Shown here piece after piece: positions 1 through 64,000 of a stretch of 64,000 nt of DNA. Position numbers and translations under genes: made by a program. The notes under the pieces were generated by a model. The model saw only the letters and a program-made list of their open reading frames with translations, was not told the origin of the DNA and did no database searches. The stretch covers positions 1,984,001 to 2,048,000 of the forward strand of contig CADDXC010000001.1 in NCBI GenBank assembly GCA_902809985.1, in the 5' to 3' direction. This DNA is from Clostridiaceae bacterium BL-3. GTDB taxonomy: Bacteria > Bacillota > Clostridia > Clostridiales > Clostridiaceae. Within the stretch, counting starts at the first letter, position 1, and each line of letters starts with the position of its first letter.

Positions 1-886
1 TGTTAATTGAGTCAATTATTATTTTTTTCAAATTTCCTCCATTTCTCAGTGCCGATTTCAAATCTATTTCATAATCTGAAAGGAGGCAGTCTTTGAGCTT
101 ACCATCTGCTGTCAATCTGACTCTGTTGCAATTTCTACAGAACTTATGGGAAACAGGACTTATAAGTCCCACCCTACCTTTCCCATCAGGTAATTTATAG
201 TATTCAGCTGGCGATGACACATCTTTTCTTTCAATTTTTTTTAATTCTTTAACTTTCTCTAAAACCGTTTTATTGGATATAAATTTATTCAGTGACCAGT
301 CCTTTGTCCGTCCAATGGGCATAAGTTCAATAAATCTGACATCTATTTTCTCATATTTTGTTAGATTGACAAAGCTTTCTATCTCACTGTCATTAAATCC
401 GCTGATCAAAACCGTGTTTAATTTTATCGGCGCAAGTCCCACTTTCCTAGCTTCTTCAATTCCCTCAAAAACATCTTTCAGGCATCCTCCCCTAGTTACA
501 TCATAGTATTTCTTCTGATCTAAAGTATCCAGACTAACATTTACCCTATTGAGGCCTGCATTTTTTAAATTTCCGGCATACTTTTTGAGAAGTATTCCAT
601 TTGTAGTCATGGCAAAATCTTTAATTTTATTTAACTTGCCTATGTTTTCAATTAGATTTATGATGCCCTTTCTAATTAGAGGTTCTCCTCCTGTTATTCT
701 TATTTTTTTTATTCCCAGTGACACAAAAATTTTTGCCAGTTTATATATTTCCTCCAGCCTCAATATCTGATCATGTTGTATCTTTGTTATACCTTTTTCA
801 GGCATACAATATCTACATCTGAGATTGCATAAATCTGTAACGGATATTCTCAAATAATTTATGTTTCTTTCATATGAATCTATCAT
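1..886 (-). CDS. moaA: GTP 3',8-cyclase MoaA (partial, C-terminus off window)
   Basis: Radical SAM enzyme for the first step of molybdopterin synthesis (GTP to 3',8-cyclo-GTP). The start at 886 follows GGAGGAATAAT. The N-terminus carries the CX3CX2C motif in DLCNLRCRYCMPEKG, then RITGGEPLIRKG (SAM binding) and a THRGG-like segment (VTRGG). The second-cluster cysteines begin at HKFCRNCNRVRL near the window edge. About 295 residues are visible; the family is usually about 320, so roughly 25-30 C-terminal residues are missing. It diverges from the molybdoenzyme operon that starts at 1264, which fits a cofactor-supply role for that enzyme. Confidence 0.95.
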   Translation of the reverse strand, partial: MIDSYERNINYLRISVTDLCNLRCRYCMPEKGITKIQHDQILRLEEIYKLAKIFVSLGIKKIRITGGEPLIRKGIINLIENIGKLNKIKDFAMTTNGILLKKYAGNLKNAGLNRVNVSLDTLDQKKYYDVTRGGCLKDVFEGIEEARKVGLAPIKLNTVLISGFNDSEIESFVNLTKYEKIDVRFIELMPIGRTKDWSLNKFISNKTVLEKVKELKKIERKDVSSPAEYYKLPDGKGRVGLISPVSHKFCRNCNRVRLTADGKLKDCLLSDYEIDLKSALRNGGNLKKIIIDSIN

Positions 887-1192
887 ATTATTCCTCCATC
901 ACGTGACTCCTATACTCACGCATCTTTAAACATCCACCAAAATTAATATATCTATCTAAATATTGTTTAATCGTTTTTAATAGATGATAAACGTCTCTTA
1001 AACAATTATCCATTTAATTTAGTAAATCATAATTTGTACCTGCAATCAATTTAAAATTATTATATAATCGATTCAAAAACGGAATAGTTAAAATATTTTA
1101 CTATCCTAATAGGCATCATAAATTATTCATTTTTGGAATAAGCAATCACTTTTTTTGAATTGGAAATTGAATTTATAAGATGTTATGCTAAA

Positions 1193-1235
1193 TTTAGATA
1201 ATGACTTTACTCACAATATTTGATAATTATCTAAA
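1193..1235. promoter_or_regulatory. 10-bp inverted repeat in the moaA/molybdoenzyme intergenic region
   Basis: The 377-base gap between moaA and the molybdoenzyme gene (887-1263) is AT-rich. Its clearest structure is TTTAGATAAT at 1193-1202 paired exactly with ATTATCTAAA at 1226-1235, just upstream of the ribosome site AAAGGAGGCAAC. It could be an operator or a leader hairpin. There is no terminator tail and I could not recognise a molybdenum-cofactor riboswitch. Confidence 0.35.
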
Positions 1236-1263
1236 ATTATTTATCAGTAAAGGAGGCAACTAA

Positions 1264-3951
1264 ATGGAAGAACAAAAAACAAATAAAAAAGATTTTCTCA
1301 GCGCAACAAATATAACGGGAATTACATCAGCCCTAAATGGTTCAAGGGAATTAATTCAAAATGAGTCATCACAAGATGATGTATCATCCTCTACTAAAAC
1401 TGTAAAAACATGCTGCAGAGCATGTATCTCCAACTGTGGTGTTATTGCCCATGTCAAGAACGGCAGAGTAGTCAAGCTTGAAGGCGATCCTGAAAATCCT
1501 ATGAGCAAAGGATCCATGTGTGCCAAAGGACTTTCCGGCATACAAGCTCTTTATAATCCAAATCGTAATAAGTATCCAATGCTGAGAGTGGGCAAGCGAG
1601 GTGAAAATAAATGGAAGCGTATTTCCTGGGATGAAGCCATTGATATTCTCGCCAAGAAACTTATGGAAACACGTGAAAAGTATGGAGCAGAAGCTGTACT
1701 CTGTTCTACTGGAGGAGGTGGAAATCCTGAATTTTGGAGTATCGCCAGATTTTGTAATGTATTTGGTACTCCCAACTGGTTTGAACCCGGTTGTGCTCAA
1801 TGTTATCTGCCGCGTATTCTAGCCAATAATTTAATGTATGGTGGTTCTGACTACAGTATTGCCGACTCAAATTGCCTGGAAATTTACTATGCCGATGATA
1901 CACCAATGAAATGCTTGGTCTTGTGGGGAGCAGCTCCTTCCTACTCCAGTCCTGCAATGGGCGGAGGTGCCGTTGCAGACCTTCGTGCCAAGGGAGTAAA
2001 AACCGTTGTAATCGATCCCCGTATGACACCAGATGCAGCTAAAGCTGATGTTTGGTTACCTATAAGACCGGGAAGCGACGTGGCACTACTACAGGCCTGG
2101 ACTCGCTATATCATTGATAAAAAACTTTACGACAGTGATTTCGTCCTGAAATGGACAAATCTGCCTTATCTGGTGGATGTCAAGACCAAGATGTTCTTAC
2201 GTTCTAATAAGAGCAATGACCCTAATGTTCCAGATACTTTTATAGTGTGGGATACAAAAACCAATTCAGCTAAGCCCCTAGTCTATCCCTGGAATAATGA
2301 TCTGTCTCCTGCACTGGAGGGCAGCTTTAGCGTAAATGGAGCTGAATGTAAAACTGGATTTCAGCTTTTAAAGGAGAGAGTGGAACCCTATACTATTCAA
2401 AAGGCGGCAGAAATATGCTGGCTTAACGCAAGTAAAATTGAAGAGGCCATCAATATATATGCACAAAATTCTCCTGCAGGTCTCTGCCTTGGCGTTGCCA
2501 CCGATCAAAGCCCCAATTCAGTACAGGCAGCCATGGCAGCAATTATTCTCAATGCGCTGATGGGCAACATCGAAAGGCCAGGATCACTGATGCAACGCTT
2601 TAAAACAAGCGGTGTTATTCCCGGTGATGCTGCTGTTTCAACCTATATAGTACCAGCTGCCCGTAAATTGCTTCCAGCGGAACAACTCAAAAAGCGTCTG
2701 GGCGGCAACGAATACAAAGGACTTCTATTCTGGTGGGCAGGACACCCTGGTAGTGTCAAAGAGGCAATCCTGACTGGAAAACCTTATAAACCAAGAGTCT
2801 GGATTGAGCGTTCCGGCAATAAGTTTGCCAATGTAGCCGAGAGTAAGTCATGGGTTCCCGCTATTAAAGAAATGGAGTTTGTTGTGCATATGTATATGTA
2901 CCCTACTTCATTCTCCAATTATGCAGACATGCTCCTTCCTGCAGCAGAATGGCTGGAGACGGATATGCCCGTGGAATCCTGTAATAAAGTCTTTGCTAGA
3001 CAAGCAGTTACCCACCTTTGGGAAACCATGGATGAAACATTATTCTGGTCCAAACTGGCAAAACGCTGTGCAGAACTTGGACATGAAAACTGCAAGAAAG
3101 CATTTGATGAAGAATTTATGGGAAACGATCTTCCTTACTGGAAAGATATGAATGAACTTCTAAATCGCTGTACAAGCGCCTTTGATATGACATGGGATGA
3201 ATTTAAGGAAAAAGCTCCCTTTGAGTTCCTTCCTAAAAACGAGTGGAAACAGTATTATGTCTACAAGCAGAATAACCCAAAGACAGGCAAGCCAAGAGGA
3301 TTCGATACACCTTCCAAGAAAATTGAACTCTATTTGGAGAGTCTCATTACCTTAGGAAGAACGGGAATGCCTTACAGTACTTGTGAACTGCCTCCTGCTT
3401 CAAAAGACTATGACCCGCTGCCATACTATCTGGAACCTTCTGAAAGTCCTATTGAAGACAGTGAGCTTGCTAAAAAGTACCCTTTGGTTATGACCAATGG
3501 GAGACTTCCATTTTATCATCATTCAACCTTGAGAAATGTTCCATGGCTGCGTGAAATGTACCCCGTTCCTGAGATCTGGATTCACCCGGAAGCTGCAAAA
3601 ACCTACGGCATTTCCCATGGAGACTGGGTATGGGTGGAATCACTAAGAGGCAAGATCAAGGCAAAAGCCAATGTGACAAAGGGCATAAATCCTGGTGCCG
3701 TATATATGGAACGTTTTGTTTTCCCCGAAAATTACCATACTGAAACAGAAGGATGGCGTGAAATGAACGTCAACGTACTTTCAAAATCAACTGCTCCATA
3801 CAACGATGTTGTGGGGACCTACACTTTAAGAGGATTTCTCGTAAGGGTTTCAAGAGCTGAGGACGGTCCGCCAAAAGGAGTCTGGACTAAACCTGAACAG
3901 TTCAAGGCATGGCTCCCTCAACCATCCGATCCTACGGAGGTGGTTAAATAA
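1264..3951 (+). CDS. Molybdopterin (bis-MGD) oxidoreductase catalytic subunit, DMSO reductase superfamily
   Basis: Large Mo/W oxidoreductase of 895 residues. An N-terminal [4Fe-4S] motif CX2CX3CX27C spans about residues 51-86 and is followed by the Molybdopterin domain (GGGGNPEFWS, IDPRMTPDAAKAD). The C-terminal molydop-binding domain starts near MTNGRLPFYHHS. A candidate metal-ligand Cys lies in EPGCAQCYLPR (Cys177 or Cys180). The N-terminus NKKDFLSA resembles a Tat motif that has lost its twin arginines, so the enzyme is probably cytoplasmic. It leads an operon with an FeS subunit, a TorD-like chaperone and AsrA/AsrB, and overlaps the FeS gene by one base (TAATG). The substrate cannot be read from sequence; thiosulfate, polysulfide or an organic substrate are all possible. 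Start chosen on AAAGGAGGCAACTAA. Confidence 0.88.
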   Translation: MEEQKTNKKDFLSATNITGITSALNGSRELIQNESSQDDVSSSTKTVKTCCRACISNCGVIAHVKNGRVVKLEGDPENPMSKGSMCAKGLSGIQALYNPNRNKYPMLRVGKRGENKWKRISWDEAIDILAKKLMETREKYGAEAVLCSTGGGGNPEFWSIARFCNVFGTPNWFEPGCAQCYLPRILANNLMYGGSDYSIADSNCLEIYYADDTPMKCLVLWGAAPSYSSPAMGGGAVADLRAKGVKTVVIDPRMTPDAAKADVWLPIRPGSDVALLQAWTRYIIDKKLYDSDFVLKWTNLPYLVDVKTKMFLRSNKSNDPNVPDTFIVWDTKTNSAKPLVYPWNNDLSPALEGSFSVNGAECKTGFQLLKERVEPYTIQKAAEICWLNASKIEEAINIYAQNSPAGLCLGVATDQSPNSVQAAMAAIILNALMGNIERPGSLMQRFKTSGVIPGDAAVSTYIVPAARKLLPAEQLKKRLGGNEYKGLLFWWAGHPGSVKEAILTGKPYKPRVWIERSGNKFANVAESKSWVPAIKEMEFVVHMYMYPTSFSNYADMLLPAAEWLETDMPVESCNKVFARQAVTHLWETMDETLFWSKLAKRCAELGHENCKKAFDEEFMGNDLPYWKDMNELLNRCTSAFDMTWDEFKEKAPFEFLPKNEWKQYYVYKQNNPKTGKPRGFDTPSKKIELYLESLITLGRTGMPYSTCELPPASKDYDPLPYYLEPSESPIEDSELAKKYPLVMTNGRLPFYHHSTLRNVPWLREMYPVPEIWIHPEAAKTYGISHGDWVWVESLRGKIKAKANVTKGINPGAVYMERFVFPENYHTETEGWREMNVNVLSKSTAPYNDVVGTYTLRGFLVRVSRAEDGPPKGVWTKPEQFKAWLPQPSDPTEVVK

Positions 3952-4565
3952 TGAAACAAAATGTTTTGGTAATTGATTTAGACAGGTGTATCGGCTGCTA
4001 TGGATGCAGTGTAGCATGTAAAATGGAGAATGAAGTTGCACTGGGTTCTTCGAGAAATAGAGTACTGACCATAGGTCCTACAGGAACATATCCGGATGTA
4101 CAGATGTATTGGCTGCCGGTTATGTGCCAGCAATGTGCTGATCCTGCTTGTGTCAAGGTCTGTCCTACAGGGGCATGCTATAAACGCAGTGACGACGGTG
4201 TTGTTCTCATTGATCAGGAAAAATGCATAGGCTGCAAGAGCTGTCATAGAGCCTGTCCTTATGAAATAAACAACTTCAACAACGAAATGAGAGTAATGGA
4301 TAAATGTACTCTGTGCACTCAATTGACAGAAAAAGGTGAAAAACCTGCATGTGTAAAAAATTGCTCAGGCAGGGCCATGATTTTTGGCGATATCAATGAT
4401 CCGGACAGCGATGTATCCCTGGCATTAAAAGAAGCTGGCAGTGAAAATGTATATAGTCTTCGGGATGTTGGCACTCACCCTTCTGTTCGATACATTTTGC
4501 GCCGTGACAAGTGGATTGATGTTATCCCGCAGGAGTGCAGCCAGCAGGACGGGAGGAAAAGATAG
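3951..4565 (+). CDS. 4Fe-4S ferredoxin subunit, DmsB/PhsB type
   Basis: Electron-transfer subunit of 204 residues with cysteine sets for four [4Fe-4S] clusters: CIGCYGCSVAC near residues 13-23, CQQCADPACVKVCP, CIGCKSCHRACP and CTLCTQ...CVKNC. This is the usual arrangement for the beta subunit of DMSO, thiosulfate and polysulfide reductases. The start overlaps the stop of the catalytic gene (TAATG), with GGAGGTGG upstream. No membrane-anchor subunit (DmsC/NrfD) follows, so electrons probably come from the AsrA/AsrB pair encoded downstream instead of a quinol oxidising anchor. Confidence 0.9.
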   Translation: MKQNVLVIDLDRCIGCYGCSVACKMENEVALGSSRNRVLTIGPTGTYPDVQMYWLPVMCQQCADPACVKVCPTGACYKRSDDGVVLIDQEKCIGCKSCHRACPYEINNFNNEMRVMDKCTLCTQLTEKGEKPACVKNCSGRAMIFGDINDPDSDVSLALKEAGSENVYSLRDVGTHPSVRYILRRDKWIDVIPQECSQQDGRKR

Positions 4566-5231
4566 GTGAATAAGAATCCAGAGTACCTGACACTTATGAG
4601 AAACCGTGAAAATTTGTATCGTTTTTTGGAGCGCCTTTATAAATCAGAAGTGGATGAACCCTTATTTATGCAGATGAAAAACATGGACTTTCCTGTAGAT
4701 TGCTGTGAAATTGAACTCAGGGAAGGATACCAAATGCTTGGAAAATATCTGGATAATCATGGTAATACTGCATTGACTGACCTGGCTGTAGATTATGCGA
4801 AAATTTTTCTTGCTGCAGGAATAGCGGAGGGTTCTGCTGCATTTCCCTATGAGTCGGTGTATACCAGTGAAAAGAAAATCATGATGCAGGATGCCCGGGA
4901 TAAAGTGATGACTATATATGCGGCAAAGGGTCTGAAAAAAGATGAGGAAAAGCTGAATCTCTTTGAAGATCATATATCCCTGGAACTGGAATTTATGGCA
5001 TTTCTATGTCAAGAGGCACAAGAAGTTTTGAATATACAGGATGAATCAAAATTTTTGCCCTGCTTAAAGGAACAGATGAATTTTTTAAGTAAGCATTTAT
5101 TGAATTGGGTTCCAAGCTTCTGCAGTGATATAGAAAAGTATGCCGATACAGAATTTTACAAGGGGATTGGAAAAATCACCAACGGCTATTTGCACTTGGA
5201 CAATACAATTCTGGAAAGTTTAACGAATTAG
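4566..5231 (+). CDS. TorD/DmsD-family molybdoenzyme chaperone
   Basis: All-helical protein of 221 residues resembling TorD/DmsD redox-enzyme maturation chaperones, which hold apo-molybdoenzymes for cofactor insertion. It begins at a GTG directly after the FeS-subunit stop, with GGGAGGAAAAGATAG as ribosome site. The segment AYPYESVY-like (AFPYESVYTSEKKIMMQ) and the helical EDHISLELEFMAFLC are typical of the family (P-x-E-S-x-F/Y then D-H-x-x-x-E-L-x-F/M). Its position inside the operon supports a dedicated role for the 1264-3951 enzyme. Confidence 0.82.
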   Translation: MNKNPEYLTLMRNRENLYRFLERLYKSEVDEPLFMQMKNMDFPVDCCEIELREGYQMLGKYLDNHGNTALTDLAVDYAKIFLAAGIAEGSAAFPYESVYTSEKKIMMQDARDKVMTIYAAKGLKKDEEKLNLFEDHISLELEFMAFLCQEAQEVLNIQDESKFLPCLKEQMNFLSKHLLNWVPSFCSDIEKYADTEFYKGIGKITNGYLHLDNTILESLTN

Positions 5232-5270
5232 CTGCAAATATAATTTATAAAAAGATAGGAGGGGTAATCA

Positions 5271-6329
5271 TTGGGTTATTATGTGAGTTCGGAAAGAATG
5301 GACAAAATAATCGATGAACTTAAAAAAGAATACAAAATATATGCTCCTAAACGCTTTGAAAATCGCGGTTGGAAGCCTAATACCGACCTAATACGCTATG
5401 CTGAAATCAATTCGGTATCAGAGATCGTCTATGATGAAAAATCTGATTTTTCACCGAAAGAAGTCTTTTACCCTATTAGTCAGACACTTCTTTATTTTAC
5501 GGAAGATAAATGTATTGAGAGTAGTATTGATGACAGTAAAAATATCATTTTATTTGCCCGCCCCTGTGATATTAACGGCATCAAGAGGCTGGACACCATT
5601 TTCCTGAAAAACGGCGATAAAGAGGATAATTATTATAAGCGATTACGTGATAAAATAAAGATCTTCATGATGGAATGCCGGAAAGGATGGGATAATTGTT
5701 TCTGCGTTTCCATGGGTTCAAATCGGACTGACAACTACAGCGCAGCTGTAAGATTTGAAGACAACGGCCTATTGATAGAAGTAAAGGATGAGGAATTTAA
5801 AAAATACTTCAGCGGGGAAACCTCAAGGGATTTTACTCCTGAATTTGTTCAGCAAAACCAAACAAAAGTAAAATTACCTAAAATAGACAATATTGATCTC
5901 TTGAGAAAAGTTTACAACTTGAAATTATGGGATAGCTTCAATACAAAGTGCATAAGCTGCGGCGCCTGTAATACAGTCTGTGGTACGTGCAGCTGTTTTG
6001 ACACTACGGATATCATATACAATGAAACAAGCCGCAGGGGAGAGAGAAGAAGAGTATGGTCATCCTGCATGCTTGAAGAATTTACAACTATGGCAGGTGG
6101 ACATAAAGTTAGAGAAACAGCCGGTAAAAGAATGAGATTTAAAACCCTGCACAAGGTTTATGATTACAATGCCCGTTTTGGCGGTACAGAGCATATGTGT
6201 GTAGGCTGCGGCCGCTGCAGCCGCCGATGTCCAGAGGAGATTTCATTTTCTGATACTATCAACAGTTTGAGCGATGAAATAGAAAAAATATCAAGTGAAG
6301 AACCATCATCCAGGGAGGTGAATAAATAA
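5271..6329 (+). CDS. asrA: Anaerobic sulfite reductase subunit A-like iron-sulfur protein
   Basis: AsrA-type protein of 352 residues. An N-terminal domain (FARPCDINGIKRLD) precedes two C-terminal [4Fe-4S] motifs, CISCGACNTVCGTCSC and CVGCGRCSRRCP. AsrA normally passes electrons from AsrB to the sirohaem subunit AsrC. No asrC lies nearby; the partner here is the molybdoenzyme. I take the TTG start at 5271 because AGGAGGGG lies eight bases upstream and no better ATG exists. It overlaps asrB by one base (TAATG), so the pair is translationally coupled. Confidence 0.85.
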   Translation: MGYYVSSERMDKIIDELKKEYKIYAPKRFENRGWKPNTDLIRYAEINSVSEIVYDEKSDFSPKEVFYPISQTLLYFTEDKCIESSIDDSKNIILFARPCDINGIKRLDTIFLKNGDKEDNYYKRLRDKIKIFMMECRKGWDNCFCVSMGSNRTDNYSAAVRFEDNGLLIEVKDEEFKKYFSGETSRDFTPEFVQQNQTKVKLPKIDNIDLLRKVYNLKLWDSFNTKCISCGACNTVCGTCSCFDTTDIIYNETSRRGERRRVWSSCMLEEFTTMAGGHKVRETAGKRMRFKTLHKVYDYNARFGGTEHMCVGCGRCSRRCPEEISFSDTINSLSDEIEKISSEEPSSREVNK

Positions 6330-7120
6330 TGACCAATATCACCTTACCTGCACCTTATAAAATTCTAGATGTGATACATAAAACCAATGCCGAATATACC
6401 TTCAGGGTTGCATATGATAAGGACAATATCAAGTACGGACAATTTTTTCAGCTGTCAATTCCCAAGGTAGGCGAGGCCCCGATATCCGTAAGCGGCAAGG
6501 GAGCTGGATGGCTTGAATTCACAATTCGAAAGGTAGGCAGACTTACAGAGGGAATTTTCGGCCTGCAGCCTAATGACACACTGTTTATGAGAGGTCCCTA
6601 TGGTAACTCCTTCCCCCTAGATAAATTCAGGAACAAAGACCTGGTGGTAATTGCCGGCGGTACCGGCTTCGCTCCAGTCAAAGGCCTTTTAAACTACTTT
6701 TATGAACATCCAAAAGAGATCAAATCCGTAAATCTAATTGCCGGCTTCAAAGATATCGACTGCGTTTTGTTCGAGTATGATCTTAAAAAATTCAAAACTG
6801 TATTCAATACAATCTATACCTTAGATAATACTAAAGTAGATGGATTTGAAACTGGAATGGTTACAGCGCACATTAAAAAGATTCCATTTAATACCTTTAA
6901 AGACTATAATGTTATTATAGTTGGTCCTCCAATAATGATGCACTTTGCAGCTCAGGAGTGCCTTGCAAATGATGTGGAAGAATCCAAAATATGGGTTTCT
7001 TTTGAAAGAAAAATGTCCTGTGCAGTAGGCAAGTGCGGACACTGCAAGATAAACGAAACCTATGTCTGCCTGGAGGGACCGATTTTCAACTATACTAAAG
7101 CCAAAGATCTGCTGGATTAA
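6329..7120 (+). CDS. asrB: Anaerobic sulfite reductase subunit B-like flavoprotein
   Basis: AsrB/dihydroorotate dehydrogenase electron-transfer type protein of 263 residues. It has an N-terminal FAD-binding beta barrel (APISVSGKG), an NAD(P)-binding segment VVIAGGTGFAPVKGLL, and a C-terminal [2Fe-2S] motif CX4CX2CX7C (SCAVGKCGHCKINETYVC). It would oxidise NAD(P)H and pass electrons through AsrA and the ferredoxin subunit to the molybdoenzyme. This is the last gene of the operon; a 13-bp stem follows at 7197-7244. Confidence 0.87.
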   Translation: MTNITLPAPYKILDVIHKTNAEYTFRVAYDKDNIKYGQFFQLSIPKVGEAPISVSGKGAGWLEFTIRKVGRLTEGIFGLQPNDTLFMRGPYGNSFPLDKFRNKDLVVIAGGTGFAPVKGLLNYFYEHPKEIKSVNLIAGFKDIDCVLFEYDLKKFKTVFNTIYTLDNTKVDGFETGMVTAHIKKIPFNTFKDYNVIIVGPPIMMHFAAQECLANDVEESKIWVSFERKMSCAVGKCGHCKINETYVCLEGPIFNYTKAKDLLD

Positions 7121-7196
7121 CTATTAAATTCTTTGGCATTGTTGGCTCCAAATTTTATACCCAAATTAATCTATGATTATTTATGTGAAAATTAGG

Positions 7197-7244
7197 CAAA
7201 ACTTGAATCAGCTTAAATGTTAGATTTGGCAGATTCAAGTTTTG
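7197..7244 (+). terminator. Stem-loop after the molybdoenzyme operon
   Basis: CAAAACTTGAATC at 7197-7209 pairs exactly with GATTCAAGTTTTG at 7232-7244, with a 22-base loop, between asrB and moeA. The tail is only weakly T-rich, so termination may be partial and moeA may be partly co-transcribed. Confidence 0.5.
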
Positions 7245-7279
7245 TCTATATAATAATATAAAAATAGGGGGAATTAAAA

Positions 7280-8488
7280 ATGATTGATGTAGATAATGCT
7301 CTAAATATAATTAATGAAAATACAAAAAAGCTTCCTTTAGAAAAAAAGGATATACTATCCTGTCTTAACAAAATTTTAGCAGAGGACATATATTCCAAAG
7401 ATGATCTCCCACCCTTTGACAAGTCCGCAATGGACGGATATGCTATCAAAAGTGATGATACTAGAAACTGTGATGCAGAAAACGCGGCAGAATTTGAGAT
7501 CAAAGGATCAATAAAAGCAGGAGACTATTGCGAAGATGAACTAAAATCCGGTGAAGCTTTTAAAATTATGACAGGAGCGCCCCTGCCTAAAGGTGCAGAT
7601 GCTGTTATAGAAATTGAAAAGGTGGAAGTTAAAGGCAGTATATTAAAAGTATCCCAAATTGTAAACAAAGATAATAATGTAGTCAAGCTTGGAGAAGAAA
7701 CTAAAGTTGGTGAATTGGCACTAAATAGGGGAAGTAAGATTAGGCCCGTAGAAATAGGCTTATTGGCTTCATTAGGGTATAGTTCTGTAAATGTCTATAA
7801 AAGCCCTACTGTTGCCTTAATCATTACTGGGGATGAATTAGTCAGTATAGATAGCAAACTGAAAAGAGGTAAAATTAGAAACAGCAATGAATATTCACTA
7901 AAAGCTTTAATTAAAAATTTAGGTGCAAAAGTCTTGTCCTTAGGAGTAATTAAAGATGACAAGGACAATTTAAGAGAAAAAATTAAATATGCCTTAGAAA
8001 ATGCGGATATAGTAGTCAGCTCAGGTGGAGCATCTGTTGGAGACTACGACTTTATAGACGATCTGTTAAAAGAAATAGGAGCAGATATAAAATTTACCTC
8101 AGTAGCAATCAAGCCTGGAAAACCAGTAACTTTTGCCACATATGAGGAAAAACTATTTTTTTCTCTGCCAGGCAATCCATTGTCTTTAATAACAACTTTT
8201 CAAGAACTTGTTAAACCTGCAATTGAAAAAATGATGGGTAAGCAATTTGAAAATAAAGGAGAATTCCCTGTTATTTTAATGGAAGATTTTAAAGCCAAAA
8301 TAGGAAGGAAAAAATATATATACGTAGAAATTAAAGAACATGATGGAAAATATTACGCTTATAAAGTAGGATCACAATCTTCCAATCATCTAATGACTAT
8401 GAGTAGATCAAACGGAATTATTATTATTCCTGAAAAATGTGCAAATGTTAAGGCAGGAGAGGTCTTAAATGGAAAATTCATACTATGA
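7280..8488 (+). CDS. moeA: Molybdopterin molybdenumtransferase MoeA
   Basis: Inserts molybdate into adenylated molybdopterin. At 402 residues it is the normal family length. Landmarks are the N-terminal LPPFDKSAMDGYAI, KIMTGAPLPKGADAVI, the MoCF-binding core SSGGASVGDYDF and FSLPGNPLSL near the C-terminal third. The ribosome site AGGGGG lies before the ATG. It sits next to the molybdoenzyme operon and on the same strand as it, which with moaA makes this a small molybdenum-cofactor locus. Confidence 0.95.
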   Translation: MIDVDNALNIINENTKKLPLEKKDILSCLNKILAEDIYSKDDLPPFDKSAMDGYAIKSDDTRNCDAENAAEFEIKGSIKAGDYCEDELKSGEAFKIMTGAPLPKGADAVIEIEKVEVKGSILKVSQIVNKDNNVVKLGEETKVGELALNRGSKIRPVEIGLLASLGYSSVNVYKSPTVALIITGDELVSIDSKLKRGKIRNSNEYSLKALIKNLGAKVLSLGVIKDDKDNLREKIKYALENADIVVSSGGASVGDYDFIDDLLKEIGADIKFTSVAIKPGKPVTFATYEEKLFFSLPGNPLSLITTFQELVKPAIEKMMGKQFENKGEFPVILMEDFKAKIGRKKYIYVEIKEHDGKYYAYKVGSQSSNHLMTMSRSNGIIIIPEKCANVKAGEVLNGKFIL

Positions 8489-8542
8489 CATTATATGATT
8501 CTACTGAGTATAGATTAAAGATTGGAGGATGAAAGAGGAAAA

Positions 8543-9049
8543 ATGAGTAAAAAAGAATGGCCTGATATTTTAACATTAGCGCTTGGAATTGCACTATTGC
8601 CGTCTATATGGGCTGTTATAAGTCCATATATTAGAATTTCAACGGGAGCAGTGGCTCTTATTTGTGCAGCTGTCTATGTAGCTAATGGCAATAAAATTGA
8701 AGATGGGATTAAAATTTCAATAGGTTTTTTATGTGGTGATATATGGGCTTGTTTTGCATTGAAAATGATGGACATAATGCAGTTTAATCCGAATGTGGAA
8801 TTGTTTATTACCCTATTTGTTTTGGGGTTACTGGCAGTAATAATTTCAGGATTGTTTACTAAATGGATATATCTACCTGCATGGTTGTGTGGATGGGCCG
8901 TGGGTTTGACTATTATGACTACCGACAGAATTAATAATTTAGGAAGTCTAGCTATACAAATTGGACTCTCTATGCTAGTGGGTGTATGGTATGTAGGTGC
9001 TGGAGTTGACAAATTTCAAAAATTCTTATTTAAATTATATAATAGATAA
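8543..9049 (+). CDS. DUF1097-like integral membrane protein
   Basis: Hydrophobic protein of 168 residues with five or six predicted membrane segments, for example LTLALGIALLPSIWAVI, LFVLGLLAVIISGLF and IQIGLSMLVGVWYVGAG. The pattern matches the DUF1097 family (YcdZ-like), whose function is unknown to me. I use the ATG at 8543, with AGAGGAAAA upstream, in place of an upstream TTG at 8522. A stem-loop at 9127-9151 follows. The link to moeA is only by position. Confidence 0.7.
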   Translation: MSKKEWPDILTLALGIALLPSIWAVISPYIRISTGAVALICAAVYVANGNKIEDGIKISIGFLCGDIWACFALKMMDIMQFNPNVELFITLFVLGLLAVIISGLFTKWIYLPAWLCGWAVGLTIMTTDRINNLGSLAIQIGLSMLVGVWYVGAGVDKFQKFLFKLYNR

Positions 9050-9126
9050 GGAAGATTTGTGTAAAATGTTATACAATAAAGTTGCAGAGAAGGAAAAAGA
9101 TATAATTCGGTTATAAATAAAGCAGA

Positions 9127-9151
9127 CATCCGCTAGTTTAGCTGGCGGATG
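9127..9151 (+). terminator. Stem-loop after the DUF1097 gene
   Basis: CATCCGCTAG pairs with CTGGCGGATG around a five-base loop, with one G-T pair. The T tract is short (CTTATTG). The rest of the 9050-9407 gap shows nothing else I can name. Confidence 0.55.
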
Positions 9152-9407
9152 CTTATTGTCAACCTTATCCACTAATTTCAAAAGTTTAAAAGTCATTAGC
9201 TTCTTTAATAAACTTTTGGTTTATTTCTAAATTAACGGAGCTAGCGCTATACTCACATCATTATCAATACCTGATCCAATCTTATTTTTATTTGTAAATC
9301 TGTTGATGTATAATCCAAAATCTTAGAATTGATAAACACCTGCAAATTATATATAATAATCATGTAGTAGAGTAAATTTAAAAAGGTCAATAAAAAAGAG
9401 GGATATT

Positions 9408-10688
9408 ATGTCATTTGATTTTGTAGCAATAGATTTTGAAACATCCAATAATAAATATACCAGTGCATGTTCCATAGGTATTGCTGCCGTAAAAAATAAC
9501 GAGATATGCAAAAAGGAATATTTTTTAATTCACCCACCGACTCTTGAGTTCAGCAAAAAAAATATATCCATCAATGGGATAACTCCAGAAGACGTTGAAA
9601 ACTCACCACTTTTTCCCGATATATGGAATAATATAAGTACTTATTTTAAGGACAACCTAATGGTTGCCCACAATGCTGCATTTGACATGTCTGTACTCAA
9701 AAATTGCCTGACATTGTACAAGATACCCATGCCAAATTTTAAATATGTTTGCAGCATACCGATATCAACAAGACTATGCAGGGGTAAAAAAATAGGTAAG
9801 TCCCTAGAAGACCGCGCCAGGTATTTTGATATAGATTTAGGACACCACCATAATTCTCTCGATGACGCCATAACCTGTGCCAATTTAGTCATCGAATGTG
9901 TGAAACGCTCTCATAGGAAAAGCCTTGAATCCTTCTGCAATACATATACCAGTGTTCCAGTTAAAAATTTTAAGGATCTACATCCTAAAATAGAACTTTT
10001 CAAAAAAAGAAGTCCTATTTTTCATAATAAATTCAATACAGTTAAAATATCTGAAATTAAACCTGAGTGTAACAGTATCGATACCTCCAATCCATTCTAC
10101 AATAAAACTGTGGTCTTTACAGGAGATCTAGAAAATTTAAATAGAAGAGATGCCATGCAGGAAGTGGTAAATTTAGGCGGTATATTAAAGAGCGGTGTAT
10201 CAAAGAAAACAGACTATTTAGTTGTGGGAATTCAGGATAAATCCCTAGTTGACAATTCCGGAATGAGTTCTAAAGAACAAAAGGCAGCTGAACTCAAAGA
10301 TCAGGGATATGATATTAAAACAATCTACGAAGATGAGTTCTTAGATATGATCAAATATAAAACCAATAGGGAAAATATCGATATTTCCAAAAAAGTTTTA
10401 GATTTAGAATCCCTTATAGTCTTCAATAATTTAAATGACAAAATAGAAAAATTGAAAGAATGGAAATTATTGAGCCCTTCGGCAAATGATTTAAAAGACA
10501 TATACTATAAAAAGAAAAGTAATATTTATAACGCTGACATTCTGGGATATATAAGCAAGACAACAAATCCTAAATGTATAAGTCAATCTTATGAAACAAT
10601 TGTACTAAAGGTTGAAGATAAGATTATAAAAATAGCTCCTGCTTATCTGCTTGAAATGCAGAAAAAAGACTTTCAGCAGAATCAATAG
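9408..10688 (+). CDS. DEDDh 3'-5' exonuclease with BRCT domain
   Basis: Protein of 426 residues. Residues 1-165 form a DnaQ-like exonuclease with Exo I VAIDFET, Exo II LMVAHNAAFDMSVL and the DEDDh-type Exo III HHNSLDDA. Around 225-310 is a BRCT domain (VVFTGDLENLNRRD, GGILKSGVSKKTDYLVVG), similar to the NAD-dependent ligase type. The C-terminal 100 residues are helical and not recognised. Such proteins are thought to act in DNA repair or proofreading outside the replicase. The start follows AGAGGGATATT. A strong convergent terminator separates it from the MutS-like gene. Confidence 0.85.
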   Translation: MSFDFVAIDFETSNNKYTSACSIGIAAVKNNEICKKEYFLIHPPTLEFSKKNISINGITPEDVENSPLFPDIWNNISTYFKDNLMVAHNAAFDMSVLKNCLTLYKIPMPNFKYVCSIPISTRLCRGKKIGKSLEDRARYFDIDLGHHHNSLDDAITCANLVIECVKRSHRKSLESFCNTYTSVPVKNFKDLHPKIELFKKRSPIFHNKFNTVKISEIKPECNSIDTSNPFYNKTVVFTGDLENLNRRDAMQEVVNLGGILKSGVSKKTDYLVVGIQDKSLVDNSGMSSKEQKAAELKDQGYDIKTIYEDEFLDMIKYKTNRENIDISKKVLDLESLIVFNNLNDKIEKLKEWKLLSPSANDLKDIYYKKKSNIYNADILGYISKTTNPKCISQSYETIVLKVEDKIIKIAPAYLLEMQKKDFQQNQ

Positions 10689-10712
10689 CATGTAGCCTGT
10701 ACTAAAACCTAT

Positions 10713-10753
10713 ATGGAAAGGAGAGTATAAAATTTTTACACTCCCCTTTCCAT
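10713..10753. terminator. Bidirectional terminator between convergent genes
   Basis: ATGGAAAGG-A-GAGT pairs with ACTC-CCCTTTCCAT around an AT-rich loop, followed by TTTTAATTT on the plus strand. It lies between the exonuclease gene and the MutS-like gene that read toward each other. Confidence 0.75.
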
Positions 10754-10776
10754 TTTAATTTAATACAGTATAAAAA

Positions 10777-12459
10777 TTATTCTACCTGCCATATTCCATC
10801 CTTTAAAAATTCTGATGCCTTTTCCTTAGCTTTTTCCACTATATCATCATTATATCCTAAAATCCCTAAGAGTTTTATTGCATTTTGAGTTTGGGATCTT
10901 CCTTTATGTATCTTATAGTCAAAAGATATAGTATTATCCACTATCCTCTCTTGAAAGTGATAGTTGGAAAAATATTTTTCAAGTATATATGTAAGTTCTA
11001 CATCGTGGGTAGCTGCCACACATATGCAATTGTTTAAGGTAAGATATTTTAGTACCTGAGAAGAAGCCGCTATTCTTTCCACCGTATTAGTTCCCCTCAA
11101 TATCTCATCTACAAAGCATATGGTTGGGATGTCATCCCCTATATTGTCTATTATTCTCTTTAGAGACTTTGTTTCTACTATATAATAACTTTCATTATTG
11201 AATATATTATCTTTAAGTGCCATAGAAGTGTATATTCTAAAATAACAGCATTTGAACTCCGAGGCCAGGCAAGTATATATTGTTTGAGCCAGTATAATAT
11301 TTATGGCCACTGTCTTTAAAAAGGTGGATTTCCCGGAAGCATTGGATCCTGTAATTAAAATTGAATTGTCAATTTCTATGGAATTTGGTATCGAATTTTT
11401 TATAAGAGGATGCCTGAGTTCTTTAAATATACTGACTTGAGCCTGCTTTTTACTGCATCTAATCAATTTAGGCGTCACATAATTTTGCATCCTCTCTCTA
11501 TATGATGCTATGGATATGCAGCTGTCTATTACACCTACGACCTCAAATATAGCTTCGAACTCACTGCTTCTTTCTATAAGCATATCGGACATTTTTTCAT
11601 AATTTATAAGTTCCACCAGAAAAAACATTCCCATGTACTCTGTAAGTATACCTGAATCCGTAGCACCTCCACTCTGACTAAAAGCTGCATTTTTTATGCT
11701 TTTTATGCCCTTAAGAGCATATCTTAGTTTTTCATTATAGCCTTGGAGTTCCTCCACCTGTTCCTTTAAAATCAACCCTGCATATTTGGCTATTTTGAGT
11801 ATGTACATAAAAGCTTCAAATTTATGTACTATTTTTTTCTTCTCGCTGTAATGTTTATATATATTTACACCAAAAGATACCATGATTATAATCAATGCAG
11901 CATAGGGCTTGAAAAACAGCAGTACAATTCCCAAAATGGGTATTCCCCCCAGGATTCTATAGTAAATAAGATTTGATTTTCTCTCACTTTCTTTTTTATA
12001 AAAATAATCAGATATAAAACAGTTCCTATTTTTACCTAGCCTGGCAAGTATATACTGGATTTTCCCCCTTTCAATTGGGTTGTCCTGAAAAAATTTTATC
12101 AATCTGTCCCTATTTTTAAGTTCTCTCTCATCGTACAGCGGTTCTCTAAGCATGTTGTATAAAAATTGTTCACCGGGGCTGCTTTCCGTGGCGTTGATGT
12201 TTTTAAAAACATCATCCATACTCAGATCATTCCATGTAATTTCATCAATAAAAAAATCACTTCTATTTTTTTCCCTCCTGTTGTTAAAATACTCAGCAAT
12301 GCTATTCATATCGTCATCATTGTATTTTTCATCTTTTTCTCTGCCCCAATTACTTTTTATTCTCTCCTTGATTTCACTGTCAGATTTAAAACTTGAATAA
12401 GCTGAAAACAAGGTGCTCACTGCTATGATCAACAGTATATACACAATGATAGCTGTCAT
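10777..12459 (-). CDS. Membrane-anchored MutS-like ATPase
   Basis: MutS domain V protein of about 560 residues. The N-terminus is hydrophobic (IIVYILLIIAVSTLFSAY), and a second hydrophobic pair lies near residues 170-205. The C-terminal ATPase has Walker A TGSNASGKST, Walker B ICFVDEILRGTNT and the family motif ATHDVELTY. The mismatch-recognition domain I is absent, so it is not MutS1, and there is no Smr domain as in MutS2. Proteins of this layout are annotated as MutS-family but have no proven role I can name. The ATG at 12459 has GGAG seven bases upstream and is preferred to the ATG at 12465. Confidence 0.78.
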   Translation of the reverse strand: MTAIIVYILLIIAVSTLFSAYSSFKSDSEIKERIKSNWGREKDEKYNDDDMNSIAEYFNNRREKNRSDFFIDEITWNDLSMDDVFKNINATESSPGEQFLYNMLREPLYDERELKNRDRLIKFFQDNPIERGKIQYILARLGKNRNCFISDYFYKKESERKSNLIYYRILGGIPILGIVLLFFKPYAALIIIMVSFGVNIYKHYSEKKKIVHKFEAFMYILKIAKYAGLILKEQVEELQGYNEKLRYALKGIKSIKNAAFSQSGGATDSGILTEYMGMFFLVELINYEKMSDMLIERSSEFEAIFEVVGVIDSCISIASYRERMQNYVTPKLIRCSKKQAQVSIFKELRHPLIKNSIPNSIEIDNSILITGSNASGKSTFLKTVAINIILAQTIYTCLASEFKCCYFRIYTSMALKDNIFNNESYYIVETKSLKRIIDNIGDDIPTICFVDEILRGTNTVERIAASSQVLKYLTLNNCICVAATHDVELTYILEKYFSNYHFQERIVDNTISFDYKIHKGRSQTQNAIKLLGILGYNDDIVEKAKEKASEFLKDGIWQVE

Positions 12460-12511
12460 AATCATTCTCCTTTAAAACATTATATATTGAGCTTGTGTCT
12501 ATCAGTCACAA

Positions 12512-13048
12512 CTATAAACCCGATCCTAAATTTCTTGCCATTTTCTGGTATTCACTATTTTCTACATCTTTTCTGCTGCTTGAACCCAAAACAAGAAGCA
12601 TACCTCCCTCCTGCCAATGAAGATAATGACATAGTGAATGAAAATTCACTTTTAAAGTATCCATTGCCCAATTATCCTTAACTCCGCCAGCAGCAATTAA
12701 ATAAAGTTTTTTTGACATCTTACGCAGTGCAGAATCAACAGAAAAAAATCGGTCAATAGTACGCTTAAGCTGTGCTGACATATTAAAATAATAGAGCGGT
12801 GTTACTAAAACAACAGCATGAGCTGTCAATAGATGCGGATAAACTTGTAACATGTCATCATCATATACACATTTGCCATCATTCTTAAGACAATGAGAAC
12901 AGGCTATACACGGATGAATATCTAATCTTGCTGTATCAAAACGAACTATTTCATGGCCTGCTTCTTTTGCGCCATCACAAAACTCATCGGCAAGAAATGC
13001 TGTAGTTCCCTGTAAATGCGGACTTCCTGTTAAAACCAATACCTTCAT
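12512..13048 (-). CDS. NADPH-dependent FMN reductase / flavodoxin-family protein
   Basis: Flavodoxin-like protein of 178 residues beginning MKVLVLTGSPHLQGTTAFLAD, with the phosphate-binding LTGSPHLQGTT and a paired CIACSHCLKNDGKC motif common in iron-sulfur flavoproteins. VTPLYYFNMSAQLKRTIDRFF is the typical dimer-interface segment. The start at 13048 follows AGGAGGTATTAAG; an ATG 27 bases upstream lacks a site. It diverges from the MFS pump gene, sharing the 13049-13244 promoter region. Substrate unknown. Confidence 0.82.
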   Translation of the reverse strand: MKVLVLTGSPHLQGTTAFLADEFCDGAKEAGHEIVRFDTARLDIHPCIACSHCLKNDGKCVYDDDMLQVYPHLLTAHAVVLVTPLYYFNMSAQLKRTIDRFFSVDSALRKMSKKLYLIAAGGVKDNWAMDTLKVNFHSLCHYLHWQEGGMLLVLGSSSRKDVENSEYQKMARNLGSGL

Positions 13049-13244
13049 CTTAATACCTCCTGATATATTATACATAATTTTATTTTACAGTTTTACACAA
13101 AACAGCTTTATTTTATTATATAACTTATTATATAATATCTATACAGCGAGTAGTTTTGATAACGTAAATCCGGTTGTCAATACTACTTGCTTTTTTTTGG
13201 ACATTAACTGTACGAACTTAATAAAAAGGAGGAAGATCAATTCA

Positions 13245-14642
13245 ATGAAAGATTCAAAAACATTAAAACCTAAAACACAAATTAATATAAAGGCAATGCT
13301 GGCAGTGTTGGCATTTAGTGGGTTCTTAGCAGTATTTAATGAAACCATATTAAATGTTGCATTAAACATTCTCATGGAGGAAATGAACGTCACAGCGGGA
13401 ACAATACAATGGATAGTTACTGCATATATGATGATTGTAGCTGTTATGGTACCAGTTACAGCTTTTTTAATCCAATCATTCGAATTAAAAAAGTTGTATT
13501 TGGGAGCTATGGTAATACTTTTGATTGGGACAATATGTACAGCTTGTTCTAAGACTTTCCCAATATTACTTATTTCCAGAATGCTGCAAGCTTCGGGTAC
13601 TGGAATGATGATTCCCATTATGATGAATACAATACTACTTATAACACCGCAGAAAAAACGCGGTTCAGCAATGGCTATAGGTGCCTGTGCAATTCAGCTT
13701 GGGCCGGCACTTGGACCGACAATTTCAGGATTTATATTACAATTTTTCAACTGGCATGTGTTATTTATAATGTTAATTCCACTTATAATACTAGCTATGA
13801 TATTTGGACATATTTATTTAGTAAATGTATCGACTCTTACAAAACCAAAAATTGATATCACATCAATTATATTATCAACCATTGGGGTTGGAGGAATTAT
13901 ATACAGCTTAAGTAGTCTGGACAGTGGAAATACGAAGATAGTTGGTATAACATTTATTATTGGAATGATCACATTGATAGCATTTGGTAAACGCCAATTG
14001 TCCCTAAAAGAACCTATGTTGGAAATACGTACTTTTAAATTTCCTTTATTTTCAATTGGTGTAGCACTTGTCATGATTTCCATGATGACGATATTTACTA
14101 TGAATGTAATGTTACCTATGTTTCTTCAAGGAGCACTTAAAACAACAACTTTTGTAGCTGCAATGATACTGCTTCCAGCAACACTTATCAATGGATTTGT
14201 GACACTTATAGGAGGTAAAATTTACGACAAATTAGGAGCAAAAATTTTAATACAGGTAGGATTTGCTATAATGCTTGTATCATTATTTATTTTGTCACGA
14301 CTGACTCTTGATACATCTCTTGCAAAGATTACAATTATTTATATAGTAGTATGTATTGGAGTTGGCAGCACATTATCACCATCTCAAACAAGCTCCCTTA
14401 ATCAATTGCCGAGAGAATACTACCCACACGGAGTGGCTATATTAAATACACTTCAACAATTATCAGCAGCAATTGGCTCTTCATTATTTATAGGCATTAT
14501 GTCGGCTTCACAGCAAAAAGCTTTAAATAACTTGGCTTCAGAACAAGCCGCTGTTACTGCTGGATTCAATACCGCAGTACTAGCTCTAACAGTGCTTGTT
14601 TTATTTGGTCTTTTTCTGTCATTTACTTTAAAATCGGAATAA
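13245..14642 (+). CDS. MFS multidrug transporter, DHA2 (EmrB/QacA) type
   Basis: Membrane exporter of 465 residues with about 14 hydrophobic segments. The DHA2 signatures are present: FLAVFNETILNVALN in TM1, WIVTAYMM, and motif C-like GPALGPTISGFI. The start at 13245 follows AAAGGAGGAAGATC; the upstream TTG in the same frame is not needed. It is divergent from the flavin reductase gene. Two hairpins lie downstream at 14667-14736. A role in drug or metabolite export is a family inference. Confidence 0.88.
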   Translation: MKDSKTLKPKTQINIKAMLAVLAFSGFLAVFNETILNVALNILMEEMNVTAGTIQWIVTAYMMIVAVMVPVTAFLIQSFELKKLYLGAMVILLIGTICTACSKTFPILLISRMLQASGTGMMIPIMMNTILLITPQKKRGSAMAIGACAIQLGPALGPTISGFILQFFNWHVLFIMLIPLIILAMIFGHIYLVNVSTLTKPKIDITSIILSTIGVGGIIYSLSSLDSGNTKIVGITFIIGMITLIAFGKRQLSLKEPMLEIRTFKFPLFSIGVALVMISMMTIFTMNVMLPMFLQGALKTTTFVAAMILLPATLINGFVTLIGGKIYDKLGAKILIQVGFAIMLVSLFILSRLTLDTSLAKITIIYIVVCIGVGSTLSPSQTSSLNQLPREYYPHGVAILNTLQQLSAAIGSSLFIGIMSASQQKALNNLASEQAAVTAGFNTAVLALTVLVLFGLFLSFTLKSE

Positions 14643-14666
14643 CAACAATATCTCCGGTTTATTTTA

Positions 14667-14736
14667 AATGCTGCTATAATTCTAGCAGCATTGTCAAAAA
14701 AATAATAGATAGGTTTTGTAAAAAGCTATCTATTAT
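14667..14736. terminator. Two tandem hairpins between convergent genes
   Basis: AATGCTGCTA and TAGCAGCATT (14667-14692) form one stem, and ATAATAGATAG and CTATCTATTAT (14702-14736) form a second. They separate the MFS gene from the convergent small membrane protein gene. The second closely resembles the hairpin at 52680-52720, so it is a recurrent element in this genome. Confidence 0.65.
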
Positions 14737-14763
14737 CTAAATTTCATCCATTTAGCTGCAGTT

Positions 14764-15096
14764 CTAAATGACCCCATATTTTTTTATAAGTACATATGCG
14801 ACAACAGGCATAAGTATGTCAACAACAATGCTGGCAATTATAAGAAAAGAAACTCTTCCCACTATGTTCCACTTAATTATAGTCATTACAACAGCACCGA
14901 TAGAAAATAAAGCCCAAATATAAAAGCCAAGTTTTTTTCTTAAAAATAGAAGTATAACTAAACCCGCTAACATGCCAATTTTAACTACAACAAATATGAT
15001 ATTTAAGGCTGTTGTTCCAATAGGATACAGTAACAATGCACCGGAAATAACCATAACAACGGACAGCCATAACCATAACCACAACTTTTGAGTCAT
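14764..15096 (-). CDS. Small integral membrane protein, unknown function
   Basis: Protein of 110 residues with four hydrophobic stretches (WLWLWLSVVMVISGALLLY, IIFVVVKIGMLAGLVILLF, FYIWALFSIGAVVMTII, FLIIASIVVDILMPVVAYVLI). Ribosome site AAAGGATG precedes the ATG. I do not recognise the family. It lies next to the divergent TetR/TauE pair across 15097-15295 and might share its control, but nothing proves this. Confidence 0.6.
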   Translation of the reverse strand: MTQKLWLWLWLSVVMVISGALLLYPIGTTALNIIFVVVKIGMLAGLVILLFLRKKLGFYIWALFSIGAVVMTIIKWNIVGRVSFLIIASIVVDILMPVVAYVLIKKYGVI

Positions 15097-15295
15097 TGCA
15101 CATTCATCCTTTCTTTAAAAATACATAATCTTTATAAACTTATGGAATTGCAGATATTTTTGTATTTCATACGTATAGTTTCTTTACTTATATTATACAC
15201 CTAAAATATTCTTGAAAGTTCAAATTAAATTATTGTCAAACTAATCATATTAGTTTATAATAAATTTATTATAGTTTTATATAAAGGAGATTAAT

Positions 15296-15871
15296 ATGAG
15301 TGCAAAAAGAAGGTTAAATACAGAGACAATCCTAAATACCGCAGCAGAGTTGGTGGAAGAAAATGGACTTGAAAATGTTTCCTTACTACAGGTTGCGGAA
15401 AAATTGGGTGTAAAATCACCATCACTGTACAATCATTTTAGTGGATTTAAAGAACTCTCATTGGGCATTGCAAGGCTTGCTATCTCCAGACTCGGAGACA
15501 CCATCCGCAGTGCAGCAGTTGGTCGGTCAAAGGGCGATGCGTTAATGACAATTGCTTTGGCATATCGTAAATTTGCAAGAGAAAATCCGGAACTTTACAA
15601 GGCAATTTTGAGATTTCCCGCTTACAATGATAGAAGTATTCAGGAAGCAGGTCATGCTGTTGTCCATATATTATACCAGGTCATGGAATCTTATCACTAC
15701 AGTAAAGAAAAAACCATTCATTTTGTCCGCGGGTTCCGCAGTGCCCTTCACGGATTTGTCTCCCTAGAAGAGGTAGGGTTTTTTCAGAGCACCGAAGCCG
15801 ATGTGGATAAAAGCTTCGAACAGCTTGTTTCATGTCTGATATCAACTTTAAATACAAGGGAGGATAATTAG
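15296..15871 (+). CDS. TetR-family regulator with WHG-type C-terminal domain
   Basis: Repressor-type protein of 191 residues. The N-terminal helix-turn-helix runs to SLLQVAEKLGVKSPSLYNHFSG (about residues 28-50). The C-terminal region with RFPAYNDRSIQEAG and FRSALHGFVSLEEVGFF is typical of the TetR_C_33/WHG group. AAAGGAGATTAAT precedes the ATG. It is followed after one base by a TauE-family transporter gene, so it probably controls that transporter; the ligand is unknown. Confidence 0.88.
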   Translation: MSAKRRLNTETILNTAAELVEENGLENVSLLQVAEKLGVKSPSLYNHFSGFKELSLGIARLAISRLGDTIRSAAVGRSKGDALMTIALAYRKFARENPELYKAILRFPAYNDRSIQEAGHAVVHILYQVMESYHYSKEKTIHFVRGFRSALHGFVSLEEVGFFQSTEADVDKSFEQLVSCLISTLNTREDN

Positions 15872-15872
15872 C

Positions 15873-16646
15873 ATGGTTCAATATATTGCCTTACCTATAG
15901 TTGGATTTGCAGTCGGTCTGCTTATTATTTCCCTTGGCGGCGGCGGTGGAGCTGTCTATGTGGGGATTCTCACTGCTTTCTTCAACATTCCTCCTGCCAT
16001 TGCAGCCTCAACTTCGCTTGCAACTATAATTCCTACCACCGCGGTTGGGACCTTAAGCCACTGGAAGGCTGGAAATGTAAATTTACATTTAGGCCTTACC
16101 ATGCTAATCGGAGGTGTAGTCGGTTCAATTATAGGTTCACTGTGTTCCGGACTGCTGCCACAGAACTTGTATAATAAACTGACCGGAATTATCTTGGTAT
16201 TACTGGCCGTACAGATGCTTATTTCATTCACAAAAAGTAACCAAAAGAAAGATGATTCCCAAGATGTTAGTCAAACTAAGAGATCCAATATTATTAAAGC
16301 GGTTTGTTTTGGCCTGCTGGGGGGAGTCATGTCCGGGCTTGTCGGTTTAAGCGGCGGCGGTCCAATTGTAGCAGGACTTATGATTTTAGGATGTCAGGTA
16401 CTTGAAACAGTGGGGACTTCAGTACTCGTGTTACTTGGCATAGCTATTACTGGATTTATCACACATCTTGGATTGGGAAATATCGATTGGAAACTCGTAG
16501 GACTTTTAGCTGTGGGTACAGTATGTGGAGCTTTTGCAAGCCCGTTCCTTCTCAAGCGCATAGATAAGAAAAAATTAGAAAAGATTCTTCGACCAGCACT
16601 TTTCACCATGATCGTTGTAATGGGTGGAATGCTGATTTTTAAATAG
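15873..16646 (+). CDS. TauE/SafE-family (TSUP) membrane transporter
   Basis: Sulfite exporter TauE/SafE family protein of 257 residues with about eight hydrophobic segments in two repeats. Each repeat carries the glycine-rich hallmark (SLGGGGGAVYVGIL near residue 20 and GLSGGGPIVAGLMILG near 165). TSUP proteins move sulfite, sulfoacetate or other organic anions. It is transcribed with the TetR gene just upstream (one-base gap). Substrate is unknown. Confidence 0.88.
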   Translation: MVQYIALPIVGFAVGLLIISLGGGGGAVYVGILTAFFNIPPAIAASTSLATIIPTTAVGTLSHWKAGNVNLHLGLTMLIGGVVGSIIGSLCSGLLPQNLYNKLTGIILVLLAVQMLISFTKSNQKKDDSQDVSQTKRSNIIKAVCFGLLGGVMSGLVGLSGGGPIVAGLMILGCQVLETVGTSVLVLLGIAITGFITHLGLGNIDWKLVGLLAVGTVCGAFASPFLLKRIDKKKLEKILRPALFTMIVVMGGMLIFK

Positions 16647-16752
16647 ACGCATATGCTCTGCTGGTATATAGTTCAGTTTTCATAATTATTTAAATTATAG
16701 ATATAGATTTAGTTTTGTATAAATCTATACCTATCAATAACCTGTACTTATT

Positions 16753-18069
16753 TTAGACTACCAGACTCAAAACCATTACACCAATTAATCCCATTATTGA
16801 AATAATCGATGTCTGTACGCACCAAATTTTAAGTGTCTGAGGAAAAGTCAAACTAAAATATTCTTTAACCATCCAGAAAGACGCATCAGTAGGAGGATCA
16901 CAGAACATAGAGCCACATCCAACAGCCAACACCATTAATTCTGGACTAACACCTGTTTGTGCGAGCAATGGCAATAAGATTCCAGCAGACATAAATAATG
17001 CTACTGTCGCAGAGCCAACTGTTACTCTTATAAGAGCTGTAATAACCCAGGCCAATACTAATGGTGATATAGGCAGTCCTACTACTAAGGTTGCTACATA
17101 TTTTCCTACTCCACTGTCAACTATAACCTGTTTAAAGGCACCACCACCTCCAATAATGAGTAAAATCATTGCAATAGACTTGGCCGCTTCTACCGTACTA
17201 TTCATTAACTCAGGCATCTTTTTACCCACACGAAATCCAAAAGTATATAATGAAATAAAGAAAGCTATTAACAATGCCATATCTGTATTTCCAATAAAGG
17301 ATAAAAACGTATGTGCATATGAATTTTCGGGAACAAAAAATTCAATTAATAATGATCCTGCTATAAGAATTACAGGTATAAGAGCTGTGGTAACACTTAT
17401 TCCAAAACCAGGAAGTTCCTCTTCTTTAAATACTTTGGCAATAGCCAGGCCTTTTGGTATTTCAGATTTGTTGTTTTTAACCAATTTATAATATAATGGC
17501 CCGGAAACAATTAAGGCTGGTATTGCTATTATTATTCCATAAGCTAATGTCAACCCAATATTGGCTTTAAAAATTCCTGCTACAGCAACTGGACCAGGAT
17601 GCGGCGGCAAAAAACAATGAGTCACCGATATGGCCGCCAACATTGGAATACCAACTTCTAATAATGGAATCTCAGCAGTTGCAGCTATGGTGAATATAAT
17701 CGGAATAAGTACAACAAAACTAACTTCCCAAAATAGTGTTATACCAACAATAAATCCTGTCAATGCAACTGCCCAGGTAACATTTTTCCTACCAAACTTT
17801 TCAATTAAAGTCATCGAAATACGCTGAGCTCCTCCACCATCTGCCATAAGCCTGCCAAACATTGCTCCAAGGCCTAAAATTATTGCAAGATGTCCTAGTG
17901 TTCCTCCTACACCTGACTCAATTGAGCTAATGGTCTTCATTATTGGCAATCCTTCTGCCACACCTACTACCAAGCAGGTCAGCATAAGGGATAAAAATCC
18001 GTTGAGTTTAAATTTAACTAATAGTACAAAAAGAAATGCGATACCTACTGCCAAAATAATAAGAGGCAT
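16753..18069 (-). CDS. GntP-family permease
   Basis: Gluconate/H+ symporter family protein of 438 residues with many membrane segments. GntP signatures include LPPHPGPVAVAGIF (near residue 150) and the C-terminal GSMFCDPPTDASFWMVKEYF. GntP members import hydroxy acids such as gluconate, fructuronate, glycerate and 3-hydroxybutyrate. It lies 140 bases after the 3-hydroxyacyl-CoA dehydrogenase gene on the same strand, so the probable cargo is a 3-hydroxy acid. I prefer the ATG at 18069 (GGAG eleven bases upstream) to a TTG at 18093. Confidence 0.88.
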   Translation of the reverse strand: MPLIILAVGIAFLFVLLVKFKLNGFLSLMLTCLVVGVAEGLPIMKTISSIESGVGGTLGHLAIILGLGAMFGRLMADGGGAQRISMTLIEKFGRKNVTWAVALTGFIVGITLFWEVSFVVLIPIIFTIAATAEIPLLEVGIPMLAAISVTHCFLPPHPGPVAVAGIFKANIGLTLAYGIIIAIPALIVSGPLYYKLVKNNKSEIPKGLAIAKVFKEEELPGFGISVTTALIPVILIAGSLLIEFFVPENSYAHTFLSFIGNTDMALLIAFFISLYTFGFRVGKKMPELMNSTVEAAKSIAMILLIIGGGGAFKQVIVDSGVGKYVATLVVGLPISPLVLAWVITALIRVTVGSATVALFMSAGILLPLLAQTGVSPELMVLAVGCGSMFCDPPTDASFWMVKEYFSLTFPQTLKIWCVQTSIISIMGLIGVMVLSLVV

Positions 18070-18209
18070 AATATAATTCACTCCTTCTTCCAAAATTGAT
18101 CTCTAAATTATTTCAGTATCACCCTTAAGCCAGTAATATTACTCTATTACTAACTCAAGGTCATACTCAATTAACATACAAAATAATACAGATGATTTTT
18201 GCACCGTTT

Positions 18210-19157
18210 TCATTTAATATAGAATTCAGAAGCCTTCAGCTGATGAATTAAGCGTTTATTAAATTCTTTTTTAAGAGCTTCAATTTCCTCCGGCCTATAG
18301 TCATAAAAACCTGCTCCGGATTTAACTCCCAGTTTTCCAGCTTCAACTTTTTCACGTAAAATCGGATTTGCACAAGTTGAGTTGTCCATCACTTTTAACA
18401 AATTATCTCCTACAGTACACCAAATATCTAAACCGCCAAGATCAGCAACTTCCAATTGACCTGTTGTGGCATAACGAAATGCCGGACCAAATTTTAACGC
18501 TTTATCTATTTCAGCTGGTTCGGCAACTCCCTGTTCCATAAGTGAAAACACTTCCCTGGCAACTCCCTGTTGAATACGATTAGCAACAAGTCCTGGTACA
18601 TCTTTTAAAATTTTAACTGTTTGTTTTTTTATGGATTTGTAGATCTCCTGTATTTCTTTGAAAATATCTTCTGGCATATTTCCAAAAAACGACAGCTCAA
18701 TAATCGGCATCAAAAGTGCCGGATTATAAAAATGATCCACTAACATTCTCTTTTTCCTTTCATCACTTACAGCTGTCAGCATTTCACTTAATGATAAGCT
18801 GGAGGTGTTACTTCCAAAAACTGCATTTTCAGGTGCATATTTATCCAATTTAGAAAATATATCTCTTTTTATATCAATTTTTTCAGGTGCAGCTTCGATT
18901 ATATAATCTCTATCCTCTACTGTTTTCTCCATATCATTAAAAAGTGTAACATTATCCAGCGACTTTACGATAGCTTCCTCACTAAATAGACCTCCTTCCA
19001 CTAATTCTGACAAATCCTTATCCATTGTCTTTTTTACATTTTTTAATGTCTCCGAATTGGTATCAAACAAATTTACTGGATATCCATAAAGGGCAAAACA
19101 TTCTGCAATACTGTGTCCCATCGTTCCTGCACCAATTACAGCTATTTTTTTTATCAT
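18210..19157 (-). CDS. 3-hydroxyacyl-CoA dehydrogenase family protein
   Basis: NAD-dependent dehydrogenase of 315 residues. The Rossmann motif is AVIGAGTMGHSIAE (residues 6-19), the catalytic His lies in VDHFYNPALLMPIIE, and the C-terminal domain has GLVANRIQQGVARE and GLGV-type KLGVKSGAGFYDY. It is 17 bases downstream of the BKACE gene. That pairing is known from L-carnitine degradation, where a dehydrogenase of this fold makes 3-dehydrocarnitine for a BKACE enzyme. Here it may oxidise that or another free 3-hydroxy acid, not necessarily a CoA ester. Confidence 0.88.
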   Translation of the reverse strand: MIKKIAVIGAGTMGHSIAECFALYGYPVNLFDTNSETLKNVKKTMDKDLSELVEGGLFSEEAIVKSLDNVTLFNDMEKTVEDRDYIIEAAPEKIDIKRDIFSKLDKYAPENAVFGSNTSSLSLSEMLTAVSDERKKRMLVDHFYNPALLMPIIELSFFGNMPEDIFKEIQEIYKSIKKQTVKILKDVPGLVANRIQQGVAREVFSLMEQGVAEPAEIDKALKFGPAFRYATTGQLEVADLGGLDIWCTVGDNLLKVMDNSTCANPILREKVEAGKLGVKSGAGFYDYRPEEIEALKKEFNKRLIHQLKASEFYIK

Positions 19158-19174
19158 TTTATATTTCCTCCTAG

Positions 19175-19993
19175 TTATTTTATACCTAATATTTCTCTTG
19201 CCTCTGCTGGCGTAGCCTCTTCTTTATTAGCTTCCTTAATTACTCTAACTGCTCTTTCTACAAATTCTACATTTGATTTGGCAATTTTCCCATAAGAATA
19301 ATAAATATTATCTTCTAGTCCTACGCGAACATGTCCACCAAGTGCAATAGTTGCATAGAGAATTGGCAAATGTTGTTTCCCTATACCAAAAGCTGACCAG
19401 GTAGAACCTTTAGGAAGTAAATTCTTTAAATAGACAAGGTTTTCAACAGTTGCTGCAGTTCCTCCAGCTGCTCCTAAAACTAACTGATAATGTGTTGGTA
19501 CATCTAAAACTCCTTTTTTTACATAATACAATGTATTGTATATCATTCCTGCATCAAAAATTTCTACTTCTGGTTTAACATTATTGGTCTTCATACAATT
19601 ACCCAACTTTTCTAGGAATGCCGGAGTATTATAAAACACTGAGTTATTCATCCAATTCATTGTACCTGCATCATAAGAGGCCATTTCAGGCTTTAATTCA
19701 ACTAGATGTGCCATTCTAGTTTCATCCGTAGCATTTAAATCTCCAGAAGTTGTTAAGTTTATAACAACATCGCATTTACTTTTAATTAATTCCACAGTCT
19801 CTGCAAATTTATCTTTATTCATTGTTCCCCTGCCTTCTTCATCTATCATGTGAAGATGGACAATAGCTGCTCCAGCTTTCCAGCATTCATATGCTTCATT
19901 GGCAATTTCCTGTGGTGTAGTAGGAATATTGGGGTTTTTATCTTTTCGAGGAAACGCTCCTGTCAATGCTGCTGTAACAATTATCTTTTCCAT
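19175..19993 (-). CDS. Beta-keto acid cleavage enzyme (BKACE, DUF849)
   Basis: Zn-dependent enzyme of 272 residues that condenses a beta-keto acid with acetyl-CoA, giving acetoacetate and a new CoA ester. The family is seen in EKIIVTAALTGAFP, the metal-binding AAIVHLHMID and the C-terminal GGHVRVGLEDN. The founding member (Kce) acts on 3-keto-5-aminohexanoate in lysine fermentation, but the other lysine genes (kamA, kamDE, kdd) are absent here. The ATG at 19993 has AAAGGATG upstream. It is the first gene of the sigma-54 operon. Confidence 0.9.
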   Translation of the reverse strand: MEKIIVTAALTGAFPRKDKNPNIPTTPQEIANEAYECWKAGAAIVHLHMIDEEGRGTMNKDKFAETVELIKSKCDVVINLTTSGDLNATDETRMAHLVELKPEMASYDAGTMNWMNNSVFYNTPAFLEKLGNCMKTNNVKPEVEIFDAGMIYNTLYYVKKGVLDVPTHYQLVLGAAGGTAATVENLVYLKNLLPKGSTWSAFGIGKQHLPILYATIALGGHVRVGLEDNIYYSYGKIAKSNVEFVERAVRVIKEANKEEATPAEAREILGIK

Positions 19994-20043
19994 TTTAAAA
20001 CATCCTTTCAATTTGATTTTTATTTTTTACACGTATCTATATC

Positions 20044-20061
20044 AGCAAATACTATACCAAA
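20044..20061 (-). promoter_or_regulatory. Sigma-54 (-24/-12) promoter of the BKACE operon
   Basis: On the minus strand the sequence reads TTTGGTATAGTATTTGCT. It has GG at 20058-20057 and GC at 20046-20045 with exactly ten bases between them, as in the RpoN consensus TGGCACG-N4-TTGCW. It is about 50 bases upstream of the BKACE start. The adjacent gene encodes a sigma-54 activator, which supports the call. Confidence 0.8.
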
Positions 20062-20102
20062 TCTAAATTTCCTCATTTACTAGCTTTTTTGACAAAATAA
20101 AA

Positions 20103-20134
20103 AGAATATTGATGAATTAATTCATCAATATTCT
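20103..20134 (-). terminator. Perfect 32-base palindrome, probable terminator of the activator gene
   Basis: The left arm AGAATATTGATGAA is exactly complementary to TTCATCAATATTCT around TTAA. On the minus strand the palindrome is followed by a T-rich run (CTTTTTATTTTG). That suits intrinsic termination of the upstream activator gene. It could instead be a protein-binding site, as it lies only about 45 bases above the -24 element. Confidence 0.6.
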
Positions 20135-20205
20135 GAAAATAAGAAATCAATCCTGACTACAACTGCCCTTATTCATTGATTATGACCATATTTAAAAATC
20201 ATTCC

Positions 20206-20242
20206 ATTTGTAATCAAATTGATTCTATTTATAATCAAAATT
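20206..20242 (-). promoter_or_regulatory. Candidate upstream activator sites (two 13-bp repeats, 21 bp apart)
   Basis: ATTTGTAATCAAA begins at 20206 and ATTTATAATCAAA at 20227, a direct repeat with one mismatch and spacing of two helical turns. They lie about 150-180 bases upstream of the sigma-54 promoter, the usual place for enhancer sites. The assignment is by position and spacing only. Confidence 0.45.
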
Positions 20243-20304
20243 ATCTATTATTGCTGCTTATTAAAATCAATCGATAATTTTTTTGCTTTTTTTACTACAG
20301 CCGA

Positions 20305-21669
20305 TTAGCTAATTTTTAAAATTTCTGCTGCCTTCCTAGTACTTCCGCCTCTTTTTAACGCTTCTTTAATTAATTCCCGTTCAACATTTTGAATACTCTC
20401 TCTTAGCCCCAACTTGGATTGTGACATATCAGCTCTCTCTTCTTTCATCATCAATAAACTAGCTACATCATCTGGAGTAATAGAAGTATGTGGTTCAGAA
20501 ATAATAACAATTCTTTCGATTATATTTTTCAATTCTCTAATATTTCCCGGCCAAGGATATCTTTGAAACACCGAAATAGCCCTTTTATCAATTACAACTT
20601 CTTTACTGTACTTGGTATTATAAATTTTTAAAAAATGATCTAATAAATCTAAAATATCACTCCTTCGTGAACGTAATGGTAAAATATGAATTGGAAACAC
20701 ATTTATCCGGTAATATAAGTCTTCTCTAAATGTTCCCTGCTTCACCATCTTTTTTAAATTTTTATTTGTTACGGCAATAATTCGCACATCTACGGGAATT
20801 GTTTTTTCTCCTCCTATTCTAGTTATTTCTTTCTCTTGAATAACACGCAACAGTTTCGCCTGTAAATTCAATGACATGTCTCCAATTTCATCAAGCATTA
20901 ATGTACCTTTATCTGACAATTCAAACAAACCTATTTTTCTGTCAATAGCGCCAGTAAAAGCGCCCTTTTCATAACCAAATAATTCAGATTCCAATAAATT
21001 TGCAGGAATAGCGGCACAATTTACTTTGATAAATGCTCCCTTATTACGAAGGCTCTTTCTAAAAATTTGATTTGCAACTACTTCTTTTCCCACGCCGGAT
21101 TCGCCAGTAATCAAAACGGTTACATCTAAAGGTGCAACTTTTGAAATCATCTTCAATATTTCTTTCATTTCTTTGCTGCTGCCTATAAAATTATTATTTA
21201 GCTGCTGCTTTCTCAAATGTTCAATTTCCTGTTCCTTCTTGGAGTTTATTTTTTCCACTACTTTAATTTTCTTTAGTGAAAGTTCTAATTCCCTTTGTAT
21301 TCTTCTTAATTCACTAATATCCCGATCAATAACTACAACTCGCCTTACAGTTCCCCCATGGGAAAAAATAGGGCTTCCAGTTATAAGCATTTCCACGCCT
21401 TTTTTAGCTTTTCCTATTGAAGTAACAGTTTTTTTCTGCTTAATAACCTCTAGTGTGACAGCATTATAATAAACGCCCTCCTTAAGCAAGTCTTTCACAT
21501 TTCTACCTATAAGCTTATCTCGGTTCAATCCAGTCATTTCTGTATAGGCTCTATTTACATACAATGTATTTCCCTCTCCGTCAGCAAAATAAATACCATC
21601 ATATAAATTATCAACAATTTCTTCAAAGTCACATTTACTTATCTTTCCTATTTGTGTATCATCTTCCAT
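20305..21669 (-). CDS. Sigma-54-dependent activator (PAS-AAA+-Fis HTH) with a stop codon inside the HTH
   Basis: Enhancer-binding protein of 454 residues: PAS sensor about 12-118, a coiled-coil linker about 120-158, then a sigma-54 interaction ATPase with Walker A GESGVGKE (189-196), the GAFTGA loop (236-241) and LDEIGDM Walker B. The C-terminal Fis-type helix-turn-helix starts TRKAAEILKIS and stops at a TAA (20307-20305). The same frame continues for 18 codons beginning SAVVKKAKKL, ending at 20248-20250, which completes the usual recognition helix. A CAA-to-TAA change would explain it. The gene is either freshly damaged, read through, or misread. Its likely target is the adjacent BKACE operon. 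Confidence 0.88.
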   Translation of the reverse strand: MEDDTQIGKISKCDFEEIVDNLYDGIYFADGEGNTLYVNRAYTEMTGLNRDKLIGRNVKDLLKEGVYYNAVTLEVIKQKKTVTSIGKAKKGVEMLITGSPIFSHGGTVRRVVVIDRDISELRRIQRELELSLKKIKVVEKINSKKEQEIEHLRKQQLNNNFIGSSKEMKEILKMISKVAPLDVTVLITGESGVGKEVVANQIFRKSLRNKGAFIKVNCAAIPANLLESELFGYEKGAFTGAIDRKIGLFELSDKGTLMLDEIGDMSLNLQAKLLRVIQEKEITRIGGEKTIPVDVRIIAVTNKNLKKMVKQGTFREDLYYRINVFPIHILPLRSRRSDILDLLDHFLKIYNTKYSKEVVIDKRAISVFQRYPWPGNIRELKNIIERIVIISEPHTSITPDDVASLLMMKEERADMSQSKLGLRESIQNVERELIKEALKRGGSTRKAAEILKIS

Positions 21670-21966
21670 ATTTTATTCATCCTCCTAAGAATAGTTTATA
21701 AACACACCCTTCCTTATAAATTTTATTATATCAAATAATAAAGATAAAATATTTAACCTTATAACTAGCATAAAATGGTATATTTAACTGCTGAAGGATT
21801 ATATTTTGTAAAATAGTTGAACCAACCTCTGATAGTAGGATTTATCATCGAAGATGTAATTGACATTGACTATTTTATTATTTAACTGTATTATTAAGTT
21901 ATCTAAAATATAGCTCATCATTATACTATTTAAATGAATAATATTCACCTATAAGGAGAAACATAT

Positions 21967-22860
21967 ATGTCAATATTTTCATATCAAATTTTTGATGCTG
22001 TGGCAAAGCAACAAAGCTTTTTACGAGCGGCTGAAGTTTTGAATTTAACTCCATCGGCTGTTAGTCATTCTATATCCTCACTGGAAGGTAAGATGGGTTT
22101 CCCACTATTTTTACGAAGCAGAACTGGCGTAAAACTTACAAGCGAAGGAGAACTTATGCTTATACGTATACGTGCAATTCTAAGCTGCGAAAAACAGTTG
22201 CAGCAAGAAGCAGCGCAAATTAATGGACTGGAAAAGGGAACTGTAGTAATTGGTACCTTTAGCAGTGTTTGTACCAATTGGATTCCCGATATTGTAAAAT
22301 CTTTTCACAACTTTTATCCAAACATTGATATCAATATTATGCAAGGGGATTATGAAGATGTTCTGCTCTGGGTAAAAACAGGTGTTGTAGATATTGGCTT
22401 TGCTACTCTGCCTGTTAAAGAAGATCTTACGGAAACGCCTCTGTATATGGATAGACTTCTGTGTATTACACCGAAAAATTTTAAACCTGTTCATTTTAAA
22501 TATGTCACCATTGATGATATAAGGGATCATCCCTTTATTTTGCAACAAGAAGGTTATAATTCAGACACCATTTCTTTTATTAAAAAATACAATTTATCTA
22601 TCCACCCACAATTTTTCATAGAAGATGACCAATCCATCATTGCAATTGTTGAGAGTGGACTTGGTATAAGTATTGTTCCAGAATTAATTCTAAATAAAGT
22701 GCGATGCAATGTAAATATCTATCCAATAGTGCCAAATGAGTTTCGTACTATTGGACTAGTAACACATAAAAAACAATTACTTTCTCCCGCAACTTTAAAA
22801 ATGTTTGATCATATTGTTTCATATATTAAAAGTATAATAAAACAAGATAACATCATTTGA
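21967..22860 (+). CDS. LysR-family transcriptional regulator
   Basis: Regulator of 297 residues. The N-terminal winged HTH FDAVAKQQSFLRAAEVLNLTPSAVS is classic LysR, and a periplasmic-binding-like effector domain follows (GTVVIGTFSSVCTNWIPDI onward; ESGLGISIVPELIL near residue 235). ATAAGGAGAAACAT precedes the ATG. It converges with the gamma-lyase gene and diverges from the sigma-54 activator across a 297-base AT-rich gap (21670-21966) in which I found no clear site. Target unknown; the gamma-lyase gene is one candidate. Confidence 0.9.
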   Translation: MSIFSYQIFDAVAKQQSFLRAAEVLNLTPSAVSHSISSLEGKMGFPLFLRSRTGVKLTSEGELMLIRIRAILSCEKQLQQEAAQINGLEKGTVVIGTFSSVCTNWIPDIVKSFHNFYPNIDINIMQGDYEDVLLWVKTGVVDIGFATLPVKEDLTETPLYMDRLLCITPKNFKPVHFKYVTIDDIRDHPFILQQEGYNSDTISFIKKYNLSIHPQFFIEDDQSIIAIVESGLGISIVPELILNKVRCNVNIYPIVPNEFRTIGLVTHKKQLLSPATLKMFDHIVSYIKSIIKQDNII

Positions 22861-22925
22861 AACGATACTATCTTGTTTAGTATAAAGGATATTTTATAAT
22901 TAAAATGTGTAGTATAAATTTTAAC

Positions 22926-24137
22926 CTATAAATTTAATCGTTTTTTAACATTATTCAAAGCTTGATCTAAGTCTTTGATAATTTCTTCTGCTTCTTCAAT
23001 TCCTACCGATAGCCTAACCTGCCCATCTGCAATCCCAACTGCTTCACGTTCTTCTCTGCTCATAGAAGCATGACTCATTGATGCTGAGTGCTGGATCAGT
23101 GAATCGACATTACCTAAAGAAGTTGCTAAACTTATCATTTTCACGCTATCCATCAACATTTTTCCTGCTTCAAATCCACCGCGGACATTGAAGCTCATCA
23201 TTCCTCCAAAATCTTTCATTTGTCTTTTCGCGATCTCATGACCTGGATGAGATTTTAGTCCAGGATATAATACTTTTTCAACCATATCATGGTTATCTAA
23301 AAATTCGGCTACTTTTCTGGCATTTGCACAATGCCTATCCATTCTAGCACCTAAAGTTTTAATACCTTTAGAAAGTTCTGCTGCATCTGCAGGTGACATA
23401 ATTCCACCCATAAACTTCATAAACTCGGCATCTATTTTATGAATTAATTTTTTATTTCCTACAATTGCTCCGCCCAAAATATCTCCATGTCCATTCAAGT
23501 ATTTAGTTGTTGAATGCAGCACAATGTCTGCACCCAATGAAAGTGGATTTTGCAGATATGGTGTTGCAAATGTGCTGTCAACATACAGTAATGCTCCACC
23601 CTCATGTGCTATTTCCGCCGCCCTCCTGATATCTGTAATTCCCAAAGTTGGATTACATGGTGTTTCAATATAAACAATCTTCGTATTAGGTTTCATTGCT
23701 TTTTTAATGTTTTCAATATTATCACCAGTTGTTGAAACTGTAGTTGCTTCAATTCCAAAACGAGGGATAATGTTTTTAATAAAAGCAAAAGTTCCTCCGT
23801 AAACAGTATTACCAGCGACTAAGTGATCGCCAGTATTTAAATTTGCAAGCAATGATGTAGTTATAGCACACATTCCTGATGCAGCCATTAAACACGCTTC
23901 TGCATTTTCCAAAGCTGCTATCTTACGTTGTACAGCATCTACTGTCGGATTTGCATATCTAGTATATGCATAAACTCCCTCTTCATCTCCATAACCTGCA
24001 GCAATTGCTTTTTCAACATTTTTCATTACAAATGTTGAAGTACGGCAAATCGGAGCAACATGCGCGCCAGTAGCTGGATCTGGTTCACTCCCTACATGTA
24101 TTGCTCTTGCGTTAAACAATAGTTTTTTTGTATCCAT
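22926..24137 (-). CDS. PLP-dependent trans-sulfuration enzyme, probable methionine gamma-lyase
   Basis: Cys/Met metabolism PLP enzyme of 403 residues. PLP-site motifs are visible: YTRYANPTVDAVQRKIAALE, MAASGMCAI, and the lysine in HSTTKYLNGHGD. Methionine gamma-lyases are about 400 residues and share the N-terminal GSEPDPATGAHVAPICRTSTF. It could also act on homocysteine or S-methylcysteine. It is distinct from the mccB product encoded at 55593-56735. GAGGAGGTAAATA precedes the ATG. Product methanethiol and ammonia would be released with 2-oxobutyrate. Confidence 0.85.
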   Translation of the reverse strand: MDTKKLLFNARAIHVGSEPDPATGAHVAPICRTSTFVMKNVEKAIAAGYGDEEGVYAYTRYANPTVDAVQRKIAALENAEACLMAASGMCAITTSLLANLNTGDHLVAGNTVYGGTFAFIKNIIPRFGIEATTVSTTGDNIENIKKAMKPNTKIVYIETPCNPTLGITDIRRAAEIAHEGGALLYVDSTFATPYLQNPLSLGADIVLHSTTKYLNGHGDILGGAIVGNKKLIHKIDAEFMKFMGGIMSPADAAELSKGIKTLGARMDRHCANARKVAEFLDNHDMVEKVLYPGLKSHPGHEIAKRQMKDFGGMMSFNVRGGFEAGKMLMDSVKMISLATSLGNVDSLIQHSASMSHASMSREEREAVGIADGQVRLSVGIEEAEEIIKDLDQALNNVKKRLNL

Positions 24138-24452
24138 TATTTACCTCCTCTTCTAATACTTTTTTATCAAAATATTTCACATATACTTATTTATCTGACC
24201 AGTTTTTTAATTTTTAGTAGAGTACGTAATATTTTTATGCAGCTACTTTATTTATAATATATATCCATTTTATAGGTTAGTAAAGTTCATTATATTCACA
24301 TTATAAATGAATATATTTCACTTTTAGTAGGTTGAGATCAAGCCTTAATTTATAATTATAAAATAATTTGAAATTAAATGTCTATTGATTAACCATATAT
24401 TTTTTGTTATTATTTTAATATGAGTAAAATAATAACACAGTTTTAAGTTTTA

Positions 24453-24580
24453 TAGGGTTCCGCAGTTTGAAATTTATGACTGGTCAGGTCCAAGATGAAA
24501 CACACAACTTATTGTGTTCACGGAGGGATAAAAGCCCGGGAGATATTTCATAATATCAACCGGAGCTTTTTTATTTTTTA
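24453..24580 (+). promoter_or_regulatory. Guanidine-I (ykkC) riboswitch with intrinsic terminator
   Basis: The leader has the ykkC signature elements in order: TAGGGTTCCGC, CTGGTC-AGGTCC, ACGGAGGGATAAAAGCC and CCGGGAGA. The last overlaps a hairpin ending in a long T tract (GAGCTTTTTTATTTTTT at about 24563-24579). This fits transcriptional control in which bound guanidine prevents the terminator. The gene directly downstream is an SMR exporter, a known partner. The rest of 24138-24452 is AT-rich with nothing else recognised. Confidence 0.93.
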
Positions 24581-24601
24581 CATTTATAGGGAGTGAAAAT
24601 T

Positions 24602-24922
24602 ATGAAATGGTTAATATTATTCATTGCAGGTTTATTAGAAGTTTGGTGGGCGATAGCATTAAAATATTCACAGGGATTTACAAAACTTATACCAAGTATA
24701 TTTACAATAATAGGAATGATAGGAAGTTTCTATTTTTTATCATTAGCACTAAAGACTCTTCCCTTGGGTACAGCATATGCAATCTGGACAGGAATTGGAA
24801 CTATTGGTACTGTAATCTTCGGAATAATATTATTTAGAGAGCCTATTAATATAATTAGGATAATTTGTATTGGCTTTATAATAGTGGGTATATTAGGATT
24901 AAAGCTTGTATCCCCACATTAG
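24602..24922 (+). CDS. gdx: SMR-family guanidinium exporter (Gdx type)
   Basis: Small multidrug resistance protein of 106 residues with four membrane helices. The conserved glutamate is in the first helix (LLEVWWAIALKYS), and GTAYAIWTGIGTIGTVI in the third is the SMR hallmark. Together with the upstream guanidine-I riboswitch this points to the guanidinium/H+ antiporter subtype, not the broad drug exporter EmrE. I choose the ATG at 24602, eight bases after AGGGAG, instead of the GTG at 24593. Confidence 0.92.
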   Translation: MKWLILFIAGLLEVWWAIALKYSQGFTKLIPSIFTIIGMIGSFYFLSLALKTLPLGTAYAIWTGIGTIGTVIFGIILFREPINIIRIICIGFIIVGILGLKLVSPH

Positions 24923-24982
24923 TGAGCTTTTTGCCATTATATAATTTTTCATAGTCTGAGTGAGTAAGAATAAATAGCAATG

Positions 24983-27900
24983 CTATGACCTTATTTTTTT
25001 AAATAATTTTTTAAAATAAGTCTGCACTGGAAGCAATTTTCCTCTGCGATACATCAGGAAAAATATAGCAATAAGGATAAGCAGACTCGCTAAAGCTATC
25101 CAGACAGCCAGATATTTCAGAAAAATATTTGGCTGCATCGTAACAGTAAACACACTCTGTGGTTCCATCGTAAAAATGAGATAGCTGCCATCCGCTTTAT
25201 AAGCTTCTTCTTCCCAATCAGAACCCTTTTTGACCCAAATATGAATTTTACCACTTGTTTCGGGTACAAGGTATCGAAATTTGATTTCTCTTGCACTTAC
25301 GTCATGCAGGCCGTTGACCGTCACCTTCCAGGACTCCAGGATACTCTGATCATTTACTGAAATCATTTTGCTTTTCGTCTCTGCTTTTGACAGGTTAATA
25401 ACCGCGCCCTTCTCGAAAGAGGATTCCGCTATAAGAATTGGGCGTGCAGGTTTCCCTCGAGTCTGCTTACTGGCAATGGCAGTAACCAGAGGGTCATACT
25501 CTGCTTCAAATGTCTCATTAAAAGTCAAATTGCTGTAATCATAATCAGGCCATTTCGCAGAATACCCGGATTTTGGTTTGATCTCAGGCAATATCTTGGT
25601 GGAAATGGCTTCGCCATAATGGAATGGAATTACGGCTATTTCCTTGCCGTCCACCAGAAAGCGGAGTCTTAGATTTTTAAATTCAGTCGGCATGTCTTCT
25701 GCCATGATAAAATTACTGTATTCCTGAGGAACTGCTTTTCCACTATAGCTTATTCCGTCAATCCCATTCCACTGATTTCCAACAAAATAGTTATTAGTAA
25801 TGTTTCCGTCACCAGCTCCCGCAATAGATCCCAGGTGCTCTCCGTCACTGTTTATTCGAACAAAAGCATAACAGTTTTCAATATTTTCTCCCGAACCTGC
25901 AATTCCTCCAACATAGCTTTTTCCGGAAATCTCCGAGAGAGCATAGCTAAGGCGAACTGTGGACAAGGAACTGCCAGCAATGCCTCCTGCATAATTTCCA
26001 TCAGTGCTTTTGATATTACCATAATTCTGGCAGCCATATACAGTTCCTAAATCTGCTTCTCCTGCAATTCCGCCGGCGCAGTTCTTTTTTGTAGTAATCT
26101 CTCCTCTGTTATAGGATTGATAAATGACAGCTCTTGTTTTGTATGCGAAATTCAGTGATTTTGTTCCAGTAGTTTGAGGATTGAGAACATCATTCTCCCG
26201 GTCAAATTCATAAAATATTGACATGGAACCCGCTATCCCACCTGCAGAAACATCTCCGCTCACAACACCGGTGTTTTCAGAGAAAGCAACCTTTCCTTCC
26301 TTAGCATCGGCCAGTTCTTTATCCGAAATGTCCTGAAAAAGGTTGGCATCCTCCTTTTGTTCATTGGAGCTGGCTAATTCTTCACCAATATTATTCATCT
26401 CCGCAGTAATCGCTTTTAGATCATTTGTTACCGCAGTGCCTGCATCTGCCGCAAGGTTGTTTATTGTTTCAATGCCGGAGGTTATTTCAGAAAGGGAGTC
26501 ATAAAGCTGATCCAGATGATCAGAATAGGATTCATCAGGAACTGGAAGCTGAATAATCGGCTCTTCTGTCAATTCTGAAATAATTTGCTCCATTTTTGCA
26601 GAGGCATCACTTAAATTGGCAAGTGCCGAAGACAGGTTGTTTGATGCGTCCTTAAAAGATCCAAGACCTTCACCAAGGTCATTACTTGCCTTATACATTT
26701 CATTAAAAGCACCACTAATTTTCTCGAAACCTTCGGTCACATTATCAACCGCTTCATTAAAAGACTCCAATGCAGAAGCCATCCCACTTGCAAAACCATC
26801 AAGATCGATTGATGGTAAAGAATTGCCAATAACAACGGACAAATCGGCACTGATCTGTGAAAAAGCTGTAATGAGCTTCGCAGTACCGGAAGACAAATCG
26901 GCAAGCGCCTGATTGAGTTCATCATAAGCTTCAGGATCTTCTTCGCGTATTTTTTGTAGCGCAGCCACCGCATTCTGAAGGGCGGAATTCATCTCTTGAG
27001 AAGCAGACTGAGCACTAGCCAGAGCATTTTGCAGATCTTCCAGGGCAGCTTTTCTTTCGTCCTCGTTTGGCGCTACTATCAGTTTATCAAAAGCTTCAAC
27101 AACTTTATCCGAAGCATCCTGAAGCTTATCTGCACCATCTCCAAATTTATCGAAAGCATCCGATAAATCCTCCATGGCCTCAGCTGCCTTGGAACTGCTT
27201 CCCCTCAAGCTTTCAAATCCATCTGCAGCATTTTTCGCAGCAACCGACATGTTGTCCGCTGCATTTTCAAGCTGTTCGAAAACCTGCTCTGATTTTGCCA
27301 GGGAATTTGTTATTCTCTCGCTTGAGTTATTAATGGACTCACTACCTTCCGAAATCAAGTCGGTTGTCTGATGGGCAAGAGTGTTTGTTGTCGCCAAAGC
27401 ACTGTCAATGGCTTTCATAGTATCAGTAATCTGATTCGATATGGAATTTGAGCTGCCGTGTACATCGTCCAGCAGGTTGTCAAACAATCCTGACATTTTC
27501 TGCAGGTGGCTTCCTACTTTTTGAAAGGTATCCTCTGAATATTGAAGAGAAAGGTTCGGCTCCATCTGCCCCACAATACCGCCTATATTTTTACGGCCCT
27601 GGATTTCTCCCTGGTTGCTGCTGTTTGTAAGATAACCATTTTGTCTGCCTGCAATACCACCTACATTATAGCCCACATGGGGATAACCTATTTCCCCGGA
27701 GTTTTTACAATACTGTATTATTCCGGAAGAATGCCCAGCAATTCCGCCGGCATCCATATAACTTCCCGGCTCATTCAGCAAATCACCTGTACCAGTTTCC
27801 GATGTTTGATTTCTGGAAGCATCAGTTCCCACACCGAACTTTGGAAGAATATCAGAATTACTGTTCTTAGAATCGACAGTCGTGTTGGGAGTACGCTTTT

Positions 27901-28534
27901 GCGTATAGACTGCATTAACTTTGCCTTTATTGGTTGAATAAAAAACGGAACCCAAATTCTTACCTGTAATGCCGCCTGCCCAGCGATCCGATGTAACAGT
28001 AGCTGAGGAGCTGCAGCCTTTGATTGTTCCTGTTGTTTCATTCACTCCCGCAATACCTCCAACAGACTTGCTCCCTACAATAGATCCTGAAAAAGAGCAT
28101 TTCAGTATTTCTCCGTAATTGATTCCGGCAATTCCTCCCAATTCTTGCTTGCTTCCAGATGGCTGTATAGTTCCCGATACATTTAAATTAATAACTTTGC
28201 CGCTGTTCTGTATATATCGAAATACGCCCTGTACAGAGCCTGCTTTTGTAATCTTCAATCCGCTGATTGTATGCCCGCCACCATTGAAAGTCCCTCCAAA
28301 CGTCGGAATGGCGGCAAATTTACTGTTGGAAACATCCAGATCATGCTTCAAATATACCGTTTTTCCCTGCGAATATGTATCCAAAGAACAGTCATTGCCG
28401 AGTTTGACAAGATCCTCTACGGAATTTATATAGATAACTTTTTCATCCTGTGCTGCCATTGCAGGAATACCGGCAATATTAATAAATATTGCAATAATTA
28501 TCAGTAAAGCTGCAATTCTCTTTTTAAGTTTCAT
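24983..28534 (-). CDS. Large secreted GLUG-repeat and coiled-coil membrane-anchored protein
   Basis: Protein of 1183 residues. It has a signal peptide (KKRIAALLIIIAIFINIAGIPAMAA), then repeats of the GLUG type (GGIAGINYGEI, VGGIAGVNETTG, AGGIAG, VGGIAGRQNG) to about residue 335. A long alanine/serine-rich coiled-coil region follows (about 340-800), then a second set of GLUG repeats. A beta-rich domain and a single C-terminal membrane helix (YLAVWIALASLLILIAIFFLMY) with basic tail end the protein. The ATG at 28534 overlaps the MMPL gene stop by 11 bases, so the two are coupled. It is probably displayed on the cell surface as partner of the MMPL transporter; function unknown. Confidence 0.8.
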   Translation of the reverse strand: MKLKKRIAALLIIIAIFINIAGIPAMAAQDEKVIYINSVEDLVKLGNDCSLDTYSQGKTVYLKHDLDVSNSKFAAIPTFGGTFNGGGHTISGLKITKAGSVQGVFRYIQNSGKVINLNVSGTIQPSGSKQELGGIAGINYGEILKCSFSGSIVGSKSVGGIAGVNETTGTIKGCSSSATVTSDRWAGGITGKNLGSVFYSTNKGKVNAVYTQKRTPNTTVDSKNSNSDILPKFGVGTDASRNQTSETGTGDLLNEPGSYMDAGGIAGHSSGIIQYCKNSGEIGYPHVGYNVGGIAGRQNGYLTNSSNQGEIQGRKNIGGIVGQMEPNLSLQYSEDTFQKVGSHLQKMSGLFDNLLDDVHGSSNSISNQITDTMKAIDSALATTNTLAHQTTDLISEGSESINNSSERITNSLAKSEQVFEQLENAADNMSVAAKNAADGFESLRGSSSKAAEAMEDLSDAFDKFGDGADKLQDASDKVVEAFDKLIVAPNEDERKAALEDLQNALASAQSASQEMNSALQNAVAALQKIREEDPEAYDELNQALADLSSGTAKLITAFSQISADLSVVIGNSLPSIDLDGFASGMASALESFNEAVDNVTEGFEKISGAFNEMYKASNDLGEGLGSFKDASNNLSSALANLSDASAKMEQIISELTEEPIIQLPVPDESYSDHLDQLYDSLSEITSGIETINNLAADAGTAVTNDLKAITAEMNNIGEELASSNEQKEDANLFQDISDKELADAKEGKVAFSENTGVVSGDVSAGGIAGSMSIFYEFDRENDVLNPQTTGTKSLNFAYKTRAVIYQSYNRGEITTKKNCAGGIAGEADLGTVYGCQNYGNIKSTDGNYAGGIAGSSLSTVRLSYALSEISGKSYVGGIAGSGENIENCYAFVRINSDGEHLGSIAGAGDGNITNNYFVGNQWNGIDGISYSGKAVPQEYSNFIMAEDMPTEFKNLRLRFLVDGKEIAVIPFHYGEAISTKILPEIKPKSGYSAKWPDYDYSNLTFNETFEAEYDPLVTAIASKQTRGKPARPILIAESSFEKGAVINLSKAETKSKMISVNDQSILESWKVTVNGLHDVSAREIKFRYLVPETSGKIHIWVKKGSDWEEEAYKADGSYLIFTMEPQSVFTVTMQPNIFLKYLAVWIALASLLILIAIFFLMYRRGKLLPVQTYFKKLFKKIRS

Positions 28535-30992
28535 CCTGCTTTTTCTCCTCCTGTGCTGTGCTTTCGGTTTCATCAATATGCTCTATTGATGTATTTTGGC
28601 TGTCAATCACCGCATCAATTTTTCCTTTCAAGTCTCCCTTGATGTTGGCATTTATCGTTCCTGAAACATAGCCTCTAATATGCCCGTTCAGACGCACATT
28701 GCCACTTTGAACTTTTTGATAAGTATCCACTTGTAGTGTGAATCTTGTTTTTTCGATAATAATATCACCGAGGAGCAGTATCTGAGGCAGAACAAATAAA
28801 ACAAGAAAAATGGAGATGATTGTTCCCCTCCCAAGACAGCTGCCTATGGCAGAGATAACAGGATCCGAGCTGAGGAGGCCTATCAGAATTCCAGTTGATG
28901 AGAGGATGGAACCCGACGTCATAATCGTCGGAAAAGCCCCATTGACTGCCTCGTTGATTGCTTCTGAAATCGACATACGCTTCTTTGCCACAAGATATCT
29001 GTTTGTTATAAAAATAGCATAGTTGATGGTGGCCCCCATTTGAATCGCTGAAACAATCAAATAGCTTATAAAATGAACACGGTTATGGGATAATGCCTGG
29101 ATCGCAAAATTAATCCAAATGCTTCCCTGAATCGTAGTAACCAAAAGTATGGGTAATCCTGCGGATTTGAATGTAAACAGCAAGACAAACACAACAAACA
29201 GTAGAGTCAATACAGATATAACTATATCGTCAACTTCAAATGAGGTTGCCAGATCATGATTATTAATTGACTCTCCTACGAGAAAAGTATTTTCCTTGTA
29301 AAATTCCGATACCACCTTCCGTACAGTCGGCAGATACTCAAAGGTTTCCTTACTGTCTTCCGGCAGATCCAGCTTAATAACCATTCGAGAATAATTTTTC
29401 CCCTGCAGTTGCTTTGTCGCCATTACAAGCTGCTTATGGATTTCGTCTAAATTTTCTCTTGTATCGGAAGGCAGTGTCACATAGCCTTCCTGAACCTTTT
29501 GATATGCATACATGAACATTTCATAAAGTGTTACACTCCGATTGTTAAACTCGTTTACCAGATACCCGTATTCTTCATGCTCGAGGCTATAAGCTGCATA
29601 AAGCAGCCTTGTATCATTAATGTCCATATTTGTAAGTTCAGCAAACATTCTCGGAGTCATCTTATCCGTCAGCACATAATCGCCTACTTTTATATTCCCA
29701 AGACCCGTAACTGCTGTAACATGTTTTATTTTGCCCAGAGCCTTCAGCAGCTCTCCCTCTTTTTCATAATTTCCGGAAGGAACAACCACTGCCAGGATAT
29801 TCGGCTGCCCGAAAGTCTCTTTTATTTTCTGATCAGCAATCTGTGTTTCGTTTTGTCTAATTATGGGGATGTCCTTCTGACCAAAGGCAAATTCAGTCTG
29901 ACGGCTTAGATAAAAAGTTGTAATCAGAAGAGGTATGAACAACAAAGGCACAACGTACCTCGTCTTGTTAGCCAGCTTTCCGATAAAATCTATTGCAGGC
30001 ACAAAGTTCCGATGGCCGGTTTTGTCAATTCCTTTATGAAAAAGCATGAGTAAACCAGGCATTAAGAGAAGAACGCTCACAAGACTGCATGCAATGGCCT
30101 TGATCATGACAATTCCCATATCATAACCGAGCCGGAACTGCATAAACATGAGAGCAGCTAAACTTACAATAGCCGTGAGACTGCTGGATCCAATTTCTAT
30201 AGCACCCTTGCTCAGCGCTGCAATGGTGGCTTCCCTTGGTTCTTTCGTCTCTCTTTCTTCTGTATAACGGTGGCACAGAACAACGGCATAGTCAATAGCA
30301 AGGGCCAATTGCAGCACAATTGCTATAGCATTTGTAATGAAAGATATTGTGCCTAATAAATAATTGGTTCCCATATTCAGAACAGCTGCAACAGCAAATA
30401 CAATTATCAGAACAGGAATTTCCATATATGTCTTGGAGGTAAACAGCAAAACCCCCAAAATGATTATAACCGCAATCACAAGTATAGAGGTCATTTCCTT
30501 TGCCAGGATTTTCACATTATCTACACCCACAGTACTCGATACGTAAAAATCATATCCTGAAAGCATTCTCCTAATCTCGGACATGGCATCAATGCTTACT
30601 TTATCCTTTTCCTGTCCATCAAATGTAATATCAAACAGGGCAGATGCCGATTTGAAATGCTTGCTGCTGTTATCGAAATCAACAGAAGAAACCCCTTTGA
30701 TTTCCTTTATCTTTTTGCTGATTTCTTCCGCCTGGTCATAACTGATATTGGCTACCATTACGCTGGCTGTACCAAATGTAGTAAATTCTTTGTGCATTAC
30801 GTTCAGGCCAAGACGTGTTTCCGAATTAGCCGGTAAGTAGGTAGTGATATCATTGTTGATTGAGACTTTGGGAATTGAAATAATGCAGTAGATTATGGCA
30901 ACAATAAACAACAGAAAAAAACCCTGCCGTTTATCGACAATAAATGTTGAAATTTTCTTCATAATATTATTATCTTGTGATTTATTTTCCAT
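28524..30992 (-). CDS. MMPL/RND-family transporter
   Basis: RND-superfamily membrane protein of 822 residues with two repeats, each an extracellular loop followed by a bundle of membrane helices. Helix pairs such as ILVIAVIIILGVLLFTS and LALAIDYAVVLCHRYTEERE (with the D-Y motif of the proton path) mark the first half; ILVTTIQGSIWINF and INYAIFITNRYLVAKK the second. The C-terminal tail is repetitive and polar. MMPL proteins move lipids, siderophores or peptides. The ATG at 30992 has GAGG eight bases upstream and is preferred to ATG 31013. It heads an operon with the GLUG protein. Confidence 0.85.
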   Translation of the reverse strand: MENKSQDNNIMKKISTFIVDKRQGFFLLFIVAIIYCIISIPKVSINNDITTYLPANSETRLGLNVMHKEFTTFGTASVMVANISYDQAEEISKKIKEIKGVSSVDFDNSSKHFKSASALFDITFDGQEKDKVSIDAMSEIRRMLSGYDFYVSSTVGVDNVKILAKEMTSILVIAVIIILGVLLFTSKTYMEIPVLIIVFAVAAVLNMGTNYLLGTISFITNAIAIVLQLALAIDYAVVLCHRYTEERETKEPREATIAALSKGAIEIGSSSLTAIVSLAALMFMQFRLGYDMGIVMIKAIACSLVSVLLLMPGLLMLFHKGIDKTGHRNFVPAIDFIGKLANKTRYVVPLLFIPLLITTFYLSRQTEFAFGQKDIPIIRQNETQIADQKIKETFGQPNILAVVVPSGNYEKEGELLKALGKIKHVTAVTGLGNIKVGDYVLTDKMTPRMFAELTNMDINDTRLLYAAYSLEHEEYGYLVNEFNNRSVTLYEMFMYAYQKVQEGYVTLPSDTRENLDEIHKQLVMATKQLQGKNYSRMVIKLDLPEDSKETFEYLPTVRKVVSEFYKENTFLVGESINNHDLATSFEVDDIVISVLTLLFVVFVLLFTFKSAGLPILLVTTIQGSIWINFAIQALSHNRVHFISYLIVSAIQMGATINYAIFITNRYLVAKKRMSISEAINEAVNGAFPTIMTSGSILSSTGILIGLLSSDPVISAIGSCLGRGTIISIFLVLFVLPQILLLGDIIIEKTRFTLQVDTYQKVQSGNVRLNGHIRGYVSGTINANIKGDLKGKIDAVIDSQNTSIEHIDETESTAQEEKKQDET

Positions 30993-31103
30993 TGTAATAT
31001 CCTCATGTCTCATTCTTTATTTCCAATTTCCTACTTTCATCAATAAAAAAGTAATTGTTTTTCATGCGTTTGCAAATTTATAGACAATAGCCTACTCCTT
31101 TTA

Positions 31104-31168
31104 ATAATAGAAGTAGACACAAATTTTATCAAGAATCAAATAAAAGATTTTGTCTATATTTAGACAAA
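31104..31168 (-). promoter_or_regulatory. Promoter and palindromic operator of the MMPL operon (copy 1)
   Basis: On the minus strand TTGATA (31132-31127) and TATTAT (31109-31104) are 17 bases apart. Sixteen bases upstream lies the palindrome TTTGTCTA-TATT-TAGACAAA (31149-31168), suited to a TetR-type dimer. The same arrangement recurs at 34987-35051. The gap 30993-31327 otherwise holds only a short ATG-led relic at about 31190 that stops after eight codons (MKQYIQNE), matching the position of a lost divergent tetR. Confidence 0.65.
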
Positions 31169-31327
31169 TTAGATTAATCCGCAAAATTATGAAACAATAT
31201 ATACAAAATGAATGAATTCTGTGATTATCGAGCCAATTAACATAATCTACAAGTTGCTATTTTAACGCATCAAGAGATTCAAATACTTTTCCACATATAA
31301 ATTAAATTCTGTTTTTATAATTTTAAA

Positions 31328-32809
31328 TTATGTATACTCTTCAAATATCTTCCTAAAATGATATCCATAAATAGCAAAGGTAATTGCCAAGTCGAATACT
31401 TTGGGCCGCTTGAACATGCATCCAAAAAACAGCTTCCAGTAATATTTCCTTTCTTTTCCAAATAAACCAAGGTAAACATTTGCTTTAAGAAATGCCTCTA
31501 TCTCGCTTAAGCCAATGTGCCGCTTGCCAAAGTTACTTGGACGAAATTCATTTAGAAAATTAGTAACACGTTCGTAATAATGTTTTGGTGAGTATAGCGT
31601 ACTGACAACATACTTGTAACCACTAATTAATTCTTTGAGATTCATTGTGGGCTTAAAATTAATTGATAAGCTTGTGTTGTTGCCAGAAAATCCTTCTTCA
31701 ATTCTTCCTTCTTTTTTCAGCCTTTTGTAAAGTAATGTTCCTCTTGGTGCATTCAATAAACCTACCATAGCTGTTACAATACCTGTGTCCTGAATAAACC
31801 TGATCATTTTTTTAAATATAGTCTTGTTGTCGCTATCAAAGCCTATAATAAATCCTCCCTGTACCTGAAGACCGTTACGCTGTATTTTTTTCACGCATTC
31901 CTCCAGATTGCGGTTTTTATTCTGAAGTTTGTTGCATTCAGTCAGGCTTTCTTCACTGACTGTTTCTATTCCTATGAAAACTGTTTTAAATCCAGCTCTA
32001 ACCATTAAGTTCATAAGTTCGTCGTCATCAGACAGATTTATAGAGACTTCCGTAAAAAAACTGAATGGATAATCCCTTTGCTCCAGCCATTCTATAAGAG
32101 CTGGTAAAACTTCCTCCTTAAGCTTTTTGCGATTGCCTATGAAATTATCATCAACAAAGAAAATTGAACCTTTCCATCCCATTTCATATATGGCATCAAG
32201 CTCACTGATAAGATGTCCAACCGGTTTAGTTCTTGGAATTCGTCCGAAAAGTGTTGTGATATTACAGAATTCACAATTAAACGGACATCCTCGTGAGTAT
32301 TGGATGTTTAGAGTTGAATAATTACTCATATCAATAAGATTCCACAGCGGAGCTGGAGTTTGTGTCAGATCAGCCCATTCATTAGTTGTATATATATGCT
32401 TCGGGCAATTGTTATCCAGATCACGAAGAAATTCTGGAATAGTCAATTCTCCTTCACCTAATACTAAATGATCAACATCATCAAAATCCTGATATTCGCT
32501 GGTAAAAAGAGGTCCGCCTGCTACAGTTTTAACTCCGAGTTTTTTGCATCTGCTTATTAACTCCCTTGCGGATTGCTTTTGTATAACCATTGCACTTATA
32601 AAAACAAAATCCGCCCATTTAATATCATCGTCCTTGATCGTTTTGACATTCATATCAATTAGTTTCTTATCCCAGGCAGCAGGAAGCATTGCAGCAACAG
32701 TTATCAGTCCCAGGGGGGGAAACGCTGCTTTTTTGGATATAAATTTAAGTGCATGATTGAAACCCCAGAATGTTTCCGGCGACTTCGGATAAGCCAATAG
32801 TATCTTCAT
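31328..32809 (-). CDS. B12-binding-domain radical SAM protein (DUF4070)
   Basis: Protein of 493 residues. The N-terminal cobalamin-binding-like Rossmann domain spans about 1-135 (PPLGLITVAAMLP, VAGGPLFT). The radical SAM core has CX3CX2C at residues 175-182 (YSRGCPFNCEFCNIT). The C-terminal 150 residues match the DUF4070 pattern found in such enzymes. These often modify lipids or small molecules, for example hopanoid enzymes, but no substrate can be assigned. The ATG at 32809 has AGGTGAT upstream. Neighbours are an EFR1 ferredoxin and an SDR. The 32810-33116 gap shows nothing I recognise. Confidence 0.82.
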   Translation of the reverse strand: MKILLAYPKSPETFWGFNHALKFISKKAAFPPLGLITVAAMLPAAWDKKLIDMNVKTIKDDDIKWADFVFISAMVIQKQSARELISRCKKLGVKTVAGGPLFTSEYQDFDDVDHLVLGEGELTIPEFLRDLDNNCPKHIYTTNEWADLTQTPAPLWNLIDMSNYSTLNIQYSRGCPFNCEFCNITTLFGRIPRTKPVGHLISELDAIYEMGWKGSIFFVDDNFIGNRKKLKEEVLPALIEWLEQRDYPFSFFTEVSINLSDDDELMNLMVRAGFKTVFIGIETVSEESLTECNKLQNKNRNLEECVKKIQRNGLQVQGGFIIGFDSDNKTIFKKMIRFIQDTGIVTAMVGLLNAPRGTLLYKRLKKEGRIEEGFSGNNTSLSINFKPTMNLKELISGYKYVVSTLYSPKHYYERVTNFLNEFRPSNFGKRHIGLSEIEAFLKANVYLGLFGKERKYYWKLFFGCMFKRPKVFDLAITFAIYGYHFRKIFEEYT

Positions 32810-33116
32810 AAATATCACCTGTCTTTCGCTAAATATTATGGACATATTCTCTTCTCACTAGATAGCAGACCAAGCCAGCATCAATAACTATTACACATAT
32901 TTTAAAAAATGTTTCATCATTTTACCATTTTATGCTAGTGAATTATTTATTGATCTGTTATTTACTTATATACATATATTTATTATACTTTTCTGTTTAG
33001 AACCATGCAATATTCAACTTAATTAAGTTTTGGCCTAATTGTACCAGACTATCTCAAAGCAAACAAAATCTATTGATATCATAGTATATTTTGAAAATGC
33101 CAGTATTAATCCCACC

Positions 33117-33884
33117 TTACATCTTTACATTTGGATTAACATACTGACCGTGATTTTTAGTTTTGTTTCCATATTGGATCGCAAACTTTGGGCAGCGGTG
33201 TAAGCACCCAAGACAAAGGGTACACTTTTCCTTGACCCATACCGGCCTTCCCTCCTTCATTTCAATAGCCGTAACCGGGCATTTTTTCGCACATAGCCCA
33301 CACCCGATACAGCTATGCTCAACTGAAAAATATTTTGTCTGACGCTGCTTCTCATATTGCGGGTAAAATAATTTAACTGCGACCATAGGCATCTTTCGAC
33401 GGCTGAAATCTCCAATAACATTCTGTTTGATCTTTTGGGTCGCATCCGCAATCTGCTTCTCGGCTTCATAATTGATTTTCTCTATTTTCTCTCTATCAGT
33501 AAGATCAAAGATAGGAGTCCACGTATCAGGCATCTGCACACTAAATTTTCCGTCTAAGGACAATCCTTTTTTTCTCAGAAACCCATCAACCATATGACCG
33601 GTCTGTCCGGTTGTGGTTCCGAATGTTGCAACATGATAGATGTAGGGATGGTGCAAATTCAGCATACGCAATTCCAGTTTTTTAAGGAACTCACATACAA
33701 TGGAAGGCAAGCCCCAGAAATAGGTGGGTGTTATAAAACCGATTCTTTCTTTATCCTTTACCTCAAATATGAATTCCTGTTTTTTTACACAATCAGTGAT
33801 TGCAACGGGTTCCTCCTTCGTTTCTGCCGCAATTTTCAAAGCGACATATTTGCAGTTTCCCGTTGCTGAAAAATAAAAGATCAT
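33117..33884 (-). CDS. EFR1-type flavodoxin-ferredoxin fusion
   Basis: Protein of 255 residues. Residues 1-165 form a flavodoxin-like domain (FYFSATGNCKYVALKIA binds FMN phosphate; TPTYFWGLPSIV). The C-terminus has two [4Fe-4S] motifs, CX2CX2CX3CP at 192-203 and at 221-232. EFR1 proteins are single-chain electron carriers of anaerobes without a fixed pathway. It may supply electrons to the neighbouring radical SAM or SDR enzymes, but this is by position only. Confidence 0.88.
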   Translation of the reverse strand: MIFYFSATGNCKYVALKIAAETKEEPVAITDCVKKQEFIFEVKDKERIGFITPTYFWGLPSIVCEFLKKLELRMLNLHHPYIYHVATFGTTTGQTGHMVDGFLRKKGLSLDGKFSVQMPDTWTPIFDLTDREKIEKINYEAEKQIADATQKIKQNVIGDFSRRKMPMVAVKLFYPQYEKQRQTKYFSVEHSCIGCGLCAKKCPVTAIEMKEGRPVWVKEKCTLCLGCLHRCPKFAIQYGNKTKNHGQYVNPNVKM

Positions 33885-33973
33885 ATTCTTACCCTCCTTA
33901 TTTCCTTAATATAGCACCAAAATGATGAAATTATTCAATCAGGGAAACCATATCTGCAGCTATTCAATGATAA

Positions 33974-34732
33974 TTACATTGCTGAAAATTTCACGATTAG
34001 GGTATGAGGCAGAACTTTGGCCAGTAAGTGGTAAAATTTATAAAAAACACCTTGCGTATAGGAAGCCTTTCCCTTCTTTGCTGCTGCCAGCGATTTCGAC
34101 GCAAGTTTTTTAACATTCACTTCCGGTAAAAAATTAGAGACACCAGTATGACTTGTGTTTCTTGCGCCAACATTCATTTCAGTGTTCATCCAGCCTGGGT
34201 GAACTGCACAAACATTGATACCGCGCGGCTTCAATTCCTGTCGTAAACCTGTGCAAAAGTTCATTAAATAAGCTTTTGTTGCACTATAGACATTTAAATG
34301 CGGATTTGGTGCAAATGCTGAAGTTGAACAAGTTTCCAGAATGATGCTGCCCTTTTTCATATAGGGCAGGCAAAGATGGGTTACTGCTGTAGAGCCTTTA
34401 ACATTTAGATCACACATAGTTATTTGGCTTTTTAGATCTGCTTCATCAAAATTGCCGCGTGTGACAACACCGGAATTGCTGATGAGCAGTTTGATGTCGG
34501 GTTTGTTTTCCTCCAGAATTCTACCGAGTGTTTTGTAACTTTCATCCTTTGAGAGGTCAAGTCCAATGGCTTTGCATTTTTTCTGTGGGTACTGCTTTGC
34601 AATTTCATTAAGACGTTCCAATCTGCAAGCAACCATCCATATTTCATCTACTTCGGGAAATTCGTTGACTACTACGTCGACATATTCCTTGCCAAGTCCA
34701 GAGGACGAACCAGTTATAACTGCAATAGACAT
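33974..34732 (-). CDS. Short-chain dehydrogenase/reductase (SDR)
   Basis: Classical SDR of 252 residues. The cofactor motif is TGSSSGLGKEY (TGxxxGxG) and the active site shows Tyr and Lys in VYSATKAYLM with the upstream serine in ETCSTSAFA. The C-terminal extension has a hydrophobic end. AAAGGAGTCACCACG precedes the ATG. It appears to be transcribed from the promoter at 34987-35015. Substrate unknown. Confidence 0.88.
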   Translation of the reverse strand: MSIAVITGSSSGLGKEYVDVVVNEFPEVDEIWMVACRLERLNEIAKQYPQKKCKAIGLDLSKDESYKTLGRILEENKPDIKLLISNSGVVTRGNFDEADLKSQITMCDLNVKGSTAVTHLCLPYMKKGSIILETCSTSAFAPNPHLNVYSATKAYLMNFCTGLRQELKPRGINVCAVHPGWMNTEMNVGARNTSHTGVSNFLPEVNVKKLASKSLAAAKKGKASYTQGVFYKFYHLLAKVLPHTLIVKFSAM

Positions 34733-34788
34733 CGTGGTGACTCCTTTCTGTTTTTATAATTTTACTTTTCCGGTTTGTGCCGCTACAT

Positions 34789-34926
34789 TTACATTGTAAA
34801 ATTTTCTAGTTTGAAGCTCTTCACAACTCCTCGGTCGCGTAACCGATAGCATCCTGTATGGTACATGAAAGTCTTCGATCCGTTTTCTCGTACCTTCAGG
34901 ATTTCTCCCGCAAGGTCAGGCTGCAT
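34789..34926 (-). pseudogene. Short unrecognised coding fragment
   Basis: An open frame of about 45 codons beginning MQPDLAGEILKVRENG and ending KSFKLENFTM lies between the promoter at 34987 and the SDR gene. It has no ribosome site and I do not recognise it. Its higher G+C than the surroundings and the neighbouring broken genes suggest a remnant. Confidence 0.25.
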
Positions 34927-34986
34927 ATAAACTTGTGAATAATTTTCAATTGAAAAATAATAGACAATTGCAAGCTTTTGTACTTC

Positions 34987-35051
34987 ATTGTAGACTAAGA
35001 TACAAATATTATCAAGAATCAAAAATACGCTTTTGCCCAAATTTAGACAAA
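34987..35051 (-). promoter_or_regulatory. Promoter and operator, copy 2 of the TetR-type element
   Basis: Minus-strand TTGATA (35015-35010) and TACAAT (34992-34987) are 17 bases apart. The half-degenerate palindrome TTTGCCCA-AATT-TAGACAAA (35032-35051) lies 16 bases upstream, exactly as at 31104-31168. A truncated tetR starts at 35080 on the other strand, so this was the shared tetR/target control region. The stretch TATCAAGAATCAAA is identical in both copies. Confidence 0.6.
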
Positions 35052-35079
35052 ATCATGAAATCTGCAAAAAGGTATATTT

Positions 35080-35187
35080 ATGAAATATGATATTACGAAA
35101 AAAGTAACGAAAGGAGCAAAACAAACCTTAGACACCTTTTCTGGTACTATGTTTGAGCTGCTCTCGACGAAAGCCTTCGATAAAATC
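35080..35187 (+). pseudogene. Truncated TetR-family regulator (N-terminal 36 codons)
   Basis: The start ATG has AAAGGTATATTT upstream and encodes MKYDITKKVTKGAKQTLDTF followed by SGTMFELLSTKAFDKI, the first helices of a TetR protein. The expected next residues of the HTH are missing because the frame runs into the antisense of a metal ATPase fragment. It is thus a 5' stub left by a rearrangement. It was probably the repressor for the operator next to it. Confidence 0.6.
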
Positions 35188-35189
35188 TT

Positions 35190-35705
35190 CTATAAGTTTT
35201 TTGTATTTATTGCTCTTATTGAGTTAAAGATTGCAATCAACGCAACTCCCATATCTCCAAATACAGCTTCCCACATTGAAGCTATTCCCAATGCACCTAA
35301 TACGAGAAATATTGCTTTGATCCCTAATGCAAATACTACATTTTGATATACTATACCCTGAGTTCTTCTTGCAATTCTTATTGCAGATGCTACCTTAGAT
35401 GGCTCATCAGTCATGATCACAATATCTGCAGCTTCAATGGCAGCATCTGATCCAAGCCCACCCATTGCAATACCTATATCTGCTCTTGCAAGTACTGGTG
35501 CATCATTTATTCCATCTCCAACAAATACAATCTTTCCTTTAGGAGATTTTTTCATCTCTAAAGATTCAATCTTATCTACTTTATCAGCTGGTAACAACTC
35601 TGAATAAACTTCATCCAGGCCCAATTGCCTTCCAATTTTATTCCCAACAGCTTCTAAATCTCCAGTAAGCATTATTTTTTTCTTAACGCCAATTTGATTT
35701 GCACC
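35190..35705 (-). pseudogene. C-terminal fragment of a heavy-metal P1B-type ATPase
   Basis: About 170 residues remain, beginning in GANQIGVKKKIMLTGD. They carry the hinge motif VFVGDGINDAPVLARADIGIAMG and the last two membrane helices, with a natural-looking stop after INTKNL. The phosphorylation (DKTGT) and metal-binding (CPC) parts are absent. The 5' end joins directly to an ABC permease fragment in the opposite direction, so this is a rearranged relic and not a functional pump. Confidence 0.8.
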
Positions 35706-36095
35706 ATAATTTCAATGATTATGTCCTTTATGATGTCTTCCGCCCCTGTTAACATAACCAAACTGCTGCTCATAATCTTCTCCTTGTTTTTTGTGCAACT
35801 GATTTTCATGACGTTTGGAGCGCTGGTCGCGACTGTTTTCACACAAATGAAGTCCGGAATTGCGGTTTCGGCAGCCACCTCACTGGCAAGTGAAATCACT
35901 TATGATATTTTTAAACCGATCATGGGCGGATATTCGGTGCGTTATCTTGTCCCCATCAAATATTTCAGCACCGATTATCTGATACAGCATACGGCATATG
36001 AGATGCCATTCGTAGTGATGACATTAATTCTTATTGTGATCAATATATTTCTATCCCATACGTTTTATCGAAAAAAGGATATCCATGCTGCATGA
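35706..36095 (+). pseudogene. ABC-2 type permease, N-terminally truncated
   Basis: About 130 codons with three hydrophobic segments (LLLIIFSLFFVQLIFMTFGALVA, PFVVMTLILIVINIFLS) and the ABC-2 end YLVPIKYFSTDYLI...HTFYRKKDIHAA. Full-length relatives are about 270 residues with an N-terminal half that is missing here. The only available start would be a TTG at the junction with the ATPase fragment. It is followed 31 bases later by a second permease gene, as in two-permease ABC exporters, but no ATPase gene remains. Confidence 0.65.
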
Positions 36096-36126
36096 TGAAC
36101 CAAATTTAGTTTAGGAGGTCTTATAG

Positions 36127-36693
36127 ATGAACTTACTTTTAAGAGAGCTGAAAGCGCACCGGAAATCTCTTTTGATTTGGTGTATTTGCATTTTCTATAT
36201 AATCGCAGCCAGCATGTGGAAGTTCGGAGCGGAATACAGTTCGAATCAATCATTGAACGAACTGGTCGGGTTGCTCAATATTCTTTTGTTTAATGTGGTT
36301 ACTCTTGTTTTTTCCATTATTATGGTAGGCTATTTTAATCATGGCGACAGTTTGGCTGCTGAAATTGTAAAACTCATGGCTGGGATGTTTATTATTCAGC
36401 TGATCTTTTTACTCATGGGGTCTGCCATTGCAGCTTATGGGAAAAATCTAAAAATTTCTACTCCTGTTGCAATTGTTGTAGTGCTTGTTTTCCTCATGAT
36501 TGCTAAAATTGCAGATATGAGCAGGGACTTTGATTTCTTAAGATGGTTCACTCCTATCAAGTATTATGAAGCGGAACTTATTCTTGGACGTGGTGGGTTT
36601 AGCTCAACATATCTGCTTCTGTCAATCTTAATTTTAGGTTTACTTACTTTTATAACTTACATGTCTTATCAAAAACGGGATTTGAGGGTTTAA
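36127..36693 (+). pseudogene. ABC-2 type permease with probable internal deletion
   Basis: Open frame of 188 codons with a good start (TAGGAGGTCTTATAG). The N-terminus MNLLLRELKAHRKSLLIWC and the C-terminus RWFTPIKYYEAELIL...YMSYQKRDLRV match YtrC-like ABC permeases, which are usually about 260-270 residues. The join QSLNELVGLLNILLFNVV skips the segment that normally carries the second helix and loop, leaving the frame intact. It may still be made but is unlikely to function. Confidence 0.6.
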
Positions 36694-36927
36694 TTACAAA
36701 CATTCGCTACACCAAACGGCTGGACAACAAAAACTGTGTTGGCTGCGAGAAAATAGCCACCCATGGCAACATTGAATAAGATGAATACCGATATCCCTCC
36801 GATAAAGCTCTTAAACTGGAAAAGGTTCAGTACAATTAATGGTATCCAATATGTCCATAAACGTGCCGAACAAAAGCATGACTAAGGCAAATATGCGGTG
36901 CTTGCCGTTCTTATTTTCTTCCTGCAT
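36694..36927 (-). pseudogene. Remnant of an MFS transporter start
   Basis: Reading the minus strand from an ATG at 36927 (GGGGGAAC upstream) gives MQEENKNGKHRIFALVMLLF followed by GTFMDILDT, the start of a DHA2-type MFS protein. The frame then closes at 36811. A neighbouring frame continues with hydrophobic sequence (FKSFIGGISVFILFNVAMGG) to 36694. At least one frameshift and a large deletion are needed to explain this. Confidence 0.45.
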
Positions 36928-36945
36928 TATCGTGTTCCCCCTATA

Positions 36946-37524
36946 TTATTTCTGGCACCCTTCCAAAACCAACGCTGAACCGAAATCCTTTAGGCCCGTA
37001 TGCAGATCTTCTCTTTCACACGCCGGCCCATTCCGCAAACCAGTAATAACAGGTACTTCTTTCACATCAAATTCCAGTACCTCAAACATGTGTTTCGTGT
37101 AATCAATATACGATTTGAACAGGTCGGCATCAGGATTCCCTTGATTAAACGAAAGAATCAATTTTTGTTTCACAGCATTTTCTTTGAAAAACGGGGAGAA
37201 TCGCGGAGAAAATCGTGCAAACAGCCTGTCGGTGAATATCTTACCTTGGGCACTCATCTGCCCCATGTAAATCGGTAAGCCTAAAACAATGGCATCGGCA
37301 TGCTCAAGTGCGTCATAAATTTTCTGCATGTCGTCCTTGATAACACAACCCTGATCGCCCTTGTGGCAGGCCCAACAACCACGGCATGGTTTGATATTAA
37401 GATTGCTAAAACTGAAGGTACTCGTTTCGGCGCCCTGTTTCTTCGCACCTTCGAGTATTTTGTTTACAATAAATGTAGTATTGCCTTCTTCACGCTGACT
37501 TGCGATAATTCCGATGATATTCAT
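36946..37524 (-). CDS. Flavodoxin-family NAD(P)H-dependent oxidoreductase
   Basis: Protein of 192 residues beginning MNIIGIIASQREEGNTTFIV, with the FMN loop SQREEGNTT, the paired PCRGCWACHKGDQGCVIKDDM motif and LGLPIYMGQMSAQGKIFTDRL. It resembles iron-sulfur flavoproteins and azoreductase-like enzymes. The ATG at 37524 (AGAGGAAAAAG upstream) is preferred to upstream in-frame starts. It is transcribed from the promoter at 37632-37660, which is embedded in MarR-type repeats, and the marR gene lies just upstream, so it is probably the MarR target. Confidence 0.85.
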   Translation of the reverse strand: MNIIGIIASQREEGNTTFIVNKILEGAKKQGAETSTFSFSNLNIKPCRGCWACHKGDQGCVIKDDMQKIYDALEHADAIVLGLPIYMGQMSAQGKIFTDRLFARFSPRFSPFFKENAVKQKLILSFNQGNPDADLFKSYIDYTKHMFEVLEFDVKEVPVITGLRNGPACEREDLHTGLKDFGSALVLEGCQK

Positions 37525-37609
37525 TCTTTTTCCTCTTTGCATATAAGATTTGTTTCTCCTTTGTTCTGCAGATTTGTTCATTGTACGATCTCCTCTCATA
37601 ATGGCATTT

Positions 37610-37661
37610 TTGTTTCCTTGTCAACGTAATCATTTTATCATTTTATTGTTTCCTTGTCAAC
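37610..37661 (-). promoter_or_regulatory. Flavodoxin gene promoter within a repeated MarR-type operator
   Basis: TTGTTTCCTTGTCAAC occurs twice (37610-37625 and 37646-37661), 36 bases apart. On the minus strand the upstream copy contributes the -35 TTGACA (37660-37655), with -10 TAAAAT (37637-37632) 17 bases away. The other copy sits just past the -10. A third partial copy in opposite sense lies at 37674-37686. Binding would cover both the -35 and the start site. Confidence 0.65.
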
Positions 37662-37715
37662 ATTAATATTAAAAAGGAAACAATAAGGCTCACGGATTTA
37701 AAGGCGCACAAAAAT

Positions 37716-37744
37716 GCATCCCATCCTCAATGAGGGTGGGATGC
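37716..37744 (-). terminator. Terminator of marR
   Basis: GCATCCCACCCTCA pairs with TGAGGATGGGATGC on the minus strand, followed by ATTTTTG. It lies about 50 bases after the marR stop and before the flavodoxin promoter. Confidence 0.8.
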
Positions 37745-37790
37745 CAGTGATTTCGTATTTCTTAATGTATTTCAATGGGACTCTGTATAA

Positions 37791-38270
37791 CTATAGTTTA
37801 TCAAATTTTATATCTACACCTAGTTTCTTTATTTCCGTATCCAAATGTATATTATACTTTTCCGCAAAGTCGAGTATAACATCAAGCTGTTTCTCGGTTA
37901 CTTGTTCAAAAAAAGGTTGATCTCTATCCTTAAACTCTTTGTGCATTTCCTCATGGATATTATAAATTGCTTTTCCTTGCTCGGTGGGTTTAAAATAGAC
38001 TTCTTTATTGTTATTCGGCTTCTGATAGCTTTCTATAAGCCCTTTTTTTACGAGCTTCTTAGTTAGTTTGCTTATAGCACCTCTGGTCATGTCAAAGGAC
38101 TCCGCCAGCTTTGTCACATTGGAATCTTCATCTTTTCCGATATAAGCAATACAATGTATTTCAGAAGGATTATAACCCTTAAGCCTGTCTTTCATCTTAA
38201 AGCTATCAAGCCACATTCTTTTTTTAAATATATTCCATAAACCCATCATGGCCTGTTCTTCTTTGTCCAT
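37791..38270 (-). CDS. MarR-family transcriptional regulator
   Basis: Winged-helix regulator of 159 residues. The DNA-binding part is NPSEIHCIAYIGKDEDSNVT followed by KLAESFDMTRGAISKLTKKLVKKGLI, then a beta wing (SYQKPNNNKEVYFKPTEQGK). The start MDKEEQAMMG at 38270 follows TAGGAGGACAGGCC; in-frame codons upstream lack a site. Its own promoter contains GTTGAAATAGAAAC, similar to the repeat GTTGACAAGGAAAC at the flavodoxin promoter, which suggests autoregulation and control of the flavodoxin gene. Confidence 0.9.
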   Translation of the reverse strand: MDKEEQAMMGLWNIFKKRMWLDSFKMKDRLKGYNPSEIHCIAYIGKDEDSNVTKLAESFDMTRGAISKLTKKLVKKGLIESYQKPNNNKEVYFKPTEQGKAIYNIHEEMHKEFKDRDQPFFEQVTEKQLDVILDFAEKYNIHLDTEIKKLGVDIKFDKL

Positions 38271-38304
38271 GGCCTGTCCTCCTATCTGTTGATGTATTAA
38301 CAAT

Positions 38305-38333
38305 ATTATATTAAATTTTTGTTTCTATTTCAA
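38305..38333 (-). promoter_or_regulatory. marR promoter with operator-like -35 region
   Basis: Minus-strand TTGAAA (38333-38328) and TATAAT (38310-38305) are 17 bases apart. The -35 lies within GTTGAAATAGAAAC, which matches 11 of 14 positions of the repeat GTTGACAAGGAAAC upstream of the flavodoxin gene. Confidence 0.65.
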
Positions 38334-38384
38334 CAATGTTAAAATAATTATTCTAAGAATTAAACTACATCAATCAACGTATTA

Positions 38385-38408
38385 GCATTACTAAATATTT
38401 AGTAATGC
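38385..38408 (-). terminator. 24-base perfect palindrome at the radical SAM gene stop
   Basis: GCATTACTAAAT is followed directly by its complement ATTTAGTAATGC and covers the stop codon of the radical SAM gene. It can form a hairpin but lacks a T tail on the minus strand, so it may be an attenuating or stabilising 3' end. Confidence 0.4.
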
Positions 38409-39080
38409 ATTTGAAATTTTTTCAAATCTTTCATCAGTTATACCAAGTTTTTTTCTGAATCTTTCATCTTCCATTCTGGCAATAATTATCTTGTGAGGAG
38501 ATATTTTATTGATAATATTTTTTATCCTCTGAATTGATTCTTCATCATCGTTATAACCCTTAATGATAGTAATTTCAAATATAAACTTTCCTTTGTATTG
38601 TTTATTAAAAGCAATCATATTTGAAATATATTTTGCTAATGTATACCCTTCAATAGGTCTTTGGATTTTTTGGAAGCCCTCTTCTGTTATTATTTTTAGT
38701 TCTCCAACAACTTCATCACATTTATTGGCAATTTTCATATATTCATCTCTACCTAATAAATATCCATTAGAAAACAGCCTTACAGATAGACCTTTGCCTT
38801 TAATAAAGTTAATAATATCATCGATTTTGTCATTTACTAAGGCTTCTCCTTTTGAGTTAATAAAAATTAATTCTGGTTTTGTATTTTCTATTATGCTTTC
38901 TAGTTCAATCAATGAACTTTCTATTTTATTAAATGACTTTTGGGTATCTACCTTATTTTTCGATCTTCCAATAGGACAAAATATGCAGTCAAAGTTGCAG
39001 TACTTTTCTGGAAGTATGTTAATTTCCAGTACTCTTTTTCCATCTTCAACATAAATATCTTTATAGCTAAAATCACCCAT
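38391..39080 (-). CDS. Radical SAM protein under a guanidine-I riboswitch
   Basis: Radical SAM protein of 229 residues with CX3CX2C at residues 28-35 (KYCNFDCIFCPIG). The opening (VLEINILPEKYCNFDCIFC) and length resemble stand-alone radical SAM proteins that have no added cluster domain, similar to wyosine-type or activating-enzyme-like members. There is no SPASM cysteine cluster, only one [4Fe-4S] site. GGGGGATAAGG precedes the ATG. The leader 39212-39325 is a guanidine-I riboswitch, so expression should rise with guanidine; the substrate is unknown and a guanidino compound is the natural guess. Confidence 0.85.
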   Translation of the reverse strand: MGDFSYKDIYVEDGKRVLEINILPEKYCNFDCIFCPIGRSKNKVDTQKSFNKIESSLIELESIIENTKPELIFINSKGEALVNDKIDDIINFIKGKGLSVRLFSNGYLLGRDEYMKIANKCDEVVGELKIITEEGFQKIQRPIEGYTLAKYISNMIAFNKQYKGKFIFEITIIKGYNDDEESIQRIKNIINKISPHKIIIARMEDERFRKKLGITDERFEKISNALLNI

Positions 39081-39211
39081 TACCTTATCCCCCTCAAATT
39101 AATTTATTGATACTTCTTTATTGTTAATATTAAGATTTGAGTAAAACTATACTTATTTTTACTATTTTTAAATTATATAGATAATATTTTATGGCTTATT
39201 AAAAAGAAAAT

Positions 39212-39325
39212 AAAAAACCCTAAGGAAATATTATAAAAATATCTCCCGGGCTTTTATCCTTCCGTGTACACAACTAAATGTGCGTTCTCTCTCGGACCAG
39301 CCAGCTGCAAACTGCGGAACCCTAG
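39212..39325 (-). promoter_or_regulatory. Guanidine-I (ykkC) riboswitch with terminator, minus strand
   Basis: On the minus strand the order is CTAGGGTTCCGC, CTGGTCCGAGAG, ACACGGAAGGATAAAAG, CCCGGGAGA, then a hairpin ending CCTTAGGGTTTTTT. These are the same elements as at 24453-24580 and the variable arm between them differs, so it is a true second copy and not a recent duplication. The radical SAM gene start is about 130 bases downstream. Confidence 0.92.
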
Positions 39326-39559
39326 AAAACTCAAATATATAAAATCTCTTGTAACCTATAAGTTGCAACTTATAAATTTAATTTAGCATAATAGTTGATT
39401 TAAATCAAGTCAATATTTTTTCTTCTATGACTCTCAGTATCTCATATATAAACCATTTTCTTTCATATTACTTAAAATTATATTTTCATAACATACTTAT
39501 TGATATTCCTAAAACTATCTTTTCTTCACGTTATCTTTTGATATTTCTACTCTTCGTAC

Positions 39560-39746
39560 CGGCTTAGAGCTGAAGCTCGAGATGAATGCCCAGAAAAACA
39601 AGGTGATCAGCGCAGGAAGTGCATAAAGTTACGGAGAACATGAAGGTTTACATCCGTGGATGGAATTGAACAACCCTGTACTAAACAGTACGCACGGATT
39701 GTGTGAGAGGCGGCTGCTCAACGAATGGGCAGCTTCCTACTCGATT
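39560..39746 (+). mobile_element. Remnant of a group II intron 3' region
   Basis: The interval is much richer in G+C than the DNA before it. It carries elements I associate with clostridial group II introns: GAGATGAATGCCCAGAAAAAC, AAAGTTACGGAGAACATGAA, GTTTACATCCGTGGATGG, AACCCTGTACTAAACAGTAC and the end CACGG...GTGTGAGAGG...CTTCCTACTCGAT. No reverse transcriptase/maturase frame is present, so the element is truncated. It lies at the low-coordinate border of the G+C-rich hyp/nif-like cluster. The rest of 39326-39559 is AT-rich with nothing recognised. Confidence 0.55.
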
Positions 39747-39786
39747 GCTGATAAGCCTTGCAAGAAAATATTCATTTAATATTATG

Positions 39787-40791
39787 TCAACAAATGCGAG
39801 GCAGTAGTTCTCCACCTGGCTGAGGCAGAAGCGTCTGTGAACCAATGGCTGTTTTCATAATTACCTTGCCGGGCATATCAGAGGTAACCTCACCGATAAT
39901 TGCGGCATTCTTCGAATAAGGGCAACCGTGAAGTGTCTCAATGACCGACAGAGCCTCTTCCTTTGGTACAAATACTACAAGCCTGCCCTCGCAGGCCAGA
40001 TACAGAGGTTCCAGCCCAAGCATGCCGCAGATACCGGACACCTCTCCGGCAACCGGGATCTTTTCAGCATCCAGGCGTATTCCAACACCACTCTGTCCTG
40101 CGATCTCATACAGCACTGTACCGACACCACCTCGTGTGGCGTCACGGATAACATGAATATTCTTAGTGGTATTGAACATTTGTTTAACCGTATCCCACAG
40201 AGGAGCGCAATCACTTGTGATGTTTGCATCAATGCCGAACTCATCCCTGGCAAGCAGAATTGCACAACCGTGCCGCCCTATATCACCGGTTACGATAACG
40301 GCGTCACCCTGCCGGGCCAGCTTTCCTGAAGGATTCGCACCCGCCAATATCCGACCAATTCCGGTAGTGGTAATAAAAATATTGTCCACCTGACCTTTTC
40401 CCGTCACCTTGGTATCGCCGGCCACAATCTTCACGCCGGCTTCCTTCGCCGTCTTTTCCATCGCCTCCGCAATTTGCTCCAGTTTTTCCATCGGAAATCC
40501 CTCTTCAATTACAAAGGCACAGGATAGGTAAAGCGGTTTTGCGCCCATGCAGGACAAATCGTTGACTGTTCCGCATATACTGAGTTTTCCGATGTTCCCA
40601 CCTGGAAACTCATAGGGTGAAACGATAAAACCGTCCGTAGTAAATGCAATCTTCCCTGATTCTATTGGCAGGACCGCCGCGTCATCTGCAGTTAAATCCG
40701 GATTAGAAAAATGAACCTTAAATATCTGATCAATCAGCTCTGACGTCTGCTTTCCGCCTGCACCGTGAGCTAGCATAACCGTTTTATACAT
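39787..40791 (-). CDS. hypE: HypE, carbamoyl-dehydratase (thiocyanate-forming)
   Basis: Protein of 334 residues of the AIRS/PurM fold that dehydrates the carbamoyl group from HypF to give the cyanide ligand precursor. MLAHGAGGKQTSELI opens the protein, TADDAAVLP is the ATP/metal segment, and the C-terminus ends PRIC, the essential cysteine that carries the thiocarbamate. It overlaps hypD by eight bases. The last gene of the hypF-C-D-E run; no hypA or hypB follows. Confidence 0.95.
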   Translation of the reverse strand: MYKTVMLAHGAGGKQTSELIDQIFKVHFSNPDLTADDAAVLPIESGKIAFTTDGFIVSPYEFPGGNIGKLSICGTVNDLSCMGAKPLYLSCAFVIEEGFPMEKLEQIAEAMEKTAKEAGVKIVAGDTKVTGKGQVDNIFITTTGIGRILAGANPSGKLARQGDAVIVTGDIGRHGCAILLARDEFGIDANITSDCAPLWDTVKQMFNTTKNIHVIRDATRGGVGTVLYEIAGQSGVGIRLDAEKIPVAGEVSGICGMLGLEPLYLACEGRLVVFVPKEEALSVIETLHGCPYSKNAAIIGEVTSDMPGKVIMKTAIGSQTLLPQPGGELLPRIC

Positions 40792-41839
40792 TTAAATCTC
40801 CTCCATACTGATAATAGGCTGAGCATGCACCCTCGTTGGACACCATGCAAGCACCCACTGGATGCTGCGGTGTGCAGCCAGTCCCAAACGCTTTGCAGTC
40901 TGATGGCCTGCATTTTCCCTGAAGTACATCGCCGCAGCGGCATGCGGGGCTGCTCCTGCCAGTGATCTTCGGTAGACTGAACCGAAGCCTTGCATCAAAA
41001 CCACCATACACATCTCGAAGTTTAAGACCGGAACCTTCTATCATTCCAAGCCCACGCCATTCGGCATCGCAGGGCTCCATGACTTCTTTTATAAGCTTTT
41101 GCGCAAGTACATTGCCTTCGGGCTTCACCACCCGCGGATAACAGTTCCGGAAAAATGGCTTTCCTTTCTGACTCAACTTGATCACAACAGCAAGTGCGGT
41201 AAGAAGCTCGTCCGCAGTAAAACCCGTCACGACACCGGAGATTCCCTTTTTAACAAGTTGTTCACAGACATACGTTCCGGCAATAGCGTTGACGTGTCCC
41301 GGATAGAGGAATGCGTCAGCACTGTTCTTCAGTACTTTGTAAGCATTTGGCATCGTCTTGTTGGCACCGAGGATAGTGAAATTTTTGAGGCCCGCCATTT
41401 TAGCTTTTTTGACAGCGAGACACGCTGCCGGCACTGTAGTTTCAAATCCCACTGCAAGAAAAACAACATTTTTATCCGGGTTTTTCCCAGCGTATTCAAC
41501 GGCATCCAGCGGAGAATATACCATCTTAATAGCCGCACCCTTCGGCCTGGCGCCGGCTAGACTTACCTTTGATCCGGGAATGCGGATTAGATCGCCAAAA
41601 GTACAGATAACCGCACCATGATCAAGTGCGAGCATGACGGCCTCGTCGATAAATCCAACCGGCGTAACACAGACCGGACACCCGGGGCCGGAGATCAGTT
41701 CAACGGCTTCGGGCAGGATTTTCCGGATTCCCAGTCTGAAAATTTCATGGGTATGCGTGCCGCATACTTCCATAATGCGAAGATGCCGGCCATTATAAGA
41801 TTCAATAATTTCCTTTGCGGATGCATTACGATTTCCCAT
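40784..41839 (-). CDS. hypD: HypD, Fe(CN)2CO assembly scaffold
   Basis: Iron-sulfur protein of 351 residues that with HypC assembles the Fe(CN)2CO unit. It shows MEVCGTHTHEIFRLGI, SGPGCPVCVTP and GFETTVPA, the conserved catalytic motifs, and the cysteine-rich C-terminus CRCGDVLQGKCRPSDCKAFG followed by TGCTPQHPVGACM for the [4Fe-4S] cluster. All signature motifs are intact. The ATG overlaps the hypC stop (TAATG). Confidence 0.95.
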   Translation of the reverse strand: MGNRNASAKEIIESYNGRHLRIMEVCGTHTHEIFRLGIRKILPEAVELISGPGCPVCVTPVGFIDEAVMLALDHGAVICTFGDLIRIPGSKVSLAGARPKGAAIKMVYSPLDAVEYAGKNPDKNVVFLAVGFETTVPAACLAVKKAKMAGLKNFTILGANKTMPNAYKVLKNSADAFLYPGHVNAIAGTYVCEQLVKKGISGVVTGFTADELLTALAVVIKLSQKGKPFFRNCYPRVVKPEGNVLAQKLIKEVMEPCDAEWRGLGMIEGSGLKLRDVYGGFDARLRFSLPKITGRSSPACRCGDVLQGKCRPSDCKAFGTGCTPQHPVGACMVSNEGACSAYYQYGGDLNV

Positions 41840-42045
41840 TAAAGCGTCTCCATAATTTTACTAGTTTCATCAGCATCGCTGTCAGTAATTTTGGCAATAG
41901 CCATTCCTGCATGAACCATAACATAATCACCGGGTTCGAGATCCTCCATCAGATCTACCGATACCTTCCTTTTGGCCCCGGACATGTCAATAACCGCCGT
42001 GTCTTCATCGATGTTGACAACCTTTGCTGATATTCCTACACACAT
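41839..42045 (-). CDS. hypC: HypC chaperone
   Basis: Small protein of 68 residues starting MCVGISAKVV. The N-terminal Met-Cys is the conserved iron-binding/HypD-interacting cysteine. HypC carries the Fe(CN)2CO group between HypD and the apo-enzyme. Ribosome site GGAGGTATGAATT. In a normal hydrogenase operon HypC is specific for a large subunit, but none is encoded in this window. Confidence 0.95.
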   Translation of the reverse strand: MCVGISAKVVNIDEDTAVIDMSGAKRKVSVDLMEDLEPGDYVMVHAGMAIAKITDSDADETSKIMETL

Positions 42046-42094
42046 AATTCATACCTCCAATATTTGATAATATAATTCATTTAAATACATGGTT

Positions 42095-44401
42095 TTATTG
42101 ATTTAGATGGTACATGGCGGCAACTGCCTGACCGAGCGCGATCCCGCCGTCGTTCGGAGGGATAAGACTGTGAAGCAACACAGTAAATCCATGTTCCCGC
42201 AGCCGTGAAGTACACATTCCAGTGAGGAGCCGGTTCTGGAAAACGCCGCCGCTGAGCGCACACACATCAAGCCCTGTTATATCCCGGGCCTTTTCACAAC
42301 CTGCCGTAATCATTTCCGCCAAGGCAACATGGAACGTATAGGCGAGCTCTTGTGTGTCTTCACCCGAAAGCACCAAATCCGTCAGATATTTCACCAGTTC
42401 ATCCGTGCAAAGCACAAACCTGTTTTTTACGGAAATCAACATTCGATGGACGGCGCCGGAAACTTTTTCCGAGGTATCCGGATACTGTTCACAGTAAGTC
42501 TCGGCGGCAAACTGGAGCGCCATTGATGCCTCACCCTCAAATGTTGAAATTCCCCTTATGCCGAGAATGGCGCTGACCGCGTCGAAAAGCCGTCCAGCAC
42601 TGGTGGAAAGGACACTGTTGAGCTTCTTATCCGCCATCATCATCTGCACACGCATTACCTTTGGGCTGCATAGGCCCAGCGCGGAGATAACATCAGCTGC
42701 CTTATCTTGATATAGAGCGTAAAGCATCGAAACGGCAATACGCCATCCCTCCTGAGCCGAGACATCACCACCAATCTGCAAAAACGGACGGATACTGCCG
42801 AGCCGTTCGAATCCGCCGTAAGACGATTTTAAAAACTCGCCTCCCCAGATGGTTCCGTCAGCCCCATAGCCAGTGCCGTCAAAAGAGACTCCGATCACAT
42901 CATCTGCATAATCGTTTTCCGCCATACACGAAACAATATGAGCGTAATGATGCTGTATCTTCATGATCGGTAGGCCAAGTTCTCCCGCAATGGCCGTTGT
43001 GTTGTATCTCGGGTGCATATCGCACGCCACAATCTGCGGCTTTGCTTCAAGCAGAGTTTCCATTCTTTCAACAGATTCGCGCAGGGCACAGACGGTGCGT
43101 ATGTCCGCCATATCTCCAACATAGGGGGACGGATAAAACAGTCTATTTTTCCCAATGCAAAACGTATTTTTCAGCTCGCCGCCAATACCAAGGACCTGTC
43201 CGTGAAAATCACTTGAGAGCATAAATGGCAGCGGTGAGTATCCGCGTGACCTCCGAATCATATAGGGTTTTCCCTGAAAAAAATCCATGACAGAATCGTC
43301 GGCTCTCAAGCGGATTTTCCGATCGTGCGACAAAACCACATCGCAGAATCCTGAGATTTCGTGTAAGACATCCTCATCACTTTTGCAAATCGGCGCACCC
43401 GATACGTTTCCGCTCGTCATTACCAGGCAGTCCGTCATTTGAACATCATCATCATAAGTAAAGAGCAGCATCTGTATTGGCGCATAGGGCAGCATAACTC
43501 CAACCATCGGGTTATCTGGCGCAATCTGATCGCAAAGACGGCTGACTGGCTTCTTTCTCAGAAGGATGATGGGCTTTTGGGGACCGTTCAATATTTTCTC
43601 CTGCCCAGGGAGAATCATACACTCGCGTTTTACTGTGTTCAGATCATGCAGCATAACCGCAAACGGCTTTATAGGTCTACTTTTTAGTGCACGCAGACGG
43701 TTGACGGCTCTTTCATTCGATGCGTCACAGCAGAGGTGAAAACCACCAATTCCCTTGACCGCCGCAATTTTTCCATCCATTATGGCACGTCTTGTATAGG
43801 TAATCGCATCCGCACCACGCTCCGAACGTTCAAGCAGATACACCTGAGGACCGCAGTCGTTGCAGCAAACTGGCTGTGCATCGTACCTTCTGGTTTCGGC
43901 ATGGGTGTATTCATATTCGCAGGCAGGGCACATCGGGAATTCTCCCATGCTTGTGCGGACACGATCGTAGGGCATGGAATCGAGAATAGTCAGCCTCGGG
44001 CCGCAGGCAGTACAATTGATAAAAGGGTGCAGATAACGCCGATTGTTTCTGTCAAAAAGCTCCTGTTTACACTTGTCGCATGTGGCAATGTCCGGTGAAA
44101 CAAAAATATCTCCAACCTCTTTTTCGCTTTCAATAATTTCAAAGCTCTCCACAGTCTTTTCGTCAGTCTTGTTTAAATCTATCTTTAAAATCGTCGATCT
44201 CTCAGGAGGTTCGTTTTTAAGCACTTTCAAAAACGCATGAAGTGCTTTGTCCGTTCCCTGTACATGCACTTCCACGTAAGATCCCTTGTTGGCCACACTT
44301 CCCTTGATGCCGAACCGGTGGGCAATTCTGCTGACAAACGGCCGGAAGCCCACACCCTGGACAATACCGTAAATCCTGATGATCAGAGAAGACATTTTCA
44401 T
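42095..44401 (-). CDS. hypF: HypF carbamoyltransferase
   Basis: Protein of 768 residues with the full HypF layout: acylphosphatase domain (IYGIVQGVGFRPFVSRIAHR, residues 7-26), two zinc fingers CX2C-X18-CX2C (CDKCKQELFD...CTACGP and CPACEYEYTH...CNDCGP), a YrdC domain (about 200-390) and a Kae1-like C-terminal half (QHHYAHIVSCMAE, FDGTGYGADGTIWGGEF). It makes the carbamoyl group from carbamoyl phosphate and ATP for HypE. The ATG at 44401 follows GGGAG by seven bases. It is about 40 bases after the NifK-like gene on the same strand, so probably one transcript. Confidence 0.95.
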   Translation of the reverse strand: MKMSSLIIRIYGIVQGVGFRPFVSRIAHRFGIKGSVANKGSYVEVHVQGTDKALHAFLKVLKNEPPERSTILKIDLNKTDEKTVESFEIIESEKEVGDIFVSPDIATCDKCKQELFDRNNRRYLHPFINCTACGPRLTILDSMPYDRVRTSMGEFPMCPACEYEYTHAETRRYDAQPVCCNDCGPQVYLLERSERGADAITYTRRAIMDGKIAAVKGIGGFHLCCDASNERAVNRLRALKSRPIKPFAVMLHDLNTVKRECMILPGQEKILNGPQKPIILLRKKPVSRLCDQIAPDNPMVGVMLPYAPIQMLLFTYDDDVQMTDCLVMTSGNVSGAPICKSDEDVLHEISGFCDVVLSHDRKIRLRADDSVMDFFQGKPYMIRRSRGYSPLPFMLSSDFHGQVLGIGGELKNTFCIGKNRLFYPSPYVGDMADIRTVCALRESVERMETLLEAKPQIVACDMHPRYNTTAIAGELGLPIMKIQHHYAHIVSCMAENDYADDVIGVSFDGTGYGADGTIWGGEFLKSSYGGFERLGSIRPFLQIGGDVSAQEGWRIAVSMLYALYQDKAADVISALGLCSPKVMRVQMMMADKKLNSVLSTSAGRLFDAVSAILGIRGISTFEGEASMALQFAAETYCEQYPDTSEKVSGAVHRMLISVKNRFVLCTDELVKYLTDLVLSGEDTQELAYTFHVALAEMITAGCEKARDITGLDVCALSGGVFQNRLLTGMCTSRLREHGFTVLLHSLIPPNDGGIALGQAVAAMYHLNQ

Positions 44402-44440
44402 CAATTCACTCCCTTTCTTTATACCACCGCTTTACACGGT

Positions 44441-45484
44441 TCATTCTTCCAGTCTGCCGGATACTGCGAAATGCGGAAAATCAATAAATTGGCCATAATA
44501 GTGCCTGAGTGCACGTTTCAAAAAACTGTCACCGATAACCACGTTATAGCCGCCGTCTTCCACAGCAGCGGCAAACTGCCGCTCGTCCGTGAGTCTGAAG
44601 TCCCCCTTCTGCTTCAAATCATCCTTCAGCATGAACCACGATGCAACCGTCACGTCGGCATCGACACTATCAAGTATTCTATTGCGTACCGAGTTTGCCA
44701 GTATTTGCTGATGGATCACAAGCACCCGTTTTCCGGCAAGTCCTGTTAACTTTTCCTTCAGATTTTTCGAAATGAGGGGACAACCTATGGTATACGGTGT
44801 CCCGAAGGTTGATCTCAGGTATTTCGCAGTTTTAAGGCCAGCAGGAGATACAACCAGGTTTTTTTCTGCGGCAGAGGCGTGCTGTACACTGTCAAGACCG
44901 CGGCCCATTCCATAGCAAACGGCCCTACCAAGGCCACTGTGCTCCACCGCCGAAGCCATAAGCTCCCCGGCCTGCAGGCTAGAAAATTCAAGCGGTGTCA
45001 CTCCCAGCACGCCGACGGTGCCGCGTTTTACCGGAAAGCCCTCCGTGGCAAAGCCCTGAAAAAGTTTCAGCATGGCGCTCTCTTCCCCCTCATCATAGAG
45101 GCTGGTCCCGCTCGTCTCAATAGTAATTGCCGGAAGTCCAGTCCTTTTCTCGGCCATGCGCTTAAGTGCACGAAAATCCGTTCCTATGACCGCCGGAACA
45201 GGTGTGCCGATAATCGCCGTAAACGCTGCGTCTATCTTTGATACGGCATCCTGCAGTTTTGTAATCAACCGTTCGTCACATCCGAGTATCGCATCCATGT
45301 CCCGCAGCCCAGCACTGAAAATGGCACTTTTTTTCTGGAACCAGCGCGGCTCATCAAAGCCGCATACGTTCCCGGTACATCCACCTGCATCACAGATCAC
45401 AATAAGACTTCCAAGTTCGAAGAGTACCGATACGGCTCCGGATATATCCGGAGCGAACGGCGACAGATATTTAATCATATTCAT
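44441..45484 (-). CDS. Nitrogenase component 1-like protein, NifK-type (set 2)
   Basis: Nitrogenase component 1 fold of 347 residues, much shorter than true NifK (about 520). VICDAGGCTGNVCGFDEPRW holds Cys31, Cys36 and Cys41 where nitrogenase beta subunits carry cluster ligands. The next segment IIGTPVPAVIGTDF lacks the cysteine that the set 1 homologue has (ICGSPV). NifK partners bind NifD to form a heterotetramer docked by NifH. It begins at once after the NifD-like stop and is followed by hypF. Which cluster it holds cannot be told. Confidence 0.82.
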   Translation of the reverse strand: MNMIKYLSPFAPDISGAVSVLFELGSLIVICDAGGCTGNVCGFDEPRWFQKKSAIFSAGLRDMDAILGCDERLITKLQDAVSKIDAAFTAIIGTPVPAVIGTDFRALKRMAEKRTGLPAITIETSGTSLYDEGEESAMLKLFQGFATEGFPVKRGTVGVLGVTPLEFSSLQAGELMASAVEHSGLGRAVCYGMGRGLDSVQHASAAEKNLVVSPAGLKTAKYLRSTFGTPYTIGCPLISKNLKEKLTGLAGKRVLVIHQQILANSVRNRILDSVDADVTVASWFMLKDDLKQKGDFRLTDERQFAAAVEDGGYNVVIGDSFLKRALRHYYGQFIDFPHFAVSGRLEE

Positions 45485-46786
45485 TCAGTCCTCCTTGCTA
45501 AATACTGTATCGAGCGCTTCAAAAAGTGCCGTCACACCGGCATATCCAAAGGGTTGGAGTTCCTCATTCCAGTCAACTCCGACACATCCCGGATGATAAT
45601 AGGCCGCATCTTTGCCAATGACGGCGTTTACGTTCGAATCATCTGAGTCGTAATAGAGCATGGTCGGAGAAAGATTGGAATAAATTTTTGTCTGCGGACT
45701 GAGCCGTGCAATTTTTTTGAGGTAGGCAAAATTCACATCGCCCACAGTGCCGTAGATTTCGGAAACCGCGAATCCATATCGGATTAACGCCAGTGACAAC
45801 TCAAAGGGGTCGGCATTTGCCCATTCACCTACCGCGAACGTGACATTGTTGTGATCACTGCGAAATTTTTCAACTGATGCGGATGCCATATTGTAATATT
45901 TTCGGTCGTCGAAGGTCACACCCAAGGCCTGACCGAAAAGATGATACTGATTGCGTATTTTGTCCAGCTGATACATCCTTGTCAGTTCAATACTCGGGAT
46001 ATTCAACTTTTTTTCCATGTCCAGCACGGCATGTCTCGCCTCCTGGCTCAGAACAAGATTGAAGTTCGCCTGAGCCATGGTCAAATACTCACCAAAATCC
46101 CGGCATCGGGAAATTTCACGGATCTGATGTATACCCGCCTGTCTTAGGAGAGCATACAGCTCGCAGTCGTCCCTCAGCGGCGAAAAATATCCGATGATAT
46201 TCATTGCATCCGGCTTTTTAGGGACAGGTTTCAGCAGGGAATAAATGGACTGGCACACCGCGACCATGGGCGGTAGACGCCCCTCCCGTGTCAGTGCATA
46301 CATATAGCATGGAATCACGGGAACTCCCGCATGCTCAGATGCCCTTTTGCATACACGTTCCATATCCGTTCCAAGCAGTGCGTCAACACAGGTAATGCAG
46401 ATCATGACAGCCGTTGGCACCGTATCACATGCCTCACAGACCTCCTTAACTGCATTTGGAATTTTGGTCAGATGCCGCCCTGTGACAATATCAGTTTCAT
46501 CCATCGTCATGTAAAAAAATCGTTCTTCATAGCCCTTTTGGCTGAGTGCAGCTGTGTTTCTTCCGCAACAGCCCGGTGAAATAAGCAGCATTACGGAGCC
46601 TGGGATGGCCAGTCCAGCACGTTTGACGCCGAAACCCTGTGCGCCCGGAGAGTTGAACGCCAGCGTTGCAGGTGAACTGTAAATCAAGTGCGTAGACGAA
46701 AGCAGCTCATCTGGTATATCGGAATACCCACGGTGCACTAGTTCTTCGGCGCTTATGTAATATGCCTTATTCATCGGTTTCTTCAT
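45485..46786 (-). CDS. Nitrogenase component 1-like protein, NifD-type (set 2)
   Basis: Nitrogenase component 1 domain protein of 433 residues, shorter than NifD (about 480). [14 protein letters not shown] (Cys73, Cys74) and [14 protein letters not shown] (Cys130, Cys133) lie at the usual cluster-ligand regions. No FeMo-co His/Cys pair typical of true NifD can be recognised. The start overlaps the NifH-like gene by 20 bases, or by 8 if the ATG at 46774 is used; ribosome sites do not decide. It pairs with the next gene downstream. Confidence 0.82.
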
Positions 46787-47531
46787 CCCCAGACAATAAC
46801 TCTGCCAGGTCGAAAAATTTGCAGCTTACAGGCAGTGAAGCATCCCCCTCTATGACAGTTTTCCCCATATCTTCGTATCGAATAATATCGTCACTTCTCG
46901 GAATATCCGCAACAATTGGCAGACCGACATTTAAGGCAAACGCCCGGACTTTTTCCTCCTCATGATCCACATTTCTACGATTAAATACGATGCCGCGCAC
47001 CTTTGCGTAACTGCGGTCGGCAAAATTATGGACGGCGGTGTTGATATTATTTGCAGCATAAAGTGCCATTTTTTCACCGGAAGTAACAATCAGCACCTCT
47101 GATGCATACTCCTCCCGTATCGGTGCGGCAAATCCACCGCACACAACGTCTCCGAGCACGTCGTAAAGGACAACATCGGGGCGGTATTTTTCAAAAAGAT
47201 CCAGATCGTTCAACAAGCTGAATGTCGTAATGATTCCACGGCCCGCACACCCGAGCCCCGGAGTCGGCCCACCGGTCTCGATGCACAAGACATGCCCAAA
47301 GCCCTCTTTTGTGATTTCCTCCAGATGATCCGGCTCTCGGTCGAATTTTCGCAAATAATCCATAACTGGCATGACCCGATTCCCGGCAAGCAGGTTGATC
47401 GTCGAATCCGCTTTCGGATCGCAGCCAATCTGGATTACTTTTTTCCCAAGAGAAGCAAATGCAGCACTTAGATTACTCGTAATCATTGATTTTCCTATTC
47501 CACCTTTCCCGTAAACAGCTATTTTTATCAT
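46767..47531 (-). CDS. NifH-like ATPase iron protein (set 2)
   Basis: Fe-protein of 254 residues. P-loop GKGGIGKSM (the third residue after Lys is Met where Thr is normal), switch region GCDPKADST, and both [4Fe-4S] cysteines: GLGCAGRGI (Cys95) and [11 protein letters not shown] (Cys131). The fold and dimer cluster are those of nitrogenase iron proteins, protochlorophyllide reductase BchL and CfbC. The overlap with the upstream NifK-like gene is four bases (ATGA) and it runs into the NifD-like gene. Confidence 0.9.
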
Positions 47532-48676
47532 ATCGTTTCCTCCAGTTTCAGCTTTCTATTAATCAAATTCGGTATTTGTTCCCGGTAGCACCTTCCGGAA
47601 AATGCCTCGTGCGGCAGACTGTAAAACGATACGTCATCCGGACATATCGGCTTATAGAGAGGATCCGCTATGACACTGCCGGCTAAAGCAAACTGTCTCG
47701 CTGCATCATCCTCATTTGGAATGAGAACATCCCCCTCCGCCGTCAGTTCTTCCGTTGTTTCCAGCGGACAGAGTACCCTGACTGATCTACCGGATTCCAC
47801 CTCGATTGCACGTGCAAGCGATCCAGCAAATATGCTTTCGCCGACAACTGTCAGTCCGCCATCCGATCCACTTTTCCGCTCTGCACAGGGCACACTGCTT
47901 TTTCCACTCTTTGCAGCTCTTCTAAGTACATGGGCAAGGATGTCGGCAAACCCGATTCCAAATGGAACACCGGCAACGTATGGAGTACCGAACTGTTTTT
48001 GCAGCATTTTTGCGGTGGCAAGACCGCTGTATGACACAACAAGGTTGACATGTGCACTGCCCGCCAGGCTGATACGATCCAAATCACTCCCCATTGCCAT
48101 GCAGGATACAAGCCTAAATCCACTTTCGGCGAGCCACCGTTTGATCGATTCCACGCTGCCATTTATTGAGAAGTCCAATGGTGTTGCCCCGATAATATTC
48201 ACGGAGAGATCTTTAGACCTGGCAACATCTCCATGGCAAAAATACTTCACGACAGTCTCCAATGCACAGGAAGCACCGGTAAGATAGGAGTGCATGCCAT
48301 TTGTGCTCAAGCCGAAGGTCGGGATACCGGTCTTTTCACCGATCACCTTGGCAATTGCCTTAAAGTCCGTCCCGATCATCATTGCCACCGGAGAACCGCA
48401 TATGGCGATGAACCTCGGCGAAAGTTCCCCAGCCGTATTCACAATATCGCCAATCAATCTATTGTCGTCACCCAGGATGGCCTCCGTCTCCGTCAGTGCG
48501 GATATATAGATCATGCTGTCCAGATCATACCACCTGGGCTCGTCATGCGTTGTATATGTAGAATTGCATCCCGATGCGTCATGAATTACAGTCATTCCCC
48601 CAAGCTCAAAGAGAGCGGAGCAGACACCCGAAATATCCGCCGTATAAGTTGATATAATTCTTGCCGTCTGTCTCAT
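47528..48676 (-). CDS. Nitrogenase component 1-like protein, NifK-type (set 1)
   Basis: Protein of 382 residues with the same N-terminal pattern as the set 2 NifK-like gene: [20 protein letters not shown] (Cys37) and [15 protein letters not shown] (Cys93). [18 protein letters not shown] is typical for this fold. It retains the second cysteine that the set 2 homologue lacks. The ATG overlaps the fusion gene stop by four bases and its own stop overlaps the NifH-like gene by four. Partner of the NifH-NifD-like fusion by position. Confidence 0.82.
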
Positions 48677-50775
48677 AAGCAGCTCTCACACCCCAATCCT
48701 TTATACTGGATGACCGTTTTCACGTCCTTTTCGTGCAGATATGCATCGGTCATCATTTCGGCAAGACGGACGATCCCATCAAAACCGTACATTCCGCCGC
48801 CTGCCACGATATTTACAAAATGGCCTGTTTCATTGAAATACGCAGCCTTCTGGCCGATAGCCAAAACTTTTTCATCATGGCTGCCATGAGCGGCAAACCG
48901 CATCTTCGGGTGAACCGTCGAGGACAGCACAAGTTCCGGTTTATTTTCTTTCAGCCAGACAAAATCCCGCCCGTCCTCATCGAGAAAACTGTCCACATAG
49001 ACTTTTTTCACCGCAAAGTCGTGTTCCACAAGCAGGCGAGCTAATCCGAGAGGACGCGGTGTCGAGGTGTAGTCGATGGCAATCGGTATATTTCCAATAA
49101 TACGGTATGCGTCTTTAAGGGCCTTGTCCGCTCTGTCCATGGCATCCGAGAAATCTGGCATCTTAATTTCAAGAACATTAGAAAGTTTCCTGTAATTTTC
49201 CATGATTTCTTTGTACGAATAACTCAGCGGCAGATACAGATAATTCTGTCCAAGCCTTTGACAAAGTTCCTCACCAGCAGCAAACGCTGCGGGAAGATAT
49301 GTAATATTGACGGCGCTTTCCGCCATCTTCAAATAGTCTCCATAAGTTTTACAGAGTGCAATATCCCTGATCTCGAAGCCTGCGCCGCGTATTAAGGAAA
49401 CAAATTCACTCGATTCGTCAGTGGGCCTGTCGTTTCCGATGATATTGACATATTTTTTATTCTTCTGCACCGATCTTAATGGACTGTACAGCTGTCGGCG
49501 CATAATCTGATCCATTGTCAGTCCACTCTTGCGCATCGTGGGAGTCATATAACACTCAACAAAATCAACGCCGGGAAAACGCGTGCTCAGTTCAGTCAGA
49601 GCTACTTTGAAATCACAACCAGTAAAAAGATGGATACAGCTGATAAACACAAGCACAGCCGGTGGAAGCGTATCCATTTTATTCAGAATATCAGCCGTAC
49701 CATCGACAATATTCCGCTCCATACTGCCATCCAAAAGGTCGTTCTCATGAACCGAAACCCAGGACATCCTATCCATGGCGTTCATCTCAGCCGCGGTGAG
49801 AATGACACCGCGCAGACATCCCTCGGCACAAACGAATACCTGGTGCGACTGTGGTATCAGCATCCCCGTATGCACGATGTTCCATGGTCCCCTGGCCGGT
49901 GCATTGTATTCCAGCCCGGAGAGAAACGGTGACGGAAATTCGGCATCACGTATTCTTATTTCCTCTCCGATCATACCTGCTTTTCCATTGATTTTTTTCA
50001 GCACACTGTTTCTCCTTCTCTTTTGCTTATGCATGTGCAGTATATTTTCAGAGAGGCTGCGGTATTGAGAAGCCATTTTGCTGTCTGGAAAGGCTTCGAT
50101 AACTGTCTTATTCAGCAGTTCCGCATCTCGTACAGTCTCACTCAAATCAAGCGCTCCGGCGATTTCTGTATGGAAATCAGCCGCCAGTTCTTTCACCTTT
50201 TTCTCCTCGTTTTTTACGTTTCGGCGATTTAAGATCAGCCCGCCGAGAGAAGCGTAGCCACGGCCTTTAAAATCTTCCACAGCCATAGCAATATTTGCCG
50301 CTGCGTAAATCGACATATTTTCTCCAGATGTTATAATGAATACACTATCGGCATAGCCACCGTGCATGGGCATGGAAAATCCGCCACAGACCACATCTCC
50401 GAGCACGTCATACATTACAACGTCTGGTTTGTATGTTTCATATGCGCCCTTCTGGGCGAGCTTTTCAAGTGCGGCGATGATACCTCGTCCCGCGCAGCCA
50501 CGCCCCGGCAAAGGGCCACCCGCTTCAACGCAGATTACTCCGTCAAAGCCGACGCATACCATATCATCCAGTGCAAAATCATTGTTATATTTTCTCACAA
50601 GCTCCAACACAGTGGGTATTTTTGTACCGCCGTGAAGGATGGCGGTGGAATCTGCCTTCGGGTCACAGCCTATCTGCATGACCCTGAGCCCTTTTTCAGC
50701 CATCGCCGCCGCCAGATTTGAAACCGTGGTTGATTTCCCGATACCACCTTTTCCATATACAGCTAACTTAATCAT
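48673..50775 (-). CDS. NifH-NifD-like fusion protein (set 1)
   Basis: Single open frame of 700 residues. Residues 1-250 are a complete iron protein: P-loop [18 protein letters not shown], Cys94 in GRGCAGRGI and Cys130 in GDVVCGGF. A linker rich in Lys/Arg (about 250-262, HKQKRRRN) leads to a component 1 domain of about 430 residues with VCAEGCLRG (Cys316, Cys320) and [13 protein letters not shown] (Cys380, Cys387). No stop or frameshift sign lies in the linker, so the fusion looks real. It starts at the ATG after AGGAGGTGGAAAAA. It couples to the NifK-like gene. Confidence 0.88.
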
Positions 50776-50823
50776 TTTTTCCACCTCCTGCATAATTTTT
50801 CTGCACTGAAATTATACTTCAGC

Positions 50824-50850
50824 GCAAAATCATTGTTATATTTTCTCACA
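50824..50850. repeat. 27-base duplicate of the nifH-like coding sequence at the hydE end
   Basis: A 27-base stretch, GCAAAATCATTGTTATATTT plus TTCTCACA-type end, is identical to 50573-50599 inside the NifH part of the fusion gene (codons for about residues 60-68, RKYNNDFA). The match extends to about 31 of 33 bases. In this copy it supplies the hydE stop codon. It looks like a scar of duplication or deletion when hydE was joined to this operon. Confidence 0.7.
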
Positions 50851-51964
50851 TTTCTGTTGTAGGGCAGGGATCAGAGTTTGGTACTTCCATCTGCCGATCA
50901 AAATGGTCCCCTTTTGAGAAGTCTGGAACAAAGCCGGCGGTTTGTATCCGGCCGGCAAGGCAGTGGAAGCATTCCGCTGATTCCTCACCCATACAGATTT
51001 TATTATCATAGAGAGAGTAATCTCTGCGGTGCTCCGTCGGGGAAAGGTTTGGCATAACCACGTTAGCACTTGCCTGAAAACCTTTCTCCCTGCCAATTGG
51101 GTCAACAGTACCAAGTGCAGTCGTTGCAGGAAGCAGCGATTTTGGCAACAGAAACCTTAAAAGCGAGAGCAATATCAGCGTCGTCCTTGACGAAGGTTCA
51201 TAATAATTTGCGAATTGAGTGTCCTTATGCGGAATAAAAGGACCTATTCCTACCATATGAGGCTGTAAATCTCGAAGAAATATAAAATCCTCAGCCAGTG
51301 TATCATACGTCTGATAAGGTGAATCCACCATAAATCCAGAACCAACCTGATAGCCTATTTCCTTGAGATTATACAGGCACTGCATACGGTTTCTGAGACT
51401 CAGTTCAGGCGGATGAAGCTTTCTGTAATGTGCTTCATCGGCCGTTTCATGCCGCAAAAGGTATCGATCTGCACCGGCGTCAAAAAGCCGCCTATATGAG
51501 TCTCGGCTCCTTTCTCCCAATGAAAGCGTAACCGCACTCTCAGGAAAACTGGCTTTGATGGCTGAGACAATATGGCACATCCGTTCATCGGTATAATATA
51601 TATCCTCACCGCTCTGTAATACAAAAGTCCGATATCCAAGCCTGTATCCGATTGTACAACAGTTTAGGATTTCCTCATCTGAGAGTCTGTATCTGCGCGC
51701 ATTAAAATTGCTTCTTCGAATACCACAGTAATAGCAGTCGTTTCTGCAGAAACTTGAAAACTCTATAAGCCCGCGGAAATATATTTTTCGATCATAGTAT
51801 TTTTCCCTGATTTCTTCCGCACGACAGGCAAGCAGAGAAAGCACCTCCGTCTGTGCATTCTGTAAAAAAAACCTCAATATTTCAGAAAGTTCCCTTTTAC
51901 AGGCATTATTCAAAAAGTCAGTCAGTTTCGACGCGTCATTTGCGTCATTCAATTGAATCGTCAT
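50846..51964 (-). CDS. hydE: HydE radical SAM enzyme
   Basis: Radical SAM enzyme of 372 residues. CX3CX2C at residues 73-80 (SFCRNDCYYCGIRR) binds the SAM cluster. The C-terminal CX7CX2C (KICMGEESAECFHCL) matches the accessory cluster site of HydE. LIEFSSFCRNDC, LQSGEDIYYTDE and LSLGERSRDSYR are typical HydE segments. In [FeFe]-hydrogenase maturation HydE works on the complex made by HydG, and HydF takes the product; neither hydG nor hydF is here. The ATG at 51964 has AGAGGTGG upstream; an ATG at 51988 is possible. It is 70 bases ahead of the fusion gene. Confidence 0.92.
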   Translation of the reverse strand: MTIQLNDANDASKLTDFLNNACKRELSEILRFFLQNAQTEVLSLLACRAEEIREKYYDRKIYFRGLIEFSSFCRNDCYYCGIRRSNFNARRYRLSDEEILNCCTIGYRLGYRTFVLQSGEDIYYTDERMCHIVSAIKASFPESAVTLSLGERSRDSYRRLFDAGADRYLLRHETADEAHYRKLHPPELSLRNRMQCLYNLKEIGYQVGSGFMVDSPYQTYDTLAEDFIFLRDLQPHMVGIGPFIPHKDTQFANYYEPSSRTTLILLSLLRFLLPKSLLPATTALGTVDPIGREKGFQASANVVMPNLSPTEHRRDYSLYDNKICMGEESAECFHCLAGRIQTAGFVPDFSKGDHFDRQMEVPNSDPCPTTEM

Positions 51965-51984
51965 CGCCCACCACCTCTTCTCTG

Positions 51985-52041
51985 TCATTTACCATAGCGT
52001 CCAACTTCCACAGCGCCTCCGGTTATTTTGGGTAAAGTCAT
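51985..52041 (-). other. Possible 18-codon leader frame before hydE
   Basis: GGGGAGG is followed by ATG and a frame MTLPKITGGAVEVGRYGK that ends in TGA overlapping the upstream hydE ATG at 51988. The spacing from GGAGG is too short for normal initiation. It may be a relic of an upstream gene or a coupling leader. Confidence 0.2.
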
Positions 52042-52087
52042 TACCTCCCCTTATTATAAGCTTCTGGTTTATTTCGGTTAGACAAAT

Positions 52088-52117
52088 AATAGCCGTATCC
52101 TGACGGATACGGCTATT
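52088..52117 (-). terminator. Strong stem-loop between the TM1266-like gene and hydE
   Basis: AATAGCCGTATCC and GGATACGGCTATT form a 13-bp stem with a four-base loop. The flanks are T-rich on the minus strand (ATTATTTGTC). It could end the regulator transcript or attenuate entry into the hydE operon. Confidence 0.7.
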
Positions 52118-52193
52118 TCATATTTAACAGCTATATCGATCTTTCGTCTCAAAAAAATTTTGACGTCAGGCTGATATTTGTTTGATTTAATTA

Positions 52194-52445
52194 TTAATTT
52201 GTAACATTAGAATATACCGTTTTTGCAGTAACTCCTTTAATTCGACCGATTTTCCCCGCAATAGTATTGATCTTGTCCTGCGGAGCATCAATCACGATGC
52301 TAATAATATTGATTCCCTTTTCACGATAGGGAAGTCCCATGCGCCCAATAATATAGGAACCGTATTCATGCAACAGATCATTGATCTGCTCTGCACATTC
52401 CCTGCTTTCCGCAATGATTGCGATAATGGCCACTCTTGTTTCCAT
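52194..52445 (-). CDS. TM1266-type putative iron-only hydrogenase system regulator
   Basis: Small ACT/NikR-like protein of 83 residues starting METRVAIIAIIAE, with YGSYIIGRMGLPYREKGINIISIVID and GKIGRIKGVTAKTVYSN. The family is named after TM1266 and occurs with [FeFe]-hydrogenase maturases. It probably senses a metabolite or binds DNA/nickel-like ligands as a small regulator, but this is unproven. The ATG at 52445 follows GAGGTGGTGCCG. Its promoter lies at 52486-52514. Confidence 0.85.
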   Translation of the reverse strand: METRVAIIAIIAESRECAEQINDLLHEYGSYIIGRMGLPYREKGINIISIVIDAPQDKINTIAGKIGRIKGVTAKTVYSNVTN

Positions 52446-52485
52446 CGGCACCACCTCATAATTTACCAATTCTTTTATGATATTG

Positions 52486-52514
52486 ATTATATTTCAATTT
52501 CAGTAAAAAGTCAA
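52486..52514 (-). promoter_or_regulatory. Sigma-A promoter of the TM1266-like gene
   Basis: Minus-strand TTGACT (52514-52509) and TATAAT (52491-52486) are 17 bases apart, about 40 bases upstream of the ATG. Near-consensus. Confidence 0.75.
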
Positions 52515-52679
52515 ATAATAAGAATACCGTTAATTAAGGTTAAGATGGAGTAAGCCCTTATAAACAAACTCCATTTACACTAAAATTTTCTACTGTATAA
52601 TCCCTATATTTTATGATATACTATTAGTAATAAGAGGGTGGATTATGAATTTAGTCTGCTTAGTAAATTGTATAGTTTA

Positions 52680-52720
52680 AATAATAGATAGGTCTTGTCA
52701 GGGACTATCTATTATTCTTT
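52680..52720. terminator. Hairpin ATAATAGATAG type, end of the 59-residue gene
   Basis: AATAATAGATAG and CTATCTATTATT form a long stem with a short T-rich flank on the plus strand (CTTTTT). It overlaps the stop of the small minus-strand gene. A near copy is at 14702-14736. Confidence 0.65.
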
Positions 52721-52884
52721 TTGGAATTATTTATGTTTACTTTAGTACCGGATGATATTTCATCAGGTCTCAAAGTTATTTTATTTTCGATTTTAATATC
52801 TGATTTTTTATCAGATAATGCCACTATACAAATAACAGTGATTGAAAATAAACTAAAGAACAATACTAAATATCCTTCTGACAT
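52705..52884 (-). CDS. Small membrane-anchored protein, 59 residues, unknown
   Basis: Protein of 59 residues starting MSEGYLVLFFSLFSITVICI, one predicted membrane helix, then a polar, lysine- and asparagine-rich tail ending KKNNR. GAGGTGATGCGTTT lies upstream of the ATG with normal spacing, and the terminator follows at the stop. The opposite-strand frame over the same bases has no site. I do not recognise the family. The surrounding gap 52446-53269 otherwise holds promoter, hairpins and a possible relic. Confidence 0.5.
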   Translation of the reverse strand: MSEGYLVLFFSLFSITVICIVALSDKKSDIKIENKITLRPDEISSGTKVNINNSKKNNR

Positions 52885-53028
52885 AAACGCATCACCTCTT
52901 CTTCATACGCAGACATTATTAACCATGATCCACCCATAACTAAAGAAGAGGTACCCTTATACAATTTTTCTTATTACATTTAAACTATATCATATCCCGT
53001 AATTCTATTAAAGCCAGAAACATTGTAG

Positions 53029-53220
53029 ACAATAACAGAACTATGTGGAAAAAGATACAGGGAAAACGGATTCATCAACCTTTCACTTAGAGTCGACATC
53101 GCTGAATATAAAATAAATTCATTTCTAGAATGTATTCGTGATGAGGAAAAATTAGTTGATATAAAAACTATAAATAAAAAAATTACTACAGGAATATATC
53201 CCATAGTAATTCCAAATTAA
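53029..53220 (+). pseudogene. Possible coding relic
   Basis: An open frame of 63 codons without start (ITELCGKRYRENGF...DIKTINKKITTG...PIVIPN) follows an in-frame TAG. The amino acid pattern looks protein-like but I do not recognise it. It may be the 3' remnant of a lost gene. Confidence 0.25.
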
Positions 53221-53269
53221 TTTTTATCATAATCCACATTGTTTTACACAAATTCGTAGACACACTAAC

Positions 53270-54565
53270 CTACTCAGCAGGTATAACCTTCGTAATCTCA
53301 AACATATTATTCAATATATACCAATTTTGAGGGAAAGGCTGAGCCAGCGTCCAGTAACTTACTCCTCTGAGGCCGTATTCATTGACTAACCTGTACTTTG
53401 CCTGTATACTTCTCGCATCCTCAAACCAAACCACATGTTCTCTTCCCTCTTCATCCACATAATTGAAATATGGAGATTGCGCTCTCTCATCAAATTTTAT
53501 CTCTGCCCCATATCTTCTTGCCCTGTTCACTGCCTCCTGATGTCCTATGCTCTCTGCAAATTCACCGCCAGGCGTATAGGGTAATGTCCAGTCATAACCG
53601 TACATGGGTATGCCCATCAATATCTTATTAGGCGGAATTACGCTCACAGCATAATTTATTACTCTCCTAACCTCGTTGAGAGGCGCTACGGCCATAGGAG
53701 GGCCTCCTGACCAACCCCATTCGTAAGTCATTATTATAACAAAGTCCACTATTCTGCCATGGGAAGCATAATCATGAGCTCCATGCCATGCACCAGAGGT
53801 TACATCATATGTTTTAGGTGCCAGTGCGGTGCCGACTACATATCCCAGGGGATGAGCTTTTGATACCAGCTTTTCAAGAAAATTATTGTACCTTTCTCTA
53901 TCTGAAGGCGGAATTCTTTCAAAATCTATTACAACTCCATAATATTCTTTTTCATCCATGGTATCAATTATATTGTTTATCAAAGTATCCTGAAGGTTTT
54001 CATTGTTTAATATGGCAGATATTAAATCAGTATCAAAATTTGCACCAGATATATTTGTTACTGAAAGCAGTGGTGCTACTCTGTTATTTCTGCCGGCTTC
54101 AATTATGGTCTCATCCCTAAGAGGTGTAAGTTCACCCTGCTCAGTGACATGATGACTGAAAGGCGTTACATAGGTTAAATAGGGACCTACATTGTTCACT
54201 ACAGCTCTTTCCCGTTCAGCAGTGGATGGCTGTATAAATCCATTGGTTTCAATTACACCATAATTTTTTGAATTCTCTGGTATTCTTATTACCATGCCTG
54301 GATGAATAGATGCAGGATTTACAATGTTATTTAACTGAACTATGCTGTCTACAGAAACTCCAAATTTTTGGGATATGGACCATATAGAATCACCTGGTCT
54401 AACCATGTATGCCCTTTCTGCGCTAGGGATTACAAGGGATTGCCCCACTACTAGACTTTCCTCCGGTCGAAGACCATTGACATCCAATATGCTGTCGGGA
54501 ATAACACCAAACCTACGGGCTATGGACCATATAGAATCGCCTGAACGAACTACATATATATTCAA
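53270..54565 (-). CDS. LysM-GH18 hydrolase (SleL/YaaH type)
   Basis: Protein of 431 residues with two LysM domains (1-47, 52-97), each starting Y-V/M-V-R-x-G-D-S-I-W. A glycosyl hydrolase family 18 domain follows with the catalytic pattern VVIDFE (Glu216) and YGYDW, SYWTLAQPFP at the end. Homologues digest cortex peptidoglycan (N-acetylglucosaminidase SleL) in spore formers. No signal peptide is present, as expected for a mother-cell or spore-assembled enzyme. Confidence 0.9.
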   Translation of the reverse strand: MNIYVVRSGDSIWSIARRFGVIPDSILDVNGLRPEESLVVGQSLVIPSAERAYMVRPGDSIWSISQKFGVSVDSIVQLNNIVNPASIHPGMVIRIPENSKNYGVIETNGFIQPSTAERERAVVNNVGPYLTYVTPFSHHVTEQGELTPLRDETIIEAGRNNRVAPLLSVTNISGANFDTDLISAILNNENLQDTLINNIIDTMDEKEYYGVVIDFERIPPSDRERYNNFLEKLVSKAHPLGYVVGTALAPKTYDVTSGAWHGAHDYASHGRIVDFVIIMTYEWGWSGGPPMAVAPLNEVRRVINYAVSVIPPNKILMGIPMYGYDWTLPYTPGGEFAESIGHQEAVNRARRYGAEIKFDERAQSPYFNYVDEEGREHVVWFEDARSIQAKYRLVNEYGLRGVSYWTLAQPFPQNWYILNNMFEITKVIPAE

Positions 54566-54635
54566 AAACGTAGTACTCCTTTTTCACTTACTATCATTAA
54601 CCATTATATTCGTAAATTATATTTCTGTTCTAGAA

Positions 54636-55547
54636 CTAATTGTAAATATTTTTACTAAAATATCTATCTCCTCTATCTGGAAATATAACTACTATATTTC
54701 CCTGCTCTATAGTCTTTGACAATTTTATTGCTCCTGCCATTGCAGCACCTGAAGAGGATCCCACTATTAATCCTTCTTTTTTTGCTAATTTCTTAACCAT
54801 ATCGAAAGCCTCTTCATCATTTATTTTTATAACTTTATCAACTAGATCCATGTCCATGGTACAGGGAACAAAATTGTTTCCTATGCCTTCAACCGCATAA
54901 TGACCTTCCTCGCCGCCACCTAAAGTGGATCCCTCCGGATCTACCAGAACTGATTTTATATCCTTTATTTTTTCCTTTAAATATCTCGCAACCCCTGTAA
55001 AAGTACCTCCACTACCTGCTCCTGCTACAAGATAATTAATTCGTCCTTCCATATCCAAATATATTTCAGGACCTGTAGTTAAATAATGAGCTTGTGGATT
55101 ATCAGCATTTTCAAATTGCTTTAACGAAATTGAGTTTGGTATACTTTCAAGGAGCTCTTGTGATTTTTCTATAGCCCCAATCATTCCCTTATCTTCAGGA
55201 GTATTTACTATTTCTGCCCCAAGTGCTTTCATAAGAGTTTGTTTTTCAACAGAAAATTTCATTGGAACTACAAATATAACTCTATAGCCTTTGTTGAGGG
55301 CTCCCAGGGCAATACCCAAGCCAGTATTACCTGCAGTTGCTTCTATTACAGTATACCCTTTCTTTAAAATTCCCCTCTTTTCTGCACTTTCTATCATATA
55401 CGCCCCAATCCTGTCTTTTACACTGCCTCCGGGGTTGAAATTTTCTAATTTAGCAAATATAGACACACCGTCTTTTATATCAAAATTATTTAATTTTAAC
55501 ATGGGCGTATTGCCTATCATCTCTTTTATATCATTATAATATATCAT
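54636..55547 (-). CDS. mccA: O-acetylserine/cystathionine beta-synthase family enzyme (MccA/CysK)
   Basis: PLP enzyme of 303 residues. NPGGSVKDRIGAYMI holds the PLP lysine, EATAGNTGLGIALG and AGAGSGGTFTGVARYL are the phosphate-binding loops, and VGSSSGAAMAGAI lies near the end. EGHYAVEGIGNNFVP resembles the MccA group, which makes cystathionine from homocysteine and O-acetylserine; a plain cysteine synthase is the alternative. The operon with mccB and a YrrT-like methyltransferase under a Cys T-box favours MccA. The start at 55547 follows GGAGGGTTAACAAC. Confidence 0.85.
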   Translation of the reverse strand: MIYYNDIKEMIGNTPMLKLNNFDIKDGVSIFAKLENFNPGGSVKDRIGAYMIESAEKRGILKKGYTVIEATAGNTGLGIALGALNKGYRVIFVVPMKFSVEKQTLMKALGAEIVNTPEDKGMIGAIEKSQELLESIPNSISLKQFENADNPQAHYLTTGPEIYLDMEGRINYLVAGAGSGGTFTGVARYLKEKIKDIKSVLVDPEGSTLGGGEEGHYAVEGIGNNFVPCTMDMDLVDKVIKINDEEAFDMVKKLAKKEGLIVGSSSGAAMAGAIKLSKTIEQGNIVVIFPDRGDRYFSKNIYN

Positions 55548-55592
55548 GTTGTTAACCCTCCACCACATTTCACATTGCGCAATTATGCTGTT

Positions 55593-56735
55593 TTATTTAG
55601 AAAATTCCAATGCATTTTTCAAATCTTCTACTAGATCTTTTTTATTCTCAAGTCCTACGGACAATCTAATCAAATTATCCACTATTCCTATTTTTTGTCT
55701 TATTTCATAGGGTACTGCTGCGTGAGTCATTGTAGCTGGATGAGATATTAATGATTCAACTCCTCCTAAGCTTTCGCCCAAGGTTATAAGCTTCAATCCC
55801 TTAAAAAATTTATTTATATCTATACCCTCTTTTAAAACGAAGGATATAATTGCACCATACCCTGAAGCCTGGGATTTATGAAGTTTATATCCAGGATGAG
55901 TTGAAAACCCAGGATAATAGATCTTGTCTATTAGCGGATTCTCTTTCAAAAAATTGGCCACATATTCGGCATTCTCATTGTGCCTATCCATTCTAACAGA
56001 TAATGTCTTTATTCCTCTTATTAAAAGCCAGCTGTCAAAAGGATTTAATATGCCTCCCGTTGAGTTTTGAATAAAATGAACCCTTTCTCCTAATTCTTCA
56101 TTATTTACCACCAAAAGGCCAGCAATCAGATCACTATGACCGCCCAAATATTTAGTAGCACTGTGGATCACTATGTCTGCACCTAGTTTTATAGGCTTTT
56201 GAAGATAAGGTGTCATAAACGTATTGTCCACAATAGTTAACACCTTATTTTTCCTTGCTATTTCACTTATCTTATATATATCCGTTATGGTCATAAGTGG
56301 ATTGGTAGGTGTCTCAATAAATATTGCCTTTACATCTTCAGTAATGCTTTCCTCTACTTTTTGCAGATCACTGGTATCCACTAGTACATAATTTAAATTG
56401 AAGTTCTTGAATATTTTATCTATAACTCTGAAAGTTCCTCCATACACATTACTGGAAACTATTATTTTATCTCCGCTTTTGAAAAGCATCAAAGCCGCCG
56501 ATATAGCTGCCAGTCCAGAAGCAAATGCAAAACCTCTATATCCGCCTTCCAGATCTGCAATTAATTTTTCCAGAGCTTCTCTAGTTGGATTTCCCGTTCT
56601 AGAGTACTCATAACCGCTATTTTTGCCAAGCGCCTCCTGTTTATAGGTAGAAGTTTGATATATAGGTACACTGACTGCCCCTGTTCTTTTATCTCCATCT
56701 ATTCCTCCGTGTATTAACAATGACTCAATCTCCAT
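55593..56735 (-). CDS. mccB: Cystathionine gamma-lyase/synthase (MccB type)
   Basis: Trans-sulfuration PLP enzyme of 380 residues. SRTGNPTREALEKLIADLEG, FASGLAAISAAL, the lysine in IHSATKYLGGHSDL and SLGGVESLISHPATMTHA are the standard motifs. In Bacillus MccB cleaves cystathionine to cysteine. It lies between the methyltransferase and MccA genes, in the order yrrT-mccB-mccA, with no mtnN. The operon is controlled by the Cys T-box upstream. Confidence 0.9.
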   Translation of the reverse strand: MEIESLLIHGGIDGDKRTGAVSVPIYQTSTYKQEALGKNSGYEYSRTGNPTREALEKLIADLEGGYRGFAFASGLAAISAALMLFKSGDKIIVSSNVYGGTFRVIDKIFKNFNLNYVLVDTSDLQKVEESITEDVKAIFIETPTNPLMTITDIYKISEIARKNKVLTIVDNTFMTPYLQKPIKLGADIVIHSATKYLGGHSDLIAGLLVVNNEELGERVHFIQNSTGGILNPFDSWLLIRGIKTLSVRMDRHNENAEYVANFLKENPLIDKIYYPGFSTHPGYKLHKSQASGYGAIISFVLKEGIDINKFFKGLKLITLGESLGGVESLISHPATMTHAAVPYEIRQKIGIVDNLIRLSVGLENKKDLVEDLKNALEFSK

Positions 56736-56738
56736 AAT

Positions 56739-57374
56739 TTATTCTCCCTTCTTAATTCCACTTGCTATAAATATTCCAGTTTCAGTATATTCGCCTTTAC
56801 TTGAATAGGCCTTACATTTTAACTCTGTATTTTCAAAATTTATTCCACTAAATCCTGCTTCGACAAGCCAGGTACTTATCTGTTCATTGGAAAATCCCAG
56901 CCATTTATCATGCATTTCAGTTCTTGCCCACTCTCCATTGTGCTCTTTTACATCCGCTATGATAAATGCCCCGTCTTTTTTCAAAATCCTGTAAGCTTCT
57001 TTTACTGCTTTTCTTGCATCCACAACATGATGTAATGCCATGTTTATATACACAGCGTCAATGGATTCGTCAAATAGTGGAATATCCGTTATAGATCCCT
57101 TTATTGGATATATATTTTTAATCTTTCTATTTACAGCTTCATCATGCAGCTGCTTTAACATATTTCTCGAGTTATCAATAGAAAACACCAAATTTGCACT
57201 TTCAGCTAAAACCAATGAAATAAATCCCGTCCCACATCCTAAATCCACACATATTTTATCTTCTATATTAAACTTAGAGAGCACAATATATTTTAGTTTA
57301 TCCTCAAAATACTCTGACCTTATCACATTCCATTTATCTGCAATGGAATCAAAATACGATACTGAATTCATCAT
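56739..57374 (-). CDS. Class I SAM-dependent methyltransferase (YrrT-like)
   Basis: Methyltransferase of 211 residues. VCVDLGCGTGFISLVLAE is motif I, FSIDNSRNMLK motif II and IDAVYINMALHHV motif IV. In Bacillus the comparable yrrT gene leads the yrrT-mtnN-mccA-mccB operon for methionine-to-cysteine conversion. The acceptor is unknown. AGGAGGTTAATT precedes the ATG. It is the first gene after the Cys T-box terminator. Confidence 0.82.
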   Translation of the reverse strand: MMNSVSYFDSIADKWNVIRSEYFEDKLKYIVLSKFNIEDKICVDLGCGTGFISLVLAESANLVFSIDNSRNMLKQLHDEAVNRKIKNIYPIKGSITDIPLFDESIDAVYINMALHHVVDARKAVKEAYRILKKDGAFIIADVKEHNGEWARTEMHDKWLGFSNEQISTWLVEAGFSGINFENTELKCKAYSSKGEYTETGIFIASGIKKGE

Positions 57375-57418
57375 AATTAACCTCCTAATAAATATTAAAT
57401 TAATTTTTACTCATACTA

Positions 57419-57444
57419 TTTTTCAAATTCCGGAATTTGAAAAA
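57419..57444. repeat. 26-base perfect palindrome after the T-box terminator
   Basis: TTTTTCAAATTCC is directly followed by GGAATTTGAAAAA, between the T-box terminator (57451-57482) and the methyltransferase start. It is centred on CCGG. It could be an operator or a second RNA hairpin. Confidence 0.6.
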
Positions 57445-57753
57445 TAAAAAAACCTTCTGCCTCAATACAGAGGCAGAAGGTTTACTTCCGCGGTTCCACT
57501 CTGTTTATATCACATAAAATCAATTAAATTTACATGACAAAACTCTTTTTTTTATTGGTACAATCATACCTCAACGCTTTAACGGACGTTTCCGCTGAAA
57601 TCTACTATCGTTCAATCCAGTACTCCAAGATGCAATTCAATTACCACCAGTTAAAGTTTCCTCACACCCGAGGGAAACTCTCTCTTATAACTTTGTGTAA
57701 CCTACTCTTCCCATCATCGTAATTCTTAGTAATTCACTATGAATTAAATTTAC
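57443..57753 (-). promoter_or_regulatory. T-box riboswitch, cysteine type (specifier UGC)
   Basis: Minus-strand leader with GATGATGGGAAGAGTAG-type stem I start, the apical AGAGAGTTTCCC...GAGGAAAC loop, GAATTGCATCTTGGAGTAC with UGC (Cys) at the specifier position, the T-box GAGTGGAACCGCGGAAG and a terminator (AACCTTCTGCCTC paired with GAGGCAGAAGGTT at 57451-57482, then T-run). Uncharged tRNA-Cys should open expression. It precedes the methyltransferase-mccB-mccA operon. The start is estimated. Confidence 0.93.
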
Positions 57754-57759
57754 ACTCTT

Positions 57760-57788
57760 ATAATACTATATAAATTTATTTTGATCAA
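57760..57788 (-). promoter_or_regulatory. Promoter of the T-box operon
   Basis: Minus-strand TTGATC (57788-57783) and TATTAT (57765-57760) are 17 bases apart, just above the T-box start. Confidence 0.6.
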
Positions 57789-57952
57789 GTAAAAATTACA
57801 ACATAAAATTTAATTAACTGCAAATACTTCTATATTTTAATTTTATTATATACTCATTCTTATAAAATGTTACCAAATTACCCGATACTTTTATTCAATG
57901 GCTACCACTATTTTCAATCCACAACTGACAGAGAAAATACAAACTGCAAATA

Positions 57953-58108
57953 TCAGATACTTATCTCAGAACCATTGACTTTCCTATATTGGAGATAAAT
58001 TAACCTGTCCAACTGTTGACTTATCTCCAATATTTCTCCCTTGTAGAGATCCTCACTTTCAATAACCAATAAATTTAATTTTTCCCTTAATCGTTCTATT
58101 TGTTCCAT
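57953..58108 (-). CDS. Spo0E-like sporulation regulatory peptide
   Basis: Peptide of 51 residues starting MEQIERLREKLNLLVIESED and containing EILEISQQLDRLIYLQY, matching the Spo0E signature SQxLDxLI with the spacing used by aspartyl-phosphate phosphatases that dephosphorylate Spo0A~P. It is not long enough for most gene callers. GATGG lies upstream as a weak ribosome site. The region around it (57754-58334) is otherwise AT-rich non-coding DNA. Confidence 0.7.
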   Translation of the reverse strand: MEQIERLREKLNLLVIESEDLYKGEILEISQQLDRLIYLQYRKVNGSEISI

Positions 58109-58334
58109 AAATTTACCATCTTTCTTATAAATTCTAACAATCTTATTTAGTGTATTACTTTATTGTATAAATATTGCAATACACAAACCTTTTATAATAT
58201 ACCAGAAAAATACAATAATATCAAGAGTTAAAATTAACATTTTATATAACCTTTTCAAATACTTTCTATTGTATATTAATATTTAGGTATATAATATTGA
58301 TATATCAAAAATATCTGACAAGGAGAATAGTATA

Positions 58335-59375
58335 ATGAATCTCGATAAAATATTAGAACTTATTCCAAAGACAGACCTCCACTGTCACCTAGACGGCAGT
58401 TTAAGACCCGAAACTATCTTAGACATTGCATCTAAAGAAAATATACTTACTTCAGATATCGATTTAAATACTCTTGAAAAACAAGTTAAAGTTCTTGGGA
58501 AATGCAATTCTCTAAAACAATATCTTGATAAATTCAATCTACCTATAAAAATTATGCAAAGTGAAAAAAATATATACAGAGTGACTACCGAATTGCTGGA
58601 AGATGCTATTAAAAAAAATATTAAATACATAGAAATTCGTTTTGCCCCCTTTAATCATCTAGCTGGCAATTTAAAATCTGAACAGGTCATAGAAACCGTA
58701 CTTTCTGCCATGGATTACGGTAGAAAAAATTTAGGGATCATGTCAAATTTAATACTATGCATCCTAAGACAGGAGTCCCCTCAACTTGGGATAAAAGTTG
58801 TTGAATTAGCTAAAAAATACTTTTCCAGGGGAGTAGCTGCCATAGATCTTGCAGGAGATGAGACAAATTTTCCTCCAGAAATTCACAGTGAATCCTTTAA
58901 TTTAGCAAGAAAATACGGCATTCACCGTACAATCCATGCAGGCGAAACGGGTATTTCAGAGAACATATTAAAATCTATAAAAATATTACATGCAGAGAGA
59001 ATAGGCCACGGCACTTATGCATATAAAGACAAAGAAACCCTTAAATATCTGATAGAGCATGAAATTCCTCTCGAAGTATGTATAACCAGCAATGTGAATA
59101 CATCTGCCGTAAATTCCTACAGAGAACATCCAATAAAGAAATACCTGGATGAGGATATTATGGTAACAGTAAACACAGACAATATCACTGTGTCAAACAC
59201 AGATATAATTCAGGAATTTAAATATCTTGTAAAATACCAAAATTTCGATTTCAAAGATATAAAAAAGGTCACTGAAAATGGAATAAATTGTTCTTTTGCC
59301 TCTGAAGAAGACAAAAACAATTTGAGAAATGACTACTATTCTTTTATAAACAATACAAAAGCAATTGACAGTTAA
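58335..59375 (+). CDS. add: Adenosine deaminase
   Basis: Zn enzyme of 346 residues converting adenosine to inosine. [12 protein letters not shown] (His16, His18 metal ligands), HAGETG near 200, IGHGTYAY near 220 and NTDN near 275 are the metal and catalytic motifs. ACAAGGAGAATAGTAT precedes the ATG. It is followed by the bidirectional terminator that ends the suf operon. Normal family length. Confidence 0.95.
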
Positions 59376-59385
59376 CAGAAAAAAT

Positions 59386-59427
59386 AGAGCACAAATATCA
59401 AATAATGGAGTTTGATATTTGTGCTCT
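59386..59427. terminator. Bidirectional terminator between add and sufU
   Basis: AGAGCACAAATATCAAA and TTTGATATTTGTGCTCT form a perfect 17-bp stem with an eight-base loop. The minus strand runs on into ATTTTTTCTG, ending the suf operon; the plus side GGGTTTTG serves add. Confidence 0.9.
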
Positions 59428-59443
59428 GGGTTTTGAATACAGC

Positions 59444-59893
59444 TTATTCAGAGACACCCTTCTTTCTTTTTTTTATAGCTTCCTCTAATGTATGCCAGGC
59501 GAGGACTGCACACTTCACTCTGGCAGGCATCATGGATATATTTTTAAGTGCTATAGCATCTTCTAATTTTTCCAACTCTTTTTCATCTGTAATTTCCTTT
59601 TTTATCATTCCTATAAATGTCTTAACATAATCCAAAGCTTCTTCAATAGTTTTACCTTTAATCAAATCTATCATTATAGATGTTGAAGCCTGAGATATGG
59701 CACATCCGCTTCCCTCATAAGCTATATCATCTATAATGTCTCCCTTGAATTTCAATGAAAGAGTTATATCATCTCCACAGCTGGGATTATGTCCTCTTTC
59801 TTTTAAATCAGGGTTTTTCAGCTCTCTCTTATTAGTGGTATCCTGGTTATGTTCTGTTATTATTTCAGAATACACAAGACTAAGATCGTCCAT
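59444..59893 (-). CDS. sufU: SufU, iron-sulfur assembly sulfurtransferase
   Basis: SufU-type protein of 149 residues. The conserved cysteines are in HNPSCGDDITL, EGSGCAISQAS and RVKCAVLAWHTL, with the SufU-specific insert before RVKC. It relays persulfide from SufS. The ATG at 59893 (AGGAAG upstream) overlaps the sufS stop by 14 bases. It is last in the sufCBDSU operon. Confidence 0.93.
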   Translation of the reverse strand: MDDLSLVYSEIITEHNQDTTNKRELKNPDLKERGHNPSCGDDITLSLKFKGDIIDDIAYEGSGCAISQASTSIMIDLIKGKTIEEALDYVKTFIGMIKKEITDEKELEKLEDAIALKNISMMPARVKCAVLAWHTLEEAIKKRKKGVSE

Positions 59894-61142
59894 ATCCCAA
59901 CCACTTCCTAACATTCTTAAGGGCTTCTATAAATTTATCTATTTCTTCATAAGTGTTGTAAAAATAAAAGCTAGCCCTGGAAGATGCTTGGATTCCTAAA
60001 TGTTTCATAAGAGGTTGTGCACAGTGATGTCCTGATCTAACTGCTACTCCGTAATTATTTAATATAGTTGCTACATCATGAGGATGAACATCTTTTACAT
60101 TAAATGAAATAATTCCACCTTTATTCTTGGCACTTTTAGGGCCATAAACCGTCACATAATCTATATCTGAAATTTTTTTAAGTGCATATTCCGTAAGTTC
60201 TTCCTCATAGGCTTCAATCTTGTCAAGTCCTATTGAATTTAAATAGTCAATAGCTGCACCGAGAGACACTGCACCTTCCACATTTTGAGTGCCGGCTTCA
60301 AATTTAAAAGGCAGCTCTGCAAAAGTAGCATCTTGTTCTGTAACATATTCTATCATATCACCACCACCTAGGAAAGGCGGCATTTCAAGGAGAAATTTTT
60401 CTTTTCCATAAAGTACTCCTATTCCCATAGAAGCTAGCATTTTATGACCTGAAAATACGAAGAAATCCGTATCAAGATCAGATACATCCACCTTCATATG
60501 AGGTGTACTCTGTGCTCCATCTACTATTGCTACAGCTCCTTTTTCATGAGCGTATTTTACAATATCTTTAACTGGATATTTCGTTCCAAGTACATTTGAC
60601 ACCTGAGCAATGGATACAATCTTTGTCTTGTCAGTAATTTTACTTTTATATTCTTCTTCAGTTATTCTTCCCTCTTCATTAGTATACATATATTTAAGCA
60701 CTGCACCTTTTACTCTAGCTACCATCTGCCAAGGGAGTATATTGCTGTGATGCTCTGAAATAGCAATTACTATTTCATCTCCCTTATTTACAAAATTCAG
60801 CCCATAACTATAAGCTATCAAATTTAAGGATTCTGTAGTATTCCTTGTAAATATTATCTCAGAGGATTTCTCTGCTCCAATAAAATCCCTTACTTTCTCA
60901 CGAGCTCCCTCATAAGCCTCTGTAGACGTGACTCCAAGATAGTGGGCACCTCTGTGGGGATTTCCATTTAAATTCTCATTATAATGTTCTACGGCTTTTA
61001 TGACAGAAAGTGGTTTCTGTGTAGTTGCTCCATTGTCAAAATACACCAGATCATTACCCTTCACTTTTATAGAAAGTATTGGGAAGTCCTTTCTTATCCT
61101 CTTTACATCTATACTCTCCTGTATTACATTTCCATTACTCAT
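59880..61142 (-). CDS. sufS: SufS cysteine desulfurase
   Basis: PLP enzyme of 420 residues. YFDNGATTQKP opens the family, SGHKMLASMGIG holds the PLP lysine and RSGHHCAQPL carries the catalytic cysteine. It is a group II desulfurase with an N-terminal extension. It overlaps sufD by eight bases and sufU by 14. Confidence 0.95.
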   Translation of the reverse strand: MSNGNVIQESIDVKRIRKDFPILSIKVKGNDLVYFDNGATTQKPLSVIKAVEHYNENLNGNPHRGAHYLGVTSTEAYEGAREKVRDFIGAEKSSEIIFTRNTTESLNLIAYSYGLNFVNKGDEIVIAISEHHSNILPWQMVARVKGAVLKYMYTNEEGRITEEEYKSKITDKTKIVSIAQVSNVLGTKYPVKDIVKYAHEKGAVAIVDGAQSTPHMKVDVSDLDTDFFVFSGHKMLASMGIGVLYGKEKFLLEMPPFLGGGDMIEYVTEQDATFAELPFKFEAGTQNVEGAVSLGAAIDYLNSIGLDKIEAYEEELTEYALKKISDIDYVTVYGPKSAKNKGGIISFNVKDVHPHDVATILNNYGVAVRSGHHCAQPLMKHLGIQASSRASFYFYNTYEEIDKFIEALKNVRKWLGYGRS

Positions 61143-62310
61143 TTATAATCCTCCTTTTAAGTTCTTCAGATAAAAACTTTTTTAAATCTTCTGCTGGAAT
61201 CTTATCAAATATAGGATTAAATCTAGCCTCTATAACCAATTTTTCCGCTTCACCATAATCAAAGCCCCTGCTCATCAAATAAAAAAGTTGATTCTCATCT
61301 ATTTTGCCTACACTTGCTGCATGCTGTCCGTCCACATCTTCCTCCTGGCAGAGAAGTATTGGAATAGTATCCGTCTTAACTGTTGGATCTAAAAGAAGAA
61401 CTTCTTCAGCCTGAGCTCCCTTGGATTTAGATGAGCCTCTCTTAAAATCTATATTTCCCTTAAAAACTTTTCTGGCTCTATCCTTCAGTACCCCTTCTAT
61501 GATCATATTACTTGTGCTCTTTTTACCAAAATGATTGGTGGTATAGTAAAGATCCTGTCTTCTGTCTCCATCAACTAAATAGGCTGAATATATATCTGCA
61601 CTGCTGTATTCCCCTTTTAAATCCGAATTATAATTTGTAACATTTATATGGCTTCCCATCTCTACAGTAATCCAATTTACTTTTGCTCCATTCTCCACCT
61701 GAGCCATATTCGAATCAAAATGGGTTGACTTATCATTCATCCTCTGAACTTTTATAACATCTACTACTGAGCCGCTCTTTGCAAATACTTTAGTCAAACC
61801 ATTGTGAAATGCATCTATGTCTTTATTTTCAGTACAATAATCCACCACTAAAGTAATTTTACTATTTGATTCGGCTACAATTATGTTGTGATCTATAACT
61901 GTAGGGTTGTGTTCATTTAAATTGAAATTAAGTCTTATAGGCGAATTCAAAATTTTATTCTCTGGAACTTTTACAAATATTCCTGAATTAAATCCGTTCT
62001 CCCCAAGTCTGACAAAATCTTTTGATACAGAAGTAGCATCTTTAAAACTAGAATATTGAGCAAGATTTTCTCCATCAATCTCCTGCATGAATTTTAAGGT
62101 TACCCCCTCAAAATCTTCAGCCTTAAAATCCATATACCCTGCATCATATGCCTCTATTTCAGGAAACTTATAATTATCAAGGTGAAAATTATTTAATCCA
62201 AGATGCTTCCATGTAGGTACATAGGCCTGATTTAGTCTAAACTCCTTCTTGTTTTGCAATTCGGAAATTATTCTCTTACTTTTGCTTAAATTTCCCCTAT
62301 TATCTATCAT
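61135..62310 (-). CDS. sufD: SufD scaffold protein
   Basis: SufD family protein of 391 residues with the right-handed beta-helix core (VNWITVEMGSH, TNHFGKKSTSNMIIEGVLKDRA) and the C-terminal RGFDYGEAEKLVIEARFNPI. It forms SufBC2D with SufB and SufC. It is 11 bases after sufB. Confidence 0.93.
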   Translation of the reverse strand: MIDNRGNLSKSKRIISELQNKKEFRLNQAYVPTWKHLGLNNFHLDNYKFPEIEAYDAGYMDFKAEDFEGVTLKFMQEIDGENLAQYSSFKDATSVSKDFVRLGENGFNSGIFVKVPENKILNSPIRLNFNLNEHNPTVIDHNIIVAESNSKITLVVDYCTENKDIDAFHNGLTKVFAKSGSVVDVIKVQRMNDKSTHFDSNMAQVENGAKVNWITVEMGSHINVTNYNSDLKGEYSSADIYSAYLVDGDRRQDLYYTTNHFGKKSTSNMIIEGVLKDRARKVFKGNIDFKRGSSKSKGAQAEEVLLLDPTVKTDTIPILLCQEEDVDGQHAASVGKIDENQLFYLMSRGFDYGEAEKLVIEARFNPIFDKIPAEDLKKFLSEELKRRIINE

Positions 62311-62321
62311 AAACTACCTCC

Positions 62322-63728
62322 TTATCCTATGGTTCCCTTTAATTCTAATTTAATCAAATTATTCATTTCCACTGCATATTCAAGTGGAAGTTCCTTTGCT
62401 ACAGGCTCAACAAATCCTGTAACTATCATCCCTCTTGCCTCTTCTTCCGTAAGACCTCTGCTCATAAGATAAAAAATGGCATCGTCACTTATTCTACCTA
62501 TTTTAGCCTCATGTCCTATATCAACATTGTTGTTTGCCACACTTACAATAGGTATAGTATCCGATCTGGATTCACTGTCAAGCATCAATGATTCACAGGA
62601 TACACTGGACTTGGAGTTAACTGCATTTTTAGTAGAACTCAACAGGCCTCTGTAAATTGAAACTCCACCATCCTTGGAAATGGATTTAGAGTTTACCACT
62701 GACGTAGTATTTGGAGCTGCATGAACTACTTTAGAGCCAGTATCCAGATACTGCCCGGCACCTGCAAAAGTTATTCCTGTGAAATCGCATCTTGCTCCCT
62801 CTCCCCTCAGTATGCTCATAGGATACAACATGGATACTTTAGATCCAAAAGAACCTGTAACCCATTCTACATGCCCACTTTTATCCACTGCACACCTTTT
62901 GGTATTTAAATTGTACATATTTCTTGACCAATTCTCTATAGTACTGTACTTTAATGAAGCTCCCTCTCTCACATAACACTCAACACAACCTGCATGTAGA
63001 TTGTTTACATAGTATTTAGGTGCCGAACATCCCTCTATATAGTGAATTTTTGCTCCTTTTTCAACTACTATAAGGGTGTGTTCAAATTGTCCTGCACCAG
63101 GGGCATTTAATCTAAAATAAGATTGTATTGGTATATCAACTTGAACTCCCTCAGGAACATATACAAATGAGCCGCCAGACCAAACTGCTCCATGAAGTGC
63201 TGCAAATTTATGATCTGTTGGAGGCACAAGCCTCATAAAAAGAGGTCTTATCAGATCTTCGTAATCCCTTATAGCCGTTTCCATATCCATATATAAAACG
63301 CCCTGCTTTTTCAGCTCCTCGCTTACATTGTGATAGACTATCTCCGAATCATATTGTGCACCCACACCTGCCAGGGATTCGTGCTCCGCTTTAGGTATTC
63401 CAAGTAAATCAAAAGTTCTTTTTATATCTTTGGGCACATCCTTCCAATCATGTTTCATGCTGGTATCAGGCCTTACATAGGTAACTATGTTATTCATATC
63501 CAGATCCGAAAGATCAGGTCCCCAGGACGGCATAGGCATCTTATTGTAAATATCTAAGGATTTAAGTCTAAACTCCCTCATCCATTCAGGATCGTTTTTT
63601 TCATCTGATATTTCTTCTATTATCTTTTTTGTAAGACCCGAGCCAGTTTTATAACTGGATTTGTCTTCATTTTTTATATCATAAATATTTCTTCTTATAT
63701 CTTCTATATGAGTTTTTTCTTTTTCCAA
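62322..63728 (-). CDS. sufB: SufB scaffold protein
   Basis: SufB family protein of 468 residues. VRPDTSMKHDWKDVP, YVPEGVQVDIPIQSYFR, EGCSAPKYY and the C-terminal RGLTEEEARGMIVTGF are characteristic, with Cys in the SCESLM segment. Fe-S clusters assemble on SufB in the SufBC2D complex. The start is a TTG at 63728 with AGAGGTG upstream; a GTG nine bases earlier overlaps that site and is less likely. Confidence 0.93.
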   Translation of the reverse strand: MEKEKTHIEDIRRNIYDIKNEDKSSYKTGSGLTKKIIEEISDEKNDPEWMREFRLKSLDIYNKMPMPSWGPDLSDLDMNNIVTYVRPDTSMKHDWKDVPKDIKRTFDLLGIPKAEHESLAGVGAQYDSEIVYHNVSEELKKQGVLYMDMETAIRDYEDLIRPLFMRLVPPTDHKFAALHGAVWSGGSFVYVPEGVQVDIPIQSYFRLNAPGAGQFEHTLIVVEKGAKIHYIEGCSAPKYYVNNLHAGCVECYVREGASLKYSTIENWSRNMYNLNTKRCAVDKSGHVEWVTGSFGSKVSMLYPMSILRGEGARCDFTGITFAGAGQYLDTGSKVVHAAPNTTSVVNSKSISKDGGVSIYRGLLSSTKNAVNSKSSVSCESLMLDSESRSDTIPIVSVANNNVDIGHEAKIGRISDDAIFYLMSRGLTEEEARGMIVTGFVEPVAKELPLEYAVEMNNLIKLELKGTIG

Positions 63729-63757
63729 TAAAAACACCTCTCTTTTAAAACATCCTG

Positions 63758-64000
63758 TTAAGCCAATGCCTTAAACCTGTCATATCCGTTTTTCTCTATT
63801 TCCTCAGCTAAAGATGCATCACCAGTTTTAACTATTCTTCCATCTACAAGTATATGAACGTAATCCGGTTTCAAATATTCTAATATACTATCGTGATGTG
63901 TAATTATAAGTATGGAGTTATCCTCTGTTCGGAGTTTGCTCACCCCTTCCGATACTACTCTAACTGCATCTACATCAAGTCCTGAATCCGTTTCGTCCAG
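63758..64000 (-). CDS. sufC: SufC ATPase (partial, N-terminus off window)
   Basis: Only the C-terminal 80 residues lie in the window. LDETDSGLDVDAVRVV contains Walker B and the D-loop, and IITHHDSILEYLKPDYVHIL the H-loop, matching SufC. It powers the SufBC2D scaffold. The first gene of the suf operon in this orientation. Confidence 0.93.
   Translation of the reverse strand: MDETDSGLDVDAVRVVSEGVSKLRTEDNSILIITHHDSILEYLKPDYVHILVDGRIVKTGDASLAEEIEKNGYDRFKALA

Follow-up and report, generated by a model that had tools for sequence, protein, structure and literature searches.

HydG is the known maker of the CO and cyanide of iron hydrogenases, which it obtains from tyrosine, and to our knowledge HydF is known only from the assembly of the H-cluster. 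In [NiFe] hydrogenases the chemistry of HypE and HypF leads to Fe(CN)2CO, not to Fe(CN)(CO)2. The window, i.e. the whole stretch of 64,000 nucleotides of Clostridiaceae bacterium BL-3 analysed here, carries a cluster in which parts of both maturation systems stand together with two nitrogenase-like sets of genes.

With HydEFG maturation the system shares TM1266, HydE and HydF, a HydA in the genome and a similar operon neighbourhood; at the opposite, a module of two nitrogenase-like triads (NifHDK1 and NifHDK2) and HypFCDE stands where HydG would be, and HydG is absent. With HypCDEF of [NiFe]-hydrogenase maturation it has in common all four Hyp proteins, the PRIC tail of HypE being kept, but the module is found without a [NiFe] large subunit in its own genome, its HypD belongs to a separate clade, and HypA and HypB are no part of the cluster. 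Like nitrogenase NifHDK and the NifEN scaffold it combines an Fe protein with two D/K-like subunits—twice, and with a predicted component-1 fold. However its scores are far below the nitrogenase cut-offs, NifB is absent from 4 of 13 carriers, and NifD2 has a Ser at the place aligned by hhalign with the FeMo-co ligand Cys of NifD. CfbCD, BchLNB/XYZ and MarHDK share the ATP-driven architecture of a NifH-like and a component-1-like protein; here again the module differs, reaching no curated Cfb or Bch cut-off, and its NifH1 and NifH2 stand apart from the one BchL compared.

In PMC9431212 no clear explanation is given for the lack of hydG reported in C. ljungdahlii, C. carboxidivorans, C. ragsdalei and two others, each of which has HypCDEF. 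In the open-licence literature covered, mostly titles and abstracts, no description of such a combined system was found, and a system joining Fe-CN/CO chemistry to ATP-driven nitrogenase-like reduction appears to be undescribed, as the initial annotation of this DNA had supposed.

Results

The eleven genes from TM1266 to hypE, first read as one series on one strand, are all present on the minus strand in that order, with family scores over the cut-off for HypE, HypD, HypF, HydE and TM1266 (Table 1). From TM1266 downward the intergenic gaps are of 205, 52, -4, -4, -20, 0, 36, 49, -1 and -8 bases. The ORF finder opens TM1266 at a TTG at 52469, while the ATG at 52445 corresponds to the end of the cluster in the initial annotation. 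The G+C content is 48.1% in the cluster against 35% in its flanks; because of this 48% G+C within a 35% G+C setting, the module copy of the window was probably acquired laterally.

Table 1. Genes of the cluster, in order from TM1266 to hypE
Gene or product	Position in the window	Strand	Remarks
TM1266-family putative regulator	52194..52469	-	first cluster gene; TIGR03959, 109 bits (cut-off 60.8)
hydE, radical SAM maturase	50846..51988	-	TIGR03956, 523 bits (cut-off 254.6); CRNDCYYC motif
NifH1-NifD1 fusion	48673..50793	-	NifH at about residues 1-265 (PF00142), NifD-like at 276-706
NifK1, nitrogenase component-1-like	47528..48676	-	PF00148, 114 bits
NifH2, second Fe-protein-like ATPase	46767..47531	-	PF00142, 282 bits
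NifD2, nitrogenase component-1-like	45485..46786	-	PF00148, 91 bits; predicted component-1 fold
NifK2, nitrogenase component-1-like, about 350 aa	44441..45484	-	PF00148, 68 bits
hypF, carbamoyltransferase	42095..44404	-	TIGR00143, 764 bits (cut-off 466); TTG start listed
hypC, 68 aa	41839..42045	-	N-terminus MCVG; named by reading its sequence
hypD	40784..41839	-	TIGR00075, 392 bits (cut-off 192.8)
hypE	39787..40791	-	TIGR02124, 432 bits (cut-off 251.6); C-terminal PRIC

The two NifH domains match PF00142 at 292 and 282 bits, and three D/K-like genes match PF00148. No Pfam or NCBIfam family matches the NifD half of the fusion; a profile comparison (NifE, E 1.3e-6) and the predicted fold mark it as nitrogenase-like. 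This half ends in a conserved Cys-rich tail. The models of NifD1 and NifD2 have the component-1 fold; solved Mar chains are among their fold matches, none being the best. Many cysteines are maintained throughout the module loci, in alignments whose rows were limited by length beforehand, so that the denominators run from 53 to 79 and not to 80: C43, C88, C100 and C136 of NifH1 (53/53), C47, C51, C111 and C427 of NifD1 (57/57), C37 of NifK1 (59/59; C19 57/59), C95 and C131 of NifH2 (79/79), C73, C74, C130 and C133 of NifD2 (69/69), C36 and C41 of NifK2 (60/60; C31 55/60). NifH1 and NifH2 both display the features of an Fe protein, that is the P-loop GKGGIGKS and the invariant pairs C100–C136 and C95–C131 respectively, which we take to be the Fe-protein cluster cysteines. 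The module HypC start with MCV or MMCV in 68 of 70 cases and with MQCI in the 2 others.

These nitrogenase-like proteins fall outside the groups covered by the curated models and by a NifH tree. The NifH model gives 288 and 311 bits for a cut-off of 394, NifD and NifK models remaining far below theirs; CfbC (NF033200) gives 312 and 286 bits for 402, CfbD (TIGR03282) at most 24 for 268, BchL at most 205 for 345 and BchX at most 194 for 331, with BchB and BchZ far below. A plain nitrogenase, DPOR or Cfb reading was rejected since none of these cut-offs is reached. The NifH tree was built with rows from a hand-picked 25 of the 80 module loci, from the window and with 10 further rows, none of them CfbC or MarH; in it NifH1 and NifH2 (81/86 for the latter) group apart from nif and from the single BchL.

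Three HydA-like genes (PF02906) are found in the genome of the window. The one at C1:106340 has the P1/P2/P3 motifs TSCCPAW / MPCTCKEFE / EVMTCPQGCISGGGQP, and the other two are without them in this form. HydF is encoded at C1:1642254 (596 bits), and the only hydE over the cut-off is that of the cluster. The best match to the HydG model in this genome has 228 bits for a cut-off of 312 and was read as ThiH, and no PF00374 match, i.e. no [NiFe] large subunit, was found there, on which ground a [NiFe] reading was rejected for this genome. The initial annotation had set a hydrogenase reading aside, hydG, hydF and hydrogenase genes being missing at the locus: this argument fails, as HydA and hydF lie elsewhere in the genome, and hydF within the cluster of the sister genome G001. 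It had also considered that hydrogenases and maturases located elsewhere might account for the whole set; HydF and HydA are indeed there, HydG and the [NiFe] large subunit are not, and as far as tested its reading is not refuted on this point.

The association of these gene families recurs in other genomes, as the initial annotation had thought worth searching, and it constitutes a conserved module. We fetched 80 loci of Bacillota, Lentisphaerota and one Spirochaetaceae MAG, found with NifD2 as the query, with up to 10 kb per side, some being cut by contig ends: all ten core genes are present in 56 of them. In the family of the window the ten genes stand together in 12 of the 13 carrier genomes, window included; in G084 the first triad is on a separate contig, adjoining TM1266. 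NifH1 and NifD1, fused in the window, are separate genes in the 11 other own-family carriers besides G001, whose order is TM1266-HydF-HydE-NifHD1-NifK1-NifHDK2-HypFCDE (HydF 576 bits). Among the 80 neighbourhoods TM1266 is found in 51, HydE in 34, HydF in 21—excluding one weak match that belongs to another GTPase—and HydE with HydF in 19, and none of the 80 includes hydG or HydA. No other neighbour gene is widely conserved; the largest unassigned clusters, present in 10 of the 80 loci, were identified by reading their sequences as ABC-transporter ATPases. TM1266 directly adjoins hydG at locus L180. The carriers include C. ljungdahlii, C. carboxidivorans and C. ragsdalei, and also Roseburia faecis, Anaerobutyricum hallii, Eubacterium ramulus, Ruminococcus bicirculans and a Blautia, these last five having 2 to 5 PF02906 matches each; R. 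faecis, A. hallii and R. bicirculans are human-gut bacteria.

The module alternates with HydG. Among the 194 genomes of the window's family, HydF is over the cut-off in 180 and HydG in 169, two numbers reproduced when HydG and HydF were called in each genome by its best E-value, with 1e-90 as the dividing line. Counting per genome, with no correction for shared ancestry, the module occurs in 10 of the 13 genomes of this family with HydF and without HydG, versus 3 of the 167 with both (Fisher p 1.0e-11); the 13 genomes of the own genus divide into 6 with the module and no HydG and 7 with HydG and no module (p 5.8e-4); and in the family of Roseburia faecis (397 genomes), HydG is found in none of the 31 carriers, scored by NifD2 alone and one of them by a fragment at a contig end, versus 175 of the 366 others (p 7.6e-9). 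All 13 own-family carriers have HydF and HydE over the cut-off and a PF02906 match.

Exceptions appear on both sides. G004, G084 and G106 carry the module and keep HydG. Three genomes with HydF, G006, G160 and G167, have neither HydG nor the module, and all have PF02906 matches, so that HydG can be absent without the module, or was missed in drafts. In G006 and G167, tblastn with HydG near hydE-hydF matches only the hydE genes themselves, and the neighbours scanned there encode transporters, a beta-lactamase-fold protein and an amylase. In the HydE tree the protein of the window stands away from most module HydE and groups with that of G023, which is hydG-linked, and that of G167 (93/87); the grouping is unstarred, with long branches flagged and just two hydG-linked rows in the tree. 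Its position next to the G023 protein suggests that a single type of HydE may function with HydG or with the module alike.

Discussion

In the family of the window the ten-gene module tracks the absence of HydG while HydE, HydF and HydA stay, and it often stands with TM1266, HydE and HydF where HydG is expected in the order. As it is found mainly in bacteria without HydG, the module probably replaces HydG in the maturation of [FeFe] hydrogenase, its Hyp and nitrogenase-like parts supplying the Fe-CN/CO unit. We infer that HypF and HypE would turn carbamoyl phosphate into a HypE-bound cyanide and that HypC and HypD would be the scaffold for building the unit. The two NifH-NifDK-like complexes would perform the ATP-driven low-potential reductions needed by this unit, most likely yielding CO from a one-carbon source and/or acting on an Fe-bound intermediate. 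An Fe(CO)2(CN)-type unit, equal to the HydG product, would then go to HydE, to HydF and finally to HydA. The residues conserved agree with this reading, the PRIC tail in 62 of 63 module HypE and the cluster cysteines in every NifH1 and NifH2 aligned. Against it stand the exceptions above, the absence of HydA from all 80 neighbourhoods, and the Fe(CN)2CO rather than Fe(CN)(CO)2 that HypE and HypF chemistry gives in [NiFe] hydrogenases. We lean towards a second route to the H-cluster, in which two unclassified complexes of the nitrogenase superfamily and HypCDEF would make Fe(CO)2(CN), the CO arising by ATP-driven reduction.

Alternatively the module could serve its own enzyme, unrelated to [FeFe] hydrogenase, for which it would make or use a new Fe-CN/CO cofactor; of the two NifDK-like complexes one would be the scaffold and the other the catalyst, like NifEN and NifDK, and HydE would act on this cofactor. 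The pair of complete NifH-D-K-like sets, each with its separate NifH, does resemble a scaffold and an enzyme, profile comparison places NifE among the nearest solved relatives, and HydE and HydF are each present in less than half of the 80 neighbourhoods (just 34 and 21). However this explanation predicts neither the alternation with HydG in two families nor the linkage with HydF; besides, NifB over the cut-off is absent from four carriers (G008, G051, G075 and G116), therefore no NifB-made core is needed. It appears unlikely, and the new metal cofactor of the initial annotation gives way to the H-cluster of [FeFe] hydrogenase, which the cluster most likely serves.

HydG could also be replaced by ThiH or by another radical SAM protein, the module being a fellow traveller. 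ThiH cleaves tyrosine as well, and a ThiH-like gene is present in the genome of the window. An atypical HydG-like radical SAM protein has moreover been proposed in PMC9431212. Nevertheless a ThiH-level match to the HydG model is lacking in 10 of the 31 Roseburia-family carriers and in G008, G133, G139 and G142 of the own family, i.e. in 14 of the 41 HydG-less carriers (10/31 and 4/10), for which reason ThiH was rejected as the substitute; this replacement is very improbable.

The Hyp genes might instead mature a [NiFe] hydrogenase, the nitrogenase-like genes supplying its CO ligand. HypCDEF make Fe(CN)2CO, and a [NiFe] large subunit is found in 9 of the 13 carriers. The origin of the CO ligand in anaerobes is called unresolved in PMC12134894. 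Yet the genome of the window, G001, G008 and G046 have the module but no [NiFe] large subunit, and the HypD tree separates all 70 module sequences, as one clade (100/100), from 30 others, these being the ones with loci among the 110 HypD-positive genomes of the 194 and not all coming, perhaps, from [NiFe] clusters. Among the 194 genomes HypD accompanies the [NiFe] large subunit in all 104 that encode the latter; 6 more have HypD without it, and 4 of these are carriers. As the absence of HydG would also be left unexplained, we give this possibility hardly any credit. On the other hand, in G004, G051, G084, G133, G139 and G142 the module HypD is the only HypD beside a [NiFe] large subunit, so that in these six carriers the module Hyp genes may serve both hydrogenase types.

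That common descent alone makes the module and the absence of HydG coincide in the same lineages, as counts per genome over related, not independent, genomes might allow, is highly doubtful given that two module types of the own genus (the window with G001, and the C. ljungdahlii group, whose module lies within a starred 32-row HypD clade leaving the window out) are both without HydG, that a second family shows the same alternation and that the G+C contrast points to lateral arrival.

If the module does replace HydG, acetogens (C. ljungdahlii, C. carboxidivorans), gut Lachnospiraceae and Ruminococcus, and rumen Lentisphaerota would rely on a second H-cluster route. This offers an answer to two observations found in PMC9431212, namely that in several industrial acetogens [FeFe] hydrogenases, HydE and HydF occur with no recognised HydG, and that HypCDEF are present in them without recognised HypAB. 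It would link the ATP-driven reduction of nitrogenase type to the assembly of hydrogenases, and would give a handle on the anaerobic source of the CO ligands that PMC12134894 leaves in question.

Conservation of the module

The eleven genes read by the initial annotation, from TM1266 and hydE to hypE, were confirmed in that order on the minus strand, with tight packing downstream of hydE. A radical SAM motif is present in the window HydE; in an alignment of module sequences the two NifH-like proteins each retain the P-loop and two cluster cysteines; HypC begins with MCVG and HypE ends with PRIC.

Features of the window and of two fetched loci
Feature	Position (strand)	Remark
TM1266 to hypE	39787-52469 (-)	eleven genes
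NifH1-NifD1 fusion	48673-50793 (-)
38-base repeat	50562-50599, 50813-50850	89%; NifH1 coding piece duplicated just upstream of the fusion gene
Guanidine-I riboswitch	24441-24544 (+)	82.6 bits
Guanidine-I riboswitch	39241-39336 (-)	77.6 bits; upstream of the radical SAM-like gene
229-aa radical SAM-like gene	38391-39080	no curated cut-off reached in the family scan
T-box leader	57466-57726 (-)	upstream of the 54636-57374 genes
Methyltransferase and Met/Cys synthase-like genes	54636-57374	named from sequence reading
TM1266-hydE-hydF	L190 (genome G006), 9650-12192	adjacent, no third partner
hydE-hydF	L191 (genome G167), 4506-6747	adjacent, no third partner

The co-occurrence that the annotation proposed to look for elsewhere was recovered: a scan of one genome per species (84,980 species) gave 491 related stretches, and among the best 80 of these, which were analysed, 56 contain all ten core genes (NifHDK1, NifHDK2 and hypFCDE), on a single strand every time. 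These 80 loci include Lachnospiraceae, Ruminococcus, Clostridium, Lentisphaerota and MAGs of Spirochaetaceae and Synergistaceae; their neighbours are TM1266 (51/80), HydE (34/80) and HydF (21/80), HydG and HydA being found in none. Three orders are the most frequent, TM1266-HydE-NifHDK1-NifHDK2-HypFCDE (11 loci), NifHDK2-HypFCDE-TM1266-NifHDK1 (10) and TM1266-HydF-HydE-NifHDK1-NifHDK2-HypFCDE (10, one with the fused form). These ten genes constitute a single module. Within the own family (194 genomes) NifD2 is found at E <1e-180 in 13 genomes, 12 of which, window included, have the ten genes together; in G084 the first triad sits on a separate contig, adjoining TM1266. Carriers include C. ljungdahlii (HydG-less, and a close relative of C. 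autoethanogenum), C. ragsdalei, C. carboxidivorans, C. drakei, C. luticellarii, C. muellerianum and C. thailandense.

The nitrogenase-like subunits

Nitrogenase-like complexes are low-potential reductases driven by ATP. The D- and K-like subunits score far under every curated cut-off for nitrogenase, Bch or Cfb, which were rejected as assignments; by profile comparison their nearest solved relatives are NifE or nitrogenase alpha chains. The predicted models of NifD1 (pLDDT 86) and NifD2 (pLDDT 85) both show the nitrogenase component-1 fold, aligning at TM-scores of about 0.6 with chains of NifEN, MoFe, VFe, FeFe and Mar. Two of the three NifD cysteines that ligate the P-cluster have counterparts in NifD2, which in the alignment to NifD lacks the FeMo-co cysteine. 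The conserved end of NifD1, a GxGCxSC-like tail (C427 in 57/57), is disordered in the model and is possibly a carrier or a cluster ligand.

A separate, unassigned NifHDK-like set, distinct from the module, occurs in the fetched loci L052, L053 and L198 (Treponema saccharophilum plasmid pTS1), annotated in L198 as adjoining an iron ABC transporter. The L052 NifH-like protein reaches 348 bits for nifH and 354 for CfbC, both under cut-off; in the NifH tree the NifH of this set fall near nif, away from module NifH.

The module and HydG

HydF is over cut-off in 180 and HydG in 169 of the 194 own-family genomes, and the module is present in 10/13 genomes with HydF but no HydG versus 3/167 with both (p 1.0e-11, kinship ignored). 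Among the 13 own-genus genomes, six have the module without HydG and seven HydG without the module; HydG is absent with both module lineages that the HypD tree distinguishes there. In the Roseburia faecis family, NifD2 is found in 31/397 genomes and HydG over cut-off in 175/397, though in none of the 31 carriers (p 7.6e-9). Ten of these carriers have no ThiH-level match, so that ThiH was rejected as a general HydG substitute. Counter-cases are G004, G084 and G106, with both module and HydG, and G006, G160 and G167, with HydF and neither of them, which perhaps reflects draft gaps or yet another solution.

Three HydA-like genes occur in the own genome, of which one carries the full P1-P3 motifs, along with one HydF over cut-off among the matches listed. 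Its single HydE over cut-off is the window gene, and no HydG passes (best match 228 bits vs 312, read as ThiH); the window cluster is therefore the sole HydE source and HydG the missing piece. NifB is present, as are three NifH beyond the module's two; a family search found no [NiFe] large subunit.

As to a [NiFe] reading, HypD accompanies the [NiFe] large subunit in all 104 own-family genomes with the latter. HypD without [NiFe] occurs in six: four carriers (own genome, its sister G001, which shares the fusion, G008 and G046), G043, with a shortened HypD, and G056, with a remnant. In six carriers with [NiFe] the sole HypD is the module's, which may thus serve both enzymes.

Origin of the window copy

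The 70 module HypD form a single clade (100/100), separate from 30 others. The C. ljungdahlii group lies within a starred 32-row clade and the window outside it, its nearest relatives after G001 being a Spirochaetaceae MAG (91/76, unstarred) and Lentisphaerota. This proximity to the Spirochaetaceae MAG, together with a G+C of 48.1% vs 35% in the flanks, makes lateral arrival likely. In the HydE tree, with only two hydG-linked rows, the window HydE groups with G167 HydE and with the hydG-linked HydE of G023 (93/87, unstarred), which fits a HydE receiving the same unit from either supplier, HydG or module.

A candidate replacement for HydG

Excerpts of PMC9431212 report five of eight acetogens with HydE and HydF but lacking HydG, and guess that free ligands or an atypical radical SAM protein may stand in for the missing enzyme; for C. 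ljungdahlii, C. ragsdalei and relatives they note that HypCDEF are present and HypAB absent. They also report an [FeFe]-hydrogenase purified from C. autoethanogenum, a species to which they assign a HydG from an unusual motif. Nitrogenase is mentioned once, and the excerpts do not link the missing HydG or HypAB to nitrogenase-like genes. An open-licence literature search found no published description of the module system.

According to an excerpt of PMC13360658, HydG makes an Fe(CO)2(CN) unit from tyrosine, which then passes to HydE. Excerpts of PMC12134894 derive cyanide from carbamoyl phosphate via HypEF, leave the anaerobic CO source unresolved, and discuss as its possible origin a reduction that requires ATP and a potential of about -530 mV. 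What we demonstrate is genetic, and we propose from it that the module is a candidate HydG replacement in [FeFe]-hydrogenase H-cluster maturation: HypFE would supply CN-, HypCD would carry Fe, the NifHDK-like complexes would provide CO or reducing power, and HydE with HydF would complete the assembly.
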